Source: Sphingobium sp. EM0848
GTDB lineage: Bacteria > Pseudomonadota > Alphaproteobacteria > Sphingomonadales > Sphingomonadaceae
Assembly (NCBI RefSeq): GCF_013375555.1
Contig: NZ_JABXWB010000001.1
Span: 2,418,001-2,482,000, forward strand
DNA length: 64,000 nt
Reading direction: 5' to 3'
The notes below the pieces were generated by a model. The model was not told where the DNA came from, made no database searches, and worked only from the letters and a program-made list of their open reading frames with translations. The position numbers were made by a program, and so were the translations under genes. Shown here one piece after another: positions 1 to 64,000 of this stretch; the stretch's first letter is position 1; every line of letters starts with the position of its first letter.

Positions 1-706
1 CCGCGAGGAAAGCCAGGCCAAGGCGCAGGCGGACGAGGCCCGCTCCAAGGCGGTGGCGGCCGAGGAACAGGTCCAGACCTCCCGCCAGACCGAGATTGCC
101 GAGCGTACCAAGCGGATCGAACTGATCGACGCCGCGCGCGAAGCCGAACGCGCCGCCATCCAGGTCCGGGTCGAGGCCGAGGCGGAAAAACAGGCCGCCG
201 CCGACCGTGCCGAAGCGCTGCGTCTGGCCGCCGAGGGTGAGGCGGAGGCCGCCAAGCTGCGCGCCGAGGCCGACCGGGTCCGCTTCGAGGTGGAGGCCGC
301 AGGGCAACGCGCGGTCAACGAGGCGGCCAACCTCCTGTCCTCCGACCAGATGTCGCTCCAGACCAAGATGGCGCTGCTCAAAGTGCTGCCCGATCTGGTG
401 CGCGAGGCGGCGCGGCCGATGGAGGCGATCGATTCCATCAAGATCGTGCAGGTCGACGGCATCACCGGCTCGAACGGCGATGGCGCGACGGTCATCGCGA
501 ATGGGGAACAGAATCTCGCCAATGCCGCCGTCTCCGCCGCGTTGCGCTATCGCGCCCAGGCGCCGGTGATCGACGGGCTGATGAAGGAACTGGGTCTCGA
601 CGGATCGAGCCTCGACGCTCTGGTCAAGGGCGCGGTCGAAACGCCCGCAGCGTCCATGATCGTTGAGAAAATTGCGCCTGAATCAACCCTCAAGGCTGCG
701 GAATAA
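1..706 (+). CDS. Flotillin family protein, C-terminal part (5' end outside window)
   Basis: The frame is open to the left edge, so only the C-terminal part is present. Roughly the first 100 residues are an Ala/Glu-rich, heptad-like coiled coil (repeated AEAEK, AEGEAEAAK type motifs), as in the region after the SPFH domain of flotillins. A globular tail follows with LLSSDQMSLQTKMALLKVLP and IDSIKIVQVDG, both typical of bacterial flotillin C-termini. Flotillins are membrane-associated scaffolds of functional microdomains. The SPFH domain and any membrane anchor would lie upstream and cannot be checked. The gene is followed at a short distance by the MFS gene on the same strand. Confidence 0.8.
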   Translation, partial: REESQAKAQADEARSKAVAAEEQVQTSRQTEIAERTKRIELIDAAREAERAAIQVRVEAEAEKQAAADRAEALRLAAEGEAEAAKLRAEADRVRFEVEAAGQRAVNEAANLLSSDQMSLQTKMALLKVLPDLVREAARPMEAIDSIKIVQVDGITGSNGDGATVIANGEQNLANAAVSAALRYRAQAPVIDGLMKELGLDGSSLDALVKGAVETPAASMIVEKIAPESTLKAAE

Positions 707-752
707 GCGCTGGAGCTTGGCATCACGCGCCCGGCCCTCTAGGCCAACCGCC

Positions 753-2006
753 ATGTCCGCCCGCCTGCCCCATCGCCGCGCCGCTGCGATCGCCTTCATC
801 CTGGTGACGGCGCTGCTCGACGTCATGTCGATGGGCATCATCATTCCGGTGCTGCCGCAACTCATAGAGACGCTCGCCGGCTCGAACGCCTCGGCGGGGA
901 TGTGGAACGGGCTGTTCGTGGCGCTGTGGGCGGCGATGCAGTTCATCTGCTCGCCGATCATCGGCTCGCTTTCCGACAGTTTCGGGCGGCGGCCGGTGAT
1001 TCTGATCTCCGTCGCGGGGCTGACCCTCGATTTCGTGCTGATGGCGCTGGCGCCCAATCTCTGGTGGCTGGCGGTGGGGCGGATGCTGGCGGGCGTGACC
1101 TCCTCCAGCTTTACGTCGACCTTCGCCTATATGGCCGACATCACGCCGCCTGAAAATCGTGCGCGGGGCTATGGGCTGATCGGGGCGGCCTTCAGCGGCG
1201 GCTTCGTCGCTGGACCGCTGCTGGGCGGCGTGCTGGGCGAGATTTCCTTGCGCGCGCCCTTCTGGACAGCGGCGGGCCTGTCCGGCCTCGCCTTCCTCTA
1301 TGGCCTGTTCGTGCTGCCGGAATCGCTCGACGCGAACAAACGCATGACTTTCTCTTGGAAGCGGGCCAATCCCTTCGGCGCGCTGCAACTGCTCCGCTCG
1401 CATCCGGAACTGTCCAGCCTCGCCATCGTCAATTTCCTGCTCTATTTCGCGCACCACCTCTTCTCGGCCGTATTCGTGCTCTATGCAGGTGACCGCTATG
1501 GCTGGGGCCCGTGGCAGGTGGGGACGCTGCTGGCGCTGGTCGGCCTGATGGACATGGGCGTTCAGGGCGTGCTGGTGGGGCCAGTGGTCAAAAGGCTGGG
1601 CGACCGGACGACGATGGTCATTGGCCTCAGCTTCGGCGCCATCGGCATTCTCGCCATGGGCCTAGCCCCGACCGGCTGGCTGTTCGTCGCGGCCATGTTC
1701 CCCAATGCGCTCTGGGGACTTGCGATGCCGACCATCCAGTCGCTGATGACGCAACGCGTGTCGGAATCCGAGCAAGGGCAACTTCAGGGCGCCAATAACA
1801 GTGTCGGTTCCATCGCCGGAATCCTCTCGCCGCTCTTCTTCGGCGCGATTTATTCGGTGTCGGTGGGGGCAAAGCCGCTCCTTCCCTTCATCGGCAGCGC
1901 TTTCCTGATCGCGGCGGCCGTGCTGGCTGGCGGCGCGCTGCTGGGGTGGATGGCCGGGCGCGGCGATGATGCGGCTTTGCTGGACAAGGACCCCCAAGCG
2001 CTCTAA
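753..2006 (+). CDS. TCR/Tet family MFS drug efflux transporter
   Basis: A 417-residue, very hydrophobic protein with the 12-helix pattern of the major facilitator superfamily. The first helix carries [17 protein letters not shown], matching the TetA-type signature, and the loop after helix 2 has the MFS motif A ([12 protein letters not shown]). It probably exports small hydrophobic compounds by proton antiport across the inner membrane; tetracycline as substrate is not implied. ATG at 753 is chosen over the in-frame TTG at 663 because the latter would overlap the flotillin end and add a basic, non-membrane extension. Only about 50 bases separate it from guaA. Confidence 0.85.
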
Positions 2007-2053
2007 CCGGGCGCGAATCCCTAACCCCCCTCAGGACAAGTAAAGGCGATTCG

Positions 2054-3613
2054 ATGACGCTGCCCCTACAGGATTCCATTCTCATCGTGGACTTCGGCAG
2101 CCAGGTGACTCAGCTCATCGCCCGCCGTGTCCGCGAAGCCGGGGTCTATTCCGAGATCGCACCCTTCAACAGCGCCGCCGAAGCCTTCGACCGGCTGAAG
2201 CCCAAGGGCATCATCCTCTCGGGCGGCCCTTCCTCGGTGATGTGGGAAGATTCCCCCCGCACCCCGCAGCATTTCTTCGACGCCGGCATTCCGATCCTCG
2301 GCATCTGCTACGGCCAGCAGACGATGATGCAGCAGCTGGGCGGCAATGTCGAAGGCGGCGAGAGCGGCGAATTCGGCCGCGCCTTCATCGAGGTCAAGAA
2401 GACCTGCGCCCTGTTCGACGGCCTCTGGGCCGAGGACGAGCGCCATCAGGTCTGGATGAGCCATGGCGACAAGGTGACGCAGCTCGCCCCCGGCTTCGAG
2501 GTCGTCGCGATCAGCGAGGGCGCGCCCTATGCCATCACCGCGAATGAGGAAAAGCGCTTCTACGCGACCCAGTTCCATCCCGAAGTCGTCCACACCCCCG
2601 ACGGCGCCAGGCTGCTCGCCAATTTCGTGCGCCATGTCTGCGGCCTCAAGGGCGACTGGACCATGGCCGAGTTCCGCGCGACCAAGATTGCGGACATCCA
2701 GGCGCAGGTCGGCGAAGGCCGGGTGATCTGCGGCCTGTCGGGCGGCGTCGACAGCGCCGTGGCGGCCGTGTTGATCCACGAAGCGATCGGCGATCAGCTG
2801 ACCTGCGTGTTCGTCGACCACGGCCTGATGCGGCTGGGCGAGGCGGAGCAGGTCGTCAGCCTCTTCCGCGAACATTATGGCATCAAGCTGGTCCATGTGA
2901 ACGCCGAGGAACGCTTCCTGGGCGGCCTCGCGGGCCTCACGGACCCGGAAAAGAAGCGCAAGTTCATCGGCGGCGAGTTCATCGCCGTGTTCGAGGAAGA
3001 GGCGAAGAAGATCGGCGGCGCGGACTTCCTTGCGCAAGGCACGCTCTATCCCGACGTGATTGAATCGGTGAGCTTCACCGGCGGCCCGTCAGTGACGATC
3101 AAGAGCCACCACAATGTCGGCGGTCTGCCCGAACGCATGAACATGAAGCTGGTCGAACCGCTGCGCGAACTGTTCAAGGACGAAGTGCGCGTGCTGGGCC
3201 GCGAACTCGGCCTGCCGGAGATTTTCGTCGGCCGCCACCCCTTTCCCGGTCCCGGTCTGGCGATCCGCATCCCCGGCGAAGTTGCCAAGGACCGCTGCGA
3301 CATTCTCCGCAAGGCCGATGCCATCTATTTGGAGGAAATCCGCAACGCCGGGCTGTACGATGCGATCTGGCAGGCCTTCGCCGTGCTCCTCCCGGTCCGC
3401 ACCGTGGGCGTGATGGGGGACCACCGCACCTATGACAGCGTCTGCGCGCTACGCGCCGTGACGTCGACCGACGGCATGACGGCGGACATCTATCCCTTCG
3501 ACGCCGCCTTCCTCAGCCGCGTGGCGACACGGATCATCAATGAGGTGAAGGGCATCAACCGCGTGGTTTACGACTATACGTCGAAGCCGCCGGGCACGAT
3601 CGAGTGGGAATGA
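2054..3613 (+). CDS. guaA: GMP synthase (glutamine-hydrolysing)
   Basis: GuaA makes GMP from XMP, glutamine and ATP in cytosolic purine synthesis. At 519 residues it has the usual length. The N-terminal class I amidotransferase domain shows the catalytic Cys at about residue 85 (GICYGQQ) and the FHPE His/Glu pair. The ATP pyrophosphatase domain begins with the P-loop LSGGVDS near residue 228. The C-terminal dimerisation domain ends with the family-typical PPGTIEWE. An intrinsic terminator follows about 50 bases after the stop, so the gene ends its transcription unit. Confidence 0.98.
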
Positions 3614-3660
3614 TTTGGCGTCCGGCACCGACTGGCAGCTAACAGCACAAAATGAGAGCC

Positions 3661-3688
3661 AAGCCCGCAGAGATGCGGGCTTTTTCTT
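3661..3688 (+). terminator. Intrinsic terminator after guaA
   Basis: A perfect 9-bp stem (AAGCCCGCA / TGCGGGCTT) with a GAGA tetraloop is followed by a T-rich tract (TTTTTCTT). It lies 48 bases after the guaA stop. Confidence 0.85.
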
Positions 3689-3867
3689 GGTCTGGTATAG
3701 ACTGCACGGAGCCCTTTTGCGGCTGTCAATCAGGTCGTCAGCCGCCCATCGGGGCCGCATTTTCTGTTCCACAGGATGATCTTGAGCGCTCGGAGCGTCG
3801 CTTGACCGAGGGACATCGTCTCCCCCCGCGATTTATGTTCTTGGATTACAATGCTTCCGGGAAAAAC

Positions 3868-3957
<90 letters not shown>

Positions 3958-4079
3958 GCAGAAGGTCCGGCGCATGCCGTCCCGGTCGAGCGGCGGCCAT
4001 TAGCGAATGATTTCGACCTTGCCAAGCGCCCGCGAGCATTTTTCTTGTGTCAGGCCATAAGCATCCTAAATTGCGTCAT

Positions 4080-4451
4080 ATGAACGACACGATTCAGATT
4101 TTCGGCCCCGATGTTTCCGCCCCGCAAATCGTCCACGCCCGCTTCAGCATCGGGGACGTGGTACAGCATCGGCGCTTCGGCTTTCGGGGCGTGGTGTTCG
4201 ATATCGATCCCGTCTTCGCCAACACCGAGGAATGGTATCAGGCCATTCCCGAGGATGTCCGGCCTGACAAGCACCAGCCCTTCTACCACCTGCTCGCGGA
4301 AAATGGCGAAACCAGCTATGTCGCCTATGTCAGCCAGCAAAATCTGATCGCGGACGACAGCGATGAGCCTGTCGACCACCCGGCCATCGCCGGCATGTTC
4401 GGCACCTATGCCCATGGCAAATACCAGCTGCGCCCGCTCCACCGGCACTAG
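4080..4451 (+). CDS. hspQ: Heat shock protein HspQ (YccV-like)
   Basis: A 123-residue protein containing the HspQ/YccV (hemimethylated-DNA-binding-like) domain. Visible signatures are FSIGDVVQHRRFGFRGVVFDIDP, split here as FSIGDVVQHR and FGFRGVVFDIDP, followed by W-Y-x-x-I-P and QPFYHLLAEN, then AYVSQQNL. In enterobacteria HspQ promotes degradation of certain proteins and acts as a specificity factor for Lon; the role here is by family only. ATG 4080 is chosen over the upstream in-frame ATG 4047 because homology begins at the later start. Its 3' end overlaps the next gene. Confidence 0.85.
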   Translation: MNDTIQIFGPDVSAPQIVHARFSIGDVVQHRRFGFRGVVFDIDPVFANTEEWYQAIPEDVRPDKHQPFYHLLAENGETSYVAYVSQQNLIADDSDEPVDHPAIAGMFGTYAHGKYQLRPLHRH

Positions 4452-5181
4452 GGGGTCGGGCGGGGGGCTGCTCGCGGCCGCTCTCCTGCTGCTCGCGCCG
4501 GCTTGGCCGCTGCGCGCCGCCGATCCGCAAGTCCCATCGCTCAAGGTCAACGCCGACCCCAGCTTCCCCTTCTCCCGCGAGATCGAGGCCTTCGCAAAGG
4601 CCAATGAGGCGGGACCGCCCGTCACCGACGCCACGCTGTTCCTTGGCAGCTCCAGCATCCGCCTGTGGGACATATCGGGCAGCTTCCCGGACATCGGCAC
4701 GGTCAATCGCGGCTTCGGCGGCGCCACCACGTCCGATGTGCTGCACTATTACAAGCACCTGCTGCCCAAGGCGAAGCCGCGCTCCATCCTCGTCTATGTC
4801 GGCGAAAACGATCTGGCCGCCGGCGCCACCCCGGCGGAGGTCGCCCATAATGTCCTGACCCTGCTCCGGCAGCTTCGTACCGATTATCCCAAGGCCCATA
4901 TCGCCTATCTTTCGCTCAAGCCCAGTCCGATCCGCTGGACGCTCTGGCCGAAAATGGCGGCGGTCAACATGACTGTGGCGGCACGCGGGCGGGTGTCCGG
5001 CTTCGATTATCTGGATGTGGGCCGCGTGCTGCTGGCGCCTGACGGTCTGCCCGACGCCTCACTGTTCCGGGCAGACGGGCTGCACATGAATCCACGCGGC
5101 TACACGCTCTGGACCAGGCTGGTCGACGCCTATCTGGACGGGGCCGTGGCCGCTGACCGCAAGCCGACCTCCCCCTCCTGA
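4414..5181 (+). CDS. Secreted SGNH/GDSL-type hydrolase
   Basis: A probable exported esterase-type hydrolase. The four SGNH blocks are visible: LFLGSSSIRLW (nucleophile Ser), NRGFGGATTSD (Gly), VYVGENDLAAG (Asn) and DGLHMNPRGY (Asp-His dyad). The N-terminus has a hydrophobic LLAAALLLLAPAWPLRAA segment fitting a cleavable signal peptide. The substrate cannot be predicted. ATG 4414 (or 4408) lies inside the hspQ tail, giving an out-of-frame overlap of about 38 bases, which suggests translational coupling. Confidence 0.8.
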   Translation: MANTSCARSTGTRGSGGGLLAAALLLLAPAWPLRAADPQVPSLKVNADPSFPFSREIEAFAKANEAGPPVTDATLFLGSSSIRLWDISGSFPDIGTVNRGFGGATTSDVLHYYKHLLPKAKPRSILVYVGENDLAAGATPAEVAHNVLTLLRQLRTDYPKAHIAYLSLKPSPIRWTLWPKMAAVNMTVAARGRVSGFDYLDVGRVLLAPDGLPDASLFRADGLHMNPRGYTLWTRLVDAYLDGAVAADRKPTSPS

Positions 5182-5261
5182 ATCACTTTCCGATTGATCC
5201 ACGCCCAAGCAACATTATTACCAGACGTTTATAAAACAGGCGCAGGCAAGGGAACCAACCA

Positions 5262-7241
5262 GTGAGTAGTGAAGCGATAGGCGATTCGGCCAAAACGGCC
5301 CCCATGGCGGAGCTGACGCTTCGCGGCGTCATATTGGGCGCGCTCATCACCCTGCTGTTCACAGCGGCGAACGTCTATCTGGGCCTGAAGATCGGCCTGA
5401 CCTTCGCCACGTCGATCCCGGCCGCCGTCATTTCCATGGCGGTGCTGCGCCTGTTCGCGACCGGCACGATCCTGGAAAACAACATCGTCCAGACCATTGC
5501 CTCCGCGGCAGGCACGCTGTCGGCGATCATCTTCGTGCTGCCCGGCCTTGTCATCATCGGCTGGTGGCAGGGTTTCCCCTATTGGCTGAGCGCCTTCACC
5601 ATCGCCCTGGGCGGTATATTGGGCGTCATGTATTCGGTGCCGCTGCGCCGTGCGCTGGTGACCGGCTCCGACCTCCCCTATCCCGAGGGTGTCGCCGCTG
5701 CCGAGGTGCTGAAAGTCGGCGCCGGTTCGCGCGAGGGACTGGAAGAGAATAAGCGCGGCCTCGCCGCCATCGTCGCCAGTTCGGTCGCCGCCGCCGCTTT
5801 CTCGATCCTCGCAAAGACCCGCCTGATCGCGGAGGAAGCCGCCACCTTCTTCAAATTCGGCGCGGGCGCCACCAGCGTTTCCACCAGCTTCTCCATGGCC
5901 CTGATCGGCGTCGGCCATCTGGTCGGCCTGTCGGTGGGCGTCGCCATGTTCTTCGGCCTGCTGATCAGCTGGATCGGCCTCGTCCCCACCCTCACCGCCC
6001 CACTGCCCTCCGGCGCCGACTTGGCGGAGATCGTCGGCACCACCTTCCGCATGAAGGCGCGCTTCATCGGCGCGGGCACCATCGGCGTTGCGGCGATATG
6101 GACCCTACTCAAGATCCTTGGCCCCATCGTCAGCGGAATCCGATCCGCCATGGCCGCCGCCAGGGTGCGCAAGGCGGGCAATGCCAGCCTGCTCGACCTC
6201 ACCGAACGCGACCTGCCCATCGGCATCGTCGGCGGCACCATCCTCGCTTCGCTGGTCCCCATCGCAGTGCTGCTGTGGATGTTCGCGCAGGGCGGTCCCA
6301 TCGCGCTTAATCCGGTGCCGATCATCGCCCTGACGCTGGCCTATATTCTGGTCGCGGGCATCGTGATCGCGTCGGTCTGCGGCTATATGGCGGGCCTGAT
6401 CGGCGCGTCGAACAGCCCGATCTCCGGCGTCGGCATCCTTGCGGTGCTGGGCGCGTCGCTGATCCTCGCGGCGATCTACGGATCGGGCGGCGATCCGAAA
6501 CAGAGCGAGGCGCTCATCGCCTATGCCCTGTTCGTGACCGCCATCATCTTTGGCGTCGCGACCATTTCCAACGACAATCTTCAGGACCTGAAGACCGGCC
6601 AGCTCATCGGCGCGACCCCGTGGAAGCAGCAGATCGCCCTTGTCCTCGGCGTGATCTTCGGCGCGCTGGTGATCCCGCCGGTGCTGGACCTGCTCAACAG
6701 CGCCTTCGGCTTCGCGGGCGCGCCGGGCGCCAAGGCCAGCGCCCTCCCGGCCCCGCAGGCCGCGCTCATCTCCGCGCTGGCCAAGGGCGTGCTGGGCGGC
6801 GATCTCGACTGGAACCTCATCGGCTTCGGCGCGGGCATCGGCGTGATCGTCGTCGCCATTGACGAACTGCTGGGCAAGGCGGGCAAGCTGCGCCTGCCGC
6901 CGCTCGCCGTCGGCATGGGCATCTACCTGCCCATGGCGCTGACGCTGCTGATCCCGGTCGGCGCGGTGATCGGCCATCTCTACAACCGCTGGGCGCTGCG
7001 CCAGTCCAACCCCGAATTTGCGGAGCGCATGGGCGTGCTGATGGCGACCGGCTTCATTGTCGGCGAAAGCCTGTTCGGCGTCGCCTTCGCCGGCATCGTC
7101 GCGGCGACCGACAGCGATGCGCCGCTGGCGCTGGTGGCGGAGAATGCGTGGGCGGTTCCGCTGTCGGTGGTTGCCTTCTTCGGCGTTATCGCGGCGCTCT
7201 ACGGGCGCCTGCGCCGCTGGGCCAGTGCGCCCTTGGGGTAA
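5262..7241 (+). CDS. OPT family oligopeptide transporter
   Basis: A 659-residue polytopic inner-membrane protein with many long hydrophobic helices and the OPT landmarks ELTLRGVILGALITLLFTAANVYLG, seen in pieces ELTLRGVILGAL and TAANVYLGLKIGL, plus PYPEGVAAAEVL and SVCGYMAGLIGASNSPISG. The family imports oligopeptides or metal chelates by proton coupling. The start is a GTG at 5262, followed by SSEAIGDSAK before the first helix; no in-frame ATG fits better upstream. It converges on the TonB receptor gene, with one hairpin between them. Confidence 0.9.
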   Translation: MSSEAIGDSAKTAPMAELTLRGVILGALITLLFTAANVYLGLKIGLTFATSIPAAVISMAVLRLFATGTILENNIVQTIASAAGTLSAIIFVLPGLVIIGWWQGFPYWLSAFTIALGGILGVMYSVPLRRALVTGSDLPYPEGVAAAEVLKVGAGSREGLEENKRGLAAIVASSVAAAAFSILAKTRLIAEEAATFFKFGAGATSVSTSFSMALIGVGHLVGLSVGVAMFFGLLISWIGLVPTLTAPLPSGADLAEIVGTTFRMKARFIGAGTIGVAAIWTLLKILGPIVSGIRSAMAAARVRKAGNASLLDLTERDLPIGIVGGTILASLVPIAVLLWMFAQGGPIALNPVPIIALTLAYILVAGIVIASVCGYMAGLIGASNSPISGVGILAVLGASLILAAIYGSGGDPKQSEALIAYALFVTAIIFGVATISNDNLQDLKTGQLIGATPWKQQIALVLGVIFGALVIPPVLDLLNSAFGFAGAPGAKASALPAPQAALISALAKGVLGGDLDWNLIGFGAGIGVIVVAIDELLGKAGKLRLPPLAVGMGIYLPMALTLLIPVGAVIGHLYNRWALRQSNPEFAERMGVLMATGFIVGESLFGVAFAGIVAATDSDAPLALVAENAWAVPLSVVAFFGVIAALYGRLRRWASAPLG

Positions 7242-7267
7242 GGCGGAAACGGCCGCAGCCGCCCGAC

Positions 7268-7298
7268 AAAAAAGGGGGCCGCCCCAAGGCAGCCCCCC
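7268..7298 (-). terminator. Terminator between convergent OPT and TonB receptor genes
   Basis: GGGGGC-C-GCC-CCAA-GGC-A-GCCCCC forms a 9-bp stem with one internal mismatch. On the minus strand it is followed by a run of six T (AAAAAA on the plus strand), so it best serves the TonB receptor gene. It may also stop read-through from the other side. Confidence 0.8.
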
Positions 7299-7320
7299 TT
7301 ATCAATCCCCTTCTGCCGGA

Positions 7321-10086
7321 TCAGAAAGTGACCCGGATGCCCCCCGTATAGCGCCGGCCAAAGCGTTCCCACTCGATCGTCTGTCCAGTGGTGCTCTTGC
7401 TCGGAATGCCCGTAGCGGTCAGCAGGCTGCCCGGATCGGAGAAGCGGCGACCCGGATGGTTGAGCAGGTTCGACGCGTCGAAATAGATCTCGAAATTCTT
7501 CGTGACCGCATAGCGCGCCGAGAAATCCAGCTCATCATCCGAGTCCCAATAGGTGTCGCCCGCGTCGGCCAGCGTATCGGCGATCGTGTCCAGCCACTTG
7601 CTGCGATTCTGATATTGCAGGCGCAGCGACAGGCCATATTTCTCGTAATATCCGCCGATATTATAGACGAAGTCGGACGTACCGGGCAGCCGAACCTTGC
7701 GCGCCGGGATGCCGTCGACGCCGGGCTTTTCGACCCGGCTATTGTTCAGCGTCACATTGGCCGAGATGCCAAAGCCGCCAAGGAATGAGGGCAGACCCAG
7801 GCTTTCGGTCCATGGCTCAAGCTGGAACTGCGCCGCGGCCTCCATACCATAGATGCGGCCCGACCCGCCATTGGCGATGCCGGTGAAGATATAGGTCGAC
7901 CGGTCGAAACCATCGCCGTCGGGCGCATGCGAATTGAAGACACGGCTTTGCCGGTACAGCACATCCTCGACATGCTTGTAAAAGGCGCCGACCATCAGAT
8001 AGCCCTGCGGCTTCACATACCATTCGAAATAGGCGTCCACGCCATAGGCGCGCTCAGGCTTCACCGCCGGATTGCCACCGGAAATCGATCCCTCGCCAAG
8101 ATCGCTGATGACGACATTGGGCCGCATCTGGTCGTAATCGGCACGTGCGGCACCGCTGTTGAACGACAGGCGCAGCTTCTTCCTATCGTCGATATTATAA
8201 TTGATATGCAGGCTGGGGAAGGCGAGGGTCTGGCTCGCTTCGGCGGTTACGCCCGTGGCGAAGCCGTGATTCCTGATATGCTCGACGCGGACGCCGCCGA
8301 CCGCCGAACCCCAGTCATAGTTCACCGTCCCCATCAGGAAGCCGGCGAACACCTCTTCACGCACCCTGTAGTTGTTGCCGGTGTTCGGCGTGAAGGCATA
8401 GGCCGCCCGCGCCGCAGCCGACGCCGCGCGCATCTTGTCGGTATCGAAATAGCGGAAGGTGTAGCCCATGGGAATCTTGCCCAGGAACGCCTGATCGGTG
8501 GAGAACTGATTATAATCGGTCGGCATGATCGTCGCGGCCTGCGCGGCGTTGAGCGTGATCTGTTGTTCGTCGGCCGTCTTGGTGCGGCGGTCATATTGGA
8601 AACCCGCCTTCAGCGTCGCATGCTCCAGTTCGCGGGCCAGCACGACGCGGCCGGTATAAGCCTTGGTCGTGTCCACCGCGTCGAGCACGGTGAAGCCGGA
8701 CAGCGGCTTGGTGAAATCGTCGATCGCCGTCACCTGCGCCCCGGCGGTGTAGCGCGTCGGGCTGGCCAGTTGCAGCGTGCGATAGAGCGTCAGGCGCGAA
8801 AGATTGGGATCGCTGAAATCATAGGCGACGGTCGGGCGCAGGGTGCGCGTGCTGGGGCTGTCCCAGGTCGCCTCGCCCACCACCGAGCGGTCATCCTTCG
8901 ATTCGGTGTAATTGCCGACCCAGCTCAGCTTCCAGCCGTCGGCAAACTCATGGTCGCCCGCCAGCGTGTTGGTGAAGATCGACTGACGGAAAGCCCGCAG
9001 CGTCGAGCGTTGACGGATGTCGATGCCATAAACCGCGCCCTGCTGCGGCGTGTTGCCGATGCAGACATCGGCATAGCCGCTGGTCGTGGGCGTGGTGTTC
9101 ACCGTGGTCGGGCAGGCTGCCGTGTTGGCGACGAGATCGCCCTGCCGGTCATCCAGATCGAAGCGGTAATTGTCGCGCGCTTCGTCGTCGGTGAAGATGG
9201 TGTAGACCGAGCGTAGCGAAATGCTGTTGTCCGCATCCGGCTTCCAGTCGACGCGGCCCGACACTGACCAGTTCTTGCGCGTCAGGCGATAGAGCTTGTT
9301 TTCCGCCTCATGCGCCCAGAAGCGGCTCTGATAGCCGGGGCGACGGTCCTGACTGACCTGCTCATAGTCGTTCTCGAAATTGTCGGTGACCATGTTGCGT
9401 TCATAATAGCTGCCCGACAGCAGCACGCCGATTTCACCGATGCCGGTCTGGAATCGGTCGGAAACGACCAGCGCGCCTTCATATTCCCGCTTGTCGCCAA
9501 GCTCGGCAAAGCCAAGGCCGCCCTTGCCCGCCAGATGGAACCCATCATAGTCGAAGGCCGAACGGGTGATGACGTTGACATTGCCCGCAACCGTCTCGCC
9601 CGGCATGTCGGGCGTCACCGCCTTCGACACGATGATCTTGCCCGCAATGGCGGATGGAATGGAATCGAAACGAGCGTCGCGGCCTTCCGGGCTCACCACA
9701 TTGATGCCGTCGAAGGACAGGGTGGTCCAGGTCTTGGGCGCACCGCGCAGGTTGATATAGCGGGCCTGCCCCTGGTCGCGCTCGACGCTGATGCCCGGCA
9801 GGCGGCTGGCGGCCTGGGCAATATTCTGGTCAGGCAGGCGGCCCACGGAATCCGACGCCGCGACCGTGACGAGCGAATCCCAATTCTTCTGGATTTCCAG
9901 CGCTGCGGCTTCGGACTCAGCGATCGGGCGCGTGCCGGTAACGACAATCTGGCCCATATCCTCTTCAACGGCAGGCGCCTGCGCCATGGCGTCCGACGAC
10001 GCCAGCGCCCAGCCTGCGATACCGCACACCAGGCTCAGGCGAACGAATGTGGCGCCGGCGCGCCGCCGGGCGAATTTATGCTGCAT
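7321..10086 (-). CDS. TonB-dependent outer-membrane receptor, phytase-linked
   Basis: A 921-residue outer-membrane receptor. A signal peptide ending near DAMAQA is followed by a TonB-box-like IVVTGTRP segment. The plug domain (VGRLPDQNIAQAASRLPGISVERDQGQARYINLRG region) contains the typical RLPDQNIAEA-like motif of sphingomonad/Caulobacter receptors. A 22-strand-size barrel ends in the C-terminal Phe (GGIRVTF). It is transcribed divergently from a beta-propeller phytase, with a PHO-box-like site on its own side of the intergenic region. Uptake of a phosphorylated inositol or other phosphate-rich ligand is therefore a reasonable inference, but it is unproven. Confidence 0.93.
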   Translation of the reverse strand: MQHKFARRRAGATFVRLSLVCGIAGWALASSDAMAQAPAVEEDMGQIVVTGTRPIAESEAAALEIQKNWDSLVTVAASDSVGRLPDQNIAQAASRLPGISVERDQGQARYINLRGAPKTWTTLSFDGINVVSPEGRDARFDSIPSAIAGKIIVSKAVTPDMPGETVAGNVNVITRSAFDYDGFHLAGKGGLGFAELGDKREYEGALVVSDRFQTGIGEIGVLLSGSYYERNMVTDNFENDYEQVSQDRRPGYQSRFWAHEAENKLYRLTRKNWSVSGRVDWKPDADNSISLRSVYTIFTDDEARDNYRFDLDDRQGDLVANTAACPTTVNTTPTTSGYADVCIGNTPQQGAVYGIDIRQRSTLRAFRQSIFTNTLAGDHEFADGWKLSWVGNYTESKDDRSVVGEATWDSPSTRTLRPTVAYDFSDPNLSRLTLYRTLQLASPTRYTAGAQVTAIDDFTKPLSGFTVLDAVDTTKAYTGRVVLARELEHATLKAGFQYDRRTKTADEQQITLNAAQAATIMPTDYNQFSTDQAFLGKIPMGYTFRYFDTDKMRAASAAARAAYAFTPNTGNNYRVREEVFAGFLMGTVNYDWGSAVGGVRVEHIRNHGFATGVTAEASQTLAFPSLHINYNIDDRKKLRLSFNSGAARADYDQMRPNVVISDLGEGSISGGNPAVKPERAYGVDAYFEWYVKPQGYLMVGAFYKHVEDVLYRQSRVFNSHAPDGDGFDRSTYIFTGIANGGSGRIYGMEAAAQFQLEPWTESLGLPSFLGGFGISANVTLNNSRVEKPGVDGIPARKVRLPGTSDFVYNIGGYYEKYGLSLRLQYQNRSKWLDTIADTLADAGDTYWDSDDELDFSARYAVTKNFEIYFDASNLLNHPGRRFSDPGSLLTATGIPSKSTTGQTIEWERFGRRYTGGIRVTF

Positions 10087-10169
10087 GATATCCCCCTGTT
10101 GAACCAGCCATTTCGGAATGGCTTGGCGGGGGCTCTAGGGCGGGCGGAATACAACAGCATGAAATTGGA

Positions 10170-10187
10170 GTGACAGATCAGTGACAT
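10170..10187 (-). promoter_or_regulatory. PHO-box-like site facing the TonB receptor
   Basis: On the minus strand the site reads ATGTCACTGATCTGTCAC, two 7-mers with an 11-base period separated by 4 bases. The architecture matches the PhoB consensus CTGTCAT-N4-CTGTCAT, with 11 of 14 half-site positions matching. It lies about 83 bases upstream of the TonB receptor start. Confidence 0.6.
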
Positions 10188-10210
10188 GCTGACCGGTATT
10201 TTCGCCTGAG

Positions 10211-10228
10211 ATGTCATATCGCCGTCAT
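10211..10228 (+). promoter_or_regulatory. PHO-box-like site facing the phytase
   Basis: On the plus strand the site reads ATGTCATATCGCCGTCAT, again two 7-mers with an 11-base period and 12 of 14 half-site matches to CTGTCAT-N4-CTGTCAT. It lies 38 bases before the preferred phytase start at 10267. It would sit almost on top of the alternative start at 10234, which favours the later start. Confidence 0.6.
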
Positions 10229-10266
10229 GGAGCATGTCCAAGACGCGCCGCAAAACGGGGGAATTC

Positions 10267-11340
10267 ATGACCAGTTACCCATTTGCCGGCCTTGGCGCCG
10301 CCTTTCTCCTCAGCGCGTGCGCAACCGCCGTCACCGAACCACCCGTGGCGCAGCGCATCGCCAACGCCACCCCCGCCGTGACCGTCACGGCGGGGGGCGA
10401 AACCGCGCCTGTCGGCACCCCCAATGCCGACGCGGCGGACGATCCGGCGATCTGGCGCAACGCCGCCGATCCGGCGCAAAGCCTGATCGTCGGCACCGAC
10501 AAGAAGGCCGGGCTGTATGTCTATGGCCTCGACGGCAAGACCCGTGACTTTCTGGACGCGGGCCGGGTCAACAATGTCGACCTGCGCGACGGCGTGACGA
10601 TCAATGGCGAGAAGGGCATCCTCGTCGTCGCCAGCGACCGCAACGATCTCGCCCATGCGAAGCTCGCCCTGTTCCGCCTCGACCCGGCCACCGCGAAACT
10701 CTCGGCGCTCGGCAAGGTCGATGGCGGCGCGGGCGAGGCCTATGGCGTCTGCCTCTATCACGCTCCGGAAGCGACCTACGCCTTCATCGTGCTCAAGGAC
10801 GGTACGGTGAATCAGGTCGCGCTCGACGCCGCGAGCGCGACGCCCACGGGCCGGATCGTGCGCAGCATGAAGCTCGGCACCCAGTCGGAAGGCTGCGCGG
10901 TCGATGACCGCACCGGCATCCTCTATGTGGCGGAGGAGGATATCGGTCTCTGGCGCTTCGACGCCCGCGCAACCGGCTCGACCGTGCCGACGAAGATCGC
11001 CGCCGCCGACGGCAGGAACCTCGTCATGGATGCCGAAGGCGTCGCCATCGCCCCTATCGGAGAAAAGGACGGCTATGTCCTCGTCTCCAGCCAGGGCGAC
11101 AATGCCTATGTCGCCTATCGGATGAGCGACGACAGCTATGTCGGCCGCTTCCGCGTCGTCGACGGCGCCATTGGCGGCGCGGAGGAAACCGACGGCATCG
11201 AATTGATGCTCGGCGATTTCGGCCCCGATTATCCCGGCGGTCTTTTCATCGCGCAGGACGGCCATAACGCGACGGCGGCGCAGAACTTCAAGCTGGTGGC
11301 CTGGGACGCGATCGCCAAGGCGCTGGGAATCGCCCACTAA
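10267..11340 (+). CDS. Beta-propeller phytase, lipoprotein
   Basis: A phytate-hydrolysing enzyme (calcium-dependent 3-phytase type) of about 357 residues. The N-terminus has a lipobox (LLSAC), so it is probably lipid-anchored in the envelope. Family motifs are visible: ADDPAIW, VNNVDLRDG (phytases have GRxNNVDxR), GEAYGVCLY, EGCAVDD and LYVAEEDIGLWRF, then DAEGVAI. It should release phosphate from phytate outside the inner membrane. ATG 10267 is preceded by ACGGGGG at good spacing; ATG 10234 is the alternative and would add a basic n-region. A PHO-box-like site is upstream and a TonB receptor is divergent. Confidence 0.92.
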   Translation: MTSYPFAGLGAAFLLSACATAVTEPPVAQRIANATPAVTVTAGGETAPVGTPNADAADDPAIWRNAADPAQSLIVGTDKKAGLYVYGLDGKTRDFLDAGRVNNVDLRDGVTINGEKGILVVASDRNDLAHAKLALFRLDPATAKLSALGKVDGGAGEAYGVCLYHAPEATYAFIVLKDGTVNQVALDAASATPTGRIVRSMKLGTQSEGCAVDDRTGILYVAEEDIGLWRFDARATGSTVPTKIAAADGRNLVMDAEGVAIAPIGEKDGYVLVSSQGDNAYVAYRMSDDSYVGRFRVVDGAIGGAEETDGIELMLGDFGPDYPGGLFIAQDGHNATAAQNFKLVAWDAIAKALGIAH

Positions 11341-11354
11341 AAGGGAGAAGTGGT

Positions 11355-11380
11355 GAGGGGGAGGGCCCGCAAGCCCCCTC
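11355..11380 (+). terminator. Possible terminator after phytase
   Basis: GAGGGGG and CCCCCTC form a 7-bp stem around a 12-base loop, followed by the pyrimidine-rich CTTCCTTC. It is modest, with no long T run. Confidence 0.4.
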
Positions 11381-11446
11381 CTTCCTTCAGCCCATTGCAC
11401 TCTTTGCCGAACGGCGCGACACTCCTTCAAAATCGGGGAGATCGCC

Positions 11447-12763
11447 ATGTCGATGACCGAAAGCTATCGCGCCAAGACCATGACCGCCGCCCAGGCGGCC
11501 GCGCTGATCCCCGACGCAGCAAGGATGGTCGTCGGCCTTGGCGTCAGCTACCCGCCGGCACTGATGGATGCACTGGCCGACCGGGTCCGCGCAGGCGATC
11601 TGCGCGGCGGCACGCTCTATTGCATGCTGGCCTGCCCGGCCGCGAGCGAGTCCATCCTTTCGCCTGACCTCCACGACCGCATCCACCATGTCAGCCTGTT
11701 CCACGGCGGCGTCGAACGCGCCACCGACGCCCAGCGAGTGGGAACGACGCAGCCCTTTGTCGAAACGCTCCCCGTCCAGTTCCACCAGATTCCCCGCATC
11801 CTGACCGAGAATCTGCACGTCGACACGCTGTTCGCCACCGTCTCGCCCATGGATGCCGATGGCTGCTTCAGCCTCGGCACCAACACGGACTATGCCCTCA
11901 CCGTCGCACGCAGCGGCGCCCGGCTGGTCGTGGAGGTCAATTCCGCCATGCCCTATGTCCATGGCGACTGCAAAATCCCGCTCTCCGCCGTCACTGCCAT
12001 TGTGGAAAATAACACCCCGCTGGTGCAGGTCCCGGCCCTGCCCCGCACCCCCAATGACGAAGCCATCGGCGCCATCATCGCGGAGATGGTGGAGGACGGC
12101 GCCTGCCTGCAAATGGGCATCGGCGCGGTGCCCGATGCGGTCTGCGCCGCGCTGACGGACCACCGGAATCTCGGCATCCACACCGAACTGCTCTCGCCCG
12201 GCCTTGTCAGCCTCATCAAGGCGGGCGTGGTCGACAACAGCCGCAAGCGCATCCATGCGGGCCGCTCCGTCTTTACCTTCGCCATGGGCGACCAGAGCCT
12301 TTACGACTTCCTGCACGACAACCGCACGCTTGAGGCGCACCCCGTAGAGCATGTGAACGCCCCGCATATCATCGCGCAGAACGATCGGGTGATTTCGGTC
12401 AACGCCACGATTCAAGTGGACCTCGGCGGTGCCTGCAATTCGGAATATCTTTGTAATCGACAGTTTAGCGGCACCGGCGGCCAGCTGGATTTCGTGCGCG
12501 GCGCCTATGCGTCAAAGGGTGGCCGCTCGATCATCGCCTGCCACTCGACCGCCGCCAGGGGGACGGTTTCGCGGATCGTGCCCTGGCTCGACGGCCCGGT
12601 CACGACACCGCGCACCGACACGCATATCATCGTCACCGAATATGGCTGGGTCGACATGAAGGGCAAAACGCTCTCCGAACGCGCCCGCGCTCTGATCGCC
12701 ATCGCCCATCCCGATTTCCGCGAAGAGCTGGAACGGGCCGCCTTCGAACGAAGACTGCTTTAG
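11447..12763 (+). CDS. Acetyl-CoA hydrolase/transferase family (4-hydroxybutyrate CoA-transferase-like)
   Basis: A 438-residue class I CoA-transferase that moves CoA between acyl groups, probably using acetyl-CoA. N-terminal Rossmann-like motifs (MVVGLGVSYPPALMDAL, SLFHGG) are followed by the C-terminal AcetylCoA_hyd_C features MGIGAVPDAV, LGIHTELLSPG (the Glu of HTE is the presumed catalytic residue), GGQLDFVRGA and IVTEYGWVDMKGKT. The substrate is uncertain: acetate, butyrate, propionate and 4-hydroxybutyrate enzymes all share this fold. It stands alone and converges on the M1 peptidase gene. Confidence 0.88.
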   Translation: MSMTESYRAKTMTAAQAAALIPDAARMVVGLGVSYPPALMDALADRVRAGDLRGGTLYCMLACPAASESILSPDLHDRIHHVSLFHGGVERATDAQRVGTTQPFVETLPVQFHQIPRILTENLHVDTLFATVSPMDADGCFSLGTNTDYALTVARSGARLVVEVNSAMPYVHGDCKIPLSAVTAIVENNTPLVQVPALPRTPNDEAIGAIIAEMVEDGACLQMGIGAVPDAVCAALTDHRNLGIHTELLSPGLVSLIKAGVVDNSRKRIHAGRSVFTFAMGDQSLYDFLHDNRTLEAHPVEHVNAPHIIAQNDRVISVNATIQVDLGGACNSEYLCNRQFSGTGGQLDFVRGAYASKGGRSIIACHSTAARGTVSRIVPWLDGPVTTPRTDTHIIVTEYGWVDMKGKTLSERARALIAIAHPDFREELERAAFERRLL

Positions 12764-12764
12764 G

Positions 12765-12793
12765 AAAAAGGGCGGTGGATCACTCCACCGCCC
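12765..12793 (-). terminator. Bidirectional terminator between CoA-transferase and M1 peptidase
   Basis: A perfect 10-bp stem, GGGCGGTGGA / TCCACCGCCC, has a TCAC loop. AAAAA on the left gives T5 for the minus-strand transcript. It sits in the 37-base gap between the convergent stops. Confidence 0.85.
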
Positions 12794-12800
12794 CCTGATC

Positions 12801-15449
<2,649 letters not shown>

Positions 15450-15617
15450 GAGGTTCACAACTCCGACACGTTGGAACGGCGCGGCGGAAACAGGCCGCGC
15501 CATGATGACAGGGGGATCGCCCCTTTCACCTCATCGGTCAAGTCGGGCGCCCCGTCGCTGATGTCGTTAGTCGAAGCTTGTTGTTCGTTTGTCAAACAGA
15601 GGAATGGCGATCAACCC

Positions 15618-16076
15618 TCAGCCCCGGCCGCGATAACCCGGCACATCCTGCGCAGGCAGCCACAATCCGGCCGGCGGCTCGCCGGATTGCCAGAACACAT
15701 CGATGGGAATCCCCCCGCGCGGATACCAATAGCCTCCAATCCGCAGCCAGATCGGGTTCATCTCAGCAAACAGCCGTTCCCCGATCCCCACGGTGCAATC
15801 CTCGTGAAAGGCCGCATGGTTGCGGAACGATCCCAGGAACAGCTTCAGCGACTTCGATTCGACGATGGTCGCGGCGGGCGCATAATCGATCACCAGATGC
15901 GCGAAATCGGGCTGCCCGGTCACCGGACAGAGCGAGGTGAACTCCGGCGCGGTGAAGCGCACCAGATAGGGCTTGCCCGGTCGGGGATTGGGCACATAGT
16001 CCAGCACGGCGTCTTCGGGGCGCGTGGGCAGGGCGCTGCTTTGCCCCAGATGAAGTGGAGTCGGCATGTCAGTCAT
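15618..16076 (-). CDS. queF: NADPH-dependent 7-cyano-7-deazaguanine reductase
   Basis: QueF reduces preQ0 to preQ1 in queuosine tRNA modification. At 152 residues it is the short, unimodular (YkvM) type. Key motifs are [11 protein letters not shown], with the catalytic Cys that forms the thioimide, then [15 protein letters not shown] (NADPH binding) and HEDC. It is isolated from other queuosine genes in this window. The start is ATG 16076 or ATG 16067 three codons later. Confidence 0.96.
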
Positions 16077-16160
16077 GGGCAGGCCGTCTACGCGATTGCA
16101 CGGCAGATGTCATCGTCACGCCTCTCTTGCCTTTCATTCATGACAGGTTCAACAGACGCC

Positions 16161-17423
16161 ATGCCTTGGCTGCCACCCATGGGGTTCCGTTTTTCGCTTC
16201 TGCTCGCCGCGCCGCTGTTGCTGGCCGCGCCCGCCCTCGCCCAGCAGGAGAACAGCACGGAACCGGTCTTCAACCTGCCGAACACGCCGCATCCGCAAAC
16301 GACCAATCCCAACAAGCAGGGACCCGAGCTCGACGTCTTCCGTGGCGCGCCGACAACCGTGACGCCGCCGCCGGTGGTCCTCCCGACGATTCAGGTGCCG
16401 CCCGCCGTCACCCCCGCGCCGCAGCCCGCGCCCCAGCAGCAGCGCCCACGCCGCCCGGCGGCGCCCCCCGCGGAAACCCGGCGCGCGCCTGAACCGACGC
16501 CGCCCGTGGCAGGCCCAGCGCCAATACCCGTCGCACCGGCTCCAGCGCCCCAACCGGTCGAGAATCAGGCCCCGCCAGCCACCGGCAATGCCGCCGCCCC
16601 CGCACTCCAGACACCACCGCTGGCGCCCGCCGAAGAGCCGGCCTCCAACTGGCCCTGGATTGCCGGGACAGCCGTTGCCGTCGCTCTGATCGGCGCCTTC
16701 CTCTGGCTGCGTCGCCGCAAGCCGGAAGCGGCCGAGGCGCCGGTTTACGAAACGGAGCCCGCCCCCCCGCCGTCAGCGCCCCGTCCCATGCAGCCCAAGC
16801 CTGCACAACCGCAGCCAGCACAACCGCAGCCAGCACAATCCAGGCCCGTTCCCGTCCCGCCGCCGGCCAAGCCCGAACCCGCGCCTGCCGCCATCGATCG
16901 CCCCTGGCTCGACCTGGCGATGGAGGTGCATGCCGCCCGCCTGACGCTGATGGGTGCAACCATCGGCTATAGGCTGACACTCCACAATCGCGGCACCCGC
17001 GCAGCGGAGGATATCCTCGTCCGCAGCCTGATCGCGAATGCCGATGTCCAGCAACAGCCGCTGTTCCAGCAGTTCTTCGCCGGTGAAACCGGCCTCCCCG
17101 TGCACTCCATCGTCGCCATCGCGCCGGGCGAAACGCAAAAGCTCACCGGCGAAATGCGTATCGATGCGCAGGAAATCGCGGCGATCCAGATGGGCCAGCG
17201 CGCCCTGCTGATCCCGCTGATCGCTTTCGACGCGCAATATCGGTGGACGGGGGAAAGCGAAGGCGTTGACAATCAGGGAACCGGCCGCACCGGCGGCGCC
17301 TTCATCGTGGGCGAGGAACAATCGCCCCCGGTCGAGCGCCTCGCTCCTTTCCGCCTCGACCTCGGCCCGCGCCAATATCGCACCCCCGGCAGCCGCGCGA
17401 CCGCACTTTCGCTTGCCAGCTAA
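16161..17423 (+). CDS. Proline-rich single-pass membrane protein, unknown function
   Basis: I do not recognise a named family. The 420 residues fall into five parts: a signal peptide (FSLLLAAPLLLAAPALAQ); a long Pro/Ala/Gln-rich periplasmic stretch; one transmembrane helix (WIAGTAVAVALIGAFLWL) followed by RRRK; a second Pro-rich linker with repeated PAQPQ units (tandem 15-base repeat at 16804-16833); and a C-terminal soluble domain of about 180 residues. That last domain (YRLTLHNRGTRAAEDILVRSL ... GETQKLTGEMR) has the feel of a beta-sandwich or alternation-of-strands domain. The positive charges after the helix suggest the C-terminal domain is cytoplasmic. The start could also be ATG 16140 or 16179. 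Confidence 0.75.
   Translation: MPWLPPMGFRFSLLLAAPLLLAAPALAQQENSTEPVFNLPNTPHPQTTNPNKQGPELDVFRGAPTTVTPPPVVLPTIQVPPAVTPAPQPAPQQQRPRRPAAPPAETRRAPEPTPPVAGPAPIPVAPAPAPQPVENQAPPATGNAAAPALQTPPLAPAEEPASNWPWIAGTAVAVALIGAFLWLRRRKPEAAEAPVYETEPAPPPSAPRPMQPKPAQPQPAQPQPAQSRPVPVPPPAKPEPAPAAIDRPWLDLAMEVHAARLTLMGATIGYRLTLHNRGTRAAEDILVRSLIANADVQQQPLFQQFFAGETGLPVHSIVAIAPGETQKLTGEMRIDAQEIAAIQMGQRALLIPLIAFDAQYRWTGESEGVDNQGTGRTGGAFIVGEEQSPPVERLAPFRLDLGPRQYRTPGSRATALSLAS
16804..16840 (+). repeat. Short in-gene tandem repeat (15-base unit)
   Basis: CACAACCGCAGCCAG occurs twice in tandem plus a partial third copy, encoding the PAQPQ repeats of the proline-rich linker. The 15-base unit keeps the frame, so copy-number change would alter only linker length. 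Confidence 0.7.
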
Positions 17424-17424
17424 A

Positions 17425-17468
17425 GCATTTTCAAGCTGACCGTTGACGGTCAACGGCTCGGAAAATGC
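17425..17468. repeat. Intergenic nested palindrome (GCATTTTC...GAAAATGC)
   Basis: Outer arms GCATTTTC (17425-17432) and GAAAATGC (17461-17468) enclose a perfect 7-bp palindrome, TGACCGT-TG-ACGGTCA (17437-17452). It begins immediately after the stop codon of the proline-rich protein gene. Similar GCATTTTC/GAAAATGC elements are common between genes in alphaproteobacteria, so this is probably a REP-like repeat that may also act in transcript ending. Confidence 0.65.
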
Positions 17469-17584
17469 GGCGTCAAAGTGCTTGAGCCTTTTCGCCTGGA
17501 GCGCAAATGCTCTAAAATCGATCGGCCCTTCCCACCTTCGCCTGCCGACCCTAGAAAGGACGCCAGCACGAAGGAAAAGGCCGC

Positions 17585-18433
17585 ATGGACATATTGATAT
17601 CCACCGACTGGCTCGCTGGAGAGCTGGGCAAACCCGACCTCAGAATCATCGACGCCAGCCTCTTCCTCCCCGGCACCCCACGCGACCCCAGGGCCGAGTT
17701 CGAGGCCGCCCACATCCCCGGCGCCACCTTCCTCGACCTTCCCACCCTTGCCGACCCGGACGATCCGCGCCCCGGCATGCTGCCCACCGACGCCTTCATG
17801 ACCGAGCGTTGCCAGCAGCTCGGCATCGACGCCGACAGCCGCATCATCGTCTATGACAACAGCCCCACCCACAGCGCCGCGCGCGGCTGGTGGATGATGT
17901 GCCTCTATGGCGTCGGCAAAAGCGCCGCGATCCTCGACGGCGGCCTCATCAAATGGCTGGCGGAAGGCCGTGCCACGGAAAGCGGCATCCCCACGCCTCC
18001 GCGCGGCAACGCCGTCGCCCATCGCGCACCCGCGCAGGTCCGCACCAAACAGGACCTGCTCGCCAATCTGGAAACCGGGGCCGAACAGGTGCTCGACGCC
18101 CGGGGCGCGCCCCGCTTCACCGGCGAGGAAAAGGAACCGCGCCCCGGCATGGCGTCGGGCCATATTCCGGGGAGCCGCAACATCCCCTCCTCGGCCTTCT
18201 ACAATGCCGACAACAGCATGAAGCAGGGAGAAGCCCTTCGCCGCCTCTTCCTCGACGCCGGCACGGATTTCGATCGCCCGATCATCACCAGCTGCGGCAG
18301 CGGCGTCACGGCGGCCATCCTGCTCGCGGGCCTCGAACTGCTCGGCAAGACCGACGTCACCCTCTATGACGGCAGCTGGTCCGAATGGGGCCTCGACCCC
18401 GCCACGCCGAAGGAAACCGGCCCCGCAGCATGA
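17585..18433 (+). CDS. sseA: 3-mercaptopyruvate sulfurtransferase (rhodanese family)
   Basis: A 282-residue protein with two rhodanese domains. The second carries the active-site loop CGSGVTA, the signature of mercaptopyruvate rather than thiosulfate sulfurtransferases. DARGAPRFTGEEKEPRPG and SGHIPGSRNIP are also typical. It transfers sulfur from 3-mercaptopyruvate to thiol acceptors. Its TGA overlaps the ATG of the next gene (ATGA), so it is translationally coupled to the PLP lyase, which fits joint cysteine/methionine sulfur metabolism. Confidence 0.95.
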   Translation: MDILISTDWLAGELGKPDLRIIDASLFLPGTPRDPRAEFEAAHIPGATFLDLPTLADPDDPRPGMLPTDAFMTERCQQLGIDADSRIIVYDNSPTHSAARGWWMMCLYGVGKSAAILDGGLIKWLAEGRATESGIPTPPRGNAVAHRAPAQVRTKQDLLANLETGAEQVLDARGAPRFTGEEKEPRPGMASGHIPGSRNIPSSAFYNADNSMKQGEALRRLFLDAGTDFDRPIITSCGSGVTAAILLAGLELLGKTDVTLYDGSWSEWGLDPATPKETGPAA

Positions 18434-19653
18434 GCGACAAGTCTGACAAGCGAGGGAAGCGCAAACCCCTCACCCATCTCGCCCAGGCAGGCCGCAAGCC
18501 CGAATGGACCGGCATGCCCGGTCAGCCCGGCGGCATCGTCAGCCCGCCCGTCTGGCGCGCATCGACCATCCTCTACGATGATGTCGCCCATCTGCGCAGC
18601 GCAGCGCGCGGCAGCACCCACGAACGCCTCTTCTACGGCCGCAAGGGCACGCCGACGTCATGGAGCCTCGCCGACGCCCTCACCGAAATGGAGCCGGGCG
18701 CCGAAGGCACGATGCTCTATCCCTCCGGCGTTGCCGCCATCGCCTGCGCGCTGATGGCGGTGCTGAAGCCGGGCGACCGGCTCCTCATGGTCGACAGCGC
18801 CTATGACCCCACCCGCAATTTCTGCGAACAGATGCTGCGCCCGCTCGGGATCGAGACGGTTTATTACGATCCCACCATCGGCGCCGGGATCGCGGACCTC
18901 ATCACCGACACCACCCGCGCCATCTTCATGGAAAGCCCCGGCAGCCTGACCTTCGAGGTGCAGGACGTCCCCGCCATCACCGCCATCGCCCGGAAAAAGG
19001 GCGTCGCAACCCTGATCGACAACACCTGGGCGACCCCGTGGTTCTTCCCGGCCCTCGCCCATGGCGCCGACATCAGCATCCTTGCCTGCACCAAATATAT
19101 AGTCGGCCATAGCGACGTCATGATGGGATCGGTGACGGCCACCCCGGCCTTCTTCCCCAAAATCCGCCAGACCGCCTATCTCTTCGGCCAGATGACCAGC
19201 CCCGATGACGCCTGGCTCGCCTCGCGCGGCCTGCGCACGCTGGGCGTTCGCCTCAACCAGCATCAGGCGAGCGCGCTGAAGATCGCCCAGTGGCTGTCCG
19301 AACAACCGGATGTCGCCCGCATACTCCACCCGGCACTGCCCTCCTGCCCCGGCCATGCGCTGTGGCAACGCGACTTCACCGGCTCCAGCGGGCTGTTCAG
19401 CTTCGTCCTTCAAGGCGGCGACGAACAATCTCGCGCCGCGCTGATCGACGGCCTCGCCCATTTCGGCATCGGCTATAGCTGGGGCGGTTTCGAAAGCCTC
19501 GCCTTGCCGGTCGATCCCGCCCGCTACCGCAGCGCCACGCTCTGGCAGGCCGAAGGTCCCGTCGTCCGCCTGCAAATCGGCCTCGAAGACCCCGACGACC
19601 TGATCGCGGATCTCGACGCCGGTCTTGCCCGCTTCCGGGCGGCGCGCGGATGA
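18430..19653 (+). CDS. metC: Cystathionine beta-lyase (PLP, Cys/Met metabolism family)
   Basis: A 407-residue PLP enzyme. The PLP lysine lies in ILACTKYIVGHSDVMMG, and the aspartate ring-nitrogen partner in LIDNTWATPW. YPSGVAAIACALMA and GFESLALP are family motifs. By overall pattern (LFYGRKGTPTSW, NTWATPWFFPALAHGADIS) it best fits beta-lyase, which makes homocysteine from cystathionine, though related gamma-lyases cannot be fully excluded. It overlaps sseA upstream and the mechanosensitive channel gene downstream, each by ATGA. Confidence 0.88.
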   Translation: MSDKSDKRGKRKPLTHLAQAGRKPEWTGMPGQPGGIVSPPVWRASTILYDDVAHLRSAARGSTHERLFYGRKGTPTSWSLADALTEMEPGAEGTMLYPSGVAAIACALMAVLKPGDRLLMVDSAYDPTRNFCEQMLRPLGIETVYYDPTIGAGIADLITDTTRAIFMESPGSLTFEVQDVPAITAIARKKGVATLIDNTWATPWFFPALAHGADISILACTKYIVGHSDVMMGSVTATPAFFPKIRQTAYLFGQMTSPDDAWLASRGLRTLGVRLNQHQASALKIAQWLSEQPDVARILHPALPSCPGHALWQRDFTGSSGLFSFVLQGGDEQSRAALIDGLAHFGIGYSWGGFESLALPVDPARYRSATLWQAEGPVVRLQIGLEDPDDLIADLDAGLARFRAARG

Positions 19654-20906
19654 CGCCGGGCTTCCCAGCCCTGCTTGCCCTGATCCCCGGCGACCCCGCC
19701 ATCGTCCACCCGTTGGTCGCCCTGGGCCTTGCCGGGCTGATCTATCTCACGGCCGACGCCGTCGCCCATATCGTCGGCCCGCTGATGCGGCGCCGCATCC
19801 GCCCGCTGGGCGATGCGCTGGCAGGGCATCTTCGTCCGATCCTGCGCCATTTGCTGGCCGCCGGCCTGCTCATCCTGCCCGCCGCGCTCTGGCCGGTCGG
19901 CACCCTCGCCCATCTCCTGCTGGGCACCGCGCTGGCCTTCGCCCTGTCGGCGCTCGCCGTCCATATATTGCGCAGCCTCGCCATCCCGCGCTGGGCGGTG
20001 GTGCCGCTCGCCCTGCTCCTCTTCGTCACCATCCTCTCCAGCAGCAGCGGCGGCTTCGTGCCCGTGGCCGACATGCTGAACGGCGTCGGCATCAACCTTG
20101 GCAAGCGCCGCATCACCCTTCTCGACCTGATCAGCATGGCCGCCACCTGCGTCACCCTCTTCGCGCTCGTGCGCCTCGCCAACCGGATGATCGGGCGCAG
20201 CATCACGCATGCCCATGGCCTGGACGCCACGCAAAAGCTGCTCGTGCAGAAACTCGCCGCCATTGCCGTCATCGTCATCGCCTTTTTCGTCGGTGTCGAT
20301 CTGCTGGCGATCGATCTCACCGCCTTCACCGTCTTTTCCGGCGCGCTGGGGCTGGCGGTCGGCTTCGGCCTGCAAAAGACCTTCGGCAACCTGATCGCCG
20401 GGCTCATCCTGCTGATGGACCGCTCCATCAAGCCGGGCGACGTCATCGTCGTGGGCGACAGCTTCGGCTGGGTGAACAAGATCGGCGTGCGCGCCGTCTC
20501 CGTCATCACCCGCGACGGCAAGGAACATCTGATCCCGAACGAAAATCTGATGACGCAGGAGGTGGAAAACTGGTCCTATTCCGACCGCAATGTCCGCGTC
20601 CGCATTCCCGTGGGTGTCAGTTTCGACAGCGATCTCAAACTGGCACAGGAACTGATGCTCCGCGCCGCGCAGGAAAGCCCCCGCGTGCTGCGCAATCCCA
20701 AGCCCAATGTGTGGCTGACCGCCTTTGGCGAGAACCGCGTCGAACATGACATATTGGTGTGGATCAGCGATCCGGAAGGCGGCGTCGGCAATGTGAAGTC
20801 GGACGTGCTCAACCGCCTGTGGCTGCTGTTCCGTGAACATGGGATCACCATTCCCTACCCGCAGCGCGTCATCCACGCGCCGCCTGGCGGCTCGCTGCCG
20901 CAATAG
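19650..20906 (+). CDS. Small-conductance mechanosensitive channel (MscS family)
   Basis: A 418-residue inner-membrane channel for osmotic down-shock. Several N-terminal hydrophobic helices precede the conserved pore-lining helix and gate region (GALGLAVGFGLQKTFGNLIAG), then the MscS beta domain (LMDRSIKPGDVIVVGD, RDGKEHLIPNENLM, WSYSDRNVRVRIPVGV). It has extra helices before the core, so it is larger than MscS itself. ATG 19650 overlaps the metC TGA. Coupling to sulfur metabolism genes has no obvious functional reason. Confidence 0.92.
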   Translation: MTPGFPALLALIPGDPAIVHPLVALGLAGLIYLTADAVAHIVGPLMRRRIRPLGDALAGHLRPILRHLLAAGLLILPAALWPVGTLAHLLLGTALAFALSALAVHILRSLAIPRWAVVPLALLLFVTILSSSSGGFVPVADMLNGVGINLGKRRITLLDLISMAATCVTLFALVRLANRMIGRSITHAHGLDATQKLLVQKLAAIAVIVIAFFVGVDLLAIDLTAFTVFSGALGLAVGFGLQKTFGNLIAGLILLMDRSIKPGDVIVVGDSFGWVNKIGVRAVSVITRDGKEHLIPNENLMTQEVENWSYSDRNVRVRIPVGVSFDSDLKLAQELMLRAAQESPRVLRNPKPNVWLTAFGENRVEHDILVWISDPEGGVGNVKSDVLNRLWLLFREHGITIPYPQRVIHAPPGGSLPQ

Positions 20907-21161
20907 CTTTCCCTTACGGAAATTGCGGCCAAAAGCGCGCGAAAGGCCGCCTTCCGCCATAATCATGCCCGATTTTGTTGCAGACCAGCAACATTAGAGA
21001 AGCAAACGACACGCTGCGGCAATAAAATCTTGTGCGCCGCAGCGGGGACAGGCATCCATCAATCGTTGAGGCAACCCGGTCCATCCCGTGCAGGGTGATA
21101 GAGACTTGGGACCATGACGCAGGCGGGACGATCGCAGAATATTATCAAGGGGAAACCTAAA

Positions 21162-21950
21162 ATGCGTAAGTCCATTCTCGGCCTCTCGGCCCCCGTTCTT
21201 GCATGCGCCCTTGCTGCCCTGTCGGCACCGGCCTTCGCTGAGGACGCACCTTCTTCGGACCTGACCGTTTCCGGCAACGCCGCCGTCGTCACCGACTATC
21301 GCTTCCGCGGCATTTCGCAGACCGACAAGCGCGTCGCGCTGCAGGGCGGCATCACCGTCACCCACTCGTCGGGCTTCTATGTCTCGACCTGGGGCAGCTC
21401 GATCGATGATTATGTCGCCAATGGCAGCGATCAGGAACTGGACCTGATCGGTGGCTATTCGAAGACCATCGGCGCGGCCACCGTCGATGTCGGCGTCCTC
21501 TATTATTACTATCCCGGCTCGCACGGTGCGAATACCGACTTCGTTGAGCCCTATGCCTCGATCAAGGGCACATTCGGCCCCGCGACCGCGAAGGTTACGG
21601 TCAACTATGCACCCAAGCAGCGGGCGCTTTCGATCGACGGCGGCCTGACCAAGAAGGATAATGTGTACCTCGCGGGTGACCTGACGGCCAGCATTCCCAA
21701 GACTCCGCTCGGCGTGTCGGCGCATCTCGGCCACAACTTCGGTCCCAGCCTGCTGACCTTCGCTGACAAGGGCTACACCGACTGGAACATCGGAGCGACC
21801 TATACTTGGGGCCACCTGACCTTGGGCGTCAGCTATGTCGACACCGATAAGAATTTCGTGTCGTCTTATGTCTCGGCGGACGGCACGCCCCGCACAACGC
21901 GCAATCTGTCGAAGGCGGGCGTCGTCGGTTCGATCACCGCATCGTTCTGA
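21162..21950 (+). CDS. TorF family putative porin (outer-membrane beta-barrel)
   Basis: A 262-residue protein with a cleavable signal peptide (KSILGLSAPVLACALAALSAPAFAE). It matches the TorF/Gcw_chp family: SGNAAVVTDYRFRGISQTD near the mature N-terminus, alternating hydrophobic strands, and a C-terminal Phe (GSITASF). Outer-membrane location is likely, and the transported solute is unknown. ATG 21162 is preceded by AAGGGGAAA, a strong RBS, and is better than the upstream in-frame ATG at 21114. A clear terminator follows. Confidence 0.9.
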   Translation: MRKSILGLSAPVLACALAALSAPAFAEDAPSSDLTVSGNAAVVTDYRFRGISQTDKRVALQGGITVTHSSGFYVSTWGSSIDDYVANGSDQELDLIGGYSKTIGAATVDVGVLYYYYPGSHGANTDFVEPYASIKGTFGPATAKVTVNYAPKQRALSIDGGLTKKDNVYLAGDLTASIPKTPLGVSAHLGHNFGPSLLTFADKGYTDWNIGATYTWGHLTLGVSYVDTDKNFVSSYVSADGTPRTTRNLSKAGVVGSITASF

Positions 21951-21970
21951 TCGCCTGAAAAATCACGAAG

Positions 21971-22004
21971 AGGGCCGCGATCCACAAGGGTCGCGGCCCT
22001 TTTT
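21971..22004 (+). terminator. Intrinsic terminator after TorF porin gene
   Basis: A perfect 10-bp stem, AGGGCCGCGA / TCGCGGCCCT, with a 10-base loop is followed by TTTTT. It lies 20 bases after the stop. Confidence 0.9.
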
Positions 22005-22059
22005 CATGGCCCGCCCTTTCCCGGTCGCGTGCACACCGCCCAGACCCTATATAAGTGGC

Positions 22060-22581
22060 ATGTCTGCCTTGCCGCTTGCCCTGATTTTCCTTGCCACGGT
22101 CGCCGCGATGGAAGGCTTCGCCTATGTCATGCATCGTTGGGTGATGCACGGACCGGGCTGGTTCCTCCACGCCAGCCACCACCGCCCACGCAGGGGCTTC
22201 TGGGAAGCCAACGACCTCTATTTCGTGATCTTCGCCATGCCCTCCATCCTGTTGCTGTTGGGCGGCGTGCAATGGCATTGGGGCGGCTGGGCAACAGCAA
22301 CCGGCGCGGGCATCGCCGCCTATGGCGCGATCTATCTTGGCTTCCACGACATCATCGTCCACCGCCGGATCGGCCATCGCCTTGTCCCGCGCTCACCCTA
22401 TATGAAGCGCATCGTCCAGGCCCATCGCCTGCATCATGCGGTCGAAAGCAGACAGGGCTGCGTCAGCTTCGGCTTCCTCGTCGCGCCCCGCCCGGAAGCA
22501 CTGAAACAGGCTCTGGCGCGAACCGACCGCACGCATATGCGCGGTGCCGAGGTCCACACCCCCATATCCCCAATCAAATGA
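22060..22581 (+). CDS. crtZ: Beta-carotene hydroxylase (CrtZ family, fatty-acid hydroxylase superfamily)
   Basis: A 173-residue membrane diiron hydroxylase. The histidine clusters of CrtZ are in order: HRWVMH, HASHH, HDIIVHRRIGH and AHRLHH, interleaved with hydrophobic helices. The enzyme hydroxylates the beta-ionone rings of beta-carotene to give zeaxanthin, fitting the yellow carotenoids of sphingomonads. No other carotenoid gene is nearby, so it stands alone. It is preceded by the porin terminator, implying its own promoter in the roughly 55-base gap. Confidence 0.92.
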   Translation: MSALPLALIFLATVAAMEGFAYVMHRWVMHGPGWFLHASHHRPRRGFWEANDLYFVIFAMPSILLLLGGVQWHWGGWATATGAGIAAYGAIYLGFHDIIVHRRIGHRLVPRSPYMKRIVQAHRLHHAVESRQGCVSFGFLVAPRPEALKQALARTDRTHMRGAEVHTPISPIK

Positions 22582-22608
22582 TCGTGAACGGCTGAGCCGA
22601 GAACCGCT

Positions 22609-23490
22609 TCAGCGGCTCCACCGCGCCCAGATGGCGGTCGGCAACATCAACCCGCGCGCCTCTTCCCGCACCGTCAGTTCGCCCGCTTCCACCGTTCCCG
22701 GCAGATCGGCAAAGGCCTGTTTCAGCAATTCCCCGATCGCCAGCGCCGACATGCGCACGGCATAGACGGTCAGGAACAGAAAACGGCTGTCCGCGTCCAG
22801 CAACTGGCGGCAATTGGCGATAAGGCCCGGAAGATCCTCCTCCAGCCGCCACACCTCGCCATCCGGCCCACGCCCATATTTGGGCGGATCGAGCAATATG
22901 CCGTCATAGCGCCGCCCCCGCCGCACCTCGCGCGCCACAAACTTGGCGGCATCGTCGACGATCCAGCGCACCGGCCGGTCTTCCAGCCCCGACAGCCCCG
23001 CATTGGCCCGCGCCTGCGCCACCGATTTCTTGGAGGCGTCGACATGCACCATCTGCGCGCCCGCCGCGGCCATCGCCAGCGTGCCGACGCCGGTATAGCC
23101 GAACAGGTTCATGACCTGCGGCGTGTCCCCGGCGGCGATCTTGTCGGCAACCTTGCCGCGCATCCAGTCCCAGACCGGCGCCATGTCGGGAAAGAAGCCC
23201 AGATGCCGGAAGGGCGTGCAACTCGACTGGAAAGTCACCTCATTCCAGCGCAGCGGCCAGCCTTCGGCCGGCACGGGCCGCTCATAGAACCAGCGCCCGC
23301 CACCTTCCTCGTCGGAACCGGGCACGAATTCGCCATCGGCCTGCCAATCGTCCTGCGCTGGCGCCCACATCGCCTGCGGCTCGGGCCGGATGAAGCGGAA
23401 GCGGCCATAGCGCTCCAGCTTCCGTCCATGGCCCGAATCGATCAGGCCATAATCGGCCCAGGGCTCACCAGGAAGGGTTTGAAGGTCCAC
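22609..23490 (-). CDS. Class I SAM-dependent (rRNA-type) methyltransferase
   Basis: A 293-residue protein whose C-terminal half is a Rossmann SAM methyltransferase. Motif I is VMNLFGYTGVGTLAMAAAGA, the acidic motif VHVDASKKSVAQARANA, and motif IV is LLDPPKYGRG. The PPK(Y/F)GRG motif resembles the RlmI/RlmK group of 23S rRNA m5C/m7G enzymes, so an RNA substrate is likely, but no PUA domain is visible. It begins only 3 bases after the thrC stop and is therefore probably co-transcribed with it. Confidence 0.85.
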   Translation of the reverse strand: MDLQTLPGEPWADYGLIDSGHGRKLERYGRFRFIRPEPQAMWAPAQDDWQADGEFVPGSDEEGGGRWFYERPVPAEGWPLRWNEVTFQSSCTPFRHLGFFPDMAPVWDWMRGKVADKIAAGDTPQVMNLFGYTGVGTLAMAAAGAQMVHVDASKKSVAQARANAGLSGLEDRPVRWIVDDAAKFVAREVRRGRRYDGILLDPPKYGRGPDGEVWRLEEDLPGLIANCRQLLDADSRFLFLTVYAVRMSALAIGELLKQAFADLPGTVEAGELTVREEARGLMLPTAIWARWSR

Positions 23491-23493
23491 CCC

Positions 23494-24894
23494 TCAGGCC
23501 CTCGGCGTCGCCCGCTCCGCCACATAGGCCGTGACCGCGTCGAAAGTGCCGGGCAGCTTGGCATAGGCCTCTTCCCGCGCGAACAGGTCACCGACCCGCG
23601 AAGGCAGGCCCGGACGGATTCCGGTCGCCCTTTCCACCGCCGTGGGGAACTTTGCCGGATGCGCCGTCGCCAGCGTCACCACCGGAACCGCCGGGTCGAG
23701 ATCAACCGTCCGCGCCGCCGCCAGACCGATGGCGCTGTGCGGATCGATCACCTGCCCCGCCGCGTCATAGGCCCAGCGCATCGCCATGGTCATGCCGTCA
23801 GCATCCACCCGCGCGGAGGTGAACAGCTTCGACGCCCCCTCCCGCTGCGCATTGGTCAGGCGCATCGCCTTGCTCGCCTCGAAGCCCTTCATCTGCTCGG
23901 CCAGCGCCTTGCCGTCACGCCCGCCGGCATCGAACAACAGCCGCTCGAAATTGGAGCTGACCTGGATGTCCATGCTCGGCGTCGCCGTCGCCACCACCTG
24001 GCCCTGGCTGTAGTCACCCTCAGCCAGCGCCCGATGCAGGATATCGTTGACGTTGGTGGCGACCATCAGCTTCGCCACCGGCAGGCCCATCTGCGCCGCG
24101 ACATAGCCCGCGAACACGTCGCCGAAATTGCCGGTCGGAACGGAGAAGGCGATCTCCCGCTCCGGCGCGCCCAGGCGGACGGCGGCGTAGAAATAATAGA
24201 CGACCTGCGCCATCAGCCGTGCCCAGTTGATGCTGTTCACCGCCGACAGGTTGAACCGGCGTGCAAAGGCCGCATCGTTGAACATCGCCTTCACCAGCGC
24301 CTGTGCGTCGTCGAAGCTGCCGTCGATGGCGATATTGTAGACATTGGGCGCCAGCACCGTGGTCATCTGGCGGCGCTGGACGTCCGACACACGGCCTTCG
24401 GGATGCAGCATGAAGATGTCGATCTTCGCCCGGCCCGCCACGGCATCGATCGCCGCCGATCCGGTATCGCCGGAGGTCGCGCCGACAATGGTCAGATGAT
24501 CGTCCCGGCGCGACAGGAAACGCTCGAACAATTGGCCGAGCAGTTGCAGCGCGACGTCCTTGAACGCCAGCGTCGGGCCATGGAACAGTTCGAGCAGCCA
24601 GTGCCGGTGATCCAGTTGAACCAGTGGCGTCACCGCGTCATGGCTGAACCGGCCATAGGCGGCCGTGCACAGCTCGCGCAATTCTTCTTCGCTCAGCGAT
24701 CCCGCGACGAAGGGCGCCATGACCCGCACCGCCGTTTCGACATAGGACAGGCCCGAAAGCGCGCGAATATCCTCGGCGGAGAAGCTGGGCCAGCTTTCCG
24801 GCAGATAGAGTCCACCATCGGACGCCAGCCCTGCCAGCGTCACATCCTCGAACCCGAGCGCGGGCGCGCTCCCCCTGGTGCTCACATATTGCAT
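23494..24894 (-). CDS. thrC: Threonine synthase
   Basis: ThrC converts O-phosphohomoserine to threonine with PLP. The 466-residue protein starts MQYVSTRG, typical of the family. The PLP lysine is at about residue 112 in GPTLAFKDVALQ, with SGDTGSAAIDAVAG binding the phosphate and AVNSINWARLMAQ further on. The open frame runs further upstream, but that part is not homologous and would overlap SURF1. ATG 24894 gives the family length. It is the penultimate gene of the long leftward respiratory cluster. Confidence 0.97.
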   Translation of the reverse strand: MQYVSTRGSAPALGFEDVTLAGLASDGGLYLPESWPSFSAEDIRALSGLSYVETAVRVMAPFVAGSLSEEELRELCTAAYGRFSHDAVTPLVQLDHRHWLLELFHGPTLAFKDVALQLLGQLFERFLSRRDDHLTIVGATSGDTGSAAIDAVAGRAKIDIFMLHPEGRVSDVQRRQMTTVLAPNVYNIAIDGSFDDAQALVKAMFNDAAFARRFNLSAVNSINWARLMAQVVYYFYAAVRLGAPEREIAFSVPTGNFGDVFAGYVAAQMGLPVAKLMVATNVNDILHRALAEGDYSQGQVVATATPSMDIQVSSNFERLLFDAGGRDGKALAEQMKGFEASKAMRLTNAQREGASKLFTSARVDADGMTMAMRWAYDAAGQVIDPHSAIGLAAARTVDLDPAVPVVTLATAHPAKFPTAVERATGIRPGLPSRVGDLFAREEAYAKLPGTFDAVTAYVAERATPRA

Positions 24895-24938
24895 GATGGG
24901 GTAGCCCGGTAGCGCTGGACGCGCCTTGGAGCAAGCTT

Positions 24939-25565
24939 TTAAGGCGCCGGGGTCCGTCTGGCGACAGCCAGAAGATAGATGATGACGGCAATGGCGGCAA
25001 AGAAGAACCATTGCACGGCATAGGCCAGATGGTTGTTGGGCACATCCGCCGCCGCCGGGGGCGCCAATGGCTTGAGGCCCGGCACACCCTCTCCCGCAAT
25101 CAGCATCGGCCGCAAAGGCAAGGCCTTGCCGCTGATCCGCGAGAGCAGGGAGCGATGATCCGGCTCCTCTCCGATCCATCCGCGCATCTGGCCGCCGCCC
25201 CATTGCGGTTTGGCATCGGGCCGGGCCGCCACGCCCGCCGCGACCAGCACACCCGGCCCCTCTGCTCCGGTCGCGCATTCGGCGATATAGCGATAGCCGG
25301 TCGATCCATCGGCCGCCCGGCCTGCCTCGCTATGCCAGCGGATCACATGCAGACAATGAACGGAGGATCGGCGGAAGAGCAAATCGGACGGCACGGGCGG
25401 AAAGGTTGGGAAAGTCACTGCGGGTCGCGCCGGGTTGGCGGCGACCAACGCAAGCATCGCTTCCTTTTCGGCCCGGCGCTGCAACTGCCAGACGCCAAGG
25501 CCGATCATCACCAGCACCGCCGCCGCGACGATCAGGGTCGGCAGGAGAGGCAGGCGCCGGATCAT
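24939..25565 (-). CDS. SURF1 family cytochrome c oxidase assembly protein
   Basis: A 208-residue inner-membrane protein with the SURF1 plan: one N-terminal helix (LPTLIVAAAVLVMIGLGVWQLQRR), a periplasmic domain, and a C-terminal helix (AVQWFFFAAIAVIIYLL) preceded by NNHLAYAVQW. The WQLQRRAEKE motif after helix 1 and the NHxxYAxQWF motif are diagnostic. SURF1 helps place haem a3 in oxidase subunit I. Its ATG overlaps the TGA of the DUF983 gene. Confidence 0.92.
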   Translation of the reverse strand: MIRRLPLLPTLIVAAAVLVMIGLGVWQLQRRAEKEAMLALVAANPARPAVTFPTFPPVPSDLLFRRSSVHCLHVIRWHSEAGRAADGSTGYRYIAECATGAEGPGVLVAAGVAARPDAKPQWGGGQMRGWIGEEPDHRSLLSRISGKALPLRPMLIAGEGVPGLKPLAPPAAADVPNNHLAYAVQWFFFAAIAVIIYLLAVARRTPAP

Positions 25566-25972
25566 TGGTCACGCTCCCTGACCTTCAGCTGCCCCTCACG
25601 CGCCTTGTTGCGATACTCGAGGATCAGCAGCATGGCCTTCGCCACGCGCAGGCTCCCGACTACGGCCAGCACCGTCAACGGCGTCCACAACAGGATATGC
25701 AGCCAGAGCGGGGGATGCACCTTCAGTTCCAAGGTCAGCGCCAATGCCACCATCACGGCGCCAACGATCAGGGTCAGGAAGGCAGCCGGGCCGTCACCGA
25801 CATTGAACTGCCCAAGATCAAGCCCGCAAGCCCGGCAGGAAGGGGCGAAGCGCACCGGCCCGACAAACATCGTCGCCGCGCCGCATTGCGGGCACGCCCC
25901 ACGCGCCGCTGCCATCAGCAGGGGCTGCGATGCACCGGAAACAGGATCGGTCGATAGCATGGAATCAGGCAT
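25562..25972 (-). CDS. DUF983 family membrane protein
   Basis: A 136-residue protein with an N-terminal zinc-ribbon-like pair of CxxC motifs (CPQCGAATMF and CRACGLDL) followed by two transmembrane helices. This is the DUF983 layout, consistently found in alphaproteobacterial cox clusters between subunit III and SURF1. Its role is unknown, but the location implies oxidase biogenesis. It is coupled to SURF1 by an ATGA overlap. A hairpin separates it from ctaE, so expression may be partly independent. Confidence 0.88.
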   Translation of the reverse strand: MPDSMLSTDPVSGASQPLLMAAARGACPQCGAATMFVGPVRFAPSCRACGLDLGQFNVGDGPAAFLTLIVGAVMVALALTLELKVHPPLWLHILLWTPLTVLAVVGSLRVAKAMLLILEYRNKAREGQLKVRERDQ

Positions 25973-25982
25973 AGGGCCGCCT

Positions 25983-26020
25983 TTCCAAAAAGAAAACGGC
26001 CGGATCGCATCCGGCCGTTT
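25983..26020 (-). terminator. Hairpin/terminator between ctaE and DUF983 genes
   Basis: A perfect 12-bp stem, AAACGGCCGGAT / ATCCGGCCGTTT, with a CGC loop. On the minus strand it is followed by a T-rich stretch (TTTTCTTTTTGG overlaps and extends the stem). It should reduce read-through into DUF983-SURF1-thrC. Confidence 0.8.
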
Positions 26021-26049
26021 CTACCCAAATCATGGACGAAGCCGTCCGA

Positions 26050-26880
26050 TCAGCCGCCGTGGACCGGCGCGCCCCAGCCACCCCAGACATAGATGACGAC
26101 GAAGAGGAACAACCACACGACGTCGACAAAATGCCAATACCAGGCTGCGGCTTCAAAACCGAAATGCTGGCGCGGGGTGAAATCGCCCCGATGCGCGCGG
26201 ATCAGGTTCACGATCAGGAAGATGGTGCCGATCAGGACGTGGAAGCCGTGGAAGCCGGTCGCCATGTAGAAGGCGGAGCTATAGGGCGTGTGACCGAAGG
26301 GGAACGGCGCATGCGCATATTCATAGGCCTGGATCGAGGAGAAGAGCAGGCCGAGGATGACGGTGATCGTCAGACCCCGCTTCAATCCCTCGCGATCGCC
26401 ATGGATCAGCGCGTGGTGCGCCCAGGTGACGGTCGTGCCCGAACAGAGCAGGATCAGCGTGTTGAGCAGCGGCAGTTCGAAGGCGTTCATCACCTCGATG
26501 CCCTTGGACGGGAACATCCCGTCGATCGGCGCGAGCTGGCTCGGGAAGAGCGAGAAGTCGAAGAAGGACCAGAACCAGCCGACGAAGAACATCACTTCCG
26601 ATGCGATGAACAGGATCATGCCGTAGCGCAGATGAAGCTGCACCACCGGCGTATGGTCCCCGGCATGGGCTTCGGCAATGACGTTGCTCCACCAGCTGAA
26701 CATGGTGAACAGCACGCCTGCCACGCCGATCAGGAAAACCCAGCCGCCGCCGGCCGGCATGGCGTCGGGATGCATCCACATGATCGCGCCAAAGGCCATG
26801 ACCAGCGCCGACATAGAGCCGAATAGCGGCCAGATGCTGGGCGGAAGAATATGATAATCGTGGTTCTTGGCGCCTGCCAT
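26050..26880 (-). CDS. ctaE: Cytochrome c oxidase subunit III
   Basis: A 276-residue, seven-helix subunit III of the aa3-type oxidase. Visible family motifs are [17 protein letters not shown] at the N-terminus, [37 protein letters not shown], and the C-terminal [18 protein letters not shown]. It supports subunit I and lines the oxygen/proton entry. It is part of the ctaC-ctaD-ctaB-x-ctaG-ctaE cluster, 35 bases after ctaG. Confidence 0.97.
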
Positions 26881-26915
26881 GACGTTCTCATCCCCGTTCG
26901 CGTTATCGTTGTTGC

Positions 26916-27491
26916 TTAGCTTGGCTTTTTATCCTGCTCAACAGGATAGAAGGTATAGCTCAGCGTGATTTCCTGTGTGTCCTTATTGTCGTAATCGTCC
27001 AATATCTTGGGATCGACATAATAGATCACCGGCATGCGGACCTCTTCCCCCGGCTGCAAGGTTTGCTGGGTGAAGCAGAAACATTGAATCTTGGTGAAAT
27101 AGGCCCCGGCCTGCAAAGGTGTGACGTTGAAGCTGGCCGTGCCCGTAACGGGCTTGTCCGACATGTTCTTGGCCAGGAAAATCGCCATGCTGCGGGCACC
27201 GACCGTCACCGTCTGGGTCGCATGTTCAGGGCGAAACTGCCAGGGCATGCCGGGCGCCACGTTGGAATCGAAGCGAATCGACATGCGGTGCCCAGTGGCT
27301 TCACGCACCTGCACATCAGCGGCGGCCCGCTGCGTGGTGCCACCAAAGCCAGTGCGCTCGCAAAAAATCCGATAGAGCGGAACCGAGGCGAAACCGAGGC
27401 CCAGCATGGCCAGGCCAACGCCCGCCATCCAGATCATCGTCCGCCGGTTGCGGCGGCCCTGATCAAAGGGAGAAGGAGGCAGACTCGCCAT
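26916..27491 (-). CDS. ctaG: Cytochrome c oxidase copper chaperone CtaG (Cox11)
   Basis: A 191-residue Cox11-type protein that delivers copper to the CuB site. One N-terminal helix ([27 protein letters not shown]) is followed by a periplasmic Ig-like domain. The copper-binding motif [10 protein letters not shown] is present, as are VPLYRIFC and [13 protein letters not shown] 27491 overlaps the stop of the upstream 43-codon gene (TGATG), so the two are translationally coupled. Confidence 0.96.
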
Positions 27492-27622
27492 CAATGCCCC
27501 CCGCTGATCTTGGCGATGGTGATGGCGTAGAAGAGAATGACCAACCCGCCGAGCAACAGCCCCGTCACAATGGCGCGGCTTTTCTGACGGGTACGGATTT
27601 GCCGGTCTTCTTCGGGCGTCAT
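27491..27622 (-). CDS. Small single-helix membrane protein in the cox cluster (43 aa)
   Basis: A 43-residue protein starting [18 protein letters not shown]: a charged cytoplasmic N-terminus, then one transmembrane helix ([20 protein letters not shown]), ending ISGGH. It overlaps ctaB upstream by ATGA (27619-27622) and ctaG downstream by TGATG, so the position and frame are fixed on both sides. Tiny one-helix proteins of this kind (CoxF-like) are often seen between ctaB and ctaG in alphaproteobacteria. Its function is unknown, but an oxidase-assembly role is likely. Confidence 0.85.
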
Positions 27623-28539
27623 GGGAACATCCATCGGTCAGCCACTACCGCTCCAAACAACAGGAAGAGGTAAAGGATCGAATATTTGAACAGCCGCTTT
27701 TCCGGACCCATGCGCGCGGGATCACTCTCACGGTGGCGGTAGACCTGAAAGGCGAAGACCGCAAACAGCGCCGTGCCGAGCAGCGCCGCCGTGCCATAGA
27801 CCGGGCCGGTCAGACGCAAGATCACCGGCGCCATCGCCGCCGCAGCCATGATCGCGGTGTAGAACCAGATCTGGCGGCGCGTGACGACTTCACCCGAAAC
27901 GACCGGCAACATGGGAATGCCGGCGGCGGCATAATCCGTCTTCACGAACAGCGCGAGCGACCAGAAGTGCGGCGGAGTCCAGAAGAAGACCAGCATGAAA
28001 AGGGCGATAGGCAGCGCACCGATATCCCCCGTCACCGCTGCCCAGCCAATCACCGGCGGGAAAGCGCCCGCAGCACCACCGATCACAATATTCTGCGCCG
28101 TCCGGGGCTTCAGCCAGATGGTGTAGATGAAGACGTAGAAGAGGATCGACACTGCCAGCACGGCCGCCGCAAGCCAGTTGGTCGCGATCCCCATCAGCAG
28201 TACCGAAAAGAAGGAGAGACCCACGCCGAAATGCAGAGCCGATTGCCGGTCCATCCGTCCGCCGGGAATCGGACGATTGGCCGTGCGCTTCATCTTCGCG
28301 TCGATATCGGCCTCATACCATTGGTTGAGCGTCGCCGCCGCACCTGCGCCCAGCGCAATGCAGAGAATCGCCGTAAAGCCGAGTACCGGATGAATATGAC
28401 CCGGCGCAGCAAGCAGGCCACATAGCCCGGTGAAAACCACCAGGGTCATTACCCGCGGCTTGGTCAGCGCGACGAAATCCCGCCAATGGGCGGGAATCAC
28501 AGATGCTGAACCTTCCGACATGACCGGCGAACTTGCCAT
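27619..28539 (-). CDS. ctaB: Protoheme IX farnesyltransferase (haem O synthase)
   Basis: A 306-residue UbiA-type prenyltransferase that makes haem O from haem B. The Asp-rich motif [19 protein letters not shown] is complete, and multiple helices follow, with the second-loop motif [12 protein letters not shown]. Haem O is the precursor of haem A for subunit I. It lies between ctaD and the 43-codon gene and is coupled to the latter. Confidence 0.97.
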
Positions 28540-28662
28540 AATCTCCTCATACGGCAGCCCGGCACGATGGTCCGCGCCGGGCCTGCTCCGTGTTTGCTGG
28601 AACTGGCGCGCCCTTACGCCAATCCCGGCATTCCCGCAAATCGGAATGCCCCAAGGCTGCGA

Positions 28663-30330
28663 TCAGTCGATGACCGGCAGCGTTTCGAACTGGTGGAAGG
28701 GCGGCGGGCTGGACAGCGTCCATTCCAGCGTCGTGGCGCCTTCGCCCCAGGGATTGCCCTCCGCCTTCTTGCCGGCAACGAGCGACCAGACAAGATTGAC
28801 GAAGAAGATCAGCATGCCGGCGGCCATGACCTCATAGCCGTGGCTGGCGAACTTGTTCCAATAGGCAAAGGCTTCCGGATAGTCCGGGTAGCGGCGGGGC
28901 ATGCCCGACAGGCCCAGGAAGTGCATCGGGAAGAACAGCATGTTCACGCCGACGAAGAACACCCAGAAGTGCAGGTGGCCGAGGAATTCATTGTACATCC
29001 GGCCCGACATTTTCGGGAACCAGTAGTAGAAGCCCGCGAACAGGCCGAAGACCGCGCCCAGCGACAGCACATAGTGGAAGTGTGCGACGACATAATAGGT
29101 GTCGTGCAGCACGTCGTCGACGCCGCCATTGGCCAGCACCACGCCGGTGACGCCGCCCACGGTGAACAGGAAGATGAAGCCCAGCGCCCAGACCATCGGG
29201 GTCTTGTAGCTGATCGAGCCGCCCCAGATCGTCGCGATCCAGGAAAAGATCTTGATGCCGGTGGGCACCGCGATGACCATCGTGGCGGCGGTGAAGTACA
29301 TCTTCACGTTCACCGACATGCCGGTGACGAACATGTGGTGCGCCCACACGACGAAGCCGACCACACCGATCGCGACCATGGCATAGGCCATGCCGAGATA
29401 GCCGAAGACCGGCTTGCGGCTGAAGGTCGAAACGATCTGGCTGACGATGCCGAAGCCCGGCAGGATCATGATGTACACTTCGGGGTGGCCGAAGAACCAG
29501 AAGAGATGCTGGTACAGTTCCGGATCGCCACCGCCGGCGGCATCATAGAAGGTCGTGCCGAAATTGCGGTCGGTCAGCAACATGGTGATCGCGGCGGCCA
29601 GAACCGGCAGCGCGAGCAGCAACAGGAAGGCGGTGACCAGCACCGACCAGACGAACAGCGGCATCTTGTGCAGGGTCATGCCCGGCGCGCGCATGTTCAA
29701 AATGGTGGTGATGAAGTTGATCGCACCCAGGATCGAGCTGGCGCCCGCAATGTGCAGCGACAGGATCGCCATGTCGACCGCCGGCCCCGCAGAACCGCTG
29801 GTCGAGAGCGGCGCGTAGACCGTCCAGCCGGTGCCCGCACCATTGCCGGTGCCGCCGGGGAAGAAGCTCGAACCGAGCAGTAGCGCAAAAGCCGGGATGA
29901 GCAGCCAGAAGCTGATATTGTTCATCCGCGGGAAGGCCATGTCCGGCGCGCCGATCATGATCGGCACGAACCAGTTGCCGAAGCCGCCGATCATCGCGGG
30001 CATCACCATGAAGAAGACCATGATGAGGCCGTGCGCCGTGATCAGCACGTTCCAGAGGTGATAGGCCTGATCGAGCGTGGCGCTTGGGCCATCGCTGAAC
30101 TGCGCCCAGGTCTGGAGATACTGGATGCCCGGCTCCGCCAGTTCGGCGCGCATCAGGCCCGAAATCGCACCGCCGATGATGCCGGCGATGATCGCGAAGA
30201 TCAGATAGAGCGTGCCGATATCCTTGTGGTTGGTCGACATGAACCAACGCTGGAAGAAGGCCGGCTTGTGATCGGCGTCATGATGCTCGTGCACATGATC
30301 GCCGTGATGATCTGCGGTAATGGTGGTCAT
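28663..30330 (-). CDS. ctaD: Cytochrome c oxidase subunit I (aa3-type)
   Basis: The 555-residue catalytic subunit with 12 helices. It has the A1-type active site: [17 protein letters not shown] holds a CuB histidine, the proton-loading Glu and the cross-linked Tyr. [10 protein letters not shown] gives two more CuB ligands, and [15 protein letters not shown] the haem a3/a ligands. The D-channel entry [11 protein letters not shown] is present. It reduces O2 to water while pumping protons. It lies 18 bases after ctaC. Confidence 0.98.
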
Positions 30331-30348
30331 GGCGTATCTGCCCTTACA

Positions 30349-31353
30349 TCAAAGCTTGGCGGCGGGGGCGGCGGGCTGGGCGGCCTGAGCGGTCGTCGCC
30401 GCACCTGCGCCCTTGAGCTTCCCGCCCTGCGAGAGCAGCCACTGGTCGAATTGGGCCGGCGGAAGCGCCTCGACCGCGATCGGCATGAAGCCGTGGCGGG
30501 CGCCGCACAGTTCCGAGCACTGGCCGTAATAGACGCCCGGCTTCTCGATGGTGAAGCTCTTCTCATTGAGACGGCCCGGCACCGCGTCCATCTTCACCCA
30601 GAGCGAAGGCACCGCGAAGCTGTGGATCACGTCAGCGCCGGTGATGATCAGCTTGATCGGACGACCGACCGGCAGGACCAGCCGATTGTCGGGCGCCAGC
30701 AGATAGGGCTCACCATTGGCCTCCGCCTTGTCCCTGGGCAGCAGGTTGGAAACGAACTCAGGAATCCCGTTGTCGGGATATTCATAGCCCCAATACCATT
30801 GATAGCCGGTGACCTTGACAGTCAGCGCATCTTTGGGCGCGGGCTTGTACTGGTCGGCGAGCAGCCCGATCGAGGGCACCGCGATCACCAGCAGGATGAC
30901 CACCGGCACCACGGTCCAGATCACCTCGATCACCGTATTGTGCGAGGTTTTGGACGGCGTCGGATTGGCGCTCTGGCGGAAGCGGACCATCACATAGAGC
31001 ATCAGGACGAGCACGAAGATCGAGATGATGGTGATGATCGGCAGCAGCATCTGGTCATGCAGCCAGCGGGCCGTGTGGCCGGTCGGCGAAAACTGCTTCT
31101 GAAGGGTGATTTCACCCGGCATCGGCATCCCGATGCCCAGGGTCGGCTTCATGCGCGGCGGCGCGGCGACCTTTTCTGCGGAAGCGGCGGCGGGTGCCGC
31201 GGCATTGCTGGCCGAATCGGCGGCCGCCGTTTCATTTCCGGCGGCGGGCGCCGCGACTGCGGCATTCTCCTGCGCCAGTGCCGGACCGTTCATCGCGAGT
31301 GTGGGCGCAAAGGCCAACAACCCGGCGAGGACGAGCGATTTCACCTTTTTCAT
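30349..31353 (-). CDS. ctaC: Cytochrome c oxidase subunit II
   Basis: A 334-residue subunit II with a signal peptide (KSLVLAGLLAFAPTLAMNGPALAQ), an Ala-rich linker, two helices, and a periplasmic cupredoxin domain with the complete CuA site (YGQCSELCGARHGFMP plus the upstream His in IHSFAVPSLWVK). It receives electrons from cytochrome c. The N-terminal Ala/Glu-rich segment before the first helix is longer than usual, and a second Ala/Pro-rich tail closes the protein. It is the first gene of the leftward cluster. Confidence 0.97.
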   Translation of the reverse strand: MKKVKSLVLAGLLAFAPTLAMNGPALAQENAAVAAPAAGNETAAADSASNAAAPAAASAEKVAAPPRMKPTLGIGMPMPGEITLQKQFSPTGHTARWLHDQMLLPIITIISIFVLVLMLYVMVRFRQSANPTPSKTSHNTVIEVIWTVVPVVILLVIAVPSIGLLADQYKPAPKDALTVKVTGYQWYWGYEYPDNGIPEFVSNLLPRDKAEANGEPYLLAPDNRLVLPVGRPIKLIITGADVIHSFAVPSLWVKMDAVPGRLNEKSFTIEKPGVYYGQCSELCGARHGFMPIAVEALPPAQFDQWLLSQGGKLKGAGAATTAQAAQPAAPAAKL

Positions 31354-31631
31354 AGCGTCTTCTTACCCCGTAACCCCTTGGCGCCGCTGCAACGAAGACA
31401 CACGCATGGATACGCCTCCCCCCGCCTGTTTCGGTCCGCCACGGCTTATAAGCATCGTTTTTTTATGCCTCAACCTTCCACAACCAGATTTTCTTCGCTG
31501 TTGCAACGCCTAGTTGGTGAGCCTATCTCGCTCCCCGCGCACAGGGGCGCGATCATGGGGCGACCCATGAAGGGAAGACGGGCCGCTTCGACATCAGGCA
31601 GGCGGCGCGGACGAATGGATCGAAGAATCGA

Positions 31632-32213
31632 ATGACCGACGAGGAAGTATTAGCGGAATTCAGGGCTGCGGGCGCGTTGCTGGAGGGGCATTTCATTCTG
31701 TCCTCCGGCCGCCGCAGCGCCAATTATCTTCAGTGCGCCCGCGTGCTGATGAACGCCGAACGCGCGGGTCGGCTGGCGCGCGCCACGGTGCAGAAATTGC
31801 CGCGCGAAATGCGGCAGGAGATCGATCTGGTCGTTTCTCCGGCCATGGGCGGCCTTATCATCGGCCATGAGGTCGGTCGCGCGCTCGACAAGGATGCGGT
31901 GTTCCTCGAACGCCCCGAAGGCACGTTCGAACTGCGCCGCGGCTTTGCCATCACCCCAGGCCAGAAGGTGCTGATGGTCGAGGACGTAGTGACCACAGGC
32001 CTGTCCTCGCGTCAGGCGATCGAGGCGGTCGAGGCCGAAGGCGGCATCGTCGTCGCGGAAGTCGCGCTGGTCGATCGATCGGCAGGCGAAGTCGATCTGG
32101 GCGTCCCCTTCTACCCGCTCGTCAGCATCAATTTCCCGGTCTATGAGGCCGACCAGATTCCGCCCGAACTGGCGGCGATCCCGGCGACCAAGCCCGGCAG
32201 CCGGAAGCAGTAG
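31632..32213 (+). CDS. pyrE: Orotate phosphoribosyltransferase
   Basis: PyrE makes orotidine 5'-phosphate from orotate and PRPP in pyrimidine synthesis. At 193 residues it has the usual length. FILSSGRRSANYLQCARVL is the family N-terminal motif, and the PRPP loop is VLMVEDVVTTGLSSRQAIE. It is the first gene of a rightward run with pdxJ, acpS and lepB, and diverges from ctaC across a 278-base gap that must hold both promoters. Confidence 0.96.
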   Translation: MTDEEVLAEFRAAGALLEGHFILSSGRRSANYLQCARVLMNAERAGRLARATVQKLPREMRQEIDLVVSPAMGGLIIGHEVGRALDKDAVFLERPEGTFELRRGFAITPGQKVLMVEDVVTTGLSSRQAIEAVEAEGGIVVAEVALVDRSAGEVDLGVPFYPLVSINFPVYEADQIPPELAAIPATKPGSRKQ

Positions 32214-32219
32214 AAGCCC

Positions 32220-32957
32220 ATGCCGCACTCCCCCGCCCCCTTGCGCCTGGGCGTCAACATCGATCATGTGGCGACCATCCGCAACGCGCGGGAAGGCGAG
32301 CATCCCGATCCGGTGAAGGCCGCGCTGTTGGCGGTCAAGGCGGGAGCGGATGGCATCACCGCCCATTTGCGGGAAGACCGGCGCCATATCCGCGATGAGG
32401 ATATCGCGACTCTGATGGCGGCGCTCACCGTGCCGCTCAATCTGGAAATGGCGGCAACGCAGGAGATGCTGGGCATCGCGCTCAGGCACCGTCCGCACGC
32501 CGCCTGCATCGTGCCGGAAAAGCGGGAGGAGCGGACGACCGAAGGCGGCCTCGACGCCGTCGGGCAGATGGACGCGCTGCGCCCGATCGTCGGCGCGCTC
32601 AATGATGCGGGCATCCGGGTCAGCCTGTTCATCGAACCCGAACCGGCGCAGATCGAGGCGGCGATCCGCCTCGGCGCCCCGGTGGTCGAGTTCCACACCG
32701 GCCGCTATGCCCATATCACCGGCACCGAGCGGGCGGAGGAACTGCGCCGCCTGTCCGACGCCGCCGCGCTGGCTGCCAAGAACGGCATCGAACCGCATGC
32801 GGGCCATGGCCTGACCTACGACAATGTTGGTCCCATCGCCGCGATTCCGCAGATCGTGGAACTCAATATCGGCCATTTCCTGATCGGTGAGGCGATTCTC
32901 AGCGGTCTGGAAGGCAGCATCCGCGAAATGCGGCGGCAGATGGATCTGGTGCGTTGA
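32220..32957 (+). CDS. pdxJ: Pyridoxine 5'-phosphate synthase
   Basis: A 245-residue TIM-barrel enzyme joining 1-deoxyxylulose 5-phosphate and 3-amino-2-oxopropyl phosphate to make vitamin B6. Diagnostic stretches: [48 protein letters not shown], and [10 protein letters not shown], followed by [13 protein letters not shown]. It begins 6 bases after pyrE, and its stop overlaps the acpS start, as in many alphaproteobacteria. Confidence 0.98.
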
Positions 32958-33355
32958 TCATCGGCCTGGGTTCCGACCTCTGCAACATCGAGCGGATACA
33001 GAATTCGCTCGACCGCTTTGGCCAACGATTCGAGAATCGCGTCTTCACAGCCATCGAGCGGGCGAAAGCTGACCGCCGCCCCTTCACCAAGGCGGGCACG
33101 CTCGCCAAGCGCTTTGCCGCCAAGGAGGCTTTTTCCAAGGCCGTGGGCACAGGCTTCAACAAGGGCGTGTTCATGAAGGATATCGGCGTGGTCAACCGCC
33201 CCGGCGGCGCGCCGACACTGGAACTGACCGGCGGCGCGCTGACCCGGCTGGAATCGCTGGTGCCCGCCGGTCATCGCCCGGTCATTCACCTGACGCTCAC
33301 CGACGATCATCCATGGGCACAGGCCTTTGTTATCATTGAAGCCCTGCCGCTGTGA
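32954..33355 (+). CDS. acpS: Holo-[acyl-carrier-protein] synthase
   Basis: AcpS attaches 4'-phosphopantetheine from CoA to acyl carrier protein. The 133-residue protein has [14 protein letters not shown] (magnesium-binding Asp) and the second motif [19 protein letters not shown]. The start is a TTG at 32954 that overlaps the pdxJ TGA; no ATG fits, because the conserved IIGLGSD begins immediately. The coupling to pdxJ is a classic arrangement. Confidence 0.96.
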
Positions 33356-33386
33356 CGTCGGGGCTTCTTCAGCCGGAATTCCTTCC

Positions 33387-34283
33387 ATGACGGCAGCGGA
33401 CATGACCGAGAACAGCCCCCTTCCCTCCGACGAGCCGACCACGCCGCAAACAGAGGGCCCCGAAAAGACATCGGTCGACTGGTGGCAGGAAGCGAAGAGC
33501 ATCGGCCTGCTGATCCTGGCGGTACTGGCCTTCCACAGCTTCGTCGCCAAACCCTTCTACATTCCCAGCGAATCGATGATGCCGGTGCTGTTGAAGGGCG
33601 ACCGGCTGGTGGTGAGCAAATTTCCCTATGGCTGGTCCTATGTCTCGCCCAGCTTCCATCCGCTGCCCTTTCTGAAGGGCCGAATCTTCGGGCACATGCC
33701 CCAGCGCGGCGACATCGTCATCGTTTCGCCCCAGAACAAGCGCGAGGATTATATCAAGCGCGTCATCGGCCTGCCCGGCGACATATTGGAAGTGCGCGGC
33801 GGCCAGGTCATCCTGAACGGCGTGCCGGTGCCGCAGAAGGTGCTGAAGCCGATCCGTATTCCGGTCGACAACAATGCCCCCTGCCCGCCAATGCAGTTCC
33901 CCGGCGCGCTGGTGACCGATGCGAACGGCAAGAGCTGGTGCGAACTGCCAGTGCGGCAGGAAACCCTGCCCAACGGCAAGAGCTATGTCGTCATCGACAT
34001 GGGACCGAGCACGCTTGACTGGTACGGGCCGGTGCGGATTCCGGAGGGCCATGTCTTCCTGATGGGCGACAATCGCGACAACAGCGCCGACAGCCGGGCG
34101 CCGCTGGAGGAAAACGGCCTTGGCGGGCCGGTGCCATGGGAATCGATCGGCGGCCGGGCGGAATTCATCACCTTCTCGCTCGACGGCGATTCGGGCTGGA
34201 ACCCGCTGAGTTGGCTCCATGCCTTCCGCAGCGGCCGGGCGGGGAACAGCCTGCGTCCCGCGAGCGTTGCCGTTCCGAAATAG
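33387..34283 (+). CDS. lepB: Signal peptidase I
   Basis: A 298-residue type I leader peptidase that cleaves Sec/Tat signal peptides at the periplasmic side. An N-terminal helix (SIGLLILAVLAFHSFVAKPFYIP) precedes the catalytic Ser in IPSESMMPVL, the catalytic Lys in KREDYIKRVIGLPGD, and the box E motif GHVFLMGDNRDNSADSR. ATG 33387 is chosen; ATG 33402 is the alternative. It continues the pdxJ-acpS run with a 31-base gap. Confidence 0.97.
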   Translation: MTAADMTENSPLPSDEPTTPQTEGPEKTSVDWWQEAKSIGLLILAVLAFHSFVAKPFYIPSESMMPVLLKGDRLVVSKFPYGWSYVSPSFHPLPFLKGRIFGHMPQRGDIVIVSPQNKREDYIKRVIGLPGDILEVRGGQVILNGVPVPQKVLKPIRIPVDNNAPCPPMQFPGALVTDANGKSWCELPVRQETLPNGKSYVVIDMGPSTLDWYGPVRIPEGHVFLMGDNRDNSADSRAPLEENGLGGPVPWESIGGRAEFITFSLDGDSGWNPLSWLHAFRSGRAGNSLRPASVAVPK

Positions 34284-34307
34284 CTTTTGCATCAAAGGGG
34301 GTGCGGG

Positions 34308-35390
34308 TTGAGCGACGAACAGGTCCATATCGAACAACCCGGCCCCAGCGAACGGCAAAGCCCGCTGGTCCAGCATGAGGCAAGGCGGGCGGCCGTCTGG
34401 TTCGCCATGGGTATCGCCATCGCGCTGGTCGTGCTGCTGGCCCAGCCGTTGCTGCTGGTCATGGGCGCGCTGGTGCTGACGACGATGATGGACGGCGGCA
34501 CACGGCTGCTGGGACGGGTATTGCCGATCGGGCGGGGCTGGCGTCTGGCGATCGTGCTGCTCGCCGCGCTCGCCTTCCTCATCTACACCTTCTACCTCAC
34601 CGGATCGAGCCTGGCGGCGCAGGCGCAGGCCATGCGCACCATCGTCGAAGCCCAGGTGAACCGCATCGGCGGCTGGCTCCAACAGATGGGCGTCACCACC
34701 ACGCCCGAGGATTTCAAGAGTCTCGCCAGCCAGGCGATGAGTTCGCTGGGCCGGGTGACCGCGGCGGTCGGAACCGCCGTGGGCGCGATCACCAGCGGGG
34801 TCATGATGCTGGTCCTCGCCATCTTCATCGCCATCGAGCCCAAGCTCTATGAGCGTGGCGTCGCCTGGATGCTGCCGATGGACAAGCGCAGCCATTTCTA
34901 CGCCATTGCCGACCGGATGGGCTGGACGCTGCGGCGGCTGATGTTCGGGCGGCTCATCGGCATGACGGTGGAGGGCGTGGGCGTCTGGCTGCTGCTCTGG
35001 GCGGGCGGCATTCCCATGGCCGGACTATTGGGCATATTGACCGGGCTGTTCGCCTTCCTGCCCAATATCGGGTCGATCATTTCGGGCGTGCTGATCATAT
35101 TGGTGGGCTTTTCGGCGGGCGTTCATGCGGGCCTTTATGCCTTTGGCATCTATCTGGCCGTGCAGATCGTCGACGGCTATCTGATCGTGCCGATGGTGGC
35201 GAAGCGTGCCACCGACCTTGCCCCGGCGCTGGTGCTGGCAGCGCAGATATTGTTCGGTGCGCTGTTCGGGATCATGGGGCTGTTCCTGGCCGATCCCATC
35301 GTCGCCATGATCAAGGTCTGGCTGGAGGAACGCGCCAAGGCGCTGGAAGCCAAGGCGGAGAGCGCCGCCGCCGTTGCGGTCACGGCCTAG
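34308..35390 (+). CDS. AI-2E family transporter (PerM-like permease)
   Basis: A 360-residue multi-helix membrane protein of the AI-2E/PerM (UPF0118) family. Hydrophobic helices near the N-terminus are followed by a middle amphipathic region, then the conserved ILTGLFAFLPNIGSIISG and VQIVDGYLIVPMVAKRATDLAP. Members export autoinducer-2 or exchange Na+/H+; the substrate here is unknown. TTG 34308 is chosen because AAAGGGGG sits 7 bases upstream. Another in-frame TTG at 34287 lacks an RBS. Confidence 0.85.
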   Translation: MSDEQVHIEQPGPSERQSPLVQHEARRAAVWFAMGIAIALVVLLAQPLLLVMGALVLTTMMDGGTRLLGRVLPIGRGWRLAIVLLAALAFLIYTFYLTGSSLAAQAQAMRTIVEAQVNRIGGWLQQMGVTTTPEDFKSLASQAMSSLGRVTAAVGTAVGAITSGVMMLVLAIFIAIEPKLYERGVAWMLPMDKRSHFYAIADRMGWTLRRLMFGRLIGMTVEGVGVWLLLWAGGIPMAGLLGILTGLFAFLPNIGSIISGVLIILVGFSAGVHAGLYAFGIYLAVQIVDGYLIVPMVAKRATDLAPALVLAAQILFGALFGIMGLFLADPIVAMIKVWLEERAKALEAKAESAAAVAVTA

Positions 35391-35396
35391 AAACTC

Positions 35397-35424
35397 TCGC
35401 ACTCCTGCGAAGGCGGGAGTTCCC
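35397..35424. repeat. Short imperfect palindrome, sphingomonad-type intergenic repeat
   Basis: The stretch CACTCCTGCGAAGGCGGGAG with flanking T pairs ACTCC with GGAGT around TGCGAAGGCG. I recall this CTCCTGCGAAGGCGGGAG core as a frequent dispersed intergenic repeat in sphingomonads and relatives. Here it follows the AI-2E gene stop. Confidence 0.5.
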
Positions 35425-35433
35425 AAAGAAAAA

Positions 35434-35453
35434 GGGCCGGGAAAACCCGACCC
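35434..35453 (-). terminator. Terminator after FKBP gene
   Basis: GGGCCGGG-AAAA-CCCGACCC forms an 8-bp stem with one mismatch. AAAGAAAAA on its left gives a T-rich tail on the minus strand. Confidence 0.65.
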
Positions 35454-35482
35454 TCTCTATCTTTTCGACTATAAGTCCGGGA

Positions 35483-36037
35483 TCAGTGCCCCGACGGCAT
35501 CGCGCCCTGCTGCTGCATCATCTGCTGCATCCGCATGATATCCGCCTTGGACTTGAAATCATGCAGCTGGACGTCGAACACCAGCACGGAGTTGGCCGGG
35601 ATCGGACCCGCCGCCTGATCGCCATAACCAAGCTGCGGCGGAATCCACAGGCGGTATTTGCCGCCCTTCTTCATCTTCTGCAGGCCTTCGGAGAAGCCCG
35701 GCACCACGCCGTCGACCGGCATGGCGGTCTGCGGATTCTCATCGAACACCGTGCCGTCGAGCAGCGTGCCCTTATATCCGACCAGCGCCACGTCGGCGGG
35801 CGTCGGGCTGGGGCCGGCGCCTTCTTCCAGCACCTTGTACTGCAGACCCGATTCGGTCGTCACAACGCCCGCCTCATGCGCATTGCGCGTCAGGAAGGTG
35901 GCGGGCGACGGCTCGACGCCGCGCTGCCCGGCCCAGGCCAGACCGCCTGCGGCCAGCGCAACCGCGGCAACACCGATCCAGAGGCGCGTCAGCGACCCCT
36001 TGGCGATAGGACGAAGGGGAACAGCTGTCGTGGACAT
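35483..36037 (-). CDS. FKBP-type peptidyl-prolyl cis-trans isomerase, membrane-anchored or exported
   Basis: A 184-residue protein with one N-terminal hydrophobic helix (LWIGVAAVALAAGGLAWAG) followed by an FKBP domain (TESGLQYKVLEEG, VALVGYKGTLLDGTVFDEN, VPGFSEGLQKMKKGGKYRLW, IPPQLGYGDQAAGPIPANSVLVFDVQL). It should assist proline isomerisation in periplasmic proteins. The tail is Met/Gln-rich (MRMQQMMQQQGAMPSGH), which is unusual. It lies 85 bases beyond rpsU on the same strand, with a hairpin between them. Confidence 0.92.
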   Translation of the reverse strand: MSTTAVPLRPIAKGSLTRLWIGVAAVALAAGGLAWAGQRGVEPSPATFLTRNAHEAGVVTTESGLQYKVLEEGAGPSPTPADVALVGYKGTLLDGTVFDENPQTAMPVDGVVPGFSEGLQKMKKGGKYRLWIPPQLGYGDQAAGPIPANSVLVFDVQLHDFKSKADIMRMQQMMQQQGAMPSGH

Positions 36038-36085
36038 GAACCTGGGCCTCGCAGTTGGTGCGGGTGTATTTTTTCAGCAGAAGAA

Positions 36086-36109
36086 CGGGACGATCGGGCG
36101 ACCGTCCCG
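36086..36109 (-). terminator. Hairpin after rpsU
   Basis: CGGGACG-A-TCG-GG-CGA-C-CGTCCCG forms a long stem with one A/C mismatch, followed on the minus strand by TTCTTCTGC. It is likely the rpsU terminator or attenuator before the FKBP gene. Confidence 0.55.
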
Positions 36110-36122
36110 GTAACGGCGATCC

Positions 36123-36329
36123 TTAACGGACGCCGTCGCGCTCGGCGCGCTTGCGCTCCAGCTTGCGCGCGCGGCGGACAGCCGCCGCCTTTTCACGGGC
36201 GCGCTTCTCGGACGGCTTCTCATAGTGACGGCGCAACTTCATCTCGCGATACACGCCCTCACGCTGCAGCTTCTTCTTGAGCGCGCGCAGGGCCTGGTCG
36301 ACATTATTGTCGCGAACGATGATTTGCAT
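36123..36329 (-). CDS. rpsU: 30S ribosomal protein S21
   Basis: A 68-residue, strongly basic protein beginning [20 protein letters not shown], with the S21 pattern [22 protein letters not shown]. It is a component of the 30S subunit platform that helps mRNA base-pair with 16S rRNA. It is divergent from the class II aldolase gene, with a 224-base gap that presumably carries the strong rpsU promoter. Confidence 0.97.
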
Positions 36330-36553
36330 AAGCCAGTCAAACTCCAGTCGAAAACGGAAGGATCGCCAGGAAACAAAACCCTTCCCGACGGGCCGCCCGA
36401 ATAAAATAGCGGTGAGTCGCCACAGGTCACCCTGCGCCGTGTGGGGCGCGCCCTACCAGCAGAGTCGCGCAAATTCAACCCAAAAGCCGTGCCTCTCGAC
36501 TCAGGACGCCGCAAGGCGGATAGTCGTGACCCTGAATAGTGAGGAGGATCCCC

Positions 36554-37312
36554 ATGGCAACCGCTGCCGAGACCCCGCGCATGTCAGCTTCAGAATGGGA
36601 AGCACGCCGGCAACTGGCCGCCTGTTACCGCATCTTCGACCATCTGGGCTGGTCGGAACTGATCTACAACCACATCACGCTGCGTGTGCCGGAAGAGGAA
36701 AACGCCTTTCTGATCAACCCTTTCGGACTTCTCTACAGTGAGGTGACGGCGTCGAACCTGGTCAAGATCGACATTGACGGCCATGTGCTGGACGGCAGCC
36801 CCTATCCGGTCAACCGCGCCGGCTTCACCCAGCACAGCATCTTTCACCGGCACCTTCCCGACGCCCATTGCATCATCCATACCCATACAACGGCGGGCAT
36901 GGCGGTGAGCGCGACGAAAGAGGGGCTGACGCCGACCAATTTCTACGCCGCCGCCTTCACCGGCCGAATCGCCTATCATGATTTCGAAGGCATCACGATT
37001 CGGCCCGAGGAAGGGGAAAGGCTGATCACCCATCTTGGCCAGCGCCGGATCATGATGCTGCGCAACCATGGCACGCTGGTCATGGCGAAAAGCCTGCCGC
37101 AGGCCTTCCTGACCCAATGGATGCTGCAACGCGCCTGCGAGATTCAGGTGGCGACCGGGGCGGCCGGCACGCCGGTCGAAATCCCTGAGGCGGTCATCGC
37201 CGTGCACCAGCGCGACCTGTCCGGCGTGCAATTGCCCGTCGGCCCCGGCGTTCCCGATTTCGAGGCGATGGTCCGCCGGATCGACCGGATCGATTCGAGC
37301 TGGCGCGACTGA
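36554..37312 (+). CDS. Class II aldolase/adducin domain protein
   Basis: A 252-residue protein with the class II aldolase/adducin fold. The zinc histidines are in CIIHTHTTAGMAVS, and a third lies in MLRNHGTLVMAKS; NHITLRVPEEENAFLINPFG is also typical. Members include fuculose-phosphate aldolases, but this subgroup, common in proteobacteria with no sugar genes nearby, has no assigned substrate. ATG 36554 has GAGGAGG upstream at good spacing. Confidence 0.88.
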   Translation: MATAAETPRMSASEWEARRQLAACYRIFDHLGWSELIYNHITLRVPEEENAFLINPFGLLYSEVTASNLVKIDIDGHVLDGSPYPVNRAGFTQHSIFHRHLPDAHCIIHTHTTAGMAVSATKEGLTPTNFYAAAFTGRIAYHDFEGITIRPEEGERLITHLGQRRIMMLRNHGTLVMAKSLPQAFLTQWMLQRACEIQVATGAAGTPVEIPEAVIAVHQRDLSGVQLPVGPGVPDFEAMVRRIDRIDSSWRD

Positions 37313-37391
37313 CGGACACCAAGGTCGACCTTTCACGGGACCGACGCATCGCGCTTGCCCCCGGCCCTATCTTTCCGCATCTTGCAGCATC

Positions 37392-39260
37392 ATGCCCGCC
37401 ATCCGCCCAGAACGGTCGATCATCCTGTTGCTGCTGGCGTTGCTCGTCGTCGTCCTGGCCGTTGGCAGCACTTATTGGTTCTATACGGTGCAGCAACGGG
37501 TCAATATCTGGGTCCAGCATACGCTGCGCGTGGAAAACCAGCTCTCCACCCTGCTTCTGCATGCGCAGGAGGCGGAAAGCAGCCAGCGCGGCTTCATGCT
37601 GACGCGCAAAGAATCCTTCCTCGGCCCTTATGAGAGCTTCCGTCGCGAATGGCGGGAGGAACTGGCGACGTTGCGGACCGAAATGCATGACAATCCGGGT
37701 CAGATCCAATCGGTTGACGCACTCGAAGCACTGCTCGACGACCGGCTGTTCCTGATGCGCACCGGGATCGAACGCCGCCGGAAGGGGGAAGTGATCGCGC
37801 CGGACGATTTCAATGCAGGCATGGTCACCATGACCAAAATCCGCGCGCTGGTGGCAACCATGCGCGCGCGCGAGGCGCAGTTGCTCAAGCGCCGCACCGC
37901 CAATGACAATCATCTCAGCCTGATGGTATCGGCCGGCATGGCGATTTCCGCGGTGCTGGTCACGCTGCTCGGCGCGCTGGCGCTGCGCACCGCCTATCGC
38001 CGCGTGGCGGAGGCGATGGAAAGCCAGAGGGCGCTGAGCCATGCCAACAAACGGCTGATAGCGGAAGGGCTGGAGCGCGAAGCGGCGGAAGCGCAGCTTC
38101 GCCAGATGCAGAAGATGGAATCCATCGGCCAGCTGACCGGCGGCATCGCCCATGACTTCAACAATATGCTCGCCATCGTCATCGGCTCGCTCGACATCGC
38201 GCGGCGGCGCCTGACGCCGGACATCGACGCGCATATCGTTAAGGGCATCGACAATGCGGCGGAGGGCGCCCAGCGCGCCGCACAACTCACCGCGCGGTTG
38301 CTCGCCTTTTCCCGGCAGCAGCCGCTCGACCCGCAGCCGACCGACGTCAACAGGCTGGTCGGCGGCATGTCGGAATTGCTGCGCCGGACGATCGGGGAGA
38401 GCATTCGCGTCGAAACCGTGCTGGCGGGTGGCCTGTGGCGGGCAAGCATCGACGCCAGCCAGCTGGAAGCGGCGATCATCAACCTGTGCGTCAATTCGCG
38501 CGACGCCATGCCGTCCGGTGGGCGGTTGACGATCGAAACGGCGAACGCGCATCTCGACGATGCCTATGTTGCTGTTCAGGACGATGTCGCGGCGGGTCAA
38601 TATGTCATGGTTTCCGTGACCGACACCGGCACGGGCATGCCGCCCGAAGTGGTGGAACGCGCCTTCGACCCCTTCTTCACCACCAAGGGCGTGGGCAAGG
38701 GCACGGGCCTCGGCCTCAGCCAGGTCTTCGGCTTCATCAAACAGTCGCGCGGCCATGTGAAAATCTATTCCGAACCGGGCGAAGGGACGATCATCAAGGT
38801 CTATATGCCGCGCCATTATGGACCGGACGCCGTGGCTGGAACCGTGGCCGTCAGCCCCATGGAACTGCCCCGCGCCCGCGGCGAGGAGATCATCCTGGTG
38901 GTCGAGGATGAGGAGCGGGTGCGGCACATGTCGGTCGATTCCCTGCGGGAACTGGGCTACACCATCGTTCAGGCGTCGGACGGCGAGCAGGCGCTGGAAA
39001 TGCTGACGATCCAACCGCGCATCGACATGCTGTTCACCGACATCGTCATGCCGGGCATCAACGGTCGGATGCTGGCCGACCGCGCCCGTGAAACCCGCCC
39101 CGACCTCAAGATCCTCTACACCACGGGCTATACCCGCAACGCGATCGTTCATAACGGCATGCTGGACCCCGGCGTTTCCTTCCTGGCCAAGCCCTTCACC
39201 CTCGATCAGCTTGCGGTGAAGGTCCGTCAGGTGCTGGACGCCGATCGGGTGGAAGCCTGA
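37392..39260 (+). CDS. Hybrid sensor histidine kinase with CHASE3 and receiver domains
   Basis: A 622-residue membrane sensor. Helix 1 (IILLLLALLVVVLAVGSTYWF) and helix 2 (MVSAGMAISAVLVTLLGAL) bound a periplasmic CHASE3-like domain with AEESQRGFxLT-type signature (AEAESSQRGFMLTRKE). A cytoplasmic linker follows, then HisKA with the phospho-His in GGIAHDFNNML, HATPase_c (NLCVNSRDAM, DTGTGMPPEV, GKGTGLGLSQVFGF), and a C-terminal receiver domain with the phospho-Asp in FTDIVMPGINGRM and the Lys in FLAKPF. The downstream partner is not encoded here. The signal is unknown. Confidence 0.95.
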   Translation: MPAIRPERSIILLLLALLVVVLAVGSTYWFYTVQQRVNIWVQHTLRVENQLSTLLLHAQEAESSQRGFMLTRKESFLGPYESFRREWREELATLRTEMHDNPGQIQSVDALEALLDDRLFLMRTGIERRRKGEVIAPDDFNAGMVTMTKIRALVATMRAREAQLLKRRTANDNHLSLMVSAGMAISAVLVTLLGALALRTAYRRVAEAMESQRALSHANKRLIAEGLEREAAEAQLRQMQKMESIGQLTGGIAHDFNNMLAIVIGSLDIARRRLTPDIDAHIVKGIDNAAEGAQRAAQLTARLLAFSRQQPLDPQPTDVNRLVGGMSELLRRTIGESIRVETVLAGGLWRASIDASQLEAAIINLCVNSRDAMPSGGRLTIETANAHLDDAYVAVQDDVAAGQYVMVSVTDTGTGMPPEVVERAFDPFFTTKGVGKGTGLGLSQVFGFIKQSRGHVKIYSEPGEGTIIKVYMPRHYGPDAVAGTVAVSPMELPRARGEEIILVVEDEERVRHMSVDSLRELGYTIVQASDGEQALEMLTIQPRIDMLFTDIVMPGINGRMLADRARETRPDLKILYTTGYTRNAIVHNGMLDPGVSFLAKPFTLDQLAVKVRQVLDADRVEA

Positions 39261-39362
39261 TCCACGCTTTTTCCACGAAACGCCCGATTTTGCCGTTGAT
39301 CGGTTCGGCCGTTCATGTTTTGCTGAACAAATCAGATGGAAAGGGTCAGGCATTTGGCGACG

Positions 39363-39704
39363 ATGTGGAAGGATGGCGCAACGCACCGTTCAGGCTTTGC
39401 CCGGCGGATGAGTACGCATCTGGCCGCCGCCCTGGTCGCCTTCTGCCTGCTTCAGATTTTCATCGTCGCCAAAATGGGCGGATCGCTGCTGCTGCACCTG
39501 GGCATCGTGGTCGCGATCGGCGGCTTCGCCATCGCGGCGCGCGGGCTGGAACACCGCTGGGATATTCTGGACCAGAGCGGCCTGCCCGCCCATGGGCTGG
39601 CCGTGCGCTTCCGCCGCGACCTGCTGCAACTCTGGGTGGCCAGCATTGGCGGGGGCCTGCTCTGGATTCCCGTCGCGATCATCTTCCGCGCGATCTTCGG
39701 CTAG
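39363..39704 (+). CDS. Small membrane protein, unknown function
   Basis: About 113 residues with three hydrophobic stretches (AALVAFCLLQIFIVAKMGG, LLLHLGIVVAIGGFAIAARG, LWVASIGGGLLWIPVAIIF) joined by basic loops. No family recognised; the pattern of a small inner-membrane protein is convincing. The start is uncertain: ATG 39336, 39363 and 39408 are all in frame and none has a clear RBS. It follows the hybrid kinase on the same strand after about 100 bases and may or may not share its transcript. Confidence 0.6.
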   Translation: MWKDGATHRSGFARRMSTHLAAALVAFCLLQIFIVAKMGGSLLLHLGIVVAIGGFAIAARGLEHRWDILDQSGLPAHGLAVRFRRDLLQLWVASIGGGLLWIPVAIIFRAIFG

Positions 39705-39733
39705 GGCACGAAGAGGCGACGGTCCTTACCGCT

Positions 39734-40132
39734 TCACAGCAAGCCCAGCTTCGACAGCTCACCGATCATCGCGGGTGGCATGGCGTCGAGGTCGTTCGCC
39801 TCGCCCGCCCCCAGATCGGGCGGCGCATCCTTGTCTTCCAGATAGCGCCAGCCCTGATGCGCGCGCTTGGGCTGCGCCCGAACCGGAATCAGGCGCGGTT
39901 CCAGCCGTATCCAGTAGCGCCCCTGCCCGGTTTCCTGAAAGCCCAACAGGGGGCTGCGGCCGACAAGCTGATGCCCGTGAATCCAGTAGAGCGAACCGCC
40001 GGCCAGTTCCTCGACCCGCTTGGGCAGGTAGCGCGTGGTCAGCCTCGCCTCCTCTGCATGGCTTTCCAGCCAGGCTTTGAGCGTGGCGGGGCTTTCGCTC
40101 TGAAAGGCGATCTTGGTGAGGTGCAGCGGCAT
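39734..40132 (-). CDS. DUF1489 family protein
   Basis: A 132-residue soluble protein with the DUF1489 pattern: MPLHLTKIAFQSESPATLKAWL, TTRYLPKRVEELAGGSLYWIH, LVGRSPLLGFQE, and GRYWIRLEPRLIPVRAQPKRAHQGWRYL. This family is almost confined to alphaproteobacteria and has no known function. It lies 49 bases beyond mgtE on the same strand, so co-transcription with mgtE is possible. Confidence 0.9.
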   Translation of the reverse strand: MPLHLTKIAFQSESPATLKAWLESHAEEARLTTRYLPKRVEELAGGSLYWIHGHQLVGRSPLLGFQETGQGRYWIRLEPRLIPVRAQPKRAHQGWRYLEDKDAPPDLGAGEANDLDAMPPAMIGELSKLGLL

Positions 40133-40181
40133 GGTGAAAAGATCGGACGCCGGAGCGAGCCGGTCAAGAGGCTGGGCGCGC

Positions 40182-41609
40182 CTACAGTCCCCAGATCGTC
40201 GCCAGTCCGAGGAAGGAGAAAAAGCCCATCACATCCGTCATCGTCGTCACGAACACGGCGGAGGACACGGCGGGATCGACATTCACCCGGTCAAGCGCGA
40301 CCGGAATCAATATGCCCGACAGCCCGGCCACGAGGTTGTTGATCAGCATGGCCATCGCGATGACGATGCCCAGATCGTGATTGCCGTAGATCAAACCCAC
40401 TGACACGCCGATCAATATGCCCAGCGCCGTACCATTGGCGCTGGCAATGCGAAATTCGCGGACGATCTGGCGGATGGTGTTGGAACTGGTGAGCTGGTTG
40501 GTGGCGAGCGCGCGCACGGCCACCGCCATGGTCTGCGTCCCCGCATTGCCGCCCATGCCCGACACGATCGGCATCAGCACGGCCAGCACCACATATTTGG
40601 AGATGGTGGCCTGGAACAGCCCGACCACCGACGCGGCCAGGATCGCCGTGCCCAGATTGACCACCAGCCAGGACAGGCGCGTGCGCACCGTTTCCCAAAT
40701 CGGCTGGTTGATGTCGCCCTCGCCCGCGCCCGACAGGCGAAGGATGTCCTCGCCCGCTTCCTCGGAAATGATGTGGACGATGTCGTCCACCGTGATCATG
40801 CCGACCAGCCGCCCGCTGCCATCCACCACGGCGGCGGAGATCAGCGCATATTTCTGGAAGCGCAGCGCGACTTCTTCCTGATCCATGTCGACAGGGATCA
40901 GCGTCTGTTCACGCTTCATCAGGTCGGCCATGGCGACGCTGCGCGGACAGGTCAGCACCCAGCTCAGCTGGCAGGTGCCGATCGGCTTGTGCGCTTCGTC
41001 GACGACGAAGATTTCCCAGAAGTCGCTGGTCAGGTCGCGATTGTCGCGCAGATAGTCGATCACCTGCCCGACGGTCATATGCTCCGGCACCGCGACCAGA
41101 TCGCGCTGCATCAGACGGCCGGCGGACTCCTCGGGATAGGACAGCGCGCTTTCGATGGCGGCGCGGTCCTCCGGGTCGAGCGCTTCGAGGACGGCCTGCT
41201 GGTCGGCCTCCTCCATGTCCTCGATGATGGCGACGGCGTCGTCGGTGTCGAGTTCGGCGGCGAACTCGGCCACCTGCTCGGGCCGCAGCGCGTCGAGAAT
41301 ATCCTCGCGGACATATTCGTTGAGTTCGGACAGAACTTCCGCGCCGACCAGATCGCCCAGCGCCGCCGCGACCTCGCCGCGCCGTTCGGACGGGGTCAGT
41401 TCGAGAAGGTCGGCAATATCGGCCGGGTGGAGCGGCGACACCAGCTCGCGCGCGCGTTCGCGGTCATCCTCCTCCACCGCGTCCAGCACGGCGGAGACGA
41501 ATTCACCCTTCAGCCGGTCATCCTCGTCATGGCTGGATTCGGCCTGCTCGGCGGCAATATCGTCAAATTCGTCCGGCCGGGGTTCGGCCGTATCGGCTCG
41601 TTCGCTCAT
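40182..41609 (-). CDS. mgtE: Magnesium transporter MgtE
   Basis: A 475-residue Mg2+ channel/transporter. It has the acidic N-terminal helical domain (LLELTPSERRGEVAAALGD, FAAELDTDDAVAIIEDM), the CBS pair (HMTVGQVIDYLRDN, RLVGMITVDDIVHII), and five membrane helices with PIVSGMGGNAGTQTMAVAVRALA, the pore signature. CBS and N domains sense cytosolic Mg2+. No magnesium riboswitch is visible in the short divergent gap to the cyclophilin gene. Confidence 0.96.
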   Translation of the reverse strand: MSERADTAEPRPDEFDDIAAEQAESSHDEDDRLKGEFVSAVLDAVEEDDRERARELVSPLHPADIADLLELTPSERRGEVAAALGDLVGAEVLSELNEYVREDILDALRPEQVAEFAAELDTDDAVAIIEDMEEADQQAVLEALDPEDRAAIESALSYPEESAGRLMQRDLVAVPEHMTVGQVIDYLRDNRDLTSDFWEIFVVDEAHKPIGTCQLSWVLTCPRSVAMADLMKREQTLIPVDMDQEEVALRFQKYALISAAVVDGSGRLVGMITVDDIVHIISEEAGEDILRLSGAGEGDINQPIWETVRTRLSWLVVNLGTAILAASVVGLFQATISKYVVLAVLMPIVSGMGGNAGTQTMAVAVRALATNQLTSSNTIRQIVREFRIASANGTALGILIGVSVGLIYGNHDLGIVIAMAMLINNLVAGLSGILIPVALDRVNVDPAVSSAVFVTTMTDVMGFFSFLGLATIWGL

Positions 41610-41765
41610 CGCGTCCCCTACTGTCCGGTTCCTGTAACATGTCGCTGCTTTTGCCGATGCTCGTCATAATTGCAATGCCCCAACCGTCGATGAAGCGCTT
41701 CCATCCCCGTCCCAACGCTCTATATGAACGGACATCCGCGTTTTTCCCCCAAGAGAGGATTTTTC

Positions 41766-42218
41766 ATGGCCGACGAAACCCTGACCCTCACCCTCGACAG
41801 CGGCGGCGATGTCGTCATCAAGCTGCGCCCGGACCTCGCCCCCGGCCATGTCGAGCGCATCACCGCGCTTGCCAAGGACGGCTTCTATGACGGCGTCGTC
41901 TTCCATCGCGTCATCCCCGGCTTCATGGCCCAGGGCGGCGACCCGACCGGCACCGGCATGGGCGGGTCGAAGCTGCCTGACCTGAAGGCCGAATTCAGCC
42001 GCGAACCCCATGTCCGCGGCGTCTGCTCCATGGCCCGCGCGATGAACCCGAACAGCGCGAACAGCCAGTTCTTCATCTGCTTCGACGACGCCACCTTCCT
42101 CGATGGTCAGTACACCGTCTGGGGTGAAGTCACGTCCGGCATGGAACATGTCGACGCCCTGCCCAAGGGTGAGCCGCCCAAGACCCCGGGCAAGATCCTG
42201 AAGGCTACTGTTTCTTAA
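41766..42218 (+). CDS. Cyclophilin-type peptidyl-prolyl cis-trans isomerase
   Basis: A 150-residue cytosolic cyclophilin with no signal peptide. Core motifs: YDGVVFHRVIPGFMAQGGDPTGTG (read in parts FHRVIPGFMAQGGDP and TGTGMGG), ARAMNPNSANSQFFICF, and YTVWGEVTSGM. It catalyses proline isomerisation during folding. ATG 41766 has AGAGAGGA upstream. Its last 14 bases overlap the 3' end of the convergent lipoprotein gene. Confidence 0.95.
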   Translation: MADETLTLTLDSGGDVVIKLRPDLAPGHVERITALAKDGFYDGVVFHRVIPGFMAQGGDPTGTGMGGSKLPDLKAEFSREPHVRGVCSMARAMNPNSANSQFFICFDDATFLDGQYTVWGEVTSGMEHVDALPKGEPPKTPGKILKATVS

Positions 42219-42876
42219 GAAGCCCGTCGGTGGCGGAGATGGCATTGCCCGTCTCCGCCGCTTGCTGCGCAGGCGGTTCATAGGGACCGATGCTCTCTAT
42301 ATGCCAGCGGCGATCCGCCTCACTGGCCCCCGGCACGTCATTGACCCGCCGCAGCGTCACCTGCCGCAGCCGATACCAGGGCTTGCCATTGGCGGCGAGC
42401 CGTCCATAGACCTGCACCGGCACGGAGACGAACAGCGATCCCGCCGCGCCCTCCATGTCTCCCGGCGCGCCGATATTGGCATGCACCTCGCTGAAATTGC
42501 GGAAGCGCGCGGCGAAACGGACATCATCCTCGGCACCGATGGCGCTGTTCTGGTTCCAGAGGTCCTGCGCGTCGTCATAGCGCTTTTCCTCCAGCAGGCC
42601 GTAATAGCCCTGCACCACCTGCGCGGCGCCCTGCGCGCCCTTGGGGTCGACGGCATCCTCTTCCACCACGGACTGCGGTTCGACCGGCAGGCCACCCGGC
42701 GTACCCGGAGCGGGCGGCGTCAGCGGCTCCATCACCGCCTGCGCCTCCGCCCGGACATTATTTTCGACCTGTGTCGCGTTCGCGCCATTGGCGAGATTGT
42801 CGATCGCACTCTCCTCCCGGCCGTCACAGGCCGACAGCAGGAACAGGCAAAGAGCCGCGCTATACCGAACCCGCAT
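42205..42876 (-). CDS. Putative lipoprotein, unknown function
   Basis: A 223-residue protein with a lipoprotein signal (ALCLFLLSAC lipobox). The first part of the mature chain is low-complexity, acidic and Pro-rich. The second part (VQGYYGLLEEKRYDDAQDLW ... VSVPVQVYGRLAANGKPWYRLRQVTLRRVND) looks like an NTF2-like or similar alpha+beta domain, but I cannot name the family. Its ATG overlaps the TGA of the upstream Gly/Tyr-rich gene, so the two are coupled. Confidence 0.75.
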   Translation of the reverse strand: MRVRYSAALCLFLLSACDGREESAIDNLANGANATQVENNVRAEAQAVMEPLTPPAPGTPGGLPVEPQSVVEEDAVDPKGAQGAAQVVQGYYGLLEEKRYDDAQDLWNQNSAIGAEDDVRFAARFRNFSEVHANIGAPGDMEGAAGSLFVSVPVQVYGRLAANGKPWYRLRQVTLRRVNDVPGASEADRRWHIESIGPYEPPAQQAAETGNAISATDGLLKKQ

Positions 42877-43406
42877 CAGTCGCGCCGGCTCCGCCAGCCG
42901 TCATGCCGCGACCGCCCGCCGCCATCGGAACGAGCGCGGGGCGTCGTGTCCCGGCTCCAGGCTCTTGGCGTCGTCATATCCTGTCCCCTTCCCGGCTGGG
43001 CCTGCGCATTCGGACGCGACGCGCCCCAGCCGCCATTCCATCGATTGCCATTGCCATTCGGACGTGTCCGCCAGGCCGGGCCGTCGCCGCGCCCCGCCTC
43101 CCGATGGCCTTCCCAATAGCGGCGCTGCCCGTCATTCCAGCGATGGCGGCGCCCGCCACGGTCATAGACATAATAGCCGCTGCCGGGATAGTAAAAGCCG
43201 TCATACCAGCCGCCATAATAGCCCGGCCGGTAATAGCCCGGCCGGTAATAGCCCGACCCCCAATAATCATCATAATAGCCGCCGCCATAATAGCCGCTGC
43301 CAACACTCACACCGCCATAATAGTCATCGTCATAGGCGCAGCCGCCCAAGGCAAGCGCGCCGACGAGACCGACCGCGGCCAGAAGCCTTTGCCCGGTCCA
43401 GGTCAT
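42876..43406 (-). CDS. Gly/Tyr-rich putative lipoprotein
   Basis: A 176-residue protein with a lipobox (ALALGGC) after a hydrophobic signal. The mature N-terminal half is dominated by Gly-Tyr-Tyr repeats (GYYRPGYYRPGYYGG, PGSGYYVYD), and the C-terminal half is Arg/Gly/Asn-rich with RRHRWNDGQRRYWEGHR. No enzymatic motif is visible. Such low-complexity aromatic surface lipoproteins are known in sphingomonads, but their role is unknown. AAGGAGAAAGGCG precedes the ATG. It is coupled to the downstream lipoprotein gene by TGATG. Confidence 0.75.
   Translation of the reverse strand: MTWTGQRLLAAVGLVGALALGGCAYDDDYYGGVSVGSGYYGGGYYDDYWGSGYYRPGYYRPGYYGGWYDGFYYPGSGYYVYDRGGRRHRWNDGQRRYWEGHREAGRGDGPAWRTRPNGNGNRWNGGWGASRPNAQAQPGRGQDMTTPRAWSRDTTPRARSDGGGRSRHDGWRSRRD
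43216..43256. repeat. Tandem 15-base repeat inside the Gly/Tyr-rich lipoprotein gene
   Basis: The unit TAATAGCCCGGCCGG occurs 2.7 times in tandem on the plus strand and encodes the repeated GYYRP pentapeptide on the minus strand. It is in frame and could expand or contract without frameshift. Confidence 0.75.
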
Positions 43407-43718
43407 CGCCTTTCTCCTTATCCTTCATTCTGTAGCCGGGATAACGCGTCCTGCTTGAATTGGTTGTGAATGAGCCGTTGCGGACCGTTTATCCAAGGTT
43501 CAGCCAAGCCGGATTTCGTTCATCCCGCTGACAGAAACCGTTGTATTCAAGACACAAAATGGGGGATTGGCGGCTTTTCCGATCCGGTTCATGCAACCTT
43601 CATGGGCGAATGGGGATTGGTTGGGCATCGCCGGAGCCGCTTGGAGCGGCCTGACGCGATCGCTGCGGGGTCCACACCTGCGGCCACCTGTTTTCCAACA
43701 AAGTGAAGGGGAAACCCC
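43407..43718. other. Gene-free 312-base divergent intergenic region
   Basis: It separates the leftward lipoprotein pair from the rightward outer-membrane protein gene. Good Shine-Dalgarno sequences lie at both edges (AAGGAG for the left gene, AAGGGGAAA for the right). No convincing ORF, tRNA or terminator is seen, and I could not fix promoter boxes. It probably holds two divergent promoters. Confidence 0.6.
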
Positions 43719-44282
43719 ATGAAGACTCTGCTGTTCACAGCGGCTGCCGCCGCGTCGCTGATTCCCGCCGCCGCTCTGGCTCAGACGGCGCCGCAGGACG
43801 ACGCAGGATCGCGCCGCATCGAACCCTATGTCGGCGTGATGGGCGGCATCCATAATTTCGACAGCGAAACCGGCAAGGAAGGGATTCCGCCGGTCGGTTA
43901 CAAGGGCCGCATCGTGGAAGGCGTGGCGGGCGTGAATGCCCGGATTGCCGGGCCGATCGTGGTCGGCGTCGAAGGCACGGCGTCCAAGGGCGTCAGCGGC
44001 GACATCGACTGGGAATATGGCGTGGCGGGCCGCGCTGGCGTGAAGGCAGGCAAGGACAGCCTGATCTTCGGCAAGGTCGGTTACAAATGGGTCAATTTCG
44101 ATGCGCTGGGGCCGAACAGCCGCGATTATCACGGCATGACCTATGGCGCGGGCGTGGAACTGTCGCCCGCCGACATGGGCGGATCGGCCCAGAGCAGCAA
44201 TATCCGGCTGCGCGTGCAGGCCGATACCATGGGCAATTTCCGCTCGATCCGGCCGATGGCGGGTGTCGTCGCCAAATTCTGA
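43719..44282 (+). CDS. Small outer-membrane beta-barrel protein (porin-like)
   Basis: A 187-residue protein with a signal peptide (LLFTAAAAASLIPAAALAQ). The mature part alternates hydrophobic strands (EPYVGVMGGIHNFD, RIVEGVAGVNARIAGPIVVGVEGTA) and ends in the C-terminal Phe (RPMAGVVAKF), as expected for an eight-stranded barrel of the OmpA/Opa-like superfamily. Its function is unknown. AAGGGGAAA lies ahead of the ATG. A weak GC hairpin at 44296-44322 may end its transcript. Confidence 0.8.
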   Translation: MKTLLFTAAAAASLIPAAALAQTAPQDDAGSRRIEPYVGVMGGIHNFDSETGKEGIPPVGYKGRIVEGVAGVNARIAGPIVVGVEGTASKGVSGDIDWEYGVAGRAGVKAGKDSLIFGKVGYKWVNFDALGPNSRDYHGMTYGAGVELSPADMGGSAQSSNIRLRVQADTMGNFRSIRPMAGVVAKF

Positions 44283-44295
44283 ATGCAACGATTTT

Positions 44296-44322
44296 GGGTG
44301 GATCGTCCCTTGCGATCCGCCC
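44296..44322. terminator. Hairpin between convergent OMP and ppc genes
   Basis: GGGTGGATCG / CGATCCGCCC form a 10-bp stem with one G-T pair and a 7-base loop, 14 bases after the OMP stop. There is no T run, so any terminator function is uncertain. Confidence 0.35.
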
Positions 44323-44424
44323 ATCCTGTCCAGACCTCCGCCAAGGAGGACTGGGGTCCGGGGCGGTCATTGGACTGCGGCCGTCCCGGATTCCCCCTAT
44401 CCGATGGGTGACGCCCGCTCCGCC

Positions 44425-47124
44425 TCAACCGCTGTTGCGCAGGGCCGTGGCGATGGCGTTGATCGACAGTTCGATGCCTTCCTTGATGCGGGCATCATCC
44501 TCGCCGCTGCGGTGGCGTTTCATCAATTCGACCTGAAGCAGGTTCAGCGGCTCGATATAGGGCAGGCGCAGGCGGATCGAGCTGTCCAGCGTCGGATTCT
44601 TCTCCAGCAGGCGCGACTGGCCGGTGGCGGCGAGCAGGCCGTCATGGGTCATGTCCCAACCTTCGCGAATGCGATCGAAAATGGCGGCGCCGCGCGACTG
44701 ATCCTCCACCAGCGGCAGATATTGGGCGGCAATGCCCAGATCGGATTTCGCCAGCACCATTTCCAGATTCGCCAGCGCCGATTGGAGGAAGGACCAGTGC
44801 TGCGCCATGTCGGCCAGCAGCGCCTTGTCCTCAAAGGTGCTGAGCGCATGGCCGACGCCATACCAGCCCGGCAGCATCACCCGCGCCTGCGCCCAGCTGA
44901 ACACCCAGGGGATGGCGCGCAAATCCTCGATCCGCGTGCTCTTCGTGCGGCTGGCGGGGCGGGAGCCGATCTTGAGGCCGGAAATTTCCTGAATGGGAGT
45001 AAGCTGGCGGAAGAATTCCTTAAACCCCTCCGTGCCGTAGACAAGGTCGCGATAGGCGGTGAAAGCGGTTTTGGACAGTTCGTCCATGGCGGCGGCGAAG
45101 CGGGCGGCGTCGCGGTCCGAAAGGACTTCGGGTTCCAGGCTGGCGAGCAGCGTGGCGCTGGTCATCGCCTCCAAATTGGTCATGGCGACATCGCGGGTGC
45201 CGAATTTGGCGGCGATCACCTCGCCCTGTTCGGTGATGCGGATGCGGCCCTGCACCGTGCCCTTGGGCTGGGCCTGGATCGCCGCGAAGGACGAACCGCC
45301 GCCCCGCCCGACCGCGCCGCCGCGACCGTGGAAAAGCTGCATGGCGGTGCCGGCGTCGGCGAAGACGGGGGCCAGCGCCTTGCTCGCCTGGAACAGCCCC
45401 CAGGTGGAGGTGATGTATCCGCCATCCTTGTTGCTGTCGGAATAGCCGATCATCACTTCCTGATGCCCGCGCTCCCGCACCACGCCCGCGATTTCGGGCA
45501 GGCCGAAATAGGCGGTCATGATCTTGGGCGCGGCCTCCAGGTCGGCGATGGTTTCGAACAGCGGCACCGCCATGATCGCAACCTGTGGCGGGACGCCATT
45601 GCTGCCCGCGCGCCACAGGCCCGCTTCCTTGAGGATGATGTTCACCTCCAGCAGGTCGGAGACGCTTTCCGCCTTCGAAATGATATAGTGGGTGATGCAT
45701 TGCGGGCCGTAGACGCGGTGCGCTTCGGCCGCCGCCTGCACGATGGCGAGTTCGGAGGCGGTTTCCTCCGAATATTCGGAAAAGCGCGTGCCGAGCGGGC
45801 GGTTGCTCGCCAGTTCGCGGCGGAGAAGCGCGATGCGCGCATATTCGTCAAGTGCGGCATAATCCGCCTCGACCCCGGCCACTTTCAGCAGTTCCGCGAC
45901 GACGCGCTGGTGCACGTCGCTATTCTGCCGCATGTCGAGCGTGGCGAGGTGGAAGCCGAAAGTCTCGACCGCGCGGATCAGGCGACCCAGCGCGCCGCCT
46001 GACGCCAAGGCGCCGTCACCTTCGCTGGCGAGCCCCTGCGCCACGGTGACGAGATCGCGGCGAAGGTCCGACGGACTGGCATAGGGTTCGCCCCTGAGCG
46101 TCGAGGGGCGCGAAGCTTCCTTGCCCACAAGCGTCCGGTATGTGGCGGCAAGGCGGGCATAGATGCCGGAAATGGCGCGGCGATAGGGTTCGTCCTGACG
46201 GCTACGCGACGTGTCGCCACTGGCTTCGGCCAGATCCAGCACCGCCTGCGGCACAAGGGCAAGTTCGGTGGAAAGGGAGAGTTCGGCGCCAAGCGCATGC
46301 AGCGCATTCATATAATAGGTCAGCGCCGCCTCGCAGCCCTTGACCAGCGCGAGCTGCAGTTGCGGCGCCTGCACGAAGGGATTGCCGTCGCGGTCGCCGC
46401 CGATCCAGTTGCCGACGCGCAGGAAGCTTTGCGGGCGGGCGCCCAGCACCCGTTCCCAGCGGGCGTAGAGGGCGGGGAGCACCGGCAGGAAAACATCGCG
46501 GAAATAGGCAAGGACATTTTCGATCTCGTCCGCGACGAACAGCTTTTCGCGGCGCAACGGGCGGGTCTGCCACAACAGGGCGATCTGGCGGAAAATCGCT
46601 TCGTCGAGATTCTCGCCATCGTCCGTCTCGGTGCGTCCCGCATCCTTGAGCAGCATCAGGTCGGCGATGCGGTTCTTGTGATCGATCATGCTCTTGCGCC
46701 GCACCTCGGTCGGGTGGGCGGTGAGGACGGGGACGATCAGGGCGCGGGAGAGCAGGTCGAGAATCGCTTCGCGGTCGATGCCGTGGGATTGGAGCCTGTT
46801 CACGGCGGAGGCGACGTCAGCGCCCGGTTCGGCCTCGACCCCTTGCCGGTCCTCGGCCAGATTGGCGAGCATCGAGAAGAGCATGAAGCCGCGCACGAAG
46901 GACAGCGTGTCGTCAAGGCTGAGCGCGCCAAGGCCGGTATCGACCACATCCGCGCCATGCAGGCCGCGCGCCCTGTCGACCGAGGCCGAACGGATATATT
47001 CGGTCTGCTTGTAGATTTTCTCTCCGCCATAAGCGCGAATGACATCGCCCAGCAACCGGCCGAGATAACGGATGTCAGGGTTCTGCGTGATCGCAGGGGC
47101 GGAGGAAGATGCCGGAGTCGCCAT
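44425..47124 (-). CDS. ppc: Phosphoenolpyruvate carboxylase
   Basis: An 899-residue enzyme adding bicarbonate to PEP to form oxaloacetate, replenishing the TCA cycle. Catalytic motifs are intact: VLTAHPTEVRRKS (active-site His), GNWIGGDRDGNP, GYSDSNKDGGYITSTW, and FHGRGGAVGRGGG. The chain ends ALRNSG rather than the more usual NTG. It is divergent from the HerA-like ATPase gene across 115 bases. Confidence 0.98.
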   Translation of the reverse strand: MATPASSSAPAITQNPDIRYLGRLLGDVIRAYGGEKIYKQTEYIRSASVDRARGLHGADVVDTGLGALSLDDTLSFVRGFMLFSMLANLAEDRQGVEAEPGADVASAVNRLQSHGIDREAILDLLSRALIVPVLTAHPTEVRRKSMIDHKNRIADLMLLKDAGRTETDDGENLDEAIFRQIALLWQTRPLRREKLFVADEIENVLAYFRDVFLPVLPALYARWERVLGARPQSFLRVGNWIGGDRDGNPFVQAPQLQLALVKGCEAALTYYMNALHALGAELSLSTELALVPQAVLDLAEASGDTSRSRQDEPYRRAISGIYARLAATYRTLVGKEASRPSTLRGEPYASPSDLRRDLVTVAQGLASEGDGALASGGALGRLIRAVETFGFHLATLDMRQNSDVHQRVVAELLKVAGVEADYAALDEYARIALLRRELASNRPLGTRFSEYSEETASELAIVQAAAEAHRVYGPQCITHYIISKAESVSDLLEVNIILKEAGLWRAGSNGVPPQVAIMAVPLFETIADLEAAPKIMTAYFGLPEIAGVVRERGHQEVMIGYSDSNKDGGYITSTWGLFQASKALAPVFADAGTAMQLFHGRGGAVGRGGGSSFAAIQAQPKGTVQGRIRITEQGEVIAAKFGTRDVAMTNLEAMTSATLLASLEPEVLSDRDAARFAAAMDELSKTAFTAYRDLVYGTEGFKEFFRQLTPIQEISGLKIGSRPASRTKSTRIEDLRAIPWVFSWAQARVMLPGWYGVGHALSTFEDKALLADMAQHWSFLQSALANLEMVLAKSDLGIAAQYLPLVEDQSRGAAIFDRIREGWDMTHDGLLAATGQSRLLEKNPTLDSSIRLRLPYIEPLNLLQVELMKRHRSGEDDARIKEGIELSINAIATALRNSG

Positions 47125-47239
47125 GACGGTCGATGCTGCATCGCAACAATCTGGCGGTCAAGTGACCTTTGCCCCCAATAGCGCCGAGTTTTGATAGCGG
47201 ACTTGCGCAAACGCCCTGGCCTGGGCCAAAGGACTTCTT

Positions 47240-48694
47240 GTGACCGCCAGCATCAGCATAGGAAATGACGGATCGGGCAATCCCGTTCTGGTCGATGTGG
47301 AAGAATTGCTTGCCACCCGTCTGCTCGTTCAGGGCAATTCGGGATCGGGCAAGTCGCATCTGCTGCGCCGTTTGCTGGAAGAAAGCGCCGCGCTGGTGCA
47401 GCAGGTGGTGATTGATCCCGAGGGCGATTTCGTGACGCTGGCCGATGAATATGGCCATGTGGTGATCGATGCCGGCGACTATAATGAGCGCGAGATCGTC
47501 AAGATGGCGATGCGGATTCGCGAGCATCGCGCCTCGGTGGTGCTGAGCCTCGAATCGCTGGAGTTGGAGGCGCAGATGAAATGCGCCGCGACCTTCCTGT
47601 CGACTTTGTTCGATGCGCCGAGGGATCATTGGTATCCGGCGCTGGTGGTGGTCGATGAGGCGCAGATGTTCGCGCCCGTCGCAGCGGGCGATGTGTCGGA
47701 CGAAGCGCGGCGTCTCAGCCTTGCGGCGATGACCAACCTGATGTGCCGCGGGCGCAAGCGCGGCCTCGCGGGGGTGATCGCGACGCAGCGGCTGGCGAAG
47801 CTGGCGAAGAATGTCGCCGCCGAGGCGTCGAACTTCCTGATGGGTCGGACTTTCCTCGACATCGACATGGCGCGCGCGGCCGACCTGCTCGGCATGGAGC
47901 GGCGGCAGGCCGAGCAAATCCGCGATCTGGAGCGTGGGCGCTTTCTGGGCCTTGGCCCCGCGATCGCGCGGCGGCCGGTGGCGGTGAAGATCGGCGCGGT
48001 CAAGACCGGCACGCGCGGAGGCACGCATAAGCTGATGCCGCCGCCGGTCGCGGTGACGGAGGATTTGCAGGAATTGCTGTTCGCCGGTGCGGGGGAAGAG
48101 GAGGCGTTGCCCCCTCCCCCGCCGCGTGCCGAACCGCCACCCTTGCCGGCCGAGGAATTGATGCGGGCGCTGGCCGCCGCGCCTTCGGCCAAGCCTGCCG
48201 CGCCGGAGCTGGACTTCGGGCAGAATGAGCCGGTCGTCATTGCCGTGCTGGAGGAAATCGTCGCCGATCTGGGGGACGCGCAGCCCAGCGTGTCGACGCT
48301 CTATCAGGATTTCGGGGTGCGGTGCCGGATGAAGGGGCTGCGCACGCCGCCGCTCGACCTGCCCGCCTTCCGTAAGCGCTTTGCCATGGCGCAGGCGGGG
48401 ATGTTCGACGCCGACGATCCGCGCTGGGCCGACGCGATGAAGGCGGCGGAGCCGGTGCCGGAGGATATGCTGGCGCCCTTCCTGCTGATCGCGCGGGCGG
48501 CGATGCAGGGCTTGCCCTGCCCGGACGACGTGGCTTTGGCGCGGGCTTATGGTACCAGTTCGCCGGGCCGCGTGCGGCGGTTGATCGATTATATGGAGAG
48601 ACTGGGCGTGATCGTGGCGCGGACTGATTTCGGCGGGCGGCGTTCCATCGGCGTGCCGCAGCTTGGCCTGAGCACGGCGGCGGCGGAGGGATGA
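47240..48694 (+). CDS. HerA/DUF87-type ATPase
   Basis: A 484-residue protein with a P-loop (VQGNSGSGKSHLLRR), Walker B (ALVVVDEAQMFAP) and a sensor-like GVIATQRLAKLAKN, the layout of HerA/VirB4-like DNA-translocase ATPases. The N-terminal ISIGNDGSGNPVLVDVEELLATRL resembles the HAS-barrel region. After about residue 270 comes a Pro-rich linker and a winged-helix-like C-terminal half. A DNA-handling role is likely but unproven, and no NurA partner is adjacent. The start is GTG 47240. It is coupled to the phosphatase gene by ATGA. Confidence 0.8.
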   Translation: MTASISIGNDGSGNPVLVDVEELLATRLLVQGNSGSGKSHLLRRLLEESAALVQQVVIDPEGDFVTLADEYGHVVIDAGDYNEREIVKMAMRIREHRASVVLSLESLELEAQMKCAATFLSTLFDAPRDHWYPALVVVDEAQMFAPVAAGDVSDEARRLSLAAMTNLMCRGRKRGLAGVIATQRLAKLAKNVAAEASNFLMGRTFLDIDMARAADLLGMERRQAEQIRDLERGRFLGLGPAIARRPVAVKIGAVKTGTRGGTHKLMPPPVAVTEDLQELLFAGAGEEEALPPPPPRAEPPPLPAEELMRALAAAPSAKPAAPELDFGQNEPVVIAVLEEIVADLGDAQPSVSTLYQDFGVRCRMKGLRTPPLDLPAFRKRFAMAQAGMFDADDPRWADAMKAAEPVPEDMLAPFLLIARAAMQGLPCPDDVALARAYGTSSPGRVRRLIDYMERLGVIVARTDFGGRRSIGVPQLGLSTAAAEG

Positions 48695-49158
48695 GCGCTT
48701 CCATCCTCTTCATATGCCTGGGCAACATCTGCCGGTCGCCTCTGGCGGAGGCCGCACTTCGGGCCGAGGCGGAACGCGCCGGGCTGGATGTCGTTGTGGA
48801 TTCAGCCGGGACCGGCGACTGGCATATCGGATCGCCGCCGGACAAGCGGGCACAGGCCGTCGCGCTGCGCCACGGCATCGACATTTCAGGCTATCGTGGG
48901 CGACAGGTGACAGCCGAGGATTTCCGGCGCTTCACCCATATATTCGCGCTGGACGGCGAGAATCTGAAGAATCTTCGACAGATCCGACCAGTGGACGGAA
49001 CGGCAGAGTTGCGGCTGCTGATGGATCTTGTGACGGGACGCGAAGGCAGCGGCATCACCGATCCCTATTTTGGCGATGAGGCCGGGTTCGACGTGACCTG
49101 GGACGATGTGACGCAGGCAGCGAAGGCGATTGTGGCGCGGTTGCAGGAGCAGAATTAA
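48691..49158 (+). CDS. Low-molecular-weight protein tyrosine phosphatase
   Basis: A 155-residue cytosolic phosphatase. The P-loop FICLGNICRSP supplies the catalytic Cys and Arg, and the general-acid Asp lies in ITDPYFGDEAGFDVTWDDV. It dephosphorylates phosphotyrosine or small phosphoesters; no tyrosine kinase or exopolysaccharide gene is nearby. Its ATG overlaps the HerA-like gene's TGA. It is the last clear core gene before the genomic island. Confidence 0.93.
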   Translation: MSASILFICLGNICRSPLAEAALRAEAERAGLDVVVDSAGTGDWHIGSPPDKRAQAVALRHGIDISGYRGRQVTAEDFRRFTHIFALDGENLKNLRQIRPVDGTAELRLLMDLVTGREGSGITDPYFGDEAGFDVTWDDVTQAAKAIVARLQEQN

Positions 49159-49861
49159 ATCTGTTTCCGGCTACCGGGCCGCCCTTTGGTGTCAGTGCAT
49201 AGGGCCAAGCGATTTTGGCCCCCAATCTGGCCCCATTGTTTTGCCAGCCCTTGGATCAACACTCGGCAGCATCCGACAGAGGATGTCTGTTTATCGCGGA
49301 AATCCACAACCTGTTTGGATGGCGCTGGGCTATATTGGAGAATAATGGTGCCGGGGACGGAATCCAAGAAATCAAATAAATATTTGATTTCAAGTTCTTG
49401 ATTGATCGCCATCGCAGGTAAGATGCCACGAAATATACCACGAGGTTCAGATGATGAACCTATCCTGCATATAAGCTTATAATTTTATTGAAGAATTTTG
49501 CAACCGGTATCCACTTTCGACCATCTGCGTCCAAACATTGAGAAATGCTAGGGTTTTTAATGTGGGTTCGGTTCCCACTTGAGCAGATTTTTTTCTAAGT
49601 TCGTGTCGGTGATGGACCCATCCTGCCCGATCATCCCCTGATTTCAAATTCCAGATTCACAAAGCTGGCTTAAGGAGGGCGACAGGTTCCAGGCGCCGGT
49701 CTCGGGATCATTGCCACAGTTGATGCGGCGCGGTTGTGTCGATTACGGCCTACAGAGGCGCCATTCAGCCCACCGCAGGAGGCTCCTAGATAGCCGAACC
49801 CATTGTTGATTCTGTCGCTCTGTCTAGCACGCCGGCGCGGTTCACGACTTCGAGTTAGTTA
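49159..49861. other. Gene-poor 703-base stretch at the left end of the island
   Basis: I see no supportable protein gene here. It is AT-richer than the neighbourhood and holds an AT-rich palindrome (49368-49391) and a small GTGGG/CCCAC hairpin with a later T7 run (49562-49594). A GGCCCCC...GGCCCC-rich patch lies around 49216-49237. It is bounded on the right by the left end of the IS. It may be decayed island sequence. Confidence 0.5.
49368..49391. repeat. AT-rich palindrome
   Basis: GAAATCAAATA-AA-TATTTGATTTC: perfect 11-bp arms around a 2-base centre, within the gene-poor left end of the island. It could be a protein-binding site or a recombination relic; nothing links it to a gene. Confidence 0.6.
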
Positions 49862-49878
49862 GTGCCCGCCCATAAACG
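49862..49878 (+). repeat. Left terminal inverted repeat of the IS
   Basis: GTGCCCGCCCATAAACG, matching the right end at 16 of 17 positions in inverted orientation. Confidence 0.85.
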
Positions 49879-50070
49879 GGGTGTTTTTGCGATCTGGTTG
49901 GGCTTTGGGCTCGGGCTGGATCAGCATCGACAGCGCATTATGAGTTGGACGGGTCGCTGTTTTGACGCCCGAGGGCAGGATTAAGGGGAGACTGGCACTT
50001 CTGCCCGGGCAGTAGACAAGAGGGATCGCCCGGTGGCGTCCGGTGAAGTGTTCTGGGGGTGCGGATCTGA

Positions 50071-51405
50071 CTATGTTGGCTTGAGGCGGGCGAAGATTGC
50101 GAGATTGTTGGCGACGACCGACGACCAGACATAGGATTTGAAGTGGTCGATCCCACGCCATGTGCATCGCGTCAGGCCGTAGGCTCGCTTGAGGCACGAG
50201 ATGCCGGCCTCGATCCCAGCTCGGAAGTTACGCAGCTGGCGATAGATCCATTTGCTCTTGGTCATGTCCTCGATTTTTAGACCGCACTTTTTGTGGAATG
50301 CGACGTCGCGCACTCCGATTGCCTTGGCCTGTTTGAGATTGTCACGACTGGCAAAGCCACCGTCGGCAGCTGACTGGCGCGGTGGTTGGCCATACAAGGT
50401 TACATGCCGTTCGAGCATGGGCAGAAAGCGTGCCGCATCCGCCGGATTGCCATCCTCTATGACGGCGTCGAGGATCATGCCGCTCTTGCCGGTGGAGAAG
50501 TTGAGCTTGTGGCCGTATTGGACATCACGGCCGCCTTTGACGATGATTTCGGCATGCGGTTCAAACAGGCTGACCAACTTGTCGGCCGCCGGTACGCGCT
50601 CGCCGGTGAAGACCCGTCGCCGGGTCTGGTCGATGACCCGTTCGATCAGGGGCAGATAGTGTTCGACCTCAAGACGCCAGGCTGCGCTTTCGATGCTCGA
50701 GGCAAGGTGCAACGCAAGGCTCCGGAGCGATGCCATCGTGGCCTGGGTGGCATCGATCAAGTCCCGGTACAGCCGGGCTTTCCTGTCCTTGCCCCGACTG
50801 TATCGGATCGCCAGCGCCCTTTTCTTGGCGAGCCGCTGGCGATTGCGCCAGGCGACGGCGGTGCCGCCCGGAAGGCTGGCGGCCTGCTTGAGCAAGCGTG
50901 TCATGACCCGCACGCTGTCGAACAGCAACGAACTGTCGCTGGGGGCGTGCATCAGCGCCTCGCACACGGTGCTGTCGATCCGCACGGCCATCCCGCGCTC
51001 GATCTTTTCCTGCCTGGCATCGCTCAGCAACGCCCGATTGATTTGTTCCCAGGACTCCGCCCTGATCCGACTAATCGTCTTTTGCAGCACCGACTTCTTC
51101 GGGCACAATGCCAGGGGCAGCCGGGCGAAGGCGCGAAACGAAGAGGAATCCTCAAGGTGAAAGGCCAGTTCCTCGTAACTCAGCTGGCGATACTGCTTGA
51201 GCACGGCGCATCGCAGAACCGATTCCACCGGCAAACCCTGGCGCCCCGTGTCCTTGATGCCAGCCTCGCCAAGATCAGCCGCCACCAGTGTCAGCAGCTC
51301 ACTGTGTGCCTCGAGCCACCCGGAAATAGCCTTGAGCTCACGTCCGATCTGGTGATCGGCAAACAGATCGAATAGGCTGCTCTGGATGATGCGTTTCTGG
51401 CGCAT
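50071..51405 (-). CDS. IS transposase (DDE type)
   Basis: A 444-residue transposase. The N-terminal DUF772-like domain is clear (LPVESVLRCAVLKQYRQLSY, LAFHLEDSSSFRAFARLPL). A DDE catalytic core follows: first Asp in AVRIDSTVCEALMH, second in SAADGGFAS, and the Glu in FRAGIEAGISCLKRAYGL. The overall pattern fits the IS5/IS1182/ISNCY assemblage; I cannot fix the exact family by eye. ATG 51405 begins MRQKRIIQSS; the open frame extends upstream but without an RBS. Confidence 0.9.
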   Translation of the reverse strand: MRQKRIIQSSLFDLFADHQIGRELKAISGWLEAHSELLTLVAADLGEAGIKDTGRQGLPVESVLRCAVLKQYRQLSYEELAFHLEDSSSFRAFARLPLALCPKKSVLQKTISRIRAESWEQINRALLSDARQEKIERGMAVRIDSTVCEALMHAPSDSSLLFDSVRVMTRLLKQAASLPGGTAVAWRNRQRLAKKRALAIRYSRGKDRKARLYRDLIDATQATMASLRSLALHLASSIESAAWRLEVEHYLPLIERVIDQTRRRVFTGERVPAADKLVSLFEPHAEIIVKGGRDVQYGHKLNFSTGKSGMILDAVIEDGNPADAARFLPMLERHVTLYGQPPRQSAADGGFASRDNLKQAKAIGVRDVAFHKKCGLKIEDMTKSKWIYRQLRNFRAGIEAGISCLKRAYGLTRCTWRGIDHFKSYVWSSVVANNLAIFARLKPT

Positions 51406-51528
51406 TGTCGGCTCCGGCGTGTGTTGATTATGCCATGATCTCAGTGGTTTGAGCCCAAAGCATAACCGACACCGTCGGGCCTTCAAAGCCCGAATTCCTG
51501 GATTAAACGCAATATTTCAATATCTTAG

Positions 51529-51545
51529 CGTTTATGGGCAGGCAC
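51529..51545 (-). repeat. Right terminal inverted repeat of the IS
   Basis: CGTTTATGGGCAGGCAC on the plus strand, the inverted partner of the left end with one mismatch. It is followed by TAGTTA. Confidence 0.85.
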
Positions 51546-51796
51546 TAGTTAGCCCTGATCGTAACAATTGCTGAAAAATATGCGCTGTGTAACAAGCATC
51601 ACGCTTTACGGGACACATATCCTTCCAAGAAGGCCATACTAACGAAATTAACCTTCCAATCAAAGCGATTGTCTGTAGTCGCTGGTGGGAGAAGACCATC
51701 AGCGTCTATGACCGGTGGGGGATGGCACAGATGCCTTATGGGCATCTTGGCCGGTATCCCTTGACGGATGGACCGGTCGGACGTGAGGGAGTGACA

Positions 51797-52162
51797 GTGG
51801 GCGTTACATCGTATCAGCAACGCGTCGAGGAATGGCTCGAAGCCTGCTTCCCGCCTTCGGTAAGGTCGGACCGGGCAGAACGCACTCACCGCTTTCTGGA
51901 GGAAGCCTTGGAACTGGCGCAGGCCAACGGCTGCAACCGGGAAGATGCGATCGCCTTGGTCGAATACGTGTTTGGCCGGCCCAAGGGAGACCCAAAGCAG
52001 GAAGTCGGCGGCGTCATGGTCACGCTGGCCAGCTTGTGCAGCGCCTCTGAAATCCATATGGTCGAGGCTGGAGATGTCGAGCTTGCACGCAATTGGGACC
52101 GGATCGACGCGATCCGGGCGAAGCAGCAATCCAAACCCCATGGTTCCCCTCTGCCCCAATGA
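51797..52162 (+). CDS. MazG-like / NTP pyrophosphohydrolase-like island protein
   Basis: About 121 residues of the small alphaproteobacterial MazG-like family: a helical ERTHRFLEEALELAQANGC segment, EDAIALVEYVFGRPKGDPKQEVGGVMVTLASLC, and C-terminal WDRIDAIRAKQQSKPHGSPLP. The paired E-x-x-E/E-x-x-D acidic helices suggest all-alpha nucleotide pyrophosphohydrolase ancestry, possibly cleaning up (d)NTPs. These occur in prophages and islands. The start is uncertain: GTG 51797 or GTG 51791, both with GAGGGA upstream. It lies 76 bases before the toxin-like gene. Confidence 0.75.
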   Translation: MGVTSYQQRVEEWLEACFPPSVRSDRAERTHRFLEEALELAQANGCNREDAIALVEYVFGRPKGDPKQEVGGVMVTLASLCSASEIHMVEAGDVELARNWDRIDAIRAKQQSKPHGSPLPQ

Positions 52163-52238
52163 ACGGAGGTACCGTCACCCCCTTACTCTCAGAGGACAGG
52201 TTGGCTGACACGTCCCGTCGGCGATCTAGGATGGAATC

Positions 52239-52568
52239 TTGATCACGATTTCCTTCGAAGATGAGCCGCTTCACGACACGTGTATCGAGCTGGAAAAAGC
52301 CGAATTGGCGTTCGGTAGCCTGAATGCGGCTGCCCTCGTCACCTTCATCTCGGAAGCACGCGCCTTCGAAAACGTGCAGGAGCTGATCAGCTTCCTCGGT
52401 GATGAAATAAAAATTTCTACAGACGATTCACTTTCAGTCTCGATTGGTTCAGACTATTGCGCGGCGCTTGTCGTGGCCGCCAAGCGTTTCAAGCGTGACG
52501 CTGATGGCCGGGTGATTTGGTCAAGCGTGACGAGGTTGAAGCTAGTGACAATGTCGAGGGTGCCTTGA
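52239..52568 (+). CDS. HigB/RelE-like toxin of a toxin-antitoxin pair (putative)
   Basis: A 109-residue protein resembling the HigB/RelE killer fold: ITISFEDEPLHDTC at the start, AELAFGSLNAAALVTFISEARAFENVQEL in the middle, and RDADGRVIWSSVTRLKLVTM at the end, matching the dG-x-I-x-W-x-x-V-T-R-I pattern that closes such toxins. If active it would cleave mRNA at the ribosome. The start is TTG 52239 with AGGATGGA upstream. Its TGA overlaps the TTG start of the next gene (TTGA), a typical toxin-antitoxin coupling. The assignment is by eye and moderately secure. Confidence 0.65.
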   Translation: MITISFEDEPLHDTCIELEKAELAFGSLNAAALVTFISEARAFENVQELISFLGDEIKISTDDSLSVSIGSDYCAALVVAAKRFKRDADGRVIWSSVTRLKLVTMSRVP

Positions 52569-53668
52569 AGCAAGCACTTGATTTCACACCCGACTGGTTC
52601 TCAAAGCCCGGTGACTCGCTGCGCGCGCTGATGCTTCGCCGGAGCATCAATGCCCAGGAAGTCGCCGGCCATCTCGATGGCGGGATGAAGACACTGCGCG
52701 GCTTCCTCGACGGCTCGAATCCCATCGACAGCGATCACGCCAGCGTGCTGGCTAAAGCAGTCGGCGGCACGATATCCTTCTGGCTCAAGCGCCAAGAGCA
52801 ATACGAGGTCGCCCTCGAGCGGGCTGTTGACCGCGCCGCCGCCGTCGAGGCTGACGACTGGCTTCTGCTTCCCGTCCCCGGGGAAAAGCCGAAGGGCCGG
52901 CTGACGCAGGAAAAGAAGCGTGACGAGGTCCGCCGACGCCTCCGCTTTTTCAATGTGAGCACGATAGATGCGTGGCAGGCCCGCTACGGGAAGATCTGCA
53001 CCAGCACCATGTTCCGCACCTCTGCGACCTTCGACTCCGACGACGGCGCTGTCCTGATGTGGCTCCGCGACGGTGAGCTAAGCTCGGATTTGGTATCGAC
53101 CAAGCCGTGGAACGCCGACAACCTCCAGGATCGACTGGACAGCATACGCAAGCTATCGAAGCTGCGGCAGCCGGATGTCTTTCTTCCAAAGCTCAAGAAA
53201 CTGTGCGCCGAAGCAGGGGTCGCCGTCGTGGCGAAGAGAGCTCCTACGGGATGCCGCGCGTCTGGGGCCAGCCGACTGGTGGCTCCGGACAAGGCGATGG
53301 TCCTGCTCAGCTTCCGCGGCTTGTCTGACGATAAGTTCTGGTTCACGGTCTTCCATGAGCTCGGCCATCTGATCCTGCATGGCGCCAGAACGTTCGTCGA
53401 CTCCGACATGAACGGGGACGACCTGGACGAGAGCGAAAAAGAGGCAAACGAGTTCGCCTCCCGCATGATCGTACCGGAGGAACGCGTTGAGGAGTTCAGA
53501 AGCCTCCCGGCCGACAAGACGAAGATGATCCGGTTTAGCGGGAAAGCCGGCGTTTCGGTTGGTCTGCTGGTTGGCCAGATGCAGCATCGGAAAATGATCC
53601 GGCCGGACCAGATGAACTACCTCAAGCGACACTGGAAGTGGGACGATCTTGCCGAGGTGATGGACTGA
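52565..53668 (+). CDS. HigA-type HTH protein fused to ImmA/IrrE metallopeptidase domain
   Basis: A 367-residue putative antitoxin/regulator. The N-terminus has DFTPDWFSKPGDSLRALMLRRSINAQEVAGHLDGG, the FxPDWxxxPGD-plus-HTH layout of HigA-like antitoxins. The C-terminal half is an ImmA/IrrE zinc peptidase domain with HELGHLILH and the later Glu in EKEANEFASRMIVP. Such fusions pair with RelE/HigB-like toxins or act as phage/stress regulators. TTG 52565 overlaps the upstream TGA and has GAGGG at good spacing; a longer TTG start at 52517 is less likely. Confidence 0.85.
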   Translation: MKQALDFTPDWFSKPGDSLRALMLRRSINAQEVAGHLDGGMKTLRGFLDGSNPIDSDHASVLAKAVGGTISFWLKRQEQYEVALERAVDRAAAVEADDWLLLPVPGEKPKGRLTQEKKRDEVRRRLRFFNVSTIDAWQARYGKICTSTMFRTSATFDSDDGAVLMWLRDGELSSDLVSTKPWNADNLQDRLDSIRKLSKLRQPDVFLPKLKKLCAEAGVAVVAKRAPTGCRASGASRLVAPDKAMVLLSFRGLSDDKFWFTVFHELGHLILHGARTFVDSDMNGDDLDESEKEANEFASRMIVPEERVEEFRSLPADKTKMIRFSGKAGVSVGLLVGQMQHRKMIRPDQMNYLKRHWKWDDLAEVMD

Positions 53669-53899
53669 CGAGCTGCTTCCGAAGGGCTAACCGACGTAAT
53701 GCATGAAGACCCTCGGGCTTTTCTGCCAGTTACAGAGGGCGTCTTCCATGACCGTCATTCCGACGTTGAGCCCAAGATCCAGCGTATCTAGCTGCAACTG
53801 GACATTCTTGTTCGGCCTACCGCTCTTTCGCACCCCGTCGATGAGAAGACGAGCGCCACTGCCTGGTCCTGTTGCACCGCTTATACCAAGATTCACTGA

Positions 53900-54214
53900 T
53901 CAGAACCCCTGGGCCCAATCGCGCAGGCCGATCGACATGATGCGCCCGGGCTGTTCGACGAGCCTGTTCCAGGCGTCGCAACAGTGATCGACGATGTCCT
54001 CGTGGGAGTTGAACACGCGGTTCGACAGCCAGTTGTCACGCAGGAACTGCCAGATATTCTCCTGCGGGTTGAGCTCGGGGCACTTCGATGGGATCGGGAT
54101 GATCGAGATATTACCGGGCACGTTGAGCTTGGGCGTCAGATGCCAGCCAGCCTGGTCCATGAGCAGCACGGCGTGCGTGTCAGGAGCGACGGCCAGTGAG
54201 ATCTCGGCCAGGTG
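53900..54214 (-). pseudogene. IS630 family transposase, 3' remnant
   Basis: Only the last 105 or so residues of an IS630 transposase remain: HLAEISLAVAPDTHAVLLMDQAGWH (second Asp), then CPELNPQENIWQFLRDNWLSNRVF (Glu of the DDE triad in PQENIW), and the C-terminal SIGLRDWAQGF. Homology stops abruptly near 54214; the upstream two-thirds, including the first catalytic Asp, is missing. It cannot encode an active enzyme. It abuts a MITE-like element on the truncated side. Confidence 0.88.
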
Positions 54215-54240
54215 CAGCCCAAGACACGTGGGAGCGGGGC

Positions 54241-54358
54241 TTAGTAACCCCGATCGAAGAACTCGGTCATCCAGTTTCTGGAGGCCGGGTGGCATGCGCG
54301 CATGTCCAGCCGGCTTGCCGGTAAAGGCGCATGCGCCTTACTTCGGTCAGGTTACTAA
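54241..54358. repeat. MITE-like element, 118 bp, with TA-flanked inverted ends
   Basis: TTAGTAACC (54241-54249) and GGTTACTAA (54350-54358) are perfect inverted ends, and the similarity extends inward imperfectly (CGATCGAAG versus CTTCGGTCA). GTAACC...GGTTAC is flanked by TA on both sides, as for IS630/Tc1-type elements that duplicate TA. The interior contains self-complementary GGCGCATGCGCC. It has no coding capacity. The classification is inference from structure. Confidence 0.55.
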
Positions 54359-54443
54359 CATCCGGCTTTGGCCGTCGCCCCGAGAGGACATAGGTGCGAC
54401 GATAGGCCAAGACTGAAGGCGTCGCCGCTCGAAGGAGACGCAT

Positions 54444-54647
54444 ATGGCAGTGCCTAGCAGCTCGGGCTGGAACGCGATTACTGATTTGCCAAGCGACCGG
54501 AAAGACGGCCGACGGATGCTACTTTGGGACGAAGACCTGCCCGTCATCGGCCGATGGGACGCTGAACGCGAGGCTTGGGAAGACCCCGAGAGCATGAGCG
54601 TCTACGAAGACATCGCCCTCTGGGCTGACATCCTCGCGCCCAAATAA
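54444..54647 (+). CDS. Small DUF551-like protein
   Basis: A 67-residue protein, GWNAITDLPSDRKDGRRMLLWDEDLPVIGRWDAEREAW..., with the pattern W-x-x-I...P-x-x-K-D-G-x-x-x-L-L-W...G-x-W-D seen in small phage and island proteins of the DUF551 type. No function is known. AAGGAGACGCAT directly precedes the ATG. It stands alone between the MITE-like element and the sce7726 gene. Confidence 0.75.
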   Translation: MAVPSSSGWNAITDLPSDRKDGRRMLLWDEDLPVIGRWDAEREAWEDPESMSVYEDIALWADILAPK

Positions 54648-54890
54648 CAGCCGGACTAACGGCTTGCGACCGTGCCCATTATGGCGGAACATGGCGTCGG
54701 TTTCTGACGGCCTGAACCAAGGAAAGAACTGGATGCCAGGCGGCAACGTCACATGATAGCAGGCGTTTTGCAGATTGGGTTGCATTGACCGGTGAAAGCA
54801 TCATCATGCTCTTCGAAATTTGTCCCATATATCGCTTGACATCGAGTTTCGGATGCACTTGAGGCCGCGTTCAGCATCGGGAGGCAGTGA

Positions 54891-55574
54891 ATGGATGAAG
54901 CTCAAATCAAAGCCGCCATCCTCACTCACTTACGTTCGACAGTGCGGCGGGGAAAAAAGCCGACGGTCACCAGCGAATTTTCGTTGGGAAGCGCGTCTGT
55001 TCGTGCCGACCTAGCGATACTTGCGGATGAGTTTATCGGCATCGAAATAAAAAGTGCTGCAGACTCTCTCAAGCGCCTTCCTGCCCAAATGTCTGGGTAT
55101 GCGATGCACTTTGATCGCGTTATTCTTGTAGCTGCGGAGCGCCATCTGAAACGGGTATCCGAGGCTGATCTGTGTGGCGCGGCGTTGTGGTCAATAACAG
55201 CAAACGGCGTAATTCAGACGTTACATGCAGGTGAGGCAAATAATATTGCACCTGCGGCTTACATGAATCTGCTGACGCAAGCGGAGATCGAGCGACTAAT
55301 CTACCGCCCTATGGCGAGAATGCCGATGGCTCCCGGATTAGCTGATAGGCAAATCCGGTTGGCTTTCGAAGAGGCGTTCGAGAAGCGGTACACAGCTTCG
55401 AGCGACGCCTTTTGGCGGGCAGTAGCGCGCAAACGCATACAAGCCGATGACCTTTCACTTTTGAGCCGATTCGCTGAAGAACGGCTACGGCGAAAAGCCC
55501 TGGCCGAGAAACAAGCTGATTTCTGGCAAGGTTGGGCTGACAGCCTCCGTTCGGAATATGCTTTAACCGCTTAG
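54891..55574 (+). CDS. sce7726 family protein, PD-(D/E)xK nuclease-like
   Basis: A 227-residue protein of the sce7726 type. The N-terminal 100 residues contain an apparent restriction-endonuclease-fold core: an early Glu (VTSEFSLGSASVRADL), the Asp of RADLAIL, and E-x-K in IGIEIKSAADSLKRLPAQM, then YAMHFDRVILVA. The C-terminal half is helical and basic (RYTASSDAFWRAVARKR), with no clear family. Known family members sit next to the Beta-like sce7725 family in other genomes. Here it converges with a Beta-family gene, overlapping it by 4 bases. GGGAGG precedes the ATG. Confidence 0.75.
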   Translation: MDEAQIKAAILTHLRSTVRRGKKPTVTSEFSLGSASVRADLAILADEFIGIEIKSAADSLKRLPAQMSGYAMHFDRVILVAAERHLKRVSEADLCGAALWSITANGVIQTLHAGEANNIAPAAYMNLLTQAEIERLIYRPMARMPMAPGLADRQIRLAFEEAFEKRYTASSDAFWRAVARKRIQADDLSLLSRFAEERLRRKALAEKQADFWQGWADSLRSEYALTA

Positions 55575-56641
55575 AGATCCCAATCTTCTTCGGTGTCTCG
55601 CGTTGCGTCTGCGTTCCCGTAAAAGGTCTGAATTTGTAAATGCAAATTCACGCGGGCGGCGGTGGCCTTATTGGGGTTAGAAATCGCAGATGTATCGCCA
55701 GCGGCTGTACGTTCAATCATTTGCGTCCCCCATACGCGCAATGTAGGATCCCAGATCGGTTCTCGCATAAGCGTCGCCGCCTGAAATTTATAAGCGGCGA
55801 AGCCAGTGTCCTCGTCGGAACGGTAAAATTTCCACTGGTTTTGTAAGGGGTAGTCAATTCGAGGGGCAGGTGTGCCGCCACCTCCGAGTTGCTTGGTCGC
55901 ACGAACGCTTCCGCGATCGCTATAAATTAGTTTTCTTGTTCCGACCTGCGAAGCTACTTGGTCAAAAAGTAGCCGCTCATAGATTCCTTGCTCAGATAGA
56001 TTCTTGAAATTGTCGGGAAATGATGACGCAGAAATTGAGGCTTGTGCCAACGGTGCATACCGGGCCACCGTATTTATATAGCCAACAGCTAGTGCTGCTG
56101 CCTGCAAGTGATCTTTTGTTGCCCTTCCATAATCTAAGACGAATGTGACATCACTACCGCCCCCGGTATGCTCTGCAATAGTTGCGGCAAGGATGTCGAT
56201 TGCGGGAAATGCGGGTTTAGGAACAATTACAAAAAGGCCCCGATCAAGCTCATGCAGGCACCGAATTTGGGTCGGTAAATCAGAAGTCTGCTGGATTTGA
56301 AGAGCCGGTATAAAATTAGGCTGGTCTCGGATAAATGCACACCAGTTTGAGTATGCCGCTGTTGCATCTCTTAGCGTGTTGAGTTGGTGATGCACGGGGC
56401 GAATGGCTTCCGTGCTGTCAGGGTCAGCGAGGGACACAACACAGGGTCTGGAGCCGTAAGCGAGGTGTAGTCGCTCCAGTCCTCGTTCAAGGTTATGAGA
56501 GCTGCTCCAAGGCCTGAGGTGGACAATTGGAAGAAGCGCGTCTTTGGTTTGGCCAGGAAGTTCCTCCAATGCTCTCATTTCCGCCGGATAGAGAGATAGC
56601 AATGGAAGATATGAAACCTCACCTAGATTACGAAGCGCCAT
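55571..56641 (-). CDS. Beta family protein (T4 Beta-protein-like), last gene of island operon
   Basis: A 356-residue protein with the Beta_protein pattern: SYLPLLSLYPAEMRALEELPGQTKDALLPIVHLRPW at the N-terminus, VTFVLDYGRATKDHLQAAAL in the middle, and SEQGIYERLLFDQVASQVGTRKLIYSDRGS followed by PRIDYPLQNQWKFYRSDE at the end. The family occurs in phages and bacteria and has no established activity. It starts 13 bases after the ImmA/IrrE gene with GAGAGG upstream, so it belongs to one transcript with that gene and the two-TM protein. Confidence 0.75.
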   Translation of the reverse strand: MALRNLGEVSYLPLLSLYPAEMRALEELPGQTKDALLPIVHLRPWSSSHNLERGLERLHLAYGSRPCVVSLADPDSTEAIRPVHHQLNTLRDATAAYSNWCAFIRDQPNFIPALQIQQTSDLPTQIRCLHELDRGLFVIVPKPAFPAIDILAATIAEHTGGGSDVTFVLDYGRATKDHLQAAALAVGYINTVARYAPLAQASISASSFPDNFKNLSEQGIYERLLFDQVASQVGTRKLIYSDRGSVRATKQLGGGGTPAPRIDYPLQNQWKFYRSDEDTGFAAYKFQAATLMREPIWDPTLRVWGTQMIERTAAGDTSAISNPNKATAARVNLHLQIQTFYGNADATRDTEEDWDL

Positions 56642-56654
56642 TGATCCCTCTCAA

Positions 56655-57146
56655 CTATAATCCCAATCTGATCTTCATAGCAGCTTCCGAAACGCCAAAT
56701 CTTTTCGAAAGATGTTCTAATATGTCTTCTATATTAAGGGACTCGCTATTACTTTTCACCCGCTCGACTAAATTTTCTGGCATAATAATGTCGGCTGCAA
56801 GGCGATTTGCCTCAGCTTCCATCCGACTGGACAAGCCGGAGCGATAGAGAACGTCGTCAGTAATACCGTTTCCGATCTGGTCGCGATGCAACAAGAAATG
56901 CGCAATTTCGTGAGCGACCGTGAATCTTTGCCGCGCAGGGGCATCGTGACGGTTTACACGGATGATATAGCTTTCGCCATCGGGCCGGATTTCACCAGAA
57001 ATACCGGGCGCGAGAGTAGCTCCTTTGACTTTGAGCCCAAAGGATTTTGCTAGACCTGCCAAATCTACCGGTGCCTCCAGTTGATGCTGCTGTACCTGCG
57101 ATCGCATCACTGATGGCAAATTGGACCATTCTCGGCTCACTGACAT
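56655..57146 (-). CDS. ImmA/IrrE family metallo-endopeptidase
   Basis: A 163-residue stand-alone zinc peptidase. HEIAHFLLHRDQ gives the HExxH site, and the third ligand Glu lies in MEAEANRLAADIIMPENLVE. The start domain resembles ImmA (VQQHQLEAPVDLAGLAKSFGLKV), and the end matches the usual LSKRFGVSEAAMKIRLGL. ImmA cleaves phage/ICE repressors; here no HTH partner is adjacent, so the target may be the two-TM or Beta neighbour. ATG 57146 is preferred over TTG 57152; AGGA lies 6-7 bases upstream. Confidence 0.88.
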   Translation of the reverse strand: MSVSREWSNLPSVMRSQVQQHQLEAPVDLAGLAKSFGLKVKGATLAPGISGEIRPDGESYIIRVNRHDAPARQRFTVAHEIAHFLLHRDQIGNGITDDVLYRSGLSSRMEAEANRLAADIIMPENLVERVKSNSESLNIEDILEHLSKRFGVSEAAMKIRLGL

Positions 57147-57155
57147 ACACAAATC

Positions 57156-57626
57156 CTACTCGCCCTCAGAGGGCTGCTCATTATCCTGCTCCTCTAACTC
57201 GTCTTCTCTGCCGCCGCCAAAAATGACGGCATCCACTCGCCTCTGTATCATCTCGGAGACGGTTGAAGAATCGAGAATTTTCTCAGCTTCACGCTTAAGA
57301 TACTCCCGAATTTCAGCTTGCTGCATATGGCGACCGACCTCTTCGGTGGCTACCTTCTTCGCAGCTCTTTTCGCAGCTTTCTCGGATGCCCCTCTAACTT
57401 GATCGAAGCCCCAGAAAGCCGCGATTGCCAAGCCCACCCCCAGCACTGTGATAATTAAAGCCACCGCAGCTAAAAGCGTAGCCGCCAAATCCGGATAGCT
57501 CCAGTTCCACGGCTTAAGATTGCCCGCGATAATCAGCGCTACAGCTGACCCTCCCCCTCCCGCAATCGCGCCGAGGAGGCACCATAGAACCCGACTAGCC
57601 GATGGCTCTGTCGTTTCGCTTGCCAC
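57156..57626 (-). CDS. Two-TM coiled-coil membrane protein, first gene of island operon
   Basis: A 156-residue protein I cannot assign to a family. After a short N-terminus come two helices (VLWCLLGAIAGGGGSAVALIIAG and LAATLLAAVALIITVLGVGLAIAAFWGF), then a cytoplasmic charged coiled coil (EKAAKRAAKKVATEEVGRHMQQAEIREYLKREAEKI) and an acidic tail rich in Glu/Asp (GREDELEEQDNEQPSEGE). It starts with GTG 57626. Only 9 bases separate its stop from the ImmA/IrrE start. The layout suggests a membrane sensor/effector paired with a protease. Confidence 0.75.
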   Translation of the reverse strand: MASETTEPSASRVLWCLLGAIAGGGGSAVALIIAGNLKPWNWSYPDLAATLLAAVALIITVLGVGLAIAAFWGFDQVRGASEKAAKRAAKKVATEEVGRHMQQAEIREYLKREAEKILDSSTVSEMIQRRVDAVIFGGGREDELEEQDNEQPSEGE

Positions 57627-57755
57627 TACCTATGCACCCCCAACCGGTTCTCGTACATCACTATCTAAGCTCAACAATTGATCTGGAGCAACGGCATCGC
57701 CATCTCACCTCTAATGGCGGCCAACTACGCAAGATCGAAATCGCCAAACGATCTC

Positions 57756-58907
57756 TCAGGTCATCACTTTGAGGCAATACGCTCCCCATTCTTCCATGAG
57801 CTTCCGCCTCTTCTCGAGAAGGTTGCCGCGGCGGTAAGCTGCCTCTGTCTTGTCCTTGACCCGGTGAGCTAGAGCAGCCTCCGCAATTTCGCCGGGGTGA
57901 TTGGTTTCCTCGCTGACCCAGTCCCGGAAAGCTGAACGAAATCCGTGAGCAGTCACGTCCTCCTTCATCTCGCGGAGCAATTTCGTGAGCGTCATGTCGC
58001 TCATCGGTGCGTCACCTCTGGCTCCAGGGAACACAAGCGAACGCGATCCGATCCGCAGGTCCCGGCATCGCTCGAGGATCGCAAGCGCCGGTGCAGACAG
58101 GGGAATGACATGCTCGCGGGCCGCCTTCATGCGCGCGGCCGGTATGGTCCACAGCTTCTCTTCTAGGTCGAACTCTTCCCACGCCGTGCCTCGGACCTCG
58201 CCTGATCGCACGGCAGTCAGGATGGCAAAGCGGAGCGCAAGCCGGCTGAAGGATTCTCGCTCCGTGAGCCTCACCATGAATGCGGGCACCTTCGCATAGG
58301 ACATGGCGGCAAAATGCCCCTCCTTCTTGGGCTGTCGCGGAAGACCCTTGGTGATCGCGCGCATAGGCGCTTCAGTTTCGCGATAGCCCGAGGCGTAAGC
58401 CCAATCGAGAACGGTGCCAATCCGCTGCCGGACCCGTCGCGCCGTCTCGGGCTTGGCGAGCCAGATATCCGACAGCACGTTCCGGATCATTGGCCCTGTA
58501 ATCTCATGAACCTGCACATGGCCGATCTGCGGGAACACGTAGGTCTCGAGCGTCTGGAGCCACTGCTTCTCGTGCTTCTCATTCCGCCATGTCTTGCTGT
58601 GCGCGGCAATCACCCGGGCTGCCGCCTGCCGGAATGTGGGAATGCCTTGCGCCTTACGCCGCTCGAATATCGGATCCAGCCCGAGTTCGACCCAAGTGCG
58701 GATTTCTCGTGCCCGCTCTCGGGCTGTCGCCAGCGAGACTTTGGACGCGCTGCCCAGACCAAAGTCGCGTCGGTTGCCATTCTTCTGCACCCGGCACATC
58801 CAGCTCTTGCCGCCGCCAGCCTGAATCACAAGAAACAGGCCGTCGCCATCGCCGAGCCGCCCGGGGCGTGTTGCTGCCTTCACAGCGGTAGCGGAGAGCT
58901 TTCCCAT
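57756..58907 (-). CDS. Site-specific tyrosine integrase (P4-like)
   Basis: A 383-residue integrase with the N-terminal DUF4102 DNA-binding domain (LGDGDGLFLVIQAGGGKSWMCR), a core-binding SAM-like domain, and the catalytic domain: Arg in TAVRSGEVRG, H-x-x-R in AHGFRSAFRDW, and the His/Tyr pair in LAHRVKDKTEAAYRRGNL. P4-type integrases favour tRNA 3' ends, matching its place beside tRNA-Ser(GGA). ATG 58907 begins MGKLSATAVKAATRPG; the upstream extension lacks homology. Confidence 0.93.
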   Translation of the reverse strand: MGKLSATAVKAATRPGRLGDGDGLFLVIQAGGGKSWMCRVQKNGNRRDFGLGSASKVSLATARERAREIRTWVELGLDPIFERRKAQGIPTFRQAAARVIAAHSKTWRNEKHEKQWLQTLETYVFPQIGHVQVHEITGPMIRNVLSDIWLAKPETARRVRQRIGTVLDWAYASGYRETEAPMRAITKGLPRQPKKEGHFAAMSYAKVPAFMVRLTERESFSRLALRFAILTAVRSGEVRGTAWEEFDLEEKLWTIPAARMKAAREHVIPLSAPALAILERCRDLRIGSRSLVFPGARGDAPMSDMTLTKLLREMKEDVTAHGFRSAFRDWVSEETNHPGEIAEAALAHRVKDKTEAAYRRGNLLEKRRKLMEEWGAYCLKVMT

Positions 58908-59051
58908 GCCACCAAATCTCCCACATTCTTTCCCACATTTCCAATCGGTCACCGGTGGACTGGCAGGGATGAACGTGGATGCGAATCACGCTGAAAGCCG
59001 CAGAAAAGCTGGGCTTTAGTGATTCGGAACGGATGTGAAAGGACAGGGTGG

Positions 59052-59142
59052 TGGCGGAGCGGGAGGGATTCGAACCCTCGATACGCTTTTGACGTATACT
59101 CACTTTCCAGGCGAGCGCCTTCGACCACTCGGCCACCGCTCC
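59052..59142 (-). tRNA. tRNA-Ser (GGA anticodon), island attachment locus
   Basis: Read on the minus strand it is a 91-nt class II tRNA with encoded CCA. Acceptor GGAGCGG/CCGCTCC with discriminator G, D-arm GGCCGAGTGGTCGAAGGC, anticodon loop CTGGAAA (anticodon GGA, reading UCC/UCU), a long variable arm, and T-arm GAGGGTTCGAATCCCTC. Its 3' end borders the integrase side of the island. The gene remains intact, as is typical when the element restores the tRNA 3' sequence. Confidence 0.97.
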
Positions 59143-59267
59143 GCATTGCACTGGAAGGCGGCTCCCTATCGTGCGTTTCGCGACTAGGCAAGAGGATGCG
59201 TTAAAGCAATTTTTTGGAACAACCCCTATCTTGAACGATATCGTCCCGAGACAAGGAGAAATTGGCC

Positions 59268-60383
59268 ATGATCGTCGGCACCGTCAGGGAGATCAAGAAC
59301 CATGAATATCGCGTCGGTTTGACGCCGGAGAGCGTGCATGAGCTGACGGCCCATGGGCATCGCGTGCTGGTGGAAAGCGGCGCGGGCGAAGGGATCGGCG
59401 CGCATGACAGCCTCTATGCGCGGGCCGGGGCGGAGATCATCGGTGACGCAACGGATATCTTCGCCAAGGCCGAGATGATCGTGAAGGTCAAGGAACCGCA
59501 GGCCGAGGAAAGGGCGCTGCTGCGACCGGAACAGATTCTCTACACCTATTTGCATCTGGCGCCTGATCCCGATCAGACGCGGGACCTGATGGCATCCGGT
59601 GCAATCTGCATCGCTTATGAAACGGTCACGGATGCCAATGGCGGCCTGCCGCTGTTGAAACCGATGAGCCAGGTGGCCGGGCGCATGGCGATCCAGGCCG
59701 GGGCGACAGCGCTGGAGAAGGCGCATGGCGGGCGCGGCGTGCTGCTGGGCGGGGTGCCCGGCGTGCTGCCCGCGAAGGTCGCGGTGATCGGCGGCGGGGT
59801 GGTCGGCTTTAACGCGGCGCAGATGGCCGCGGGGCTGGGCGCGGACGTCACCATTCTCGACCGCAGCCCCGAAGTGCTGGAGCGGCTGGGCATTTATTTC
59901 GAAGCGCGGGCCAAGACGCGCTTTTCCAACCGGGCGAATCTGGCCGAATGCGTGGCGGAGGCGGATCTGGTGATCGGCGCGGTGCTGATCCCCGGCGCGG
60001 CGGCGCCCAAGCTGGTGTCGGCGGCGATGCTGAAGACCATGAAGAAGGGCGCGGTGCTGGTCGATGTCGCGATCGACCAGGGCGGCTGCTTCGAAACCAG
60101 CCATCCCACGACCCATGACGATCCGACCTATATCGTCGATGGCATCGTCCATTATTGCGTCGCCAACATGCCGGGCGCGGTGGCGCGGACCAGCACCTAT
60201 GCGCTCAACAATGTGACGCTGCCCCATGCGCTGCGCATCGCCGATCTGGGGTGGAAGGCGGCTTTGCGCGCGGACCCGCATCTGTTGGACGGCCTTAACG
60301 TGTGGAACGGGCAGATCACCTACCGGGCCGTCGCGGACGAATTGGACCTGCCCTACACCCCGGCGGAGCAGGCCATCGGATAA
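59268..60383 (+). CDS. ald: Alanine dehydrogenase
   Basis: A 371-residue NAD-dependent enzyme interconverting alanine and pyruvate plus ammonia. [19 protein letters not shown] holds the substrate Arg, and MIVKVKEPQ the active Lys. YTYLHLAPD provides the catalytic His, and [30 protein letters not shown] is the Rossmann NAD-binding motif. Length equals the family's usual 371. ATG 59268 is favoured by AAGGAG nine bases upstream; the TTG at 59262 is too close. Confidence 0.97.
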
Positions 60384-60401
60384 GCCCTTTCGGCGAAGGG
60401 C
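60384..60401 (+). terminator. Small hairpin after ald
   Basis: GCCCTT-TCGGCG-AAGGGC forms a 6-bp stem directly after the stop, without a T run. It is a weak terminator at best. Confidence 0.3.
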
Positions 60402-60619
60402 GGAGAAATTCCTCCCTTCATGATCCCACAATATCGACACGCCCTTTGCGGGTTCTTCATGCTCGTTCGTTTGGCGAGATAAGGGGGCTGCTGATGCCTC
60501 CTGCCACGCACATTCCGCCGAAGAGAGGCATGGGTTTCCGTCATGGTCGATCGCACAGCTTCCACCGCATCCGCACAGAGAGACGCTTTCATCAACACCG
60601 CCAGAGGAGGGCAGCGCTG

Positions 60620-61450
60620 ATGCAGGGCGATATGCTGAGCTTTCTGGTGCCGCTGGTCGCCATGCTGGGCGCCGGGCTGTTCGCGGGCTTTGCCGCAGGG
60701 ATTTTCGGGATTGGTGGCGGCTTCGTCGTCGTGCCGGCCTTGTTCGTGGTGCTGCCGTTGCTGGGCGGCACGCATGACGCCATCGCCCATGTCGCCATCG
60801 GCACATCGGCGGCGACGATCATCGTCACCTCGATCCGTTCGCTCCTTGCCCATGCCAAGCGCGGCGCTGTGGAGTTCGAAGTGCTCAAGACATGGGCGCC
60901 ATGGATCATCTTGGGCGATGGCGTCGGCGTGATGCTGGCGGGCCATGTCGACGGCCACATCCTGACGATGATCTTCGCGATCGGCGTGTTCCTGATGTCG
61001 CTGAACTTCCTGCTGCCCAAGGTCGGCGGCAAGGTGATCAGCGACGAAATGCCCTCCGGCATCGCGCGGGTCGGGATCGCGGGCGGCCTTGGCACTTTTT
61101 CCGCCCTGCTCGGCATTGGCGGGGGGACGATCGCCATCATGGTGATGACGCTCTGCGGCCGGTCGATCCACCGCGCCATCGCCACCGCTTCGGGCATCGG
61201 CACGCTGATCGCCATCCCCAGCGCCATTGGTTTCGCCCTGATCGGCCTGAAGGAAAGCGGCCTGCCCTGGGGGTCGCTGGGCTATGTCAATCTGCCTGCG
61301 ACACTGGCCATCGCCTCCATGTCGATCCTGACCGCGCCGCTGGGCGTCGCCGCCGCGCACAGCCTGCCCGCCGGCCTGCTGAAGCGCGTCTTCGGCGTCT
61401 ATCTGGTCATCATCGCCTTCGTGATGTTCCGTAACGCCATCAAGATGTGA
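60620..61450 (+). CDS. TauE/SafE family sulfite/organosulfonate exporter-like permease
   Basis: A 276-residue membrane protein with about eight helices and the duplicated TauE/SafE signature: FAAGIFGIGGGFVVVPAL in the first half and FSALLGIGGGTIAIMVM in the second. Members transport sulfite, sulfoacetate or similar anions; the substrate here is unknown. ATG 60620 has GAGGAGGG at good spacing. Upstream in-frame ATGs would only add a basic, non-homologous extension. Confidence 0.88.
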   Translation: MQGDMLSFLVPLVAMLGAGLFAGFAAGIFGIGGGFVVVPALFVVLPLLGGTHDAIAHVAIGTSAATIIVTSIRSLLAHAKRGAVEFEVLKTWAPWIILGDGVGVMLAGHVDGHILTMIFAIGVFLMSLNFLLPKVGGKVISDEMPSGIARVGIAGGLGTFSALLGIGGGTIAIMVMTLCGRSIHRAIATASGIGTLIAIPSAIGFALIGLKESGLPWGSLGYVNLPATLAIASMSILTAPLGVAAAHSLPAGLLKRVFGVYLVIIAFVMFRNAIKM

Positions 61451-61468
61451 TCGCCATCTCGCGGCGCT

Positions 61469-62656
61469 CTAATCGTTCGGGTTGCGAAAGTTCAGCCGCC
61501 GGGTGACGGTGTAATCCAGAAAACCGACCAGAAAATAGCTGATCCATTGTTTGACGAGGGTCGGCAGGCTGCGTTGGGCGCGATGCGTTTCCAGCGTGAT
61601 CTGCCGGCTTTCGCCTGTCCGCCGTTCGACAAAGCCGCGCATCGCCCGGGCAAAGCCCGCATCCTCCACCCGCAGCATGATCTCCAGATTGAGGAACAGG
61701 CTGCGCATGTCGAAATTGGCCGATCCGATATAGACGGCGTTATCCACCACGATCAGCTTCATGTGCAGCTTGCAGGGTTGATATTCCCAAATCTCAACCC
61801 CGCGTTTCAGGAGCGGGCCATAGAGCAGCCGGGCCGCCGCGATGGTGGCGCCATTGTCCGACCTGGACGGCAGGATCAGGCGCGATCCCCCGCGCCGGGC
61901 CGCACCGGCCAGCCGCTTCAGCATGCCCCGCCCCGGCGAGAAATAGGCCTCCACCATGTCCAGCCGTTCGGCCCGTTCCAGATCGCGCTTCACCAGTTGC
62001 GCCCAGGGGCTGAGGCGCCGGGTGGGACCGCCGATCACCCAGCGCATGGGCCCGTCCTGATCGTGGCCCGGCCCCTGCCAGTGGCGCACCATCCGGCGCA
62101 GCGTGCGGAAACGCTGCTTGCGGGTCGACACCCAGCGCCAGAGTTGGCCATACCAGCTCGACATCGCCTGCACCTGCGGCCCTTCGACCGACAGGCCCAG
62201 ATCATACCAGCAATCCTCCGGCGGAATACCGAAATAACCGTCCTCGACATTGAAGCCGCCCATCAGCAGCAGCCGGTCGTCGGCAATCGCCAGCTTCTGA
62301 TGGTTGCGGATCAGATAGCGCGTGGACCGCCGCGCCCCGAAGCGTCCGAAATGCGCGCCCGCCGCGATCAGGGGATCGAAAAAGCCAAACGGCGTCGCCG
62401 CCGATCCGAAAGCGTCGATCATCAGCGTGACCGCCACCCCCCGCGCCCGCGCAGCGAGCAGCCGGTCGAGGATCAACTGCCCGCTCTCGTCCGCCGCGAA
62501 GATATAATAATAGAGCTTCACGCTCTCATGGGCGCCGTCGATCAGGTCGACCAGCGCCTGCCGCAACGCCAGGCCCGTCTCGATCACCCGCAGCCGATTG
62601 CCGCGCAGCGACAGGCTGATCCCGTCTTCGCCAATATGGGCCTCAGCCTCCTGCAT
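61469..62656 (-). CDS. Phospholipase D / cardiolipin synthase-type protein
   Basis: About 395 residues with two PLD HxK motifs: NHQKLAIADDRLLLMGGFN and LHMKLIVVDNAVYIGSANFD. The layout fits ClsB-like cardiolipin synthases, which lack the N-terminal membrane helices of ClsA. It would join phosphatidyl groups between glycerophospholipids at the membrane. The start is uncertain: ATG 62656 has GGAG about 10 bases upstream, while ATG 62665 and 62701 are also in frame. It converges on the TauE-like gene and diverges from rpoZ. Confidence 0.85.
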   Translation of the reverse strand: MQEAEAHIGEDGISLSLRGNRLRVIETGLALRQALVDLIDGAHESVKLYYYIFAADESGQLILDRLLAARARGVAVTLMIDAFGSAATPFGFFDPLIAAGAHFGRFGARRSTRYLIRNHQKLAIADDRLLLMGGFNVEDGYFGIPPEDCWYDLGLSVEGPQVQAMSSWYGQLWRWVSTRKQRFRTLRRMVRHWQGPGHDQDGPMRWVIGGPTRRLSPWAQLVKRDLERAERLDMVEAYFSPGRGMLKRLAGAARRGGSRLILPSRSDNGATIAAARLLYGPLLKRGVEIWEYQPCKLHMKLIVVDNAVYIGSANFDMRSLFLNLEIMLRVEDAGFARAMRGFVERRTGESRQITLETHRAQRSLPTLVKQWISYFLVGFLDYTVTRRLNFRNPND

Positions 62657-62789
62657 GGTCGCCATGCTCCGTTCATGCTCGCATTCGGGGCGGCTTGCCA
62701 TGACTTTATGGGCTTTTCATTGACTCTTGTGGCGCGCGCTGTTAGGCGCCTCTCTCACGACTTTTCTCTGGTTGTTCAGGAGCGCCCGT

Positions 62790-63134
62790 TTGGCCCGCGT
62801 TACCGTCGAAGATTGCGTCGACAAGGTTACCAACCGTTTCGATCTCGTTCTGCTTGCTGCGCAGCGCGCCCGTGAAATTTCGGGCGGCGCCGAACTGACT
62901 CTGGACCGCGACCGCGATAAAAATCCGGTCGTCGCCCTGCGCGAGATCGCGGAAGAAACCATCCTGCCGGTGGATCTGCATGATTCGCTCGTCGCCTCAC
63001 TGCAGAAGGTGCAGATCGACGACGACGATACACCGGATGAAATCGGATCGATCGCCCAGTCGGCGGAGGCCCTGCGCCTGACCGCCGCCGCCCCGCCGCG
63101 TAATCAGAATATCGGCGGCGACTACGACGGCTGA
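62790..63134 (+). CDS. rpoZ: RNA polymerase omega subunit
   Basis: A 114-residue RpoZ that helps assemble and stabilise the beta' subunit. It begins [30 protein letters not shown] after a TTG start at 62790 with AGGAG seven bases upstream. The usual [15 protein letters not shown] motif follows as [16 protein letters not shown]. The acidic tail is typical of alphaproteobacteria. Upstream in-frame ATG 62727 would add a hydrophobic non-homologous leader and is rejected. spoT does not follow, unlike in many genomes. Confidence 0.96.
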
Positions 63135-63158
63135 TCCGTTCCAGTTTGGAGAGGGAAT

Positions 63159-63191
63159 GAGGCCCGGCCTGCGCAAGCAGGACCGGGCCTC
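63159..63191. terminator. Long hairpin between convergent rpoZ and MprF-like genes
   Basis: GAGGCCCGG-CCTGC-GCAA-GCAGG-A-CCGGGCCTC: a 14-bp stem with one bulged A and a GCAA tetraloop. No T run follows on either strand, yet its position between two stops supports a bidirectional terminator. Confidence 0.6.
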
Positions 63192-63234
63192 GACTTGTTG
63201 GGGCTGGCCGGAACAGCCTGCAGGGAAGCAACTC

Positions 63235-64000
63235 CTAATGCACTTCCGCGATTTCCGGGGCCGCAGACGCGTCATCCACTGGATCGACTGACGGAGAGGG
63301 CAAGGACAACTGCTTCCTCCGCGTCTTCGTCGCCGCGCTGCCCGACCCGCCGCCCACCAGCTTTTGCAGGTCGATCATCGCGCGGGACAGGGAAATACCG
63401 CGCGGTCCGGCAATGAAGCGCGGCTCCCAGCGCGGAGAATATTTGTCCTTATAGGCGCGCAGCCCCTCAAAGCCGTAGAAGCTTTCGCCATGGCGGAAGA
63501 AGAAGGCCCCCGCCTTGGCCCAGAGCGGGGAAAGACGCCGCGCCTCAATCCCTGAAAGCGGCGCCAGGCCCAGCGTGAACCAGTCATAACCCTGCTCCCG
63601 CCCCCACAGCATCAGCCGGATGAACAGGAAATCCATCGTGCCATAGGGCGCGTCGCCGACATAGCGCATCAGGTCGACCGACAGTTCGCGGCGATTGGCG
63701 GTTGCCCAGATATTGGCGAAGGCGACGATCCGCCCCTCCTGGCGCACGATGGCGCAGTCGCAGGTCGCGATATAGGCGGGGTCGAAACGGCCCACGCTGA
63801 ACGCCTTTTCGCCATGGCCCTTGGCGGCGAGCCATTCGTCGGAAATCTGCTGCAACTCGTTCAGCAGCAGCGGGACATGGCGTCCGGGCACGATCTCGAA
63901 GCTCGCCCCCTCCCGCACGGCACGGCGCTCCGCATAGCGCAGCGGCTTGGCGTCGGGGCCCTCCAGCGTGAAATGATGCAGGTCGACCCGCGCTTCCTCA
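63235..64000 (-). CDS. MprF-like phosphatidylglycerol lysyltransferase domain (DUF2156), partial
   Basis: The frame is open to the right edge, so the N-terminal part, including any membrane helices, is outside the window. The visible 254 residues match the MprF soluble aminoacyl-transferase domain: LEGPDAKPLRYAERRAVREGASFEIV, then GRFDPAYIATCDCAIVRQEGRIVAFANIW, SVDLMRYVGDAPYGTMDFLFIRLMLW, and FYGFEGLRAYKDKYSPRWEPRFIA. It would modify phosphatidylglycerol with lysine or alanine to change surface charge. The C-terminal tail after IDLQKLVGGG is low complexity. Confidence 0.9.
   Translation of the reverse strand, partial: EEARVDLHHFTLEGPDAKPLRYAERRAVREGASFEIVPGRHVPLLLNELQQISDEWLAAKGHGEKAFSVGRFDPAYIATCDCAIVRQEGRIVAFANIWATANRRELSVDLMRYVGDAPYGTMDFLFIRLMLWGREQGYDWFTLGLAPLSGIEARRLSPLWAKAGAFFFRHGESFYGFEGLRAYKDKYSPRWEPRFIAGPRGISLSRAMIDLQKLVGGGSGSAATKTRRKQLSLPSPSVDPVDDASAAPEIAEVH

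What the first reader, a model, noticed from the sequence alone, without database searches (positions are those of the whole stretch)
55571..57626. Tight three-gene island operon: two-TM coiled-coil protein, ImmA/IrrE protease, Beta-family protein
Seen: three genes on one strand with gaps of 9 and 13 bases, each with its own RBS, directly downstream of the island integrase. The first encodes two membrane helices plus a charged coiled coil and an acidic tail, the second a stand-alone HExxH peptidase, and the third a Beta_protein member. Known: ImmA/IrrE proteins cleave regulators in mobile elements, and Beta-family proteins have no assigned activity. Inference: the protease controls or is controlled by the membrane protein or Beta protein, as a stress- or phage-triggered module. 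This is the best candidate in the window for an undescribed system.
Basis: partly seen in the sequence, partly recalled or inferred. Interest (0 to 1): 0.75.

Follow-up and report, generated by a model that had tools for sequence, protein, structure and literature searches.

The report
Four-gene protease-armed phage-defence-like module
A small mobile DNA island carries four linked genes (a membrane protein, a protein-cutting enzyme, a barrel-shaped regulator and a probable DNA-cutting enzyme) that recur together in many bacteria and look like a protease-equipped relative of two known bacterial anti-virus systems.

Summary
The three genes are real: 2TM/coiled-coil protein, stand-alone M78 (ImmA/IrrE) peptidase, Beta_protein. 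Layout and two families match phage P4 gop-beta-cII, a published anti-phage system whose Gop is toxic without Beta; P4 Gop also has two TM stretches plus a charged helix but no detectable sequence similarity to the window's 2TM protein. PD-lambda-2, where an HTH-ImmA protein precedes a Beta relative, shares the other link. In 33 full-length Beta loci from neighbour-blind scans, an ImmA gene lies directly upstream in 23, cII is convergent in 22, and 2TM-ImmA-Beta occurs in 12 (3 of these 2TM calls by hydropathy only). Quartets recur in Alpha- and Gammaproteobacteria and on a plasmid, their proteins' distances correlate (r 0.72-0.92), and in one Sphingomonas 2TM and ImmA are fused. AlphaFold models: Beta is a TIM barrel, cII a PD-(D/E)XK nuclease fold, both with invariant polar residues. 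Most likely a protease-gated, toxin-antitoxin-like abortive-infection module. Defence activity, toxicity and the protease substrate are inferred, not shown. New variant of a known kind.

The parts
57156..57626 (-). 2TM coiled-coil protein (156 aa), Gop-like in layout only; proposed membrane effector
   Evidence: a profile built from it finds 29 of 2566 ORFs at E<1e-4, 27 of them the gene 5' of an ImmA gene (three of these loci are repeats of others)
56655..57146 (-). Stand-alone M78 (ImmA/IrrE) peptidase, HEIAH motif, no HTH domain reported; best PADLOC match capP (alternative TTG start at 57152)
   Evidence: H-E-x-x-H in 21 of 21 and a downstream Glu in 20 of 21 quartet copies
55571..56641 (-). 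Beta_protein family (P4 beta / PADLOC beta), predicted TIM barrel
54891..55574 (+). sce7726 / P4 cII family protein, convergent with Beta (4-nt stop overlap), predicted PD-(D/E)XK nuclease with invariant E29, D40, E52, K54, Q66
57756..58952 (-). Tyrosine integrase of the island (context, not a module part)
   Evidence: PF22022, PF13356, PF00589 over cut-off
59052..59142 (-). tRNA-Ser(GGA), likely integration target; DNA homology to four relatives ends at its 3' end (59051/59052)

Best explanation
A four-gene, toxin-antitoxin-like immune module of the gop-beta-cII / PD-lambda-2 kind. The 2TM coiled-coil protein sits in the inner membrane (charged helix and acidic tail in the cytosol) and is the growth-arresting effector, as Gop is in P4 (inferred). 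Beta, a TIM barrel with a conserved set of polar residues, binds and restrains the effector (inferred from P4). The stand-alone M78 peptidase, nearest to the CapP/PprI type that ssDNA activates, is the trigger: on phage-made DNA damage it cuts Beta or the effector's cytosolic part, which frees the effector and stops the infected cell (inferred). The convergent PD-(D/E)XK protein is a separately transcribed nuclease arm that cuts invading DNA and/or makes the ends that the peptidase senses (inferred). Shown here: families, predicted folds, recurrence of the quartet, correlated divergence, one natural 2TM-ImmA fusion.
For: Same order and convergent layout as P4 gop-beta-cII; Beta 26% identity over 92%, cII 27%, E 2e-14. 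gop-beta-cII protects against lambda and P1 and gop is toxic without beta (PMC9122126 passages). PD-lambda-2 needs its Beta relative for defence and carries an ImmA/IrrE-type peptidase (PMC9519451 passages). ImmA directly upstream of Beta in 23 of 33 full-length loci and cII convergent in 22 of 33 (with 46, 59, 97), against 6 M78 genes in the whole own genome. Distances among 21 quartets: ImmA-Beta r 0.92, Beta-cII 0.86, 2TM-Beta 0.80, each 0 of 2000 permutations. Fusion of 2TM and ImmA in L037. No other family in 3 or more of 20 quartet loci except an integrase in 3. Models. ssDNA activation of PprI and CapP (PMC10904395 passage).
Against: No toxicity, cleavage or phage data for any quartet. 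The 2TM protein is not detectably homologous to Gop (scores like shuffled sequence). P4-type loci have no ImmA and PD-lambda-2-type loci no 2TM protein, so neither is universal; 9 of the 33 Beta loci have cII but no ImmA directly upstream and 1 has neither. In PD-lambda-2 the peptidase-bearing protein was itself toxic and Beta was not needed to neutralise it, so roles may differ. cII is missing next to 4 of the 12 neighbour-blind 2TM-ImmA-Beta loci. Correlated distances can also come from shared host history. The fusion is a single case.
Confidence: 0.55

Rival explanations
1. RosmerTA-like logic: the ImmA protein is the antitoxin that keeps the 2TM toxin inactive, and Beta is the phage sensor that breaks this, as in PD-lambda-2 where Beta is needed for defence but not for neutralisation.
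For: ImmA proteases are described as hub antitoxins paired with diverse toxins (PMC10440598 passages); PD-lambda-2C is required for defence only (PMC9519451 passages); 2TM and ImmA genes lie -53 to +18 nt apart in the 21 quartets measured, by longest-ORF starts, and are fused in L037.
Against: Window ImmA has no HTH reported and matches capP (1e-32) far better than RmrA (2e-12); in P4 Beta is the described partner of Gop.
Confidence: 0.25
2. Island addiction/stabilisation module without a defence role: loss of the island frees the membrane toxin.
For: Sits beside an integrase and tRNA; a second HigA-like/M78 pair lies nearby.
Against: Both nearest characterised relatives protect against phages; a nuclease partner is unusual for pure addiction (inference).
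Confidence: 0.12
3. Regulatory ImmA/ImmR-type module that controls integrase expression and island excision after DNA damage.
For: Integrase is adjacent and the peptidase resembles CapP/IrrE.
Against: No HTH regulator gene inside the quartet; the nearest HTH-like protein found is the HigA-like/M78 protein 52517-53668, 1.2 kb beyond cII and with its own partner ORF. An integrase related to the window's was found in only 3 of 20 quartet loci within the flanks held, though L028 has another annotated integrase.
Confidence: 0.05

Closest known systems
gop-beta-cII of satellite phage P4 (Rousset 2022, PMC9122126)
   Same: Beta and cII families, gene order, convergent cII, and a two-TM, charged-helix protein in the first slot; the P4 integrase also falls in the window integrase's profile
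   Different: Extra stand-alone M78 peptidase between the membrane protein and Beta; 2TM protein not homologous to Gop by sequence
PD-lambda-2 (Vassallo 2022, PMC9519451)
   Same: ImmA/IrrE peptidase gene upstream of a Beta-family gene
   Different: No HigB-like gene and no HTH on the window peptidase; Beta matches P4 beta (4e-41), not PD-Lambda-2_C (0.01); a membrane protein and cII are present
CapH-CapP of CBASS and PprI/DdrO
   Same: Closest peptidase type: PADLOC capP 1e-32, solved CapP 7t5t E 4.1e-6 and IrrE 8slm 6.5e-7
   Different: No capH match among the 8 window proteins scanned and no HTH partner inside the quartet
RosmerTA (RmrA-RmrT)
   Same: M78 peptidase next to a putative toxin
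   Different: RmrA-type proteins often carry an HTH (PMC10440598 passage); none is reported on the window peptidase, which matches RmrA less well than capP

Membership tests
gop-beta-cII system | Beta family gene | tested here: met
   PF14350 1.9e-53; PADLOC beta 4e-41
gop-beta-cII system | cII/sce7726 gene convergent with beta | tested here: met
   PADLOC cll 1.7e-25, NF033832 1.2e-25; 4-nt overlap
gop-beta-cII system | gop homologue | tested here: not met
   PADLOC gop model does not match the window 2TM protein or those of L035, L045 and L024; BLASTP and hhalign no better than shuffles; only the 2TM + charged-helix layout is shared
gop-beta-cII system | anti-phage activity, first gene toxic without beta | not testable with these tools
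   needs the bench
PD-lambda-2 | HigB-like first component | tested here: not met
   the first gene is a 2TM protein; no PD-Lambda-2_A match
PD-lambda-2 | HTH (HigA-like) fused to a peptidase | tested here: not met
   165-aa ORF with M78 only; no HTH family reported; PADLOC PD-Lambda-2_B only 4.7e-9, over the peptidase part
PD-lambda-2 | Beta-related third component | tested here: inconclusive
   PD-Lambda-2_C E 0.01 against beta 4e-41; same Pfam family, other half of the quick Beta tree
CapH-CapP | CapP-type stand-alone M78 peptidase | tested here: met
   capP 1e-32; CapP 7t5t 4.1e-6
CapH-CapP | CapH HTH partner next to a CBASS operon | tested here: not met
   no capH or CBASS match for the 8 window proteins scanned; further genes of the window were not scanned
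PD-(D/E)XK nucleases (for the cII protein) | fold and active-site residues | tested here: met
TIM barrels (for Beta) | eight beta-alpha units closing a barrel | tested here: met

The most novel reading that the evidence does not exclude
A protease-triggered membrane-killing pathway in one operon: a DNA-damage-sensing M78 peptidase cuts the TIM-barrel inhibitor Beta (or the effector's tail) to release a two-helix membrane effector, while a PD-(D/E)XK nuclease makes the DNA ends that switch the peptidase on. It would be the ancestral or intermediate form that links gop-beta-cII (effector kept, protease lost) with PD-lambda-2 (protease kept, membrane effector replaced by HigB or other first genes), with Beta as the common hub.
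Probability: 0.25. Interest if true: 0.8.

Novelty: new variant of a known kind. Interest (0 to 1): 0.62.

Why it matters
Two anti-phage systems found separately (gop-beta-cII and PD-lambda-2) share one hub family, Beta, and this quartet carries parts like those of both, so their unexplained steps (what Beta does, what the ImmA peptidase cuts, why cII is there) become testable in one small operon. The PADLOC gop model misses the membrane proteins tested, so tools that demand gop would not call these loci (inference). Fold predictions give concrete residues to mutate in two proteins whose activity is unassigned.

Tried and rejected
Considered and rejected: (1) chance neighbourhood of three unrelated island genes: rejected by recurrence. 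(2) Homology of the 2TM protein with P4 Gop: not shown, kept as resemblance of layout only. (3) A fifth conserved partner: among 539 flanking ORFs of 90 aa or more in 20 quartet loci, no family shared by 3 or more loci except an integrase in 3; flanks held are up to about 6 kb. (4) An empty site for the whole island: the left-flank gene and the right-flank gene are far apart in two relatives that I compared by eye (G024: 95 kb; G008: 256 kb), and no direct repeat of the tRNA end longer than 11 nt was found at 40000-57700, so only the right edge is placed. (5) PDB relatives of Beta by sequence: none at E<=1; of cII: four weak matches to a C-terminal stretch, best R.SwaI 0.022, not used. (6) Structure neighbours of Beta are many unrelated TIM barrels with tied Z, so no enzyme class is claimed; the best viral match is an uncharacterised Gordonia phage Powerball protein. 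(7) The first 2TM profile was contaminated by the fused ORF of L037 and pulled in ImmA proteins; it was rebuilt without that ORF. (8) The weak LeoBC match of the 2TM protein (7.4e-4) was not followed: it covers a TM/helix stretch and was absent from the three other 2TM proteins scanned.

Literature: 'gop-beta-cII' as a term was seen in one paper, PMC9122126 (40 of 42 papers listed); three of the 20 papers listed for sce7726/sce7725/'beta family protein' hold sce7726 (20 of 384 listed, seen as listings only); others (25 of 10,392 listed; 6 of 6) gave the PD-lambda-2 paper and no description of the quartet. The library holds open-licence papers and no preprints, and the lists were capped, so absence from print is not claimed beyond these searches.

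Limits: the 2TM assignment of L011, L024 and L069 rests on hydropathy only (in L069 a 219-nt gap separates it from ImmA); L020's ORF shows one TM; the HTH on L004, L008, L009, L062, L063 and L067 is by resemblance to tested members (PADLOC tested on L003, L007, L014, L022, L060). L017 has an ImmA-like ORF 591 nt upstream and was counted as not adjacent. Partial or broken Beta loci left out of the 33: L025-L027, L071, L073. Gene spacings use longest-ORF starts. The Beta tree is a quick one with long branches, and L011 and L024 may be misplaced.
Full report
OBSERVATION. The three ORFs exist as described. With the ATG start of the peptidase the gaps are 9 and 13 nt. The proteins are a 156-aa two-TM protein with a charged helix and a very acidic end, an M78 peptidase of 163-165 aa (Pfam 1.9e-19) and a Beta_protein member (1.9e-53). 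Their G+C is 49-55% against 64.3% for window positions 1-48000. They follow a tyrosine integrase beside tRNA-Ser(GGA); in four relatives the DNA homology to the window ends at the tRNA 3' end, 59051/59052, so the right edge of the island is placed there. The left edge was not found.

THE MISSED FOURTH GENE. Directly 3' of Beta, on the other strand and overlapping its stop by 4 nt, lies 54891-55574, a sce7726-family gene (NCBIfam NF033832, over cut-off) that PADLOC names 'cll' (1.7e-25). In satellite phage P4 the genes gop, beta and cII stand in the same order with cII convergent. Window Beta and P4 beta share 26% identity over 92%, the two cII proteins 27%, E 2e-14. P4 Gop, 133 aa, has two hydrophobic stretches and then a long charged helix and polar end, the same layout as the window 2TM protein, but there is no detectable sequence similarity (BLASTP; hhalign one search gives probabilities under 1%, as with shuffled Gop).

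WHAT IS KNOWN OF THE RELATIVES. From passages of PMC9122126: gop-beta-cII protects E. coli against lambda and P1, and Gop is toxic without Beta. From passages of PMC9519451: PD-lambda-2 consists of a HigB-like protein, a HigA-like HTH fused to a peptidase, and a third component related to the P4 antitoxin; the second is toxic alone and rescued by the first, and the third is needed for defence but not for neutralisation. From a passage of PMC10904395: ssDNA activates CapP's cleavage of CapH, as it does PprI. From passages of PMC10440598: ImmA-type proteases are hub antitoxins of RosmerTA systems.

RECURRENCE. Three scans with the Pfam Beta family alone, blind to neighbours, covered 100 relatives, 385 genomes of the class and 398 of the phylum, with overlap. 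They gave 32 different genomes with Beta and 33 full-length Beta loci; partial or broken copies L025-L027, L071 and L073 were left out. Architectures: 2TM-ImmA-Beta with convergent cII 8 (window, L006, L011, L021, L024, L064, L065, L069; the 2TM of L011, L024 and L069 by hydropathy only, and 219 nt from ImmA in L069); 2TM-ImmA-Beta without cII 4 (L012, L016, L019, L020); HTH-ImmA-Beta with cII 4 (L003, L004, L014, L062); HTH-ImmA-Beta without cII 6 (L007, L008, L009, L022, L063, L067); another ImmA-Beta with cII 1 (L068); Beta with cII but no ImmA directly upstream 9 (L010, L013, L015, L017, L018, L061, L066, L070, L072); neither 1 (L023). So ImmA lies directly upstream in 23 of 33 and cII is convergent in 22 of 33. 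The own genome has 6 M78 genes in 5.64 Mb, so adjacency by chance would be of the order of one in a thousand per locus (inference, taking about 5000 genes).

A Beta-seeded scan of genome contigs gave 21 loci, of which 17 hold all four genes as unbroken ORFs (L034-L036, L038-L041, L043-L046, L048-L053); L037 has 2TM and ImmA fused and cII in two ORFs; L042, L047 and L054 are decayed. L034 is the same contig as L006, and L051 gives the same gene lengths and scores as L021. Hosts of unbroken sets include Sphingomonas, Sphingopyxis, Novosphingobium, Magnetospirillum, Brevundimonas, Gluconobacter, Acinetobacter, Siccibacter, Photobacterium, Halomonas, Alteromonas and Oceanobacter. A quartet sits on a Neorhizobium conjugative plasmid (L028), and an interrupted one in an Aeromonas record (L033). 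Of two viral contigs, L056 has the quartet and L055 is cut off at the 2TM end.

UNITY OF THE MODULE. A profile grown from the window 2TM protein finds 29 of 2566 ORFs at E<1e-4; 27 are the gene 5' of ImmA (loci L034, L051 and L056 repeat L006, L021 and L038), the other two belong to interrupted or decayed quartets, L033 and L042. In 21 quartets the 2TM-ImmA spacing is -53 to +18 nt and ImmA-Beta -23 to +17 (longest-ORF starts), and 10 of 21 have the same 4-nt tail-to-tail overlap of Beta and cII. Pairwise distances correlate: ImmA-Beta 0.92, Beta-cII 0.86, 2TM-Beta 0.80, ImmA-cII 0.76, 2TM-ImmA 0.72, each 0 of 2000 permutations; shared host history may add to this. No other family is shared by 3 or more of 20 quartet loci in the flanks held, except an integrase in 3. 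In Sphingomonas sp. 7/4-4 (L037, titled a complete chromosome) 2TM and ImmA form one open frame of 336 aa: a single case, but it suggests a functional link.

BETA AS HUB. In a quick tree of 44 Betas one half (11 rows) holds the 7 HTH-ImmA loci and 4 without an adjacent ImmA; the other (33 rows) holds the 27 2TM-ImmA loci (the decayed L042 among them), the 2 gop loci and 4 others. The four labels need 6 changes, against a shuffled mean of 15.9. HTH-ImmA proteins match PADLOC PD-Lambda-2_B at 8e-66 to 3e-85 (5 tested) and their Betas match PD-Lambda-2_C (3 tested), while window-type Betas match 'beta' (window, L035, L045; L045 also PD-Lambda-2_C at 3.5e-14). Convergent cII also occurs with PD-lambda-2-type pairs: 4 of the 10 neighbour-blind HTH-ImmA loci (L003, L004, L014, L062) and the viral contig L060. 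In plasmid records the beta, sce7726 and XRE genes lie under one match in 7 of the 12 rows shown, of 19 records; three of the seven are plasmids of equal length.

MECHANISM. The best-supported reading is a toxin-antitoxin-like abortive-infection module. Gop's role suggests that the 2TM protein is the effector and Beta its brake. The peptidase type suggests a DNA-damage switch; as no HTH partner lies inside the quartet, its likely substrate is Beta or the effector. The nearest HTH-like protein, the HigA-like/M78 protein at 52517-53668, belongs to a separate pair. The nuclease arm is on the other strand and so transcribed separately. Roles, trigger and substrate are inference; families, predicted folds, layout and recurrence are shown. 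The PD-lambda-2 results, where the peptidase-bearing protein was toxic, leave room for the RosmerTA-like alternative.

VERDICT. It is a new variant of a known kind and not a wholly new system. By the strict gop test it is not a member of gop-beta-cII, although it plausibly works like it.

Noticed in passing
window 52239-53668 (+): A second ImmA-bearing, TA-like pair in the same low-GC stretch: a 109-aa ORF overlapping a 383-aa protein with a HigA-like match (TIGR02607 8.5e-6, below its cut-off) and M78 (PADLOC PD-Lambda-2_B 3.7e-17), 1.2 kb from cII and without a Beta gene next to it.
   Followed up: partly
window 53900-54295 (-) and 50071-51486 (-): ORFs that look like an IS630-type transposase fragment and a longer IS transposase (by eye, no search), suggesting that the island's left part is eroded by insertion sequences.
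   Followed up: no
window 51722-52162 (+): A 146-aa ORF that resembles MazG/NTP-pyrophosphohydrolase-type proteins by eye; not searched.
   Followed up: no
L037 4985-5995: Natural fusion of the 2TM protein and the ImmA peptidase in one 336-aa frame in Sphingomonas sp. 7/4-4.
   Followed up: yes
L060 2210-2746 and 2733-3992: In a viral contig, the gene before a PD-lambda-2-type HTH-ImmA-Beta-cII set encodes a DUF6932 protein (PF22014 6.7e-31) instead of a HigB-like one, hinting at exchangeable first genes.
   Followed up: partly
L045, L046, L048-L050, L052: Gammaproteobacterial 2TM proteins are longer (195-234 aa), with (by eye) a signal-peptide-like first helix and a longer, probably periplasmic segment before the second helix.
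   Followed up: no
L030 (Pasteurella phage Pmp11) 3604-5896: A temperate-type phage with a CI-like repressor carries a P4-style set beside it: a 131-aa hydrophobic/coiled-coil ORF, Beta and convergent cII.
   Followed up: partly
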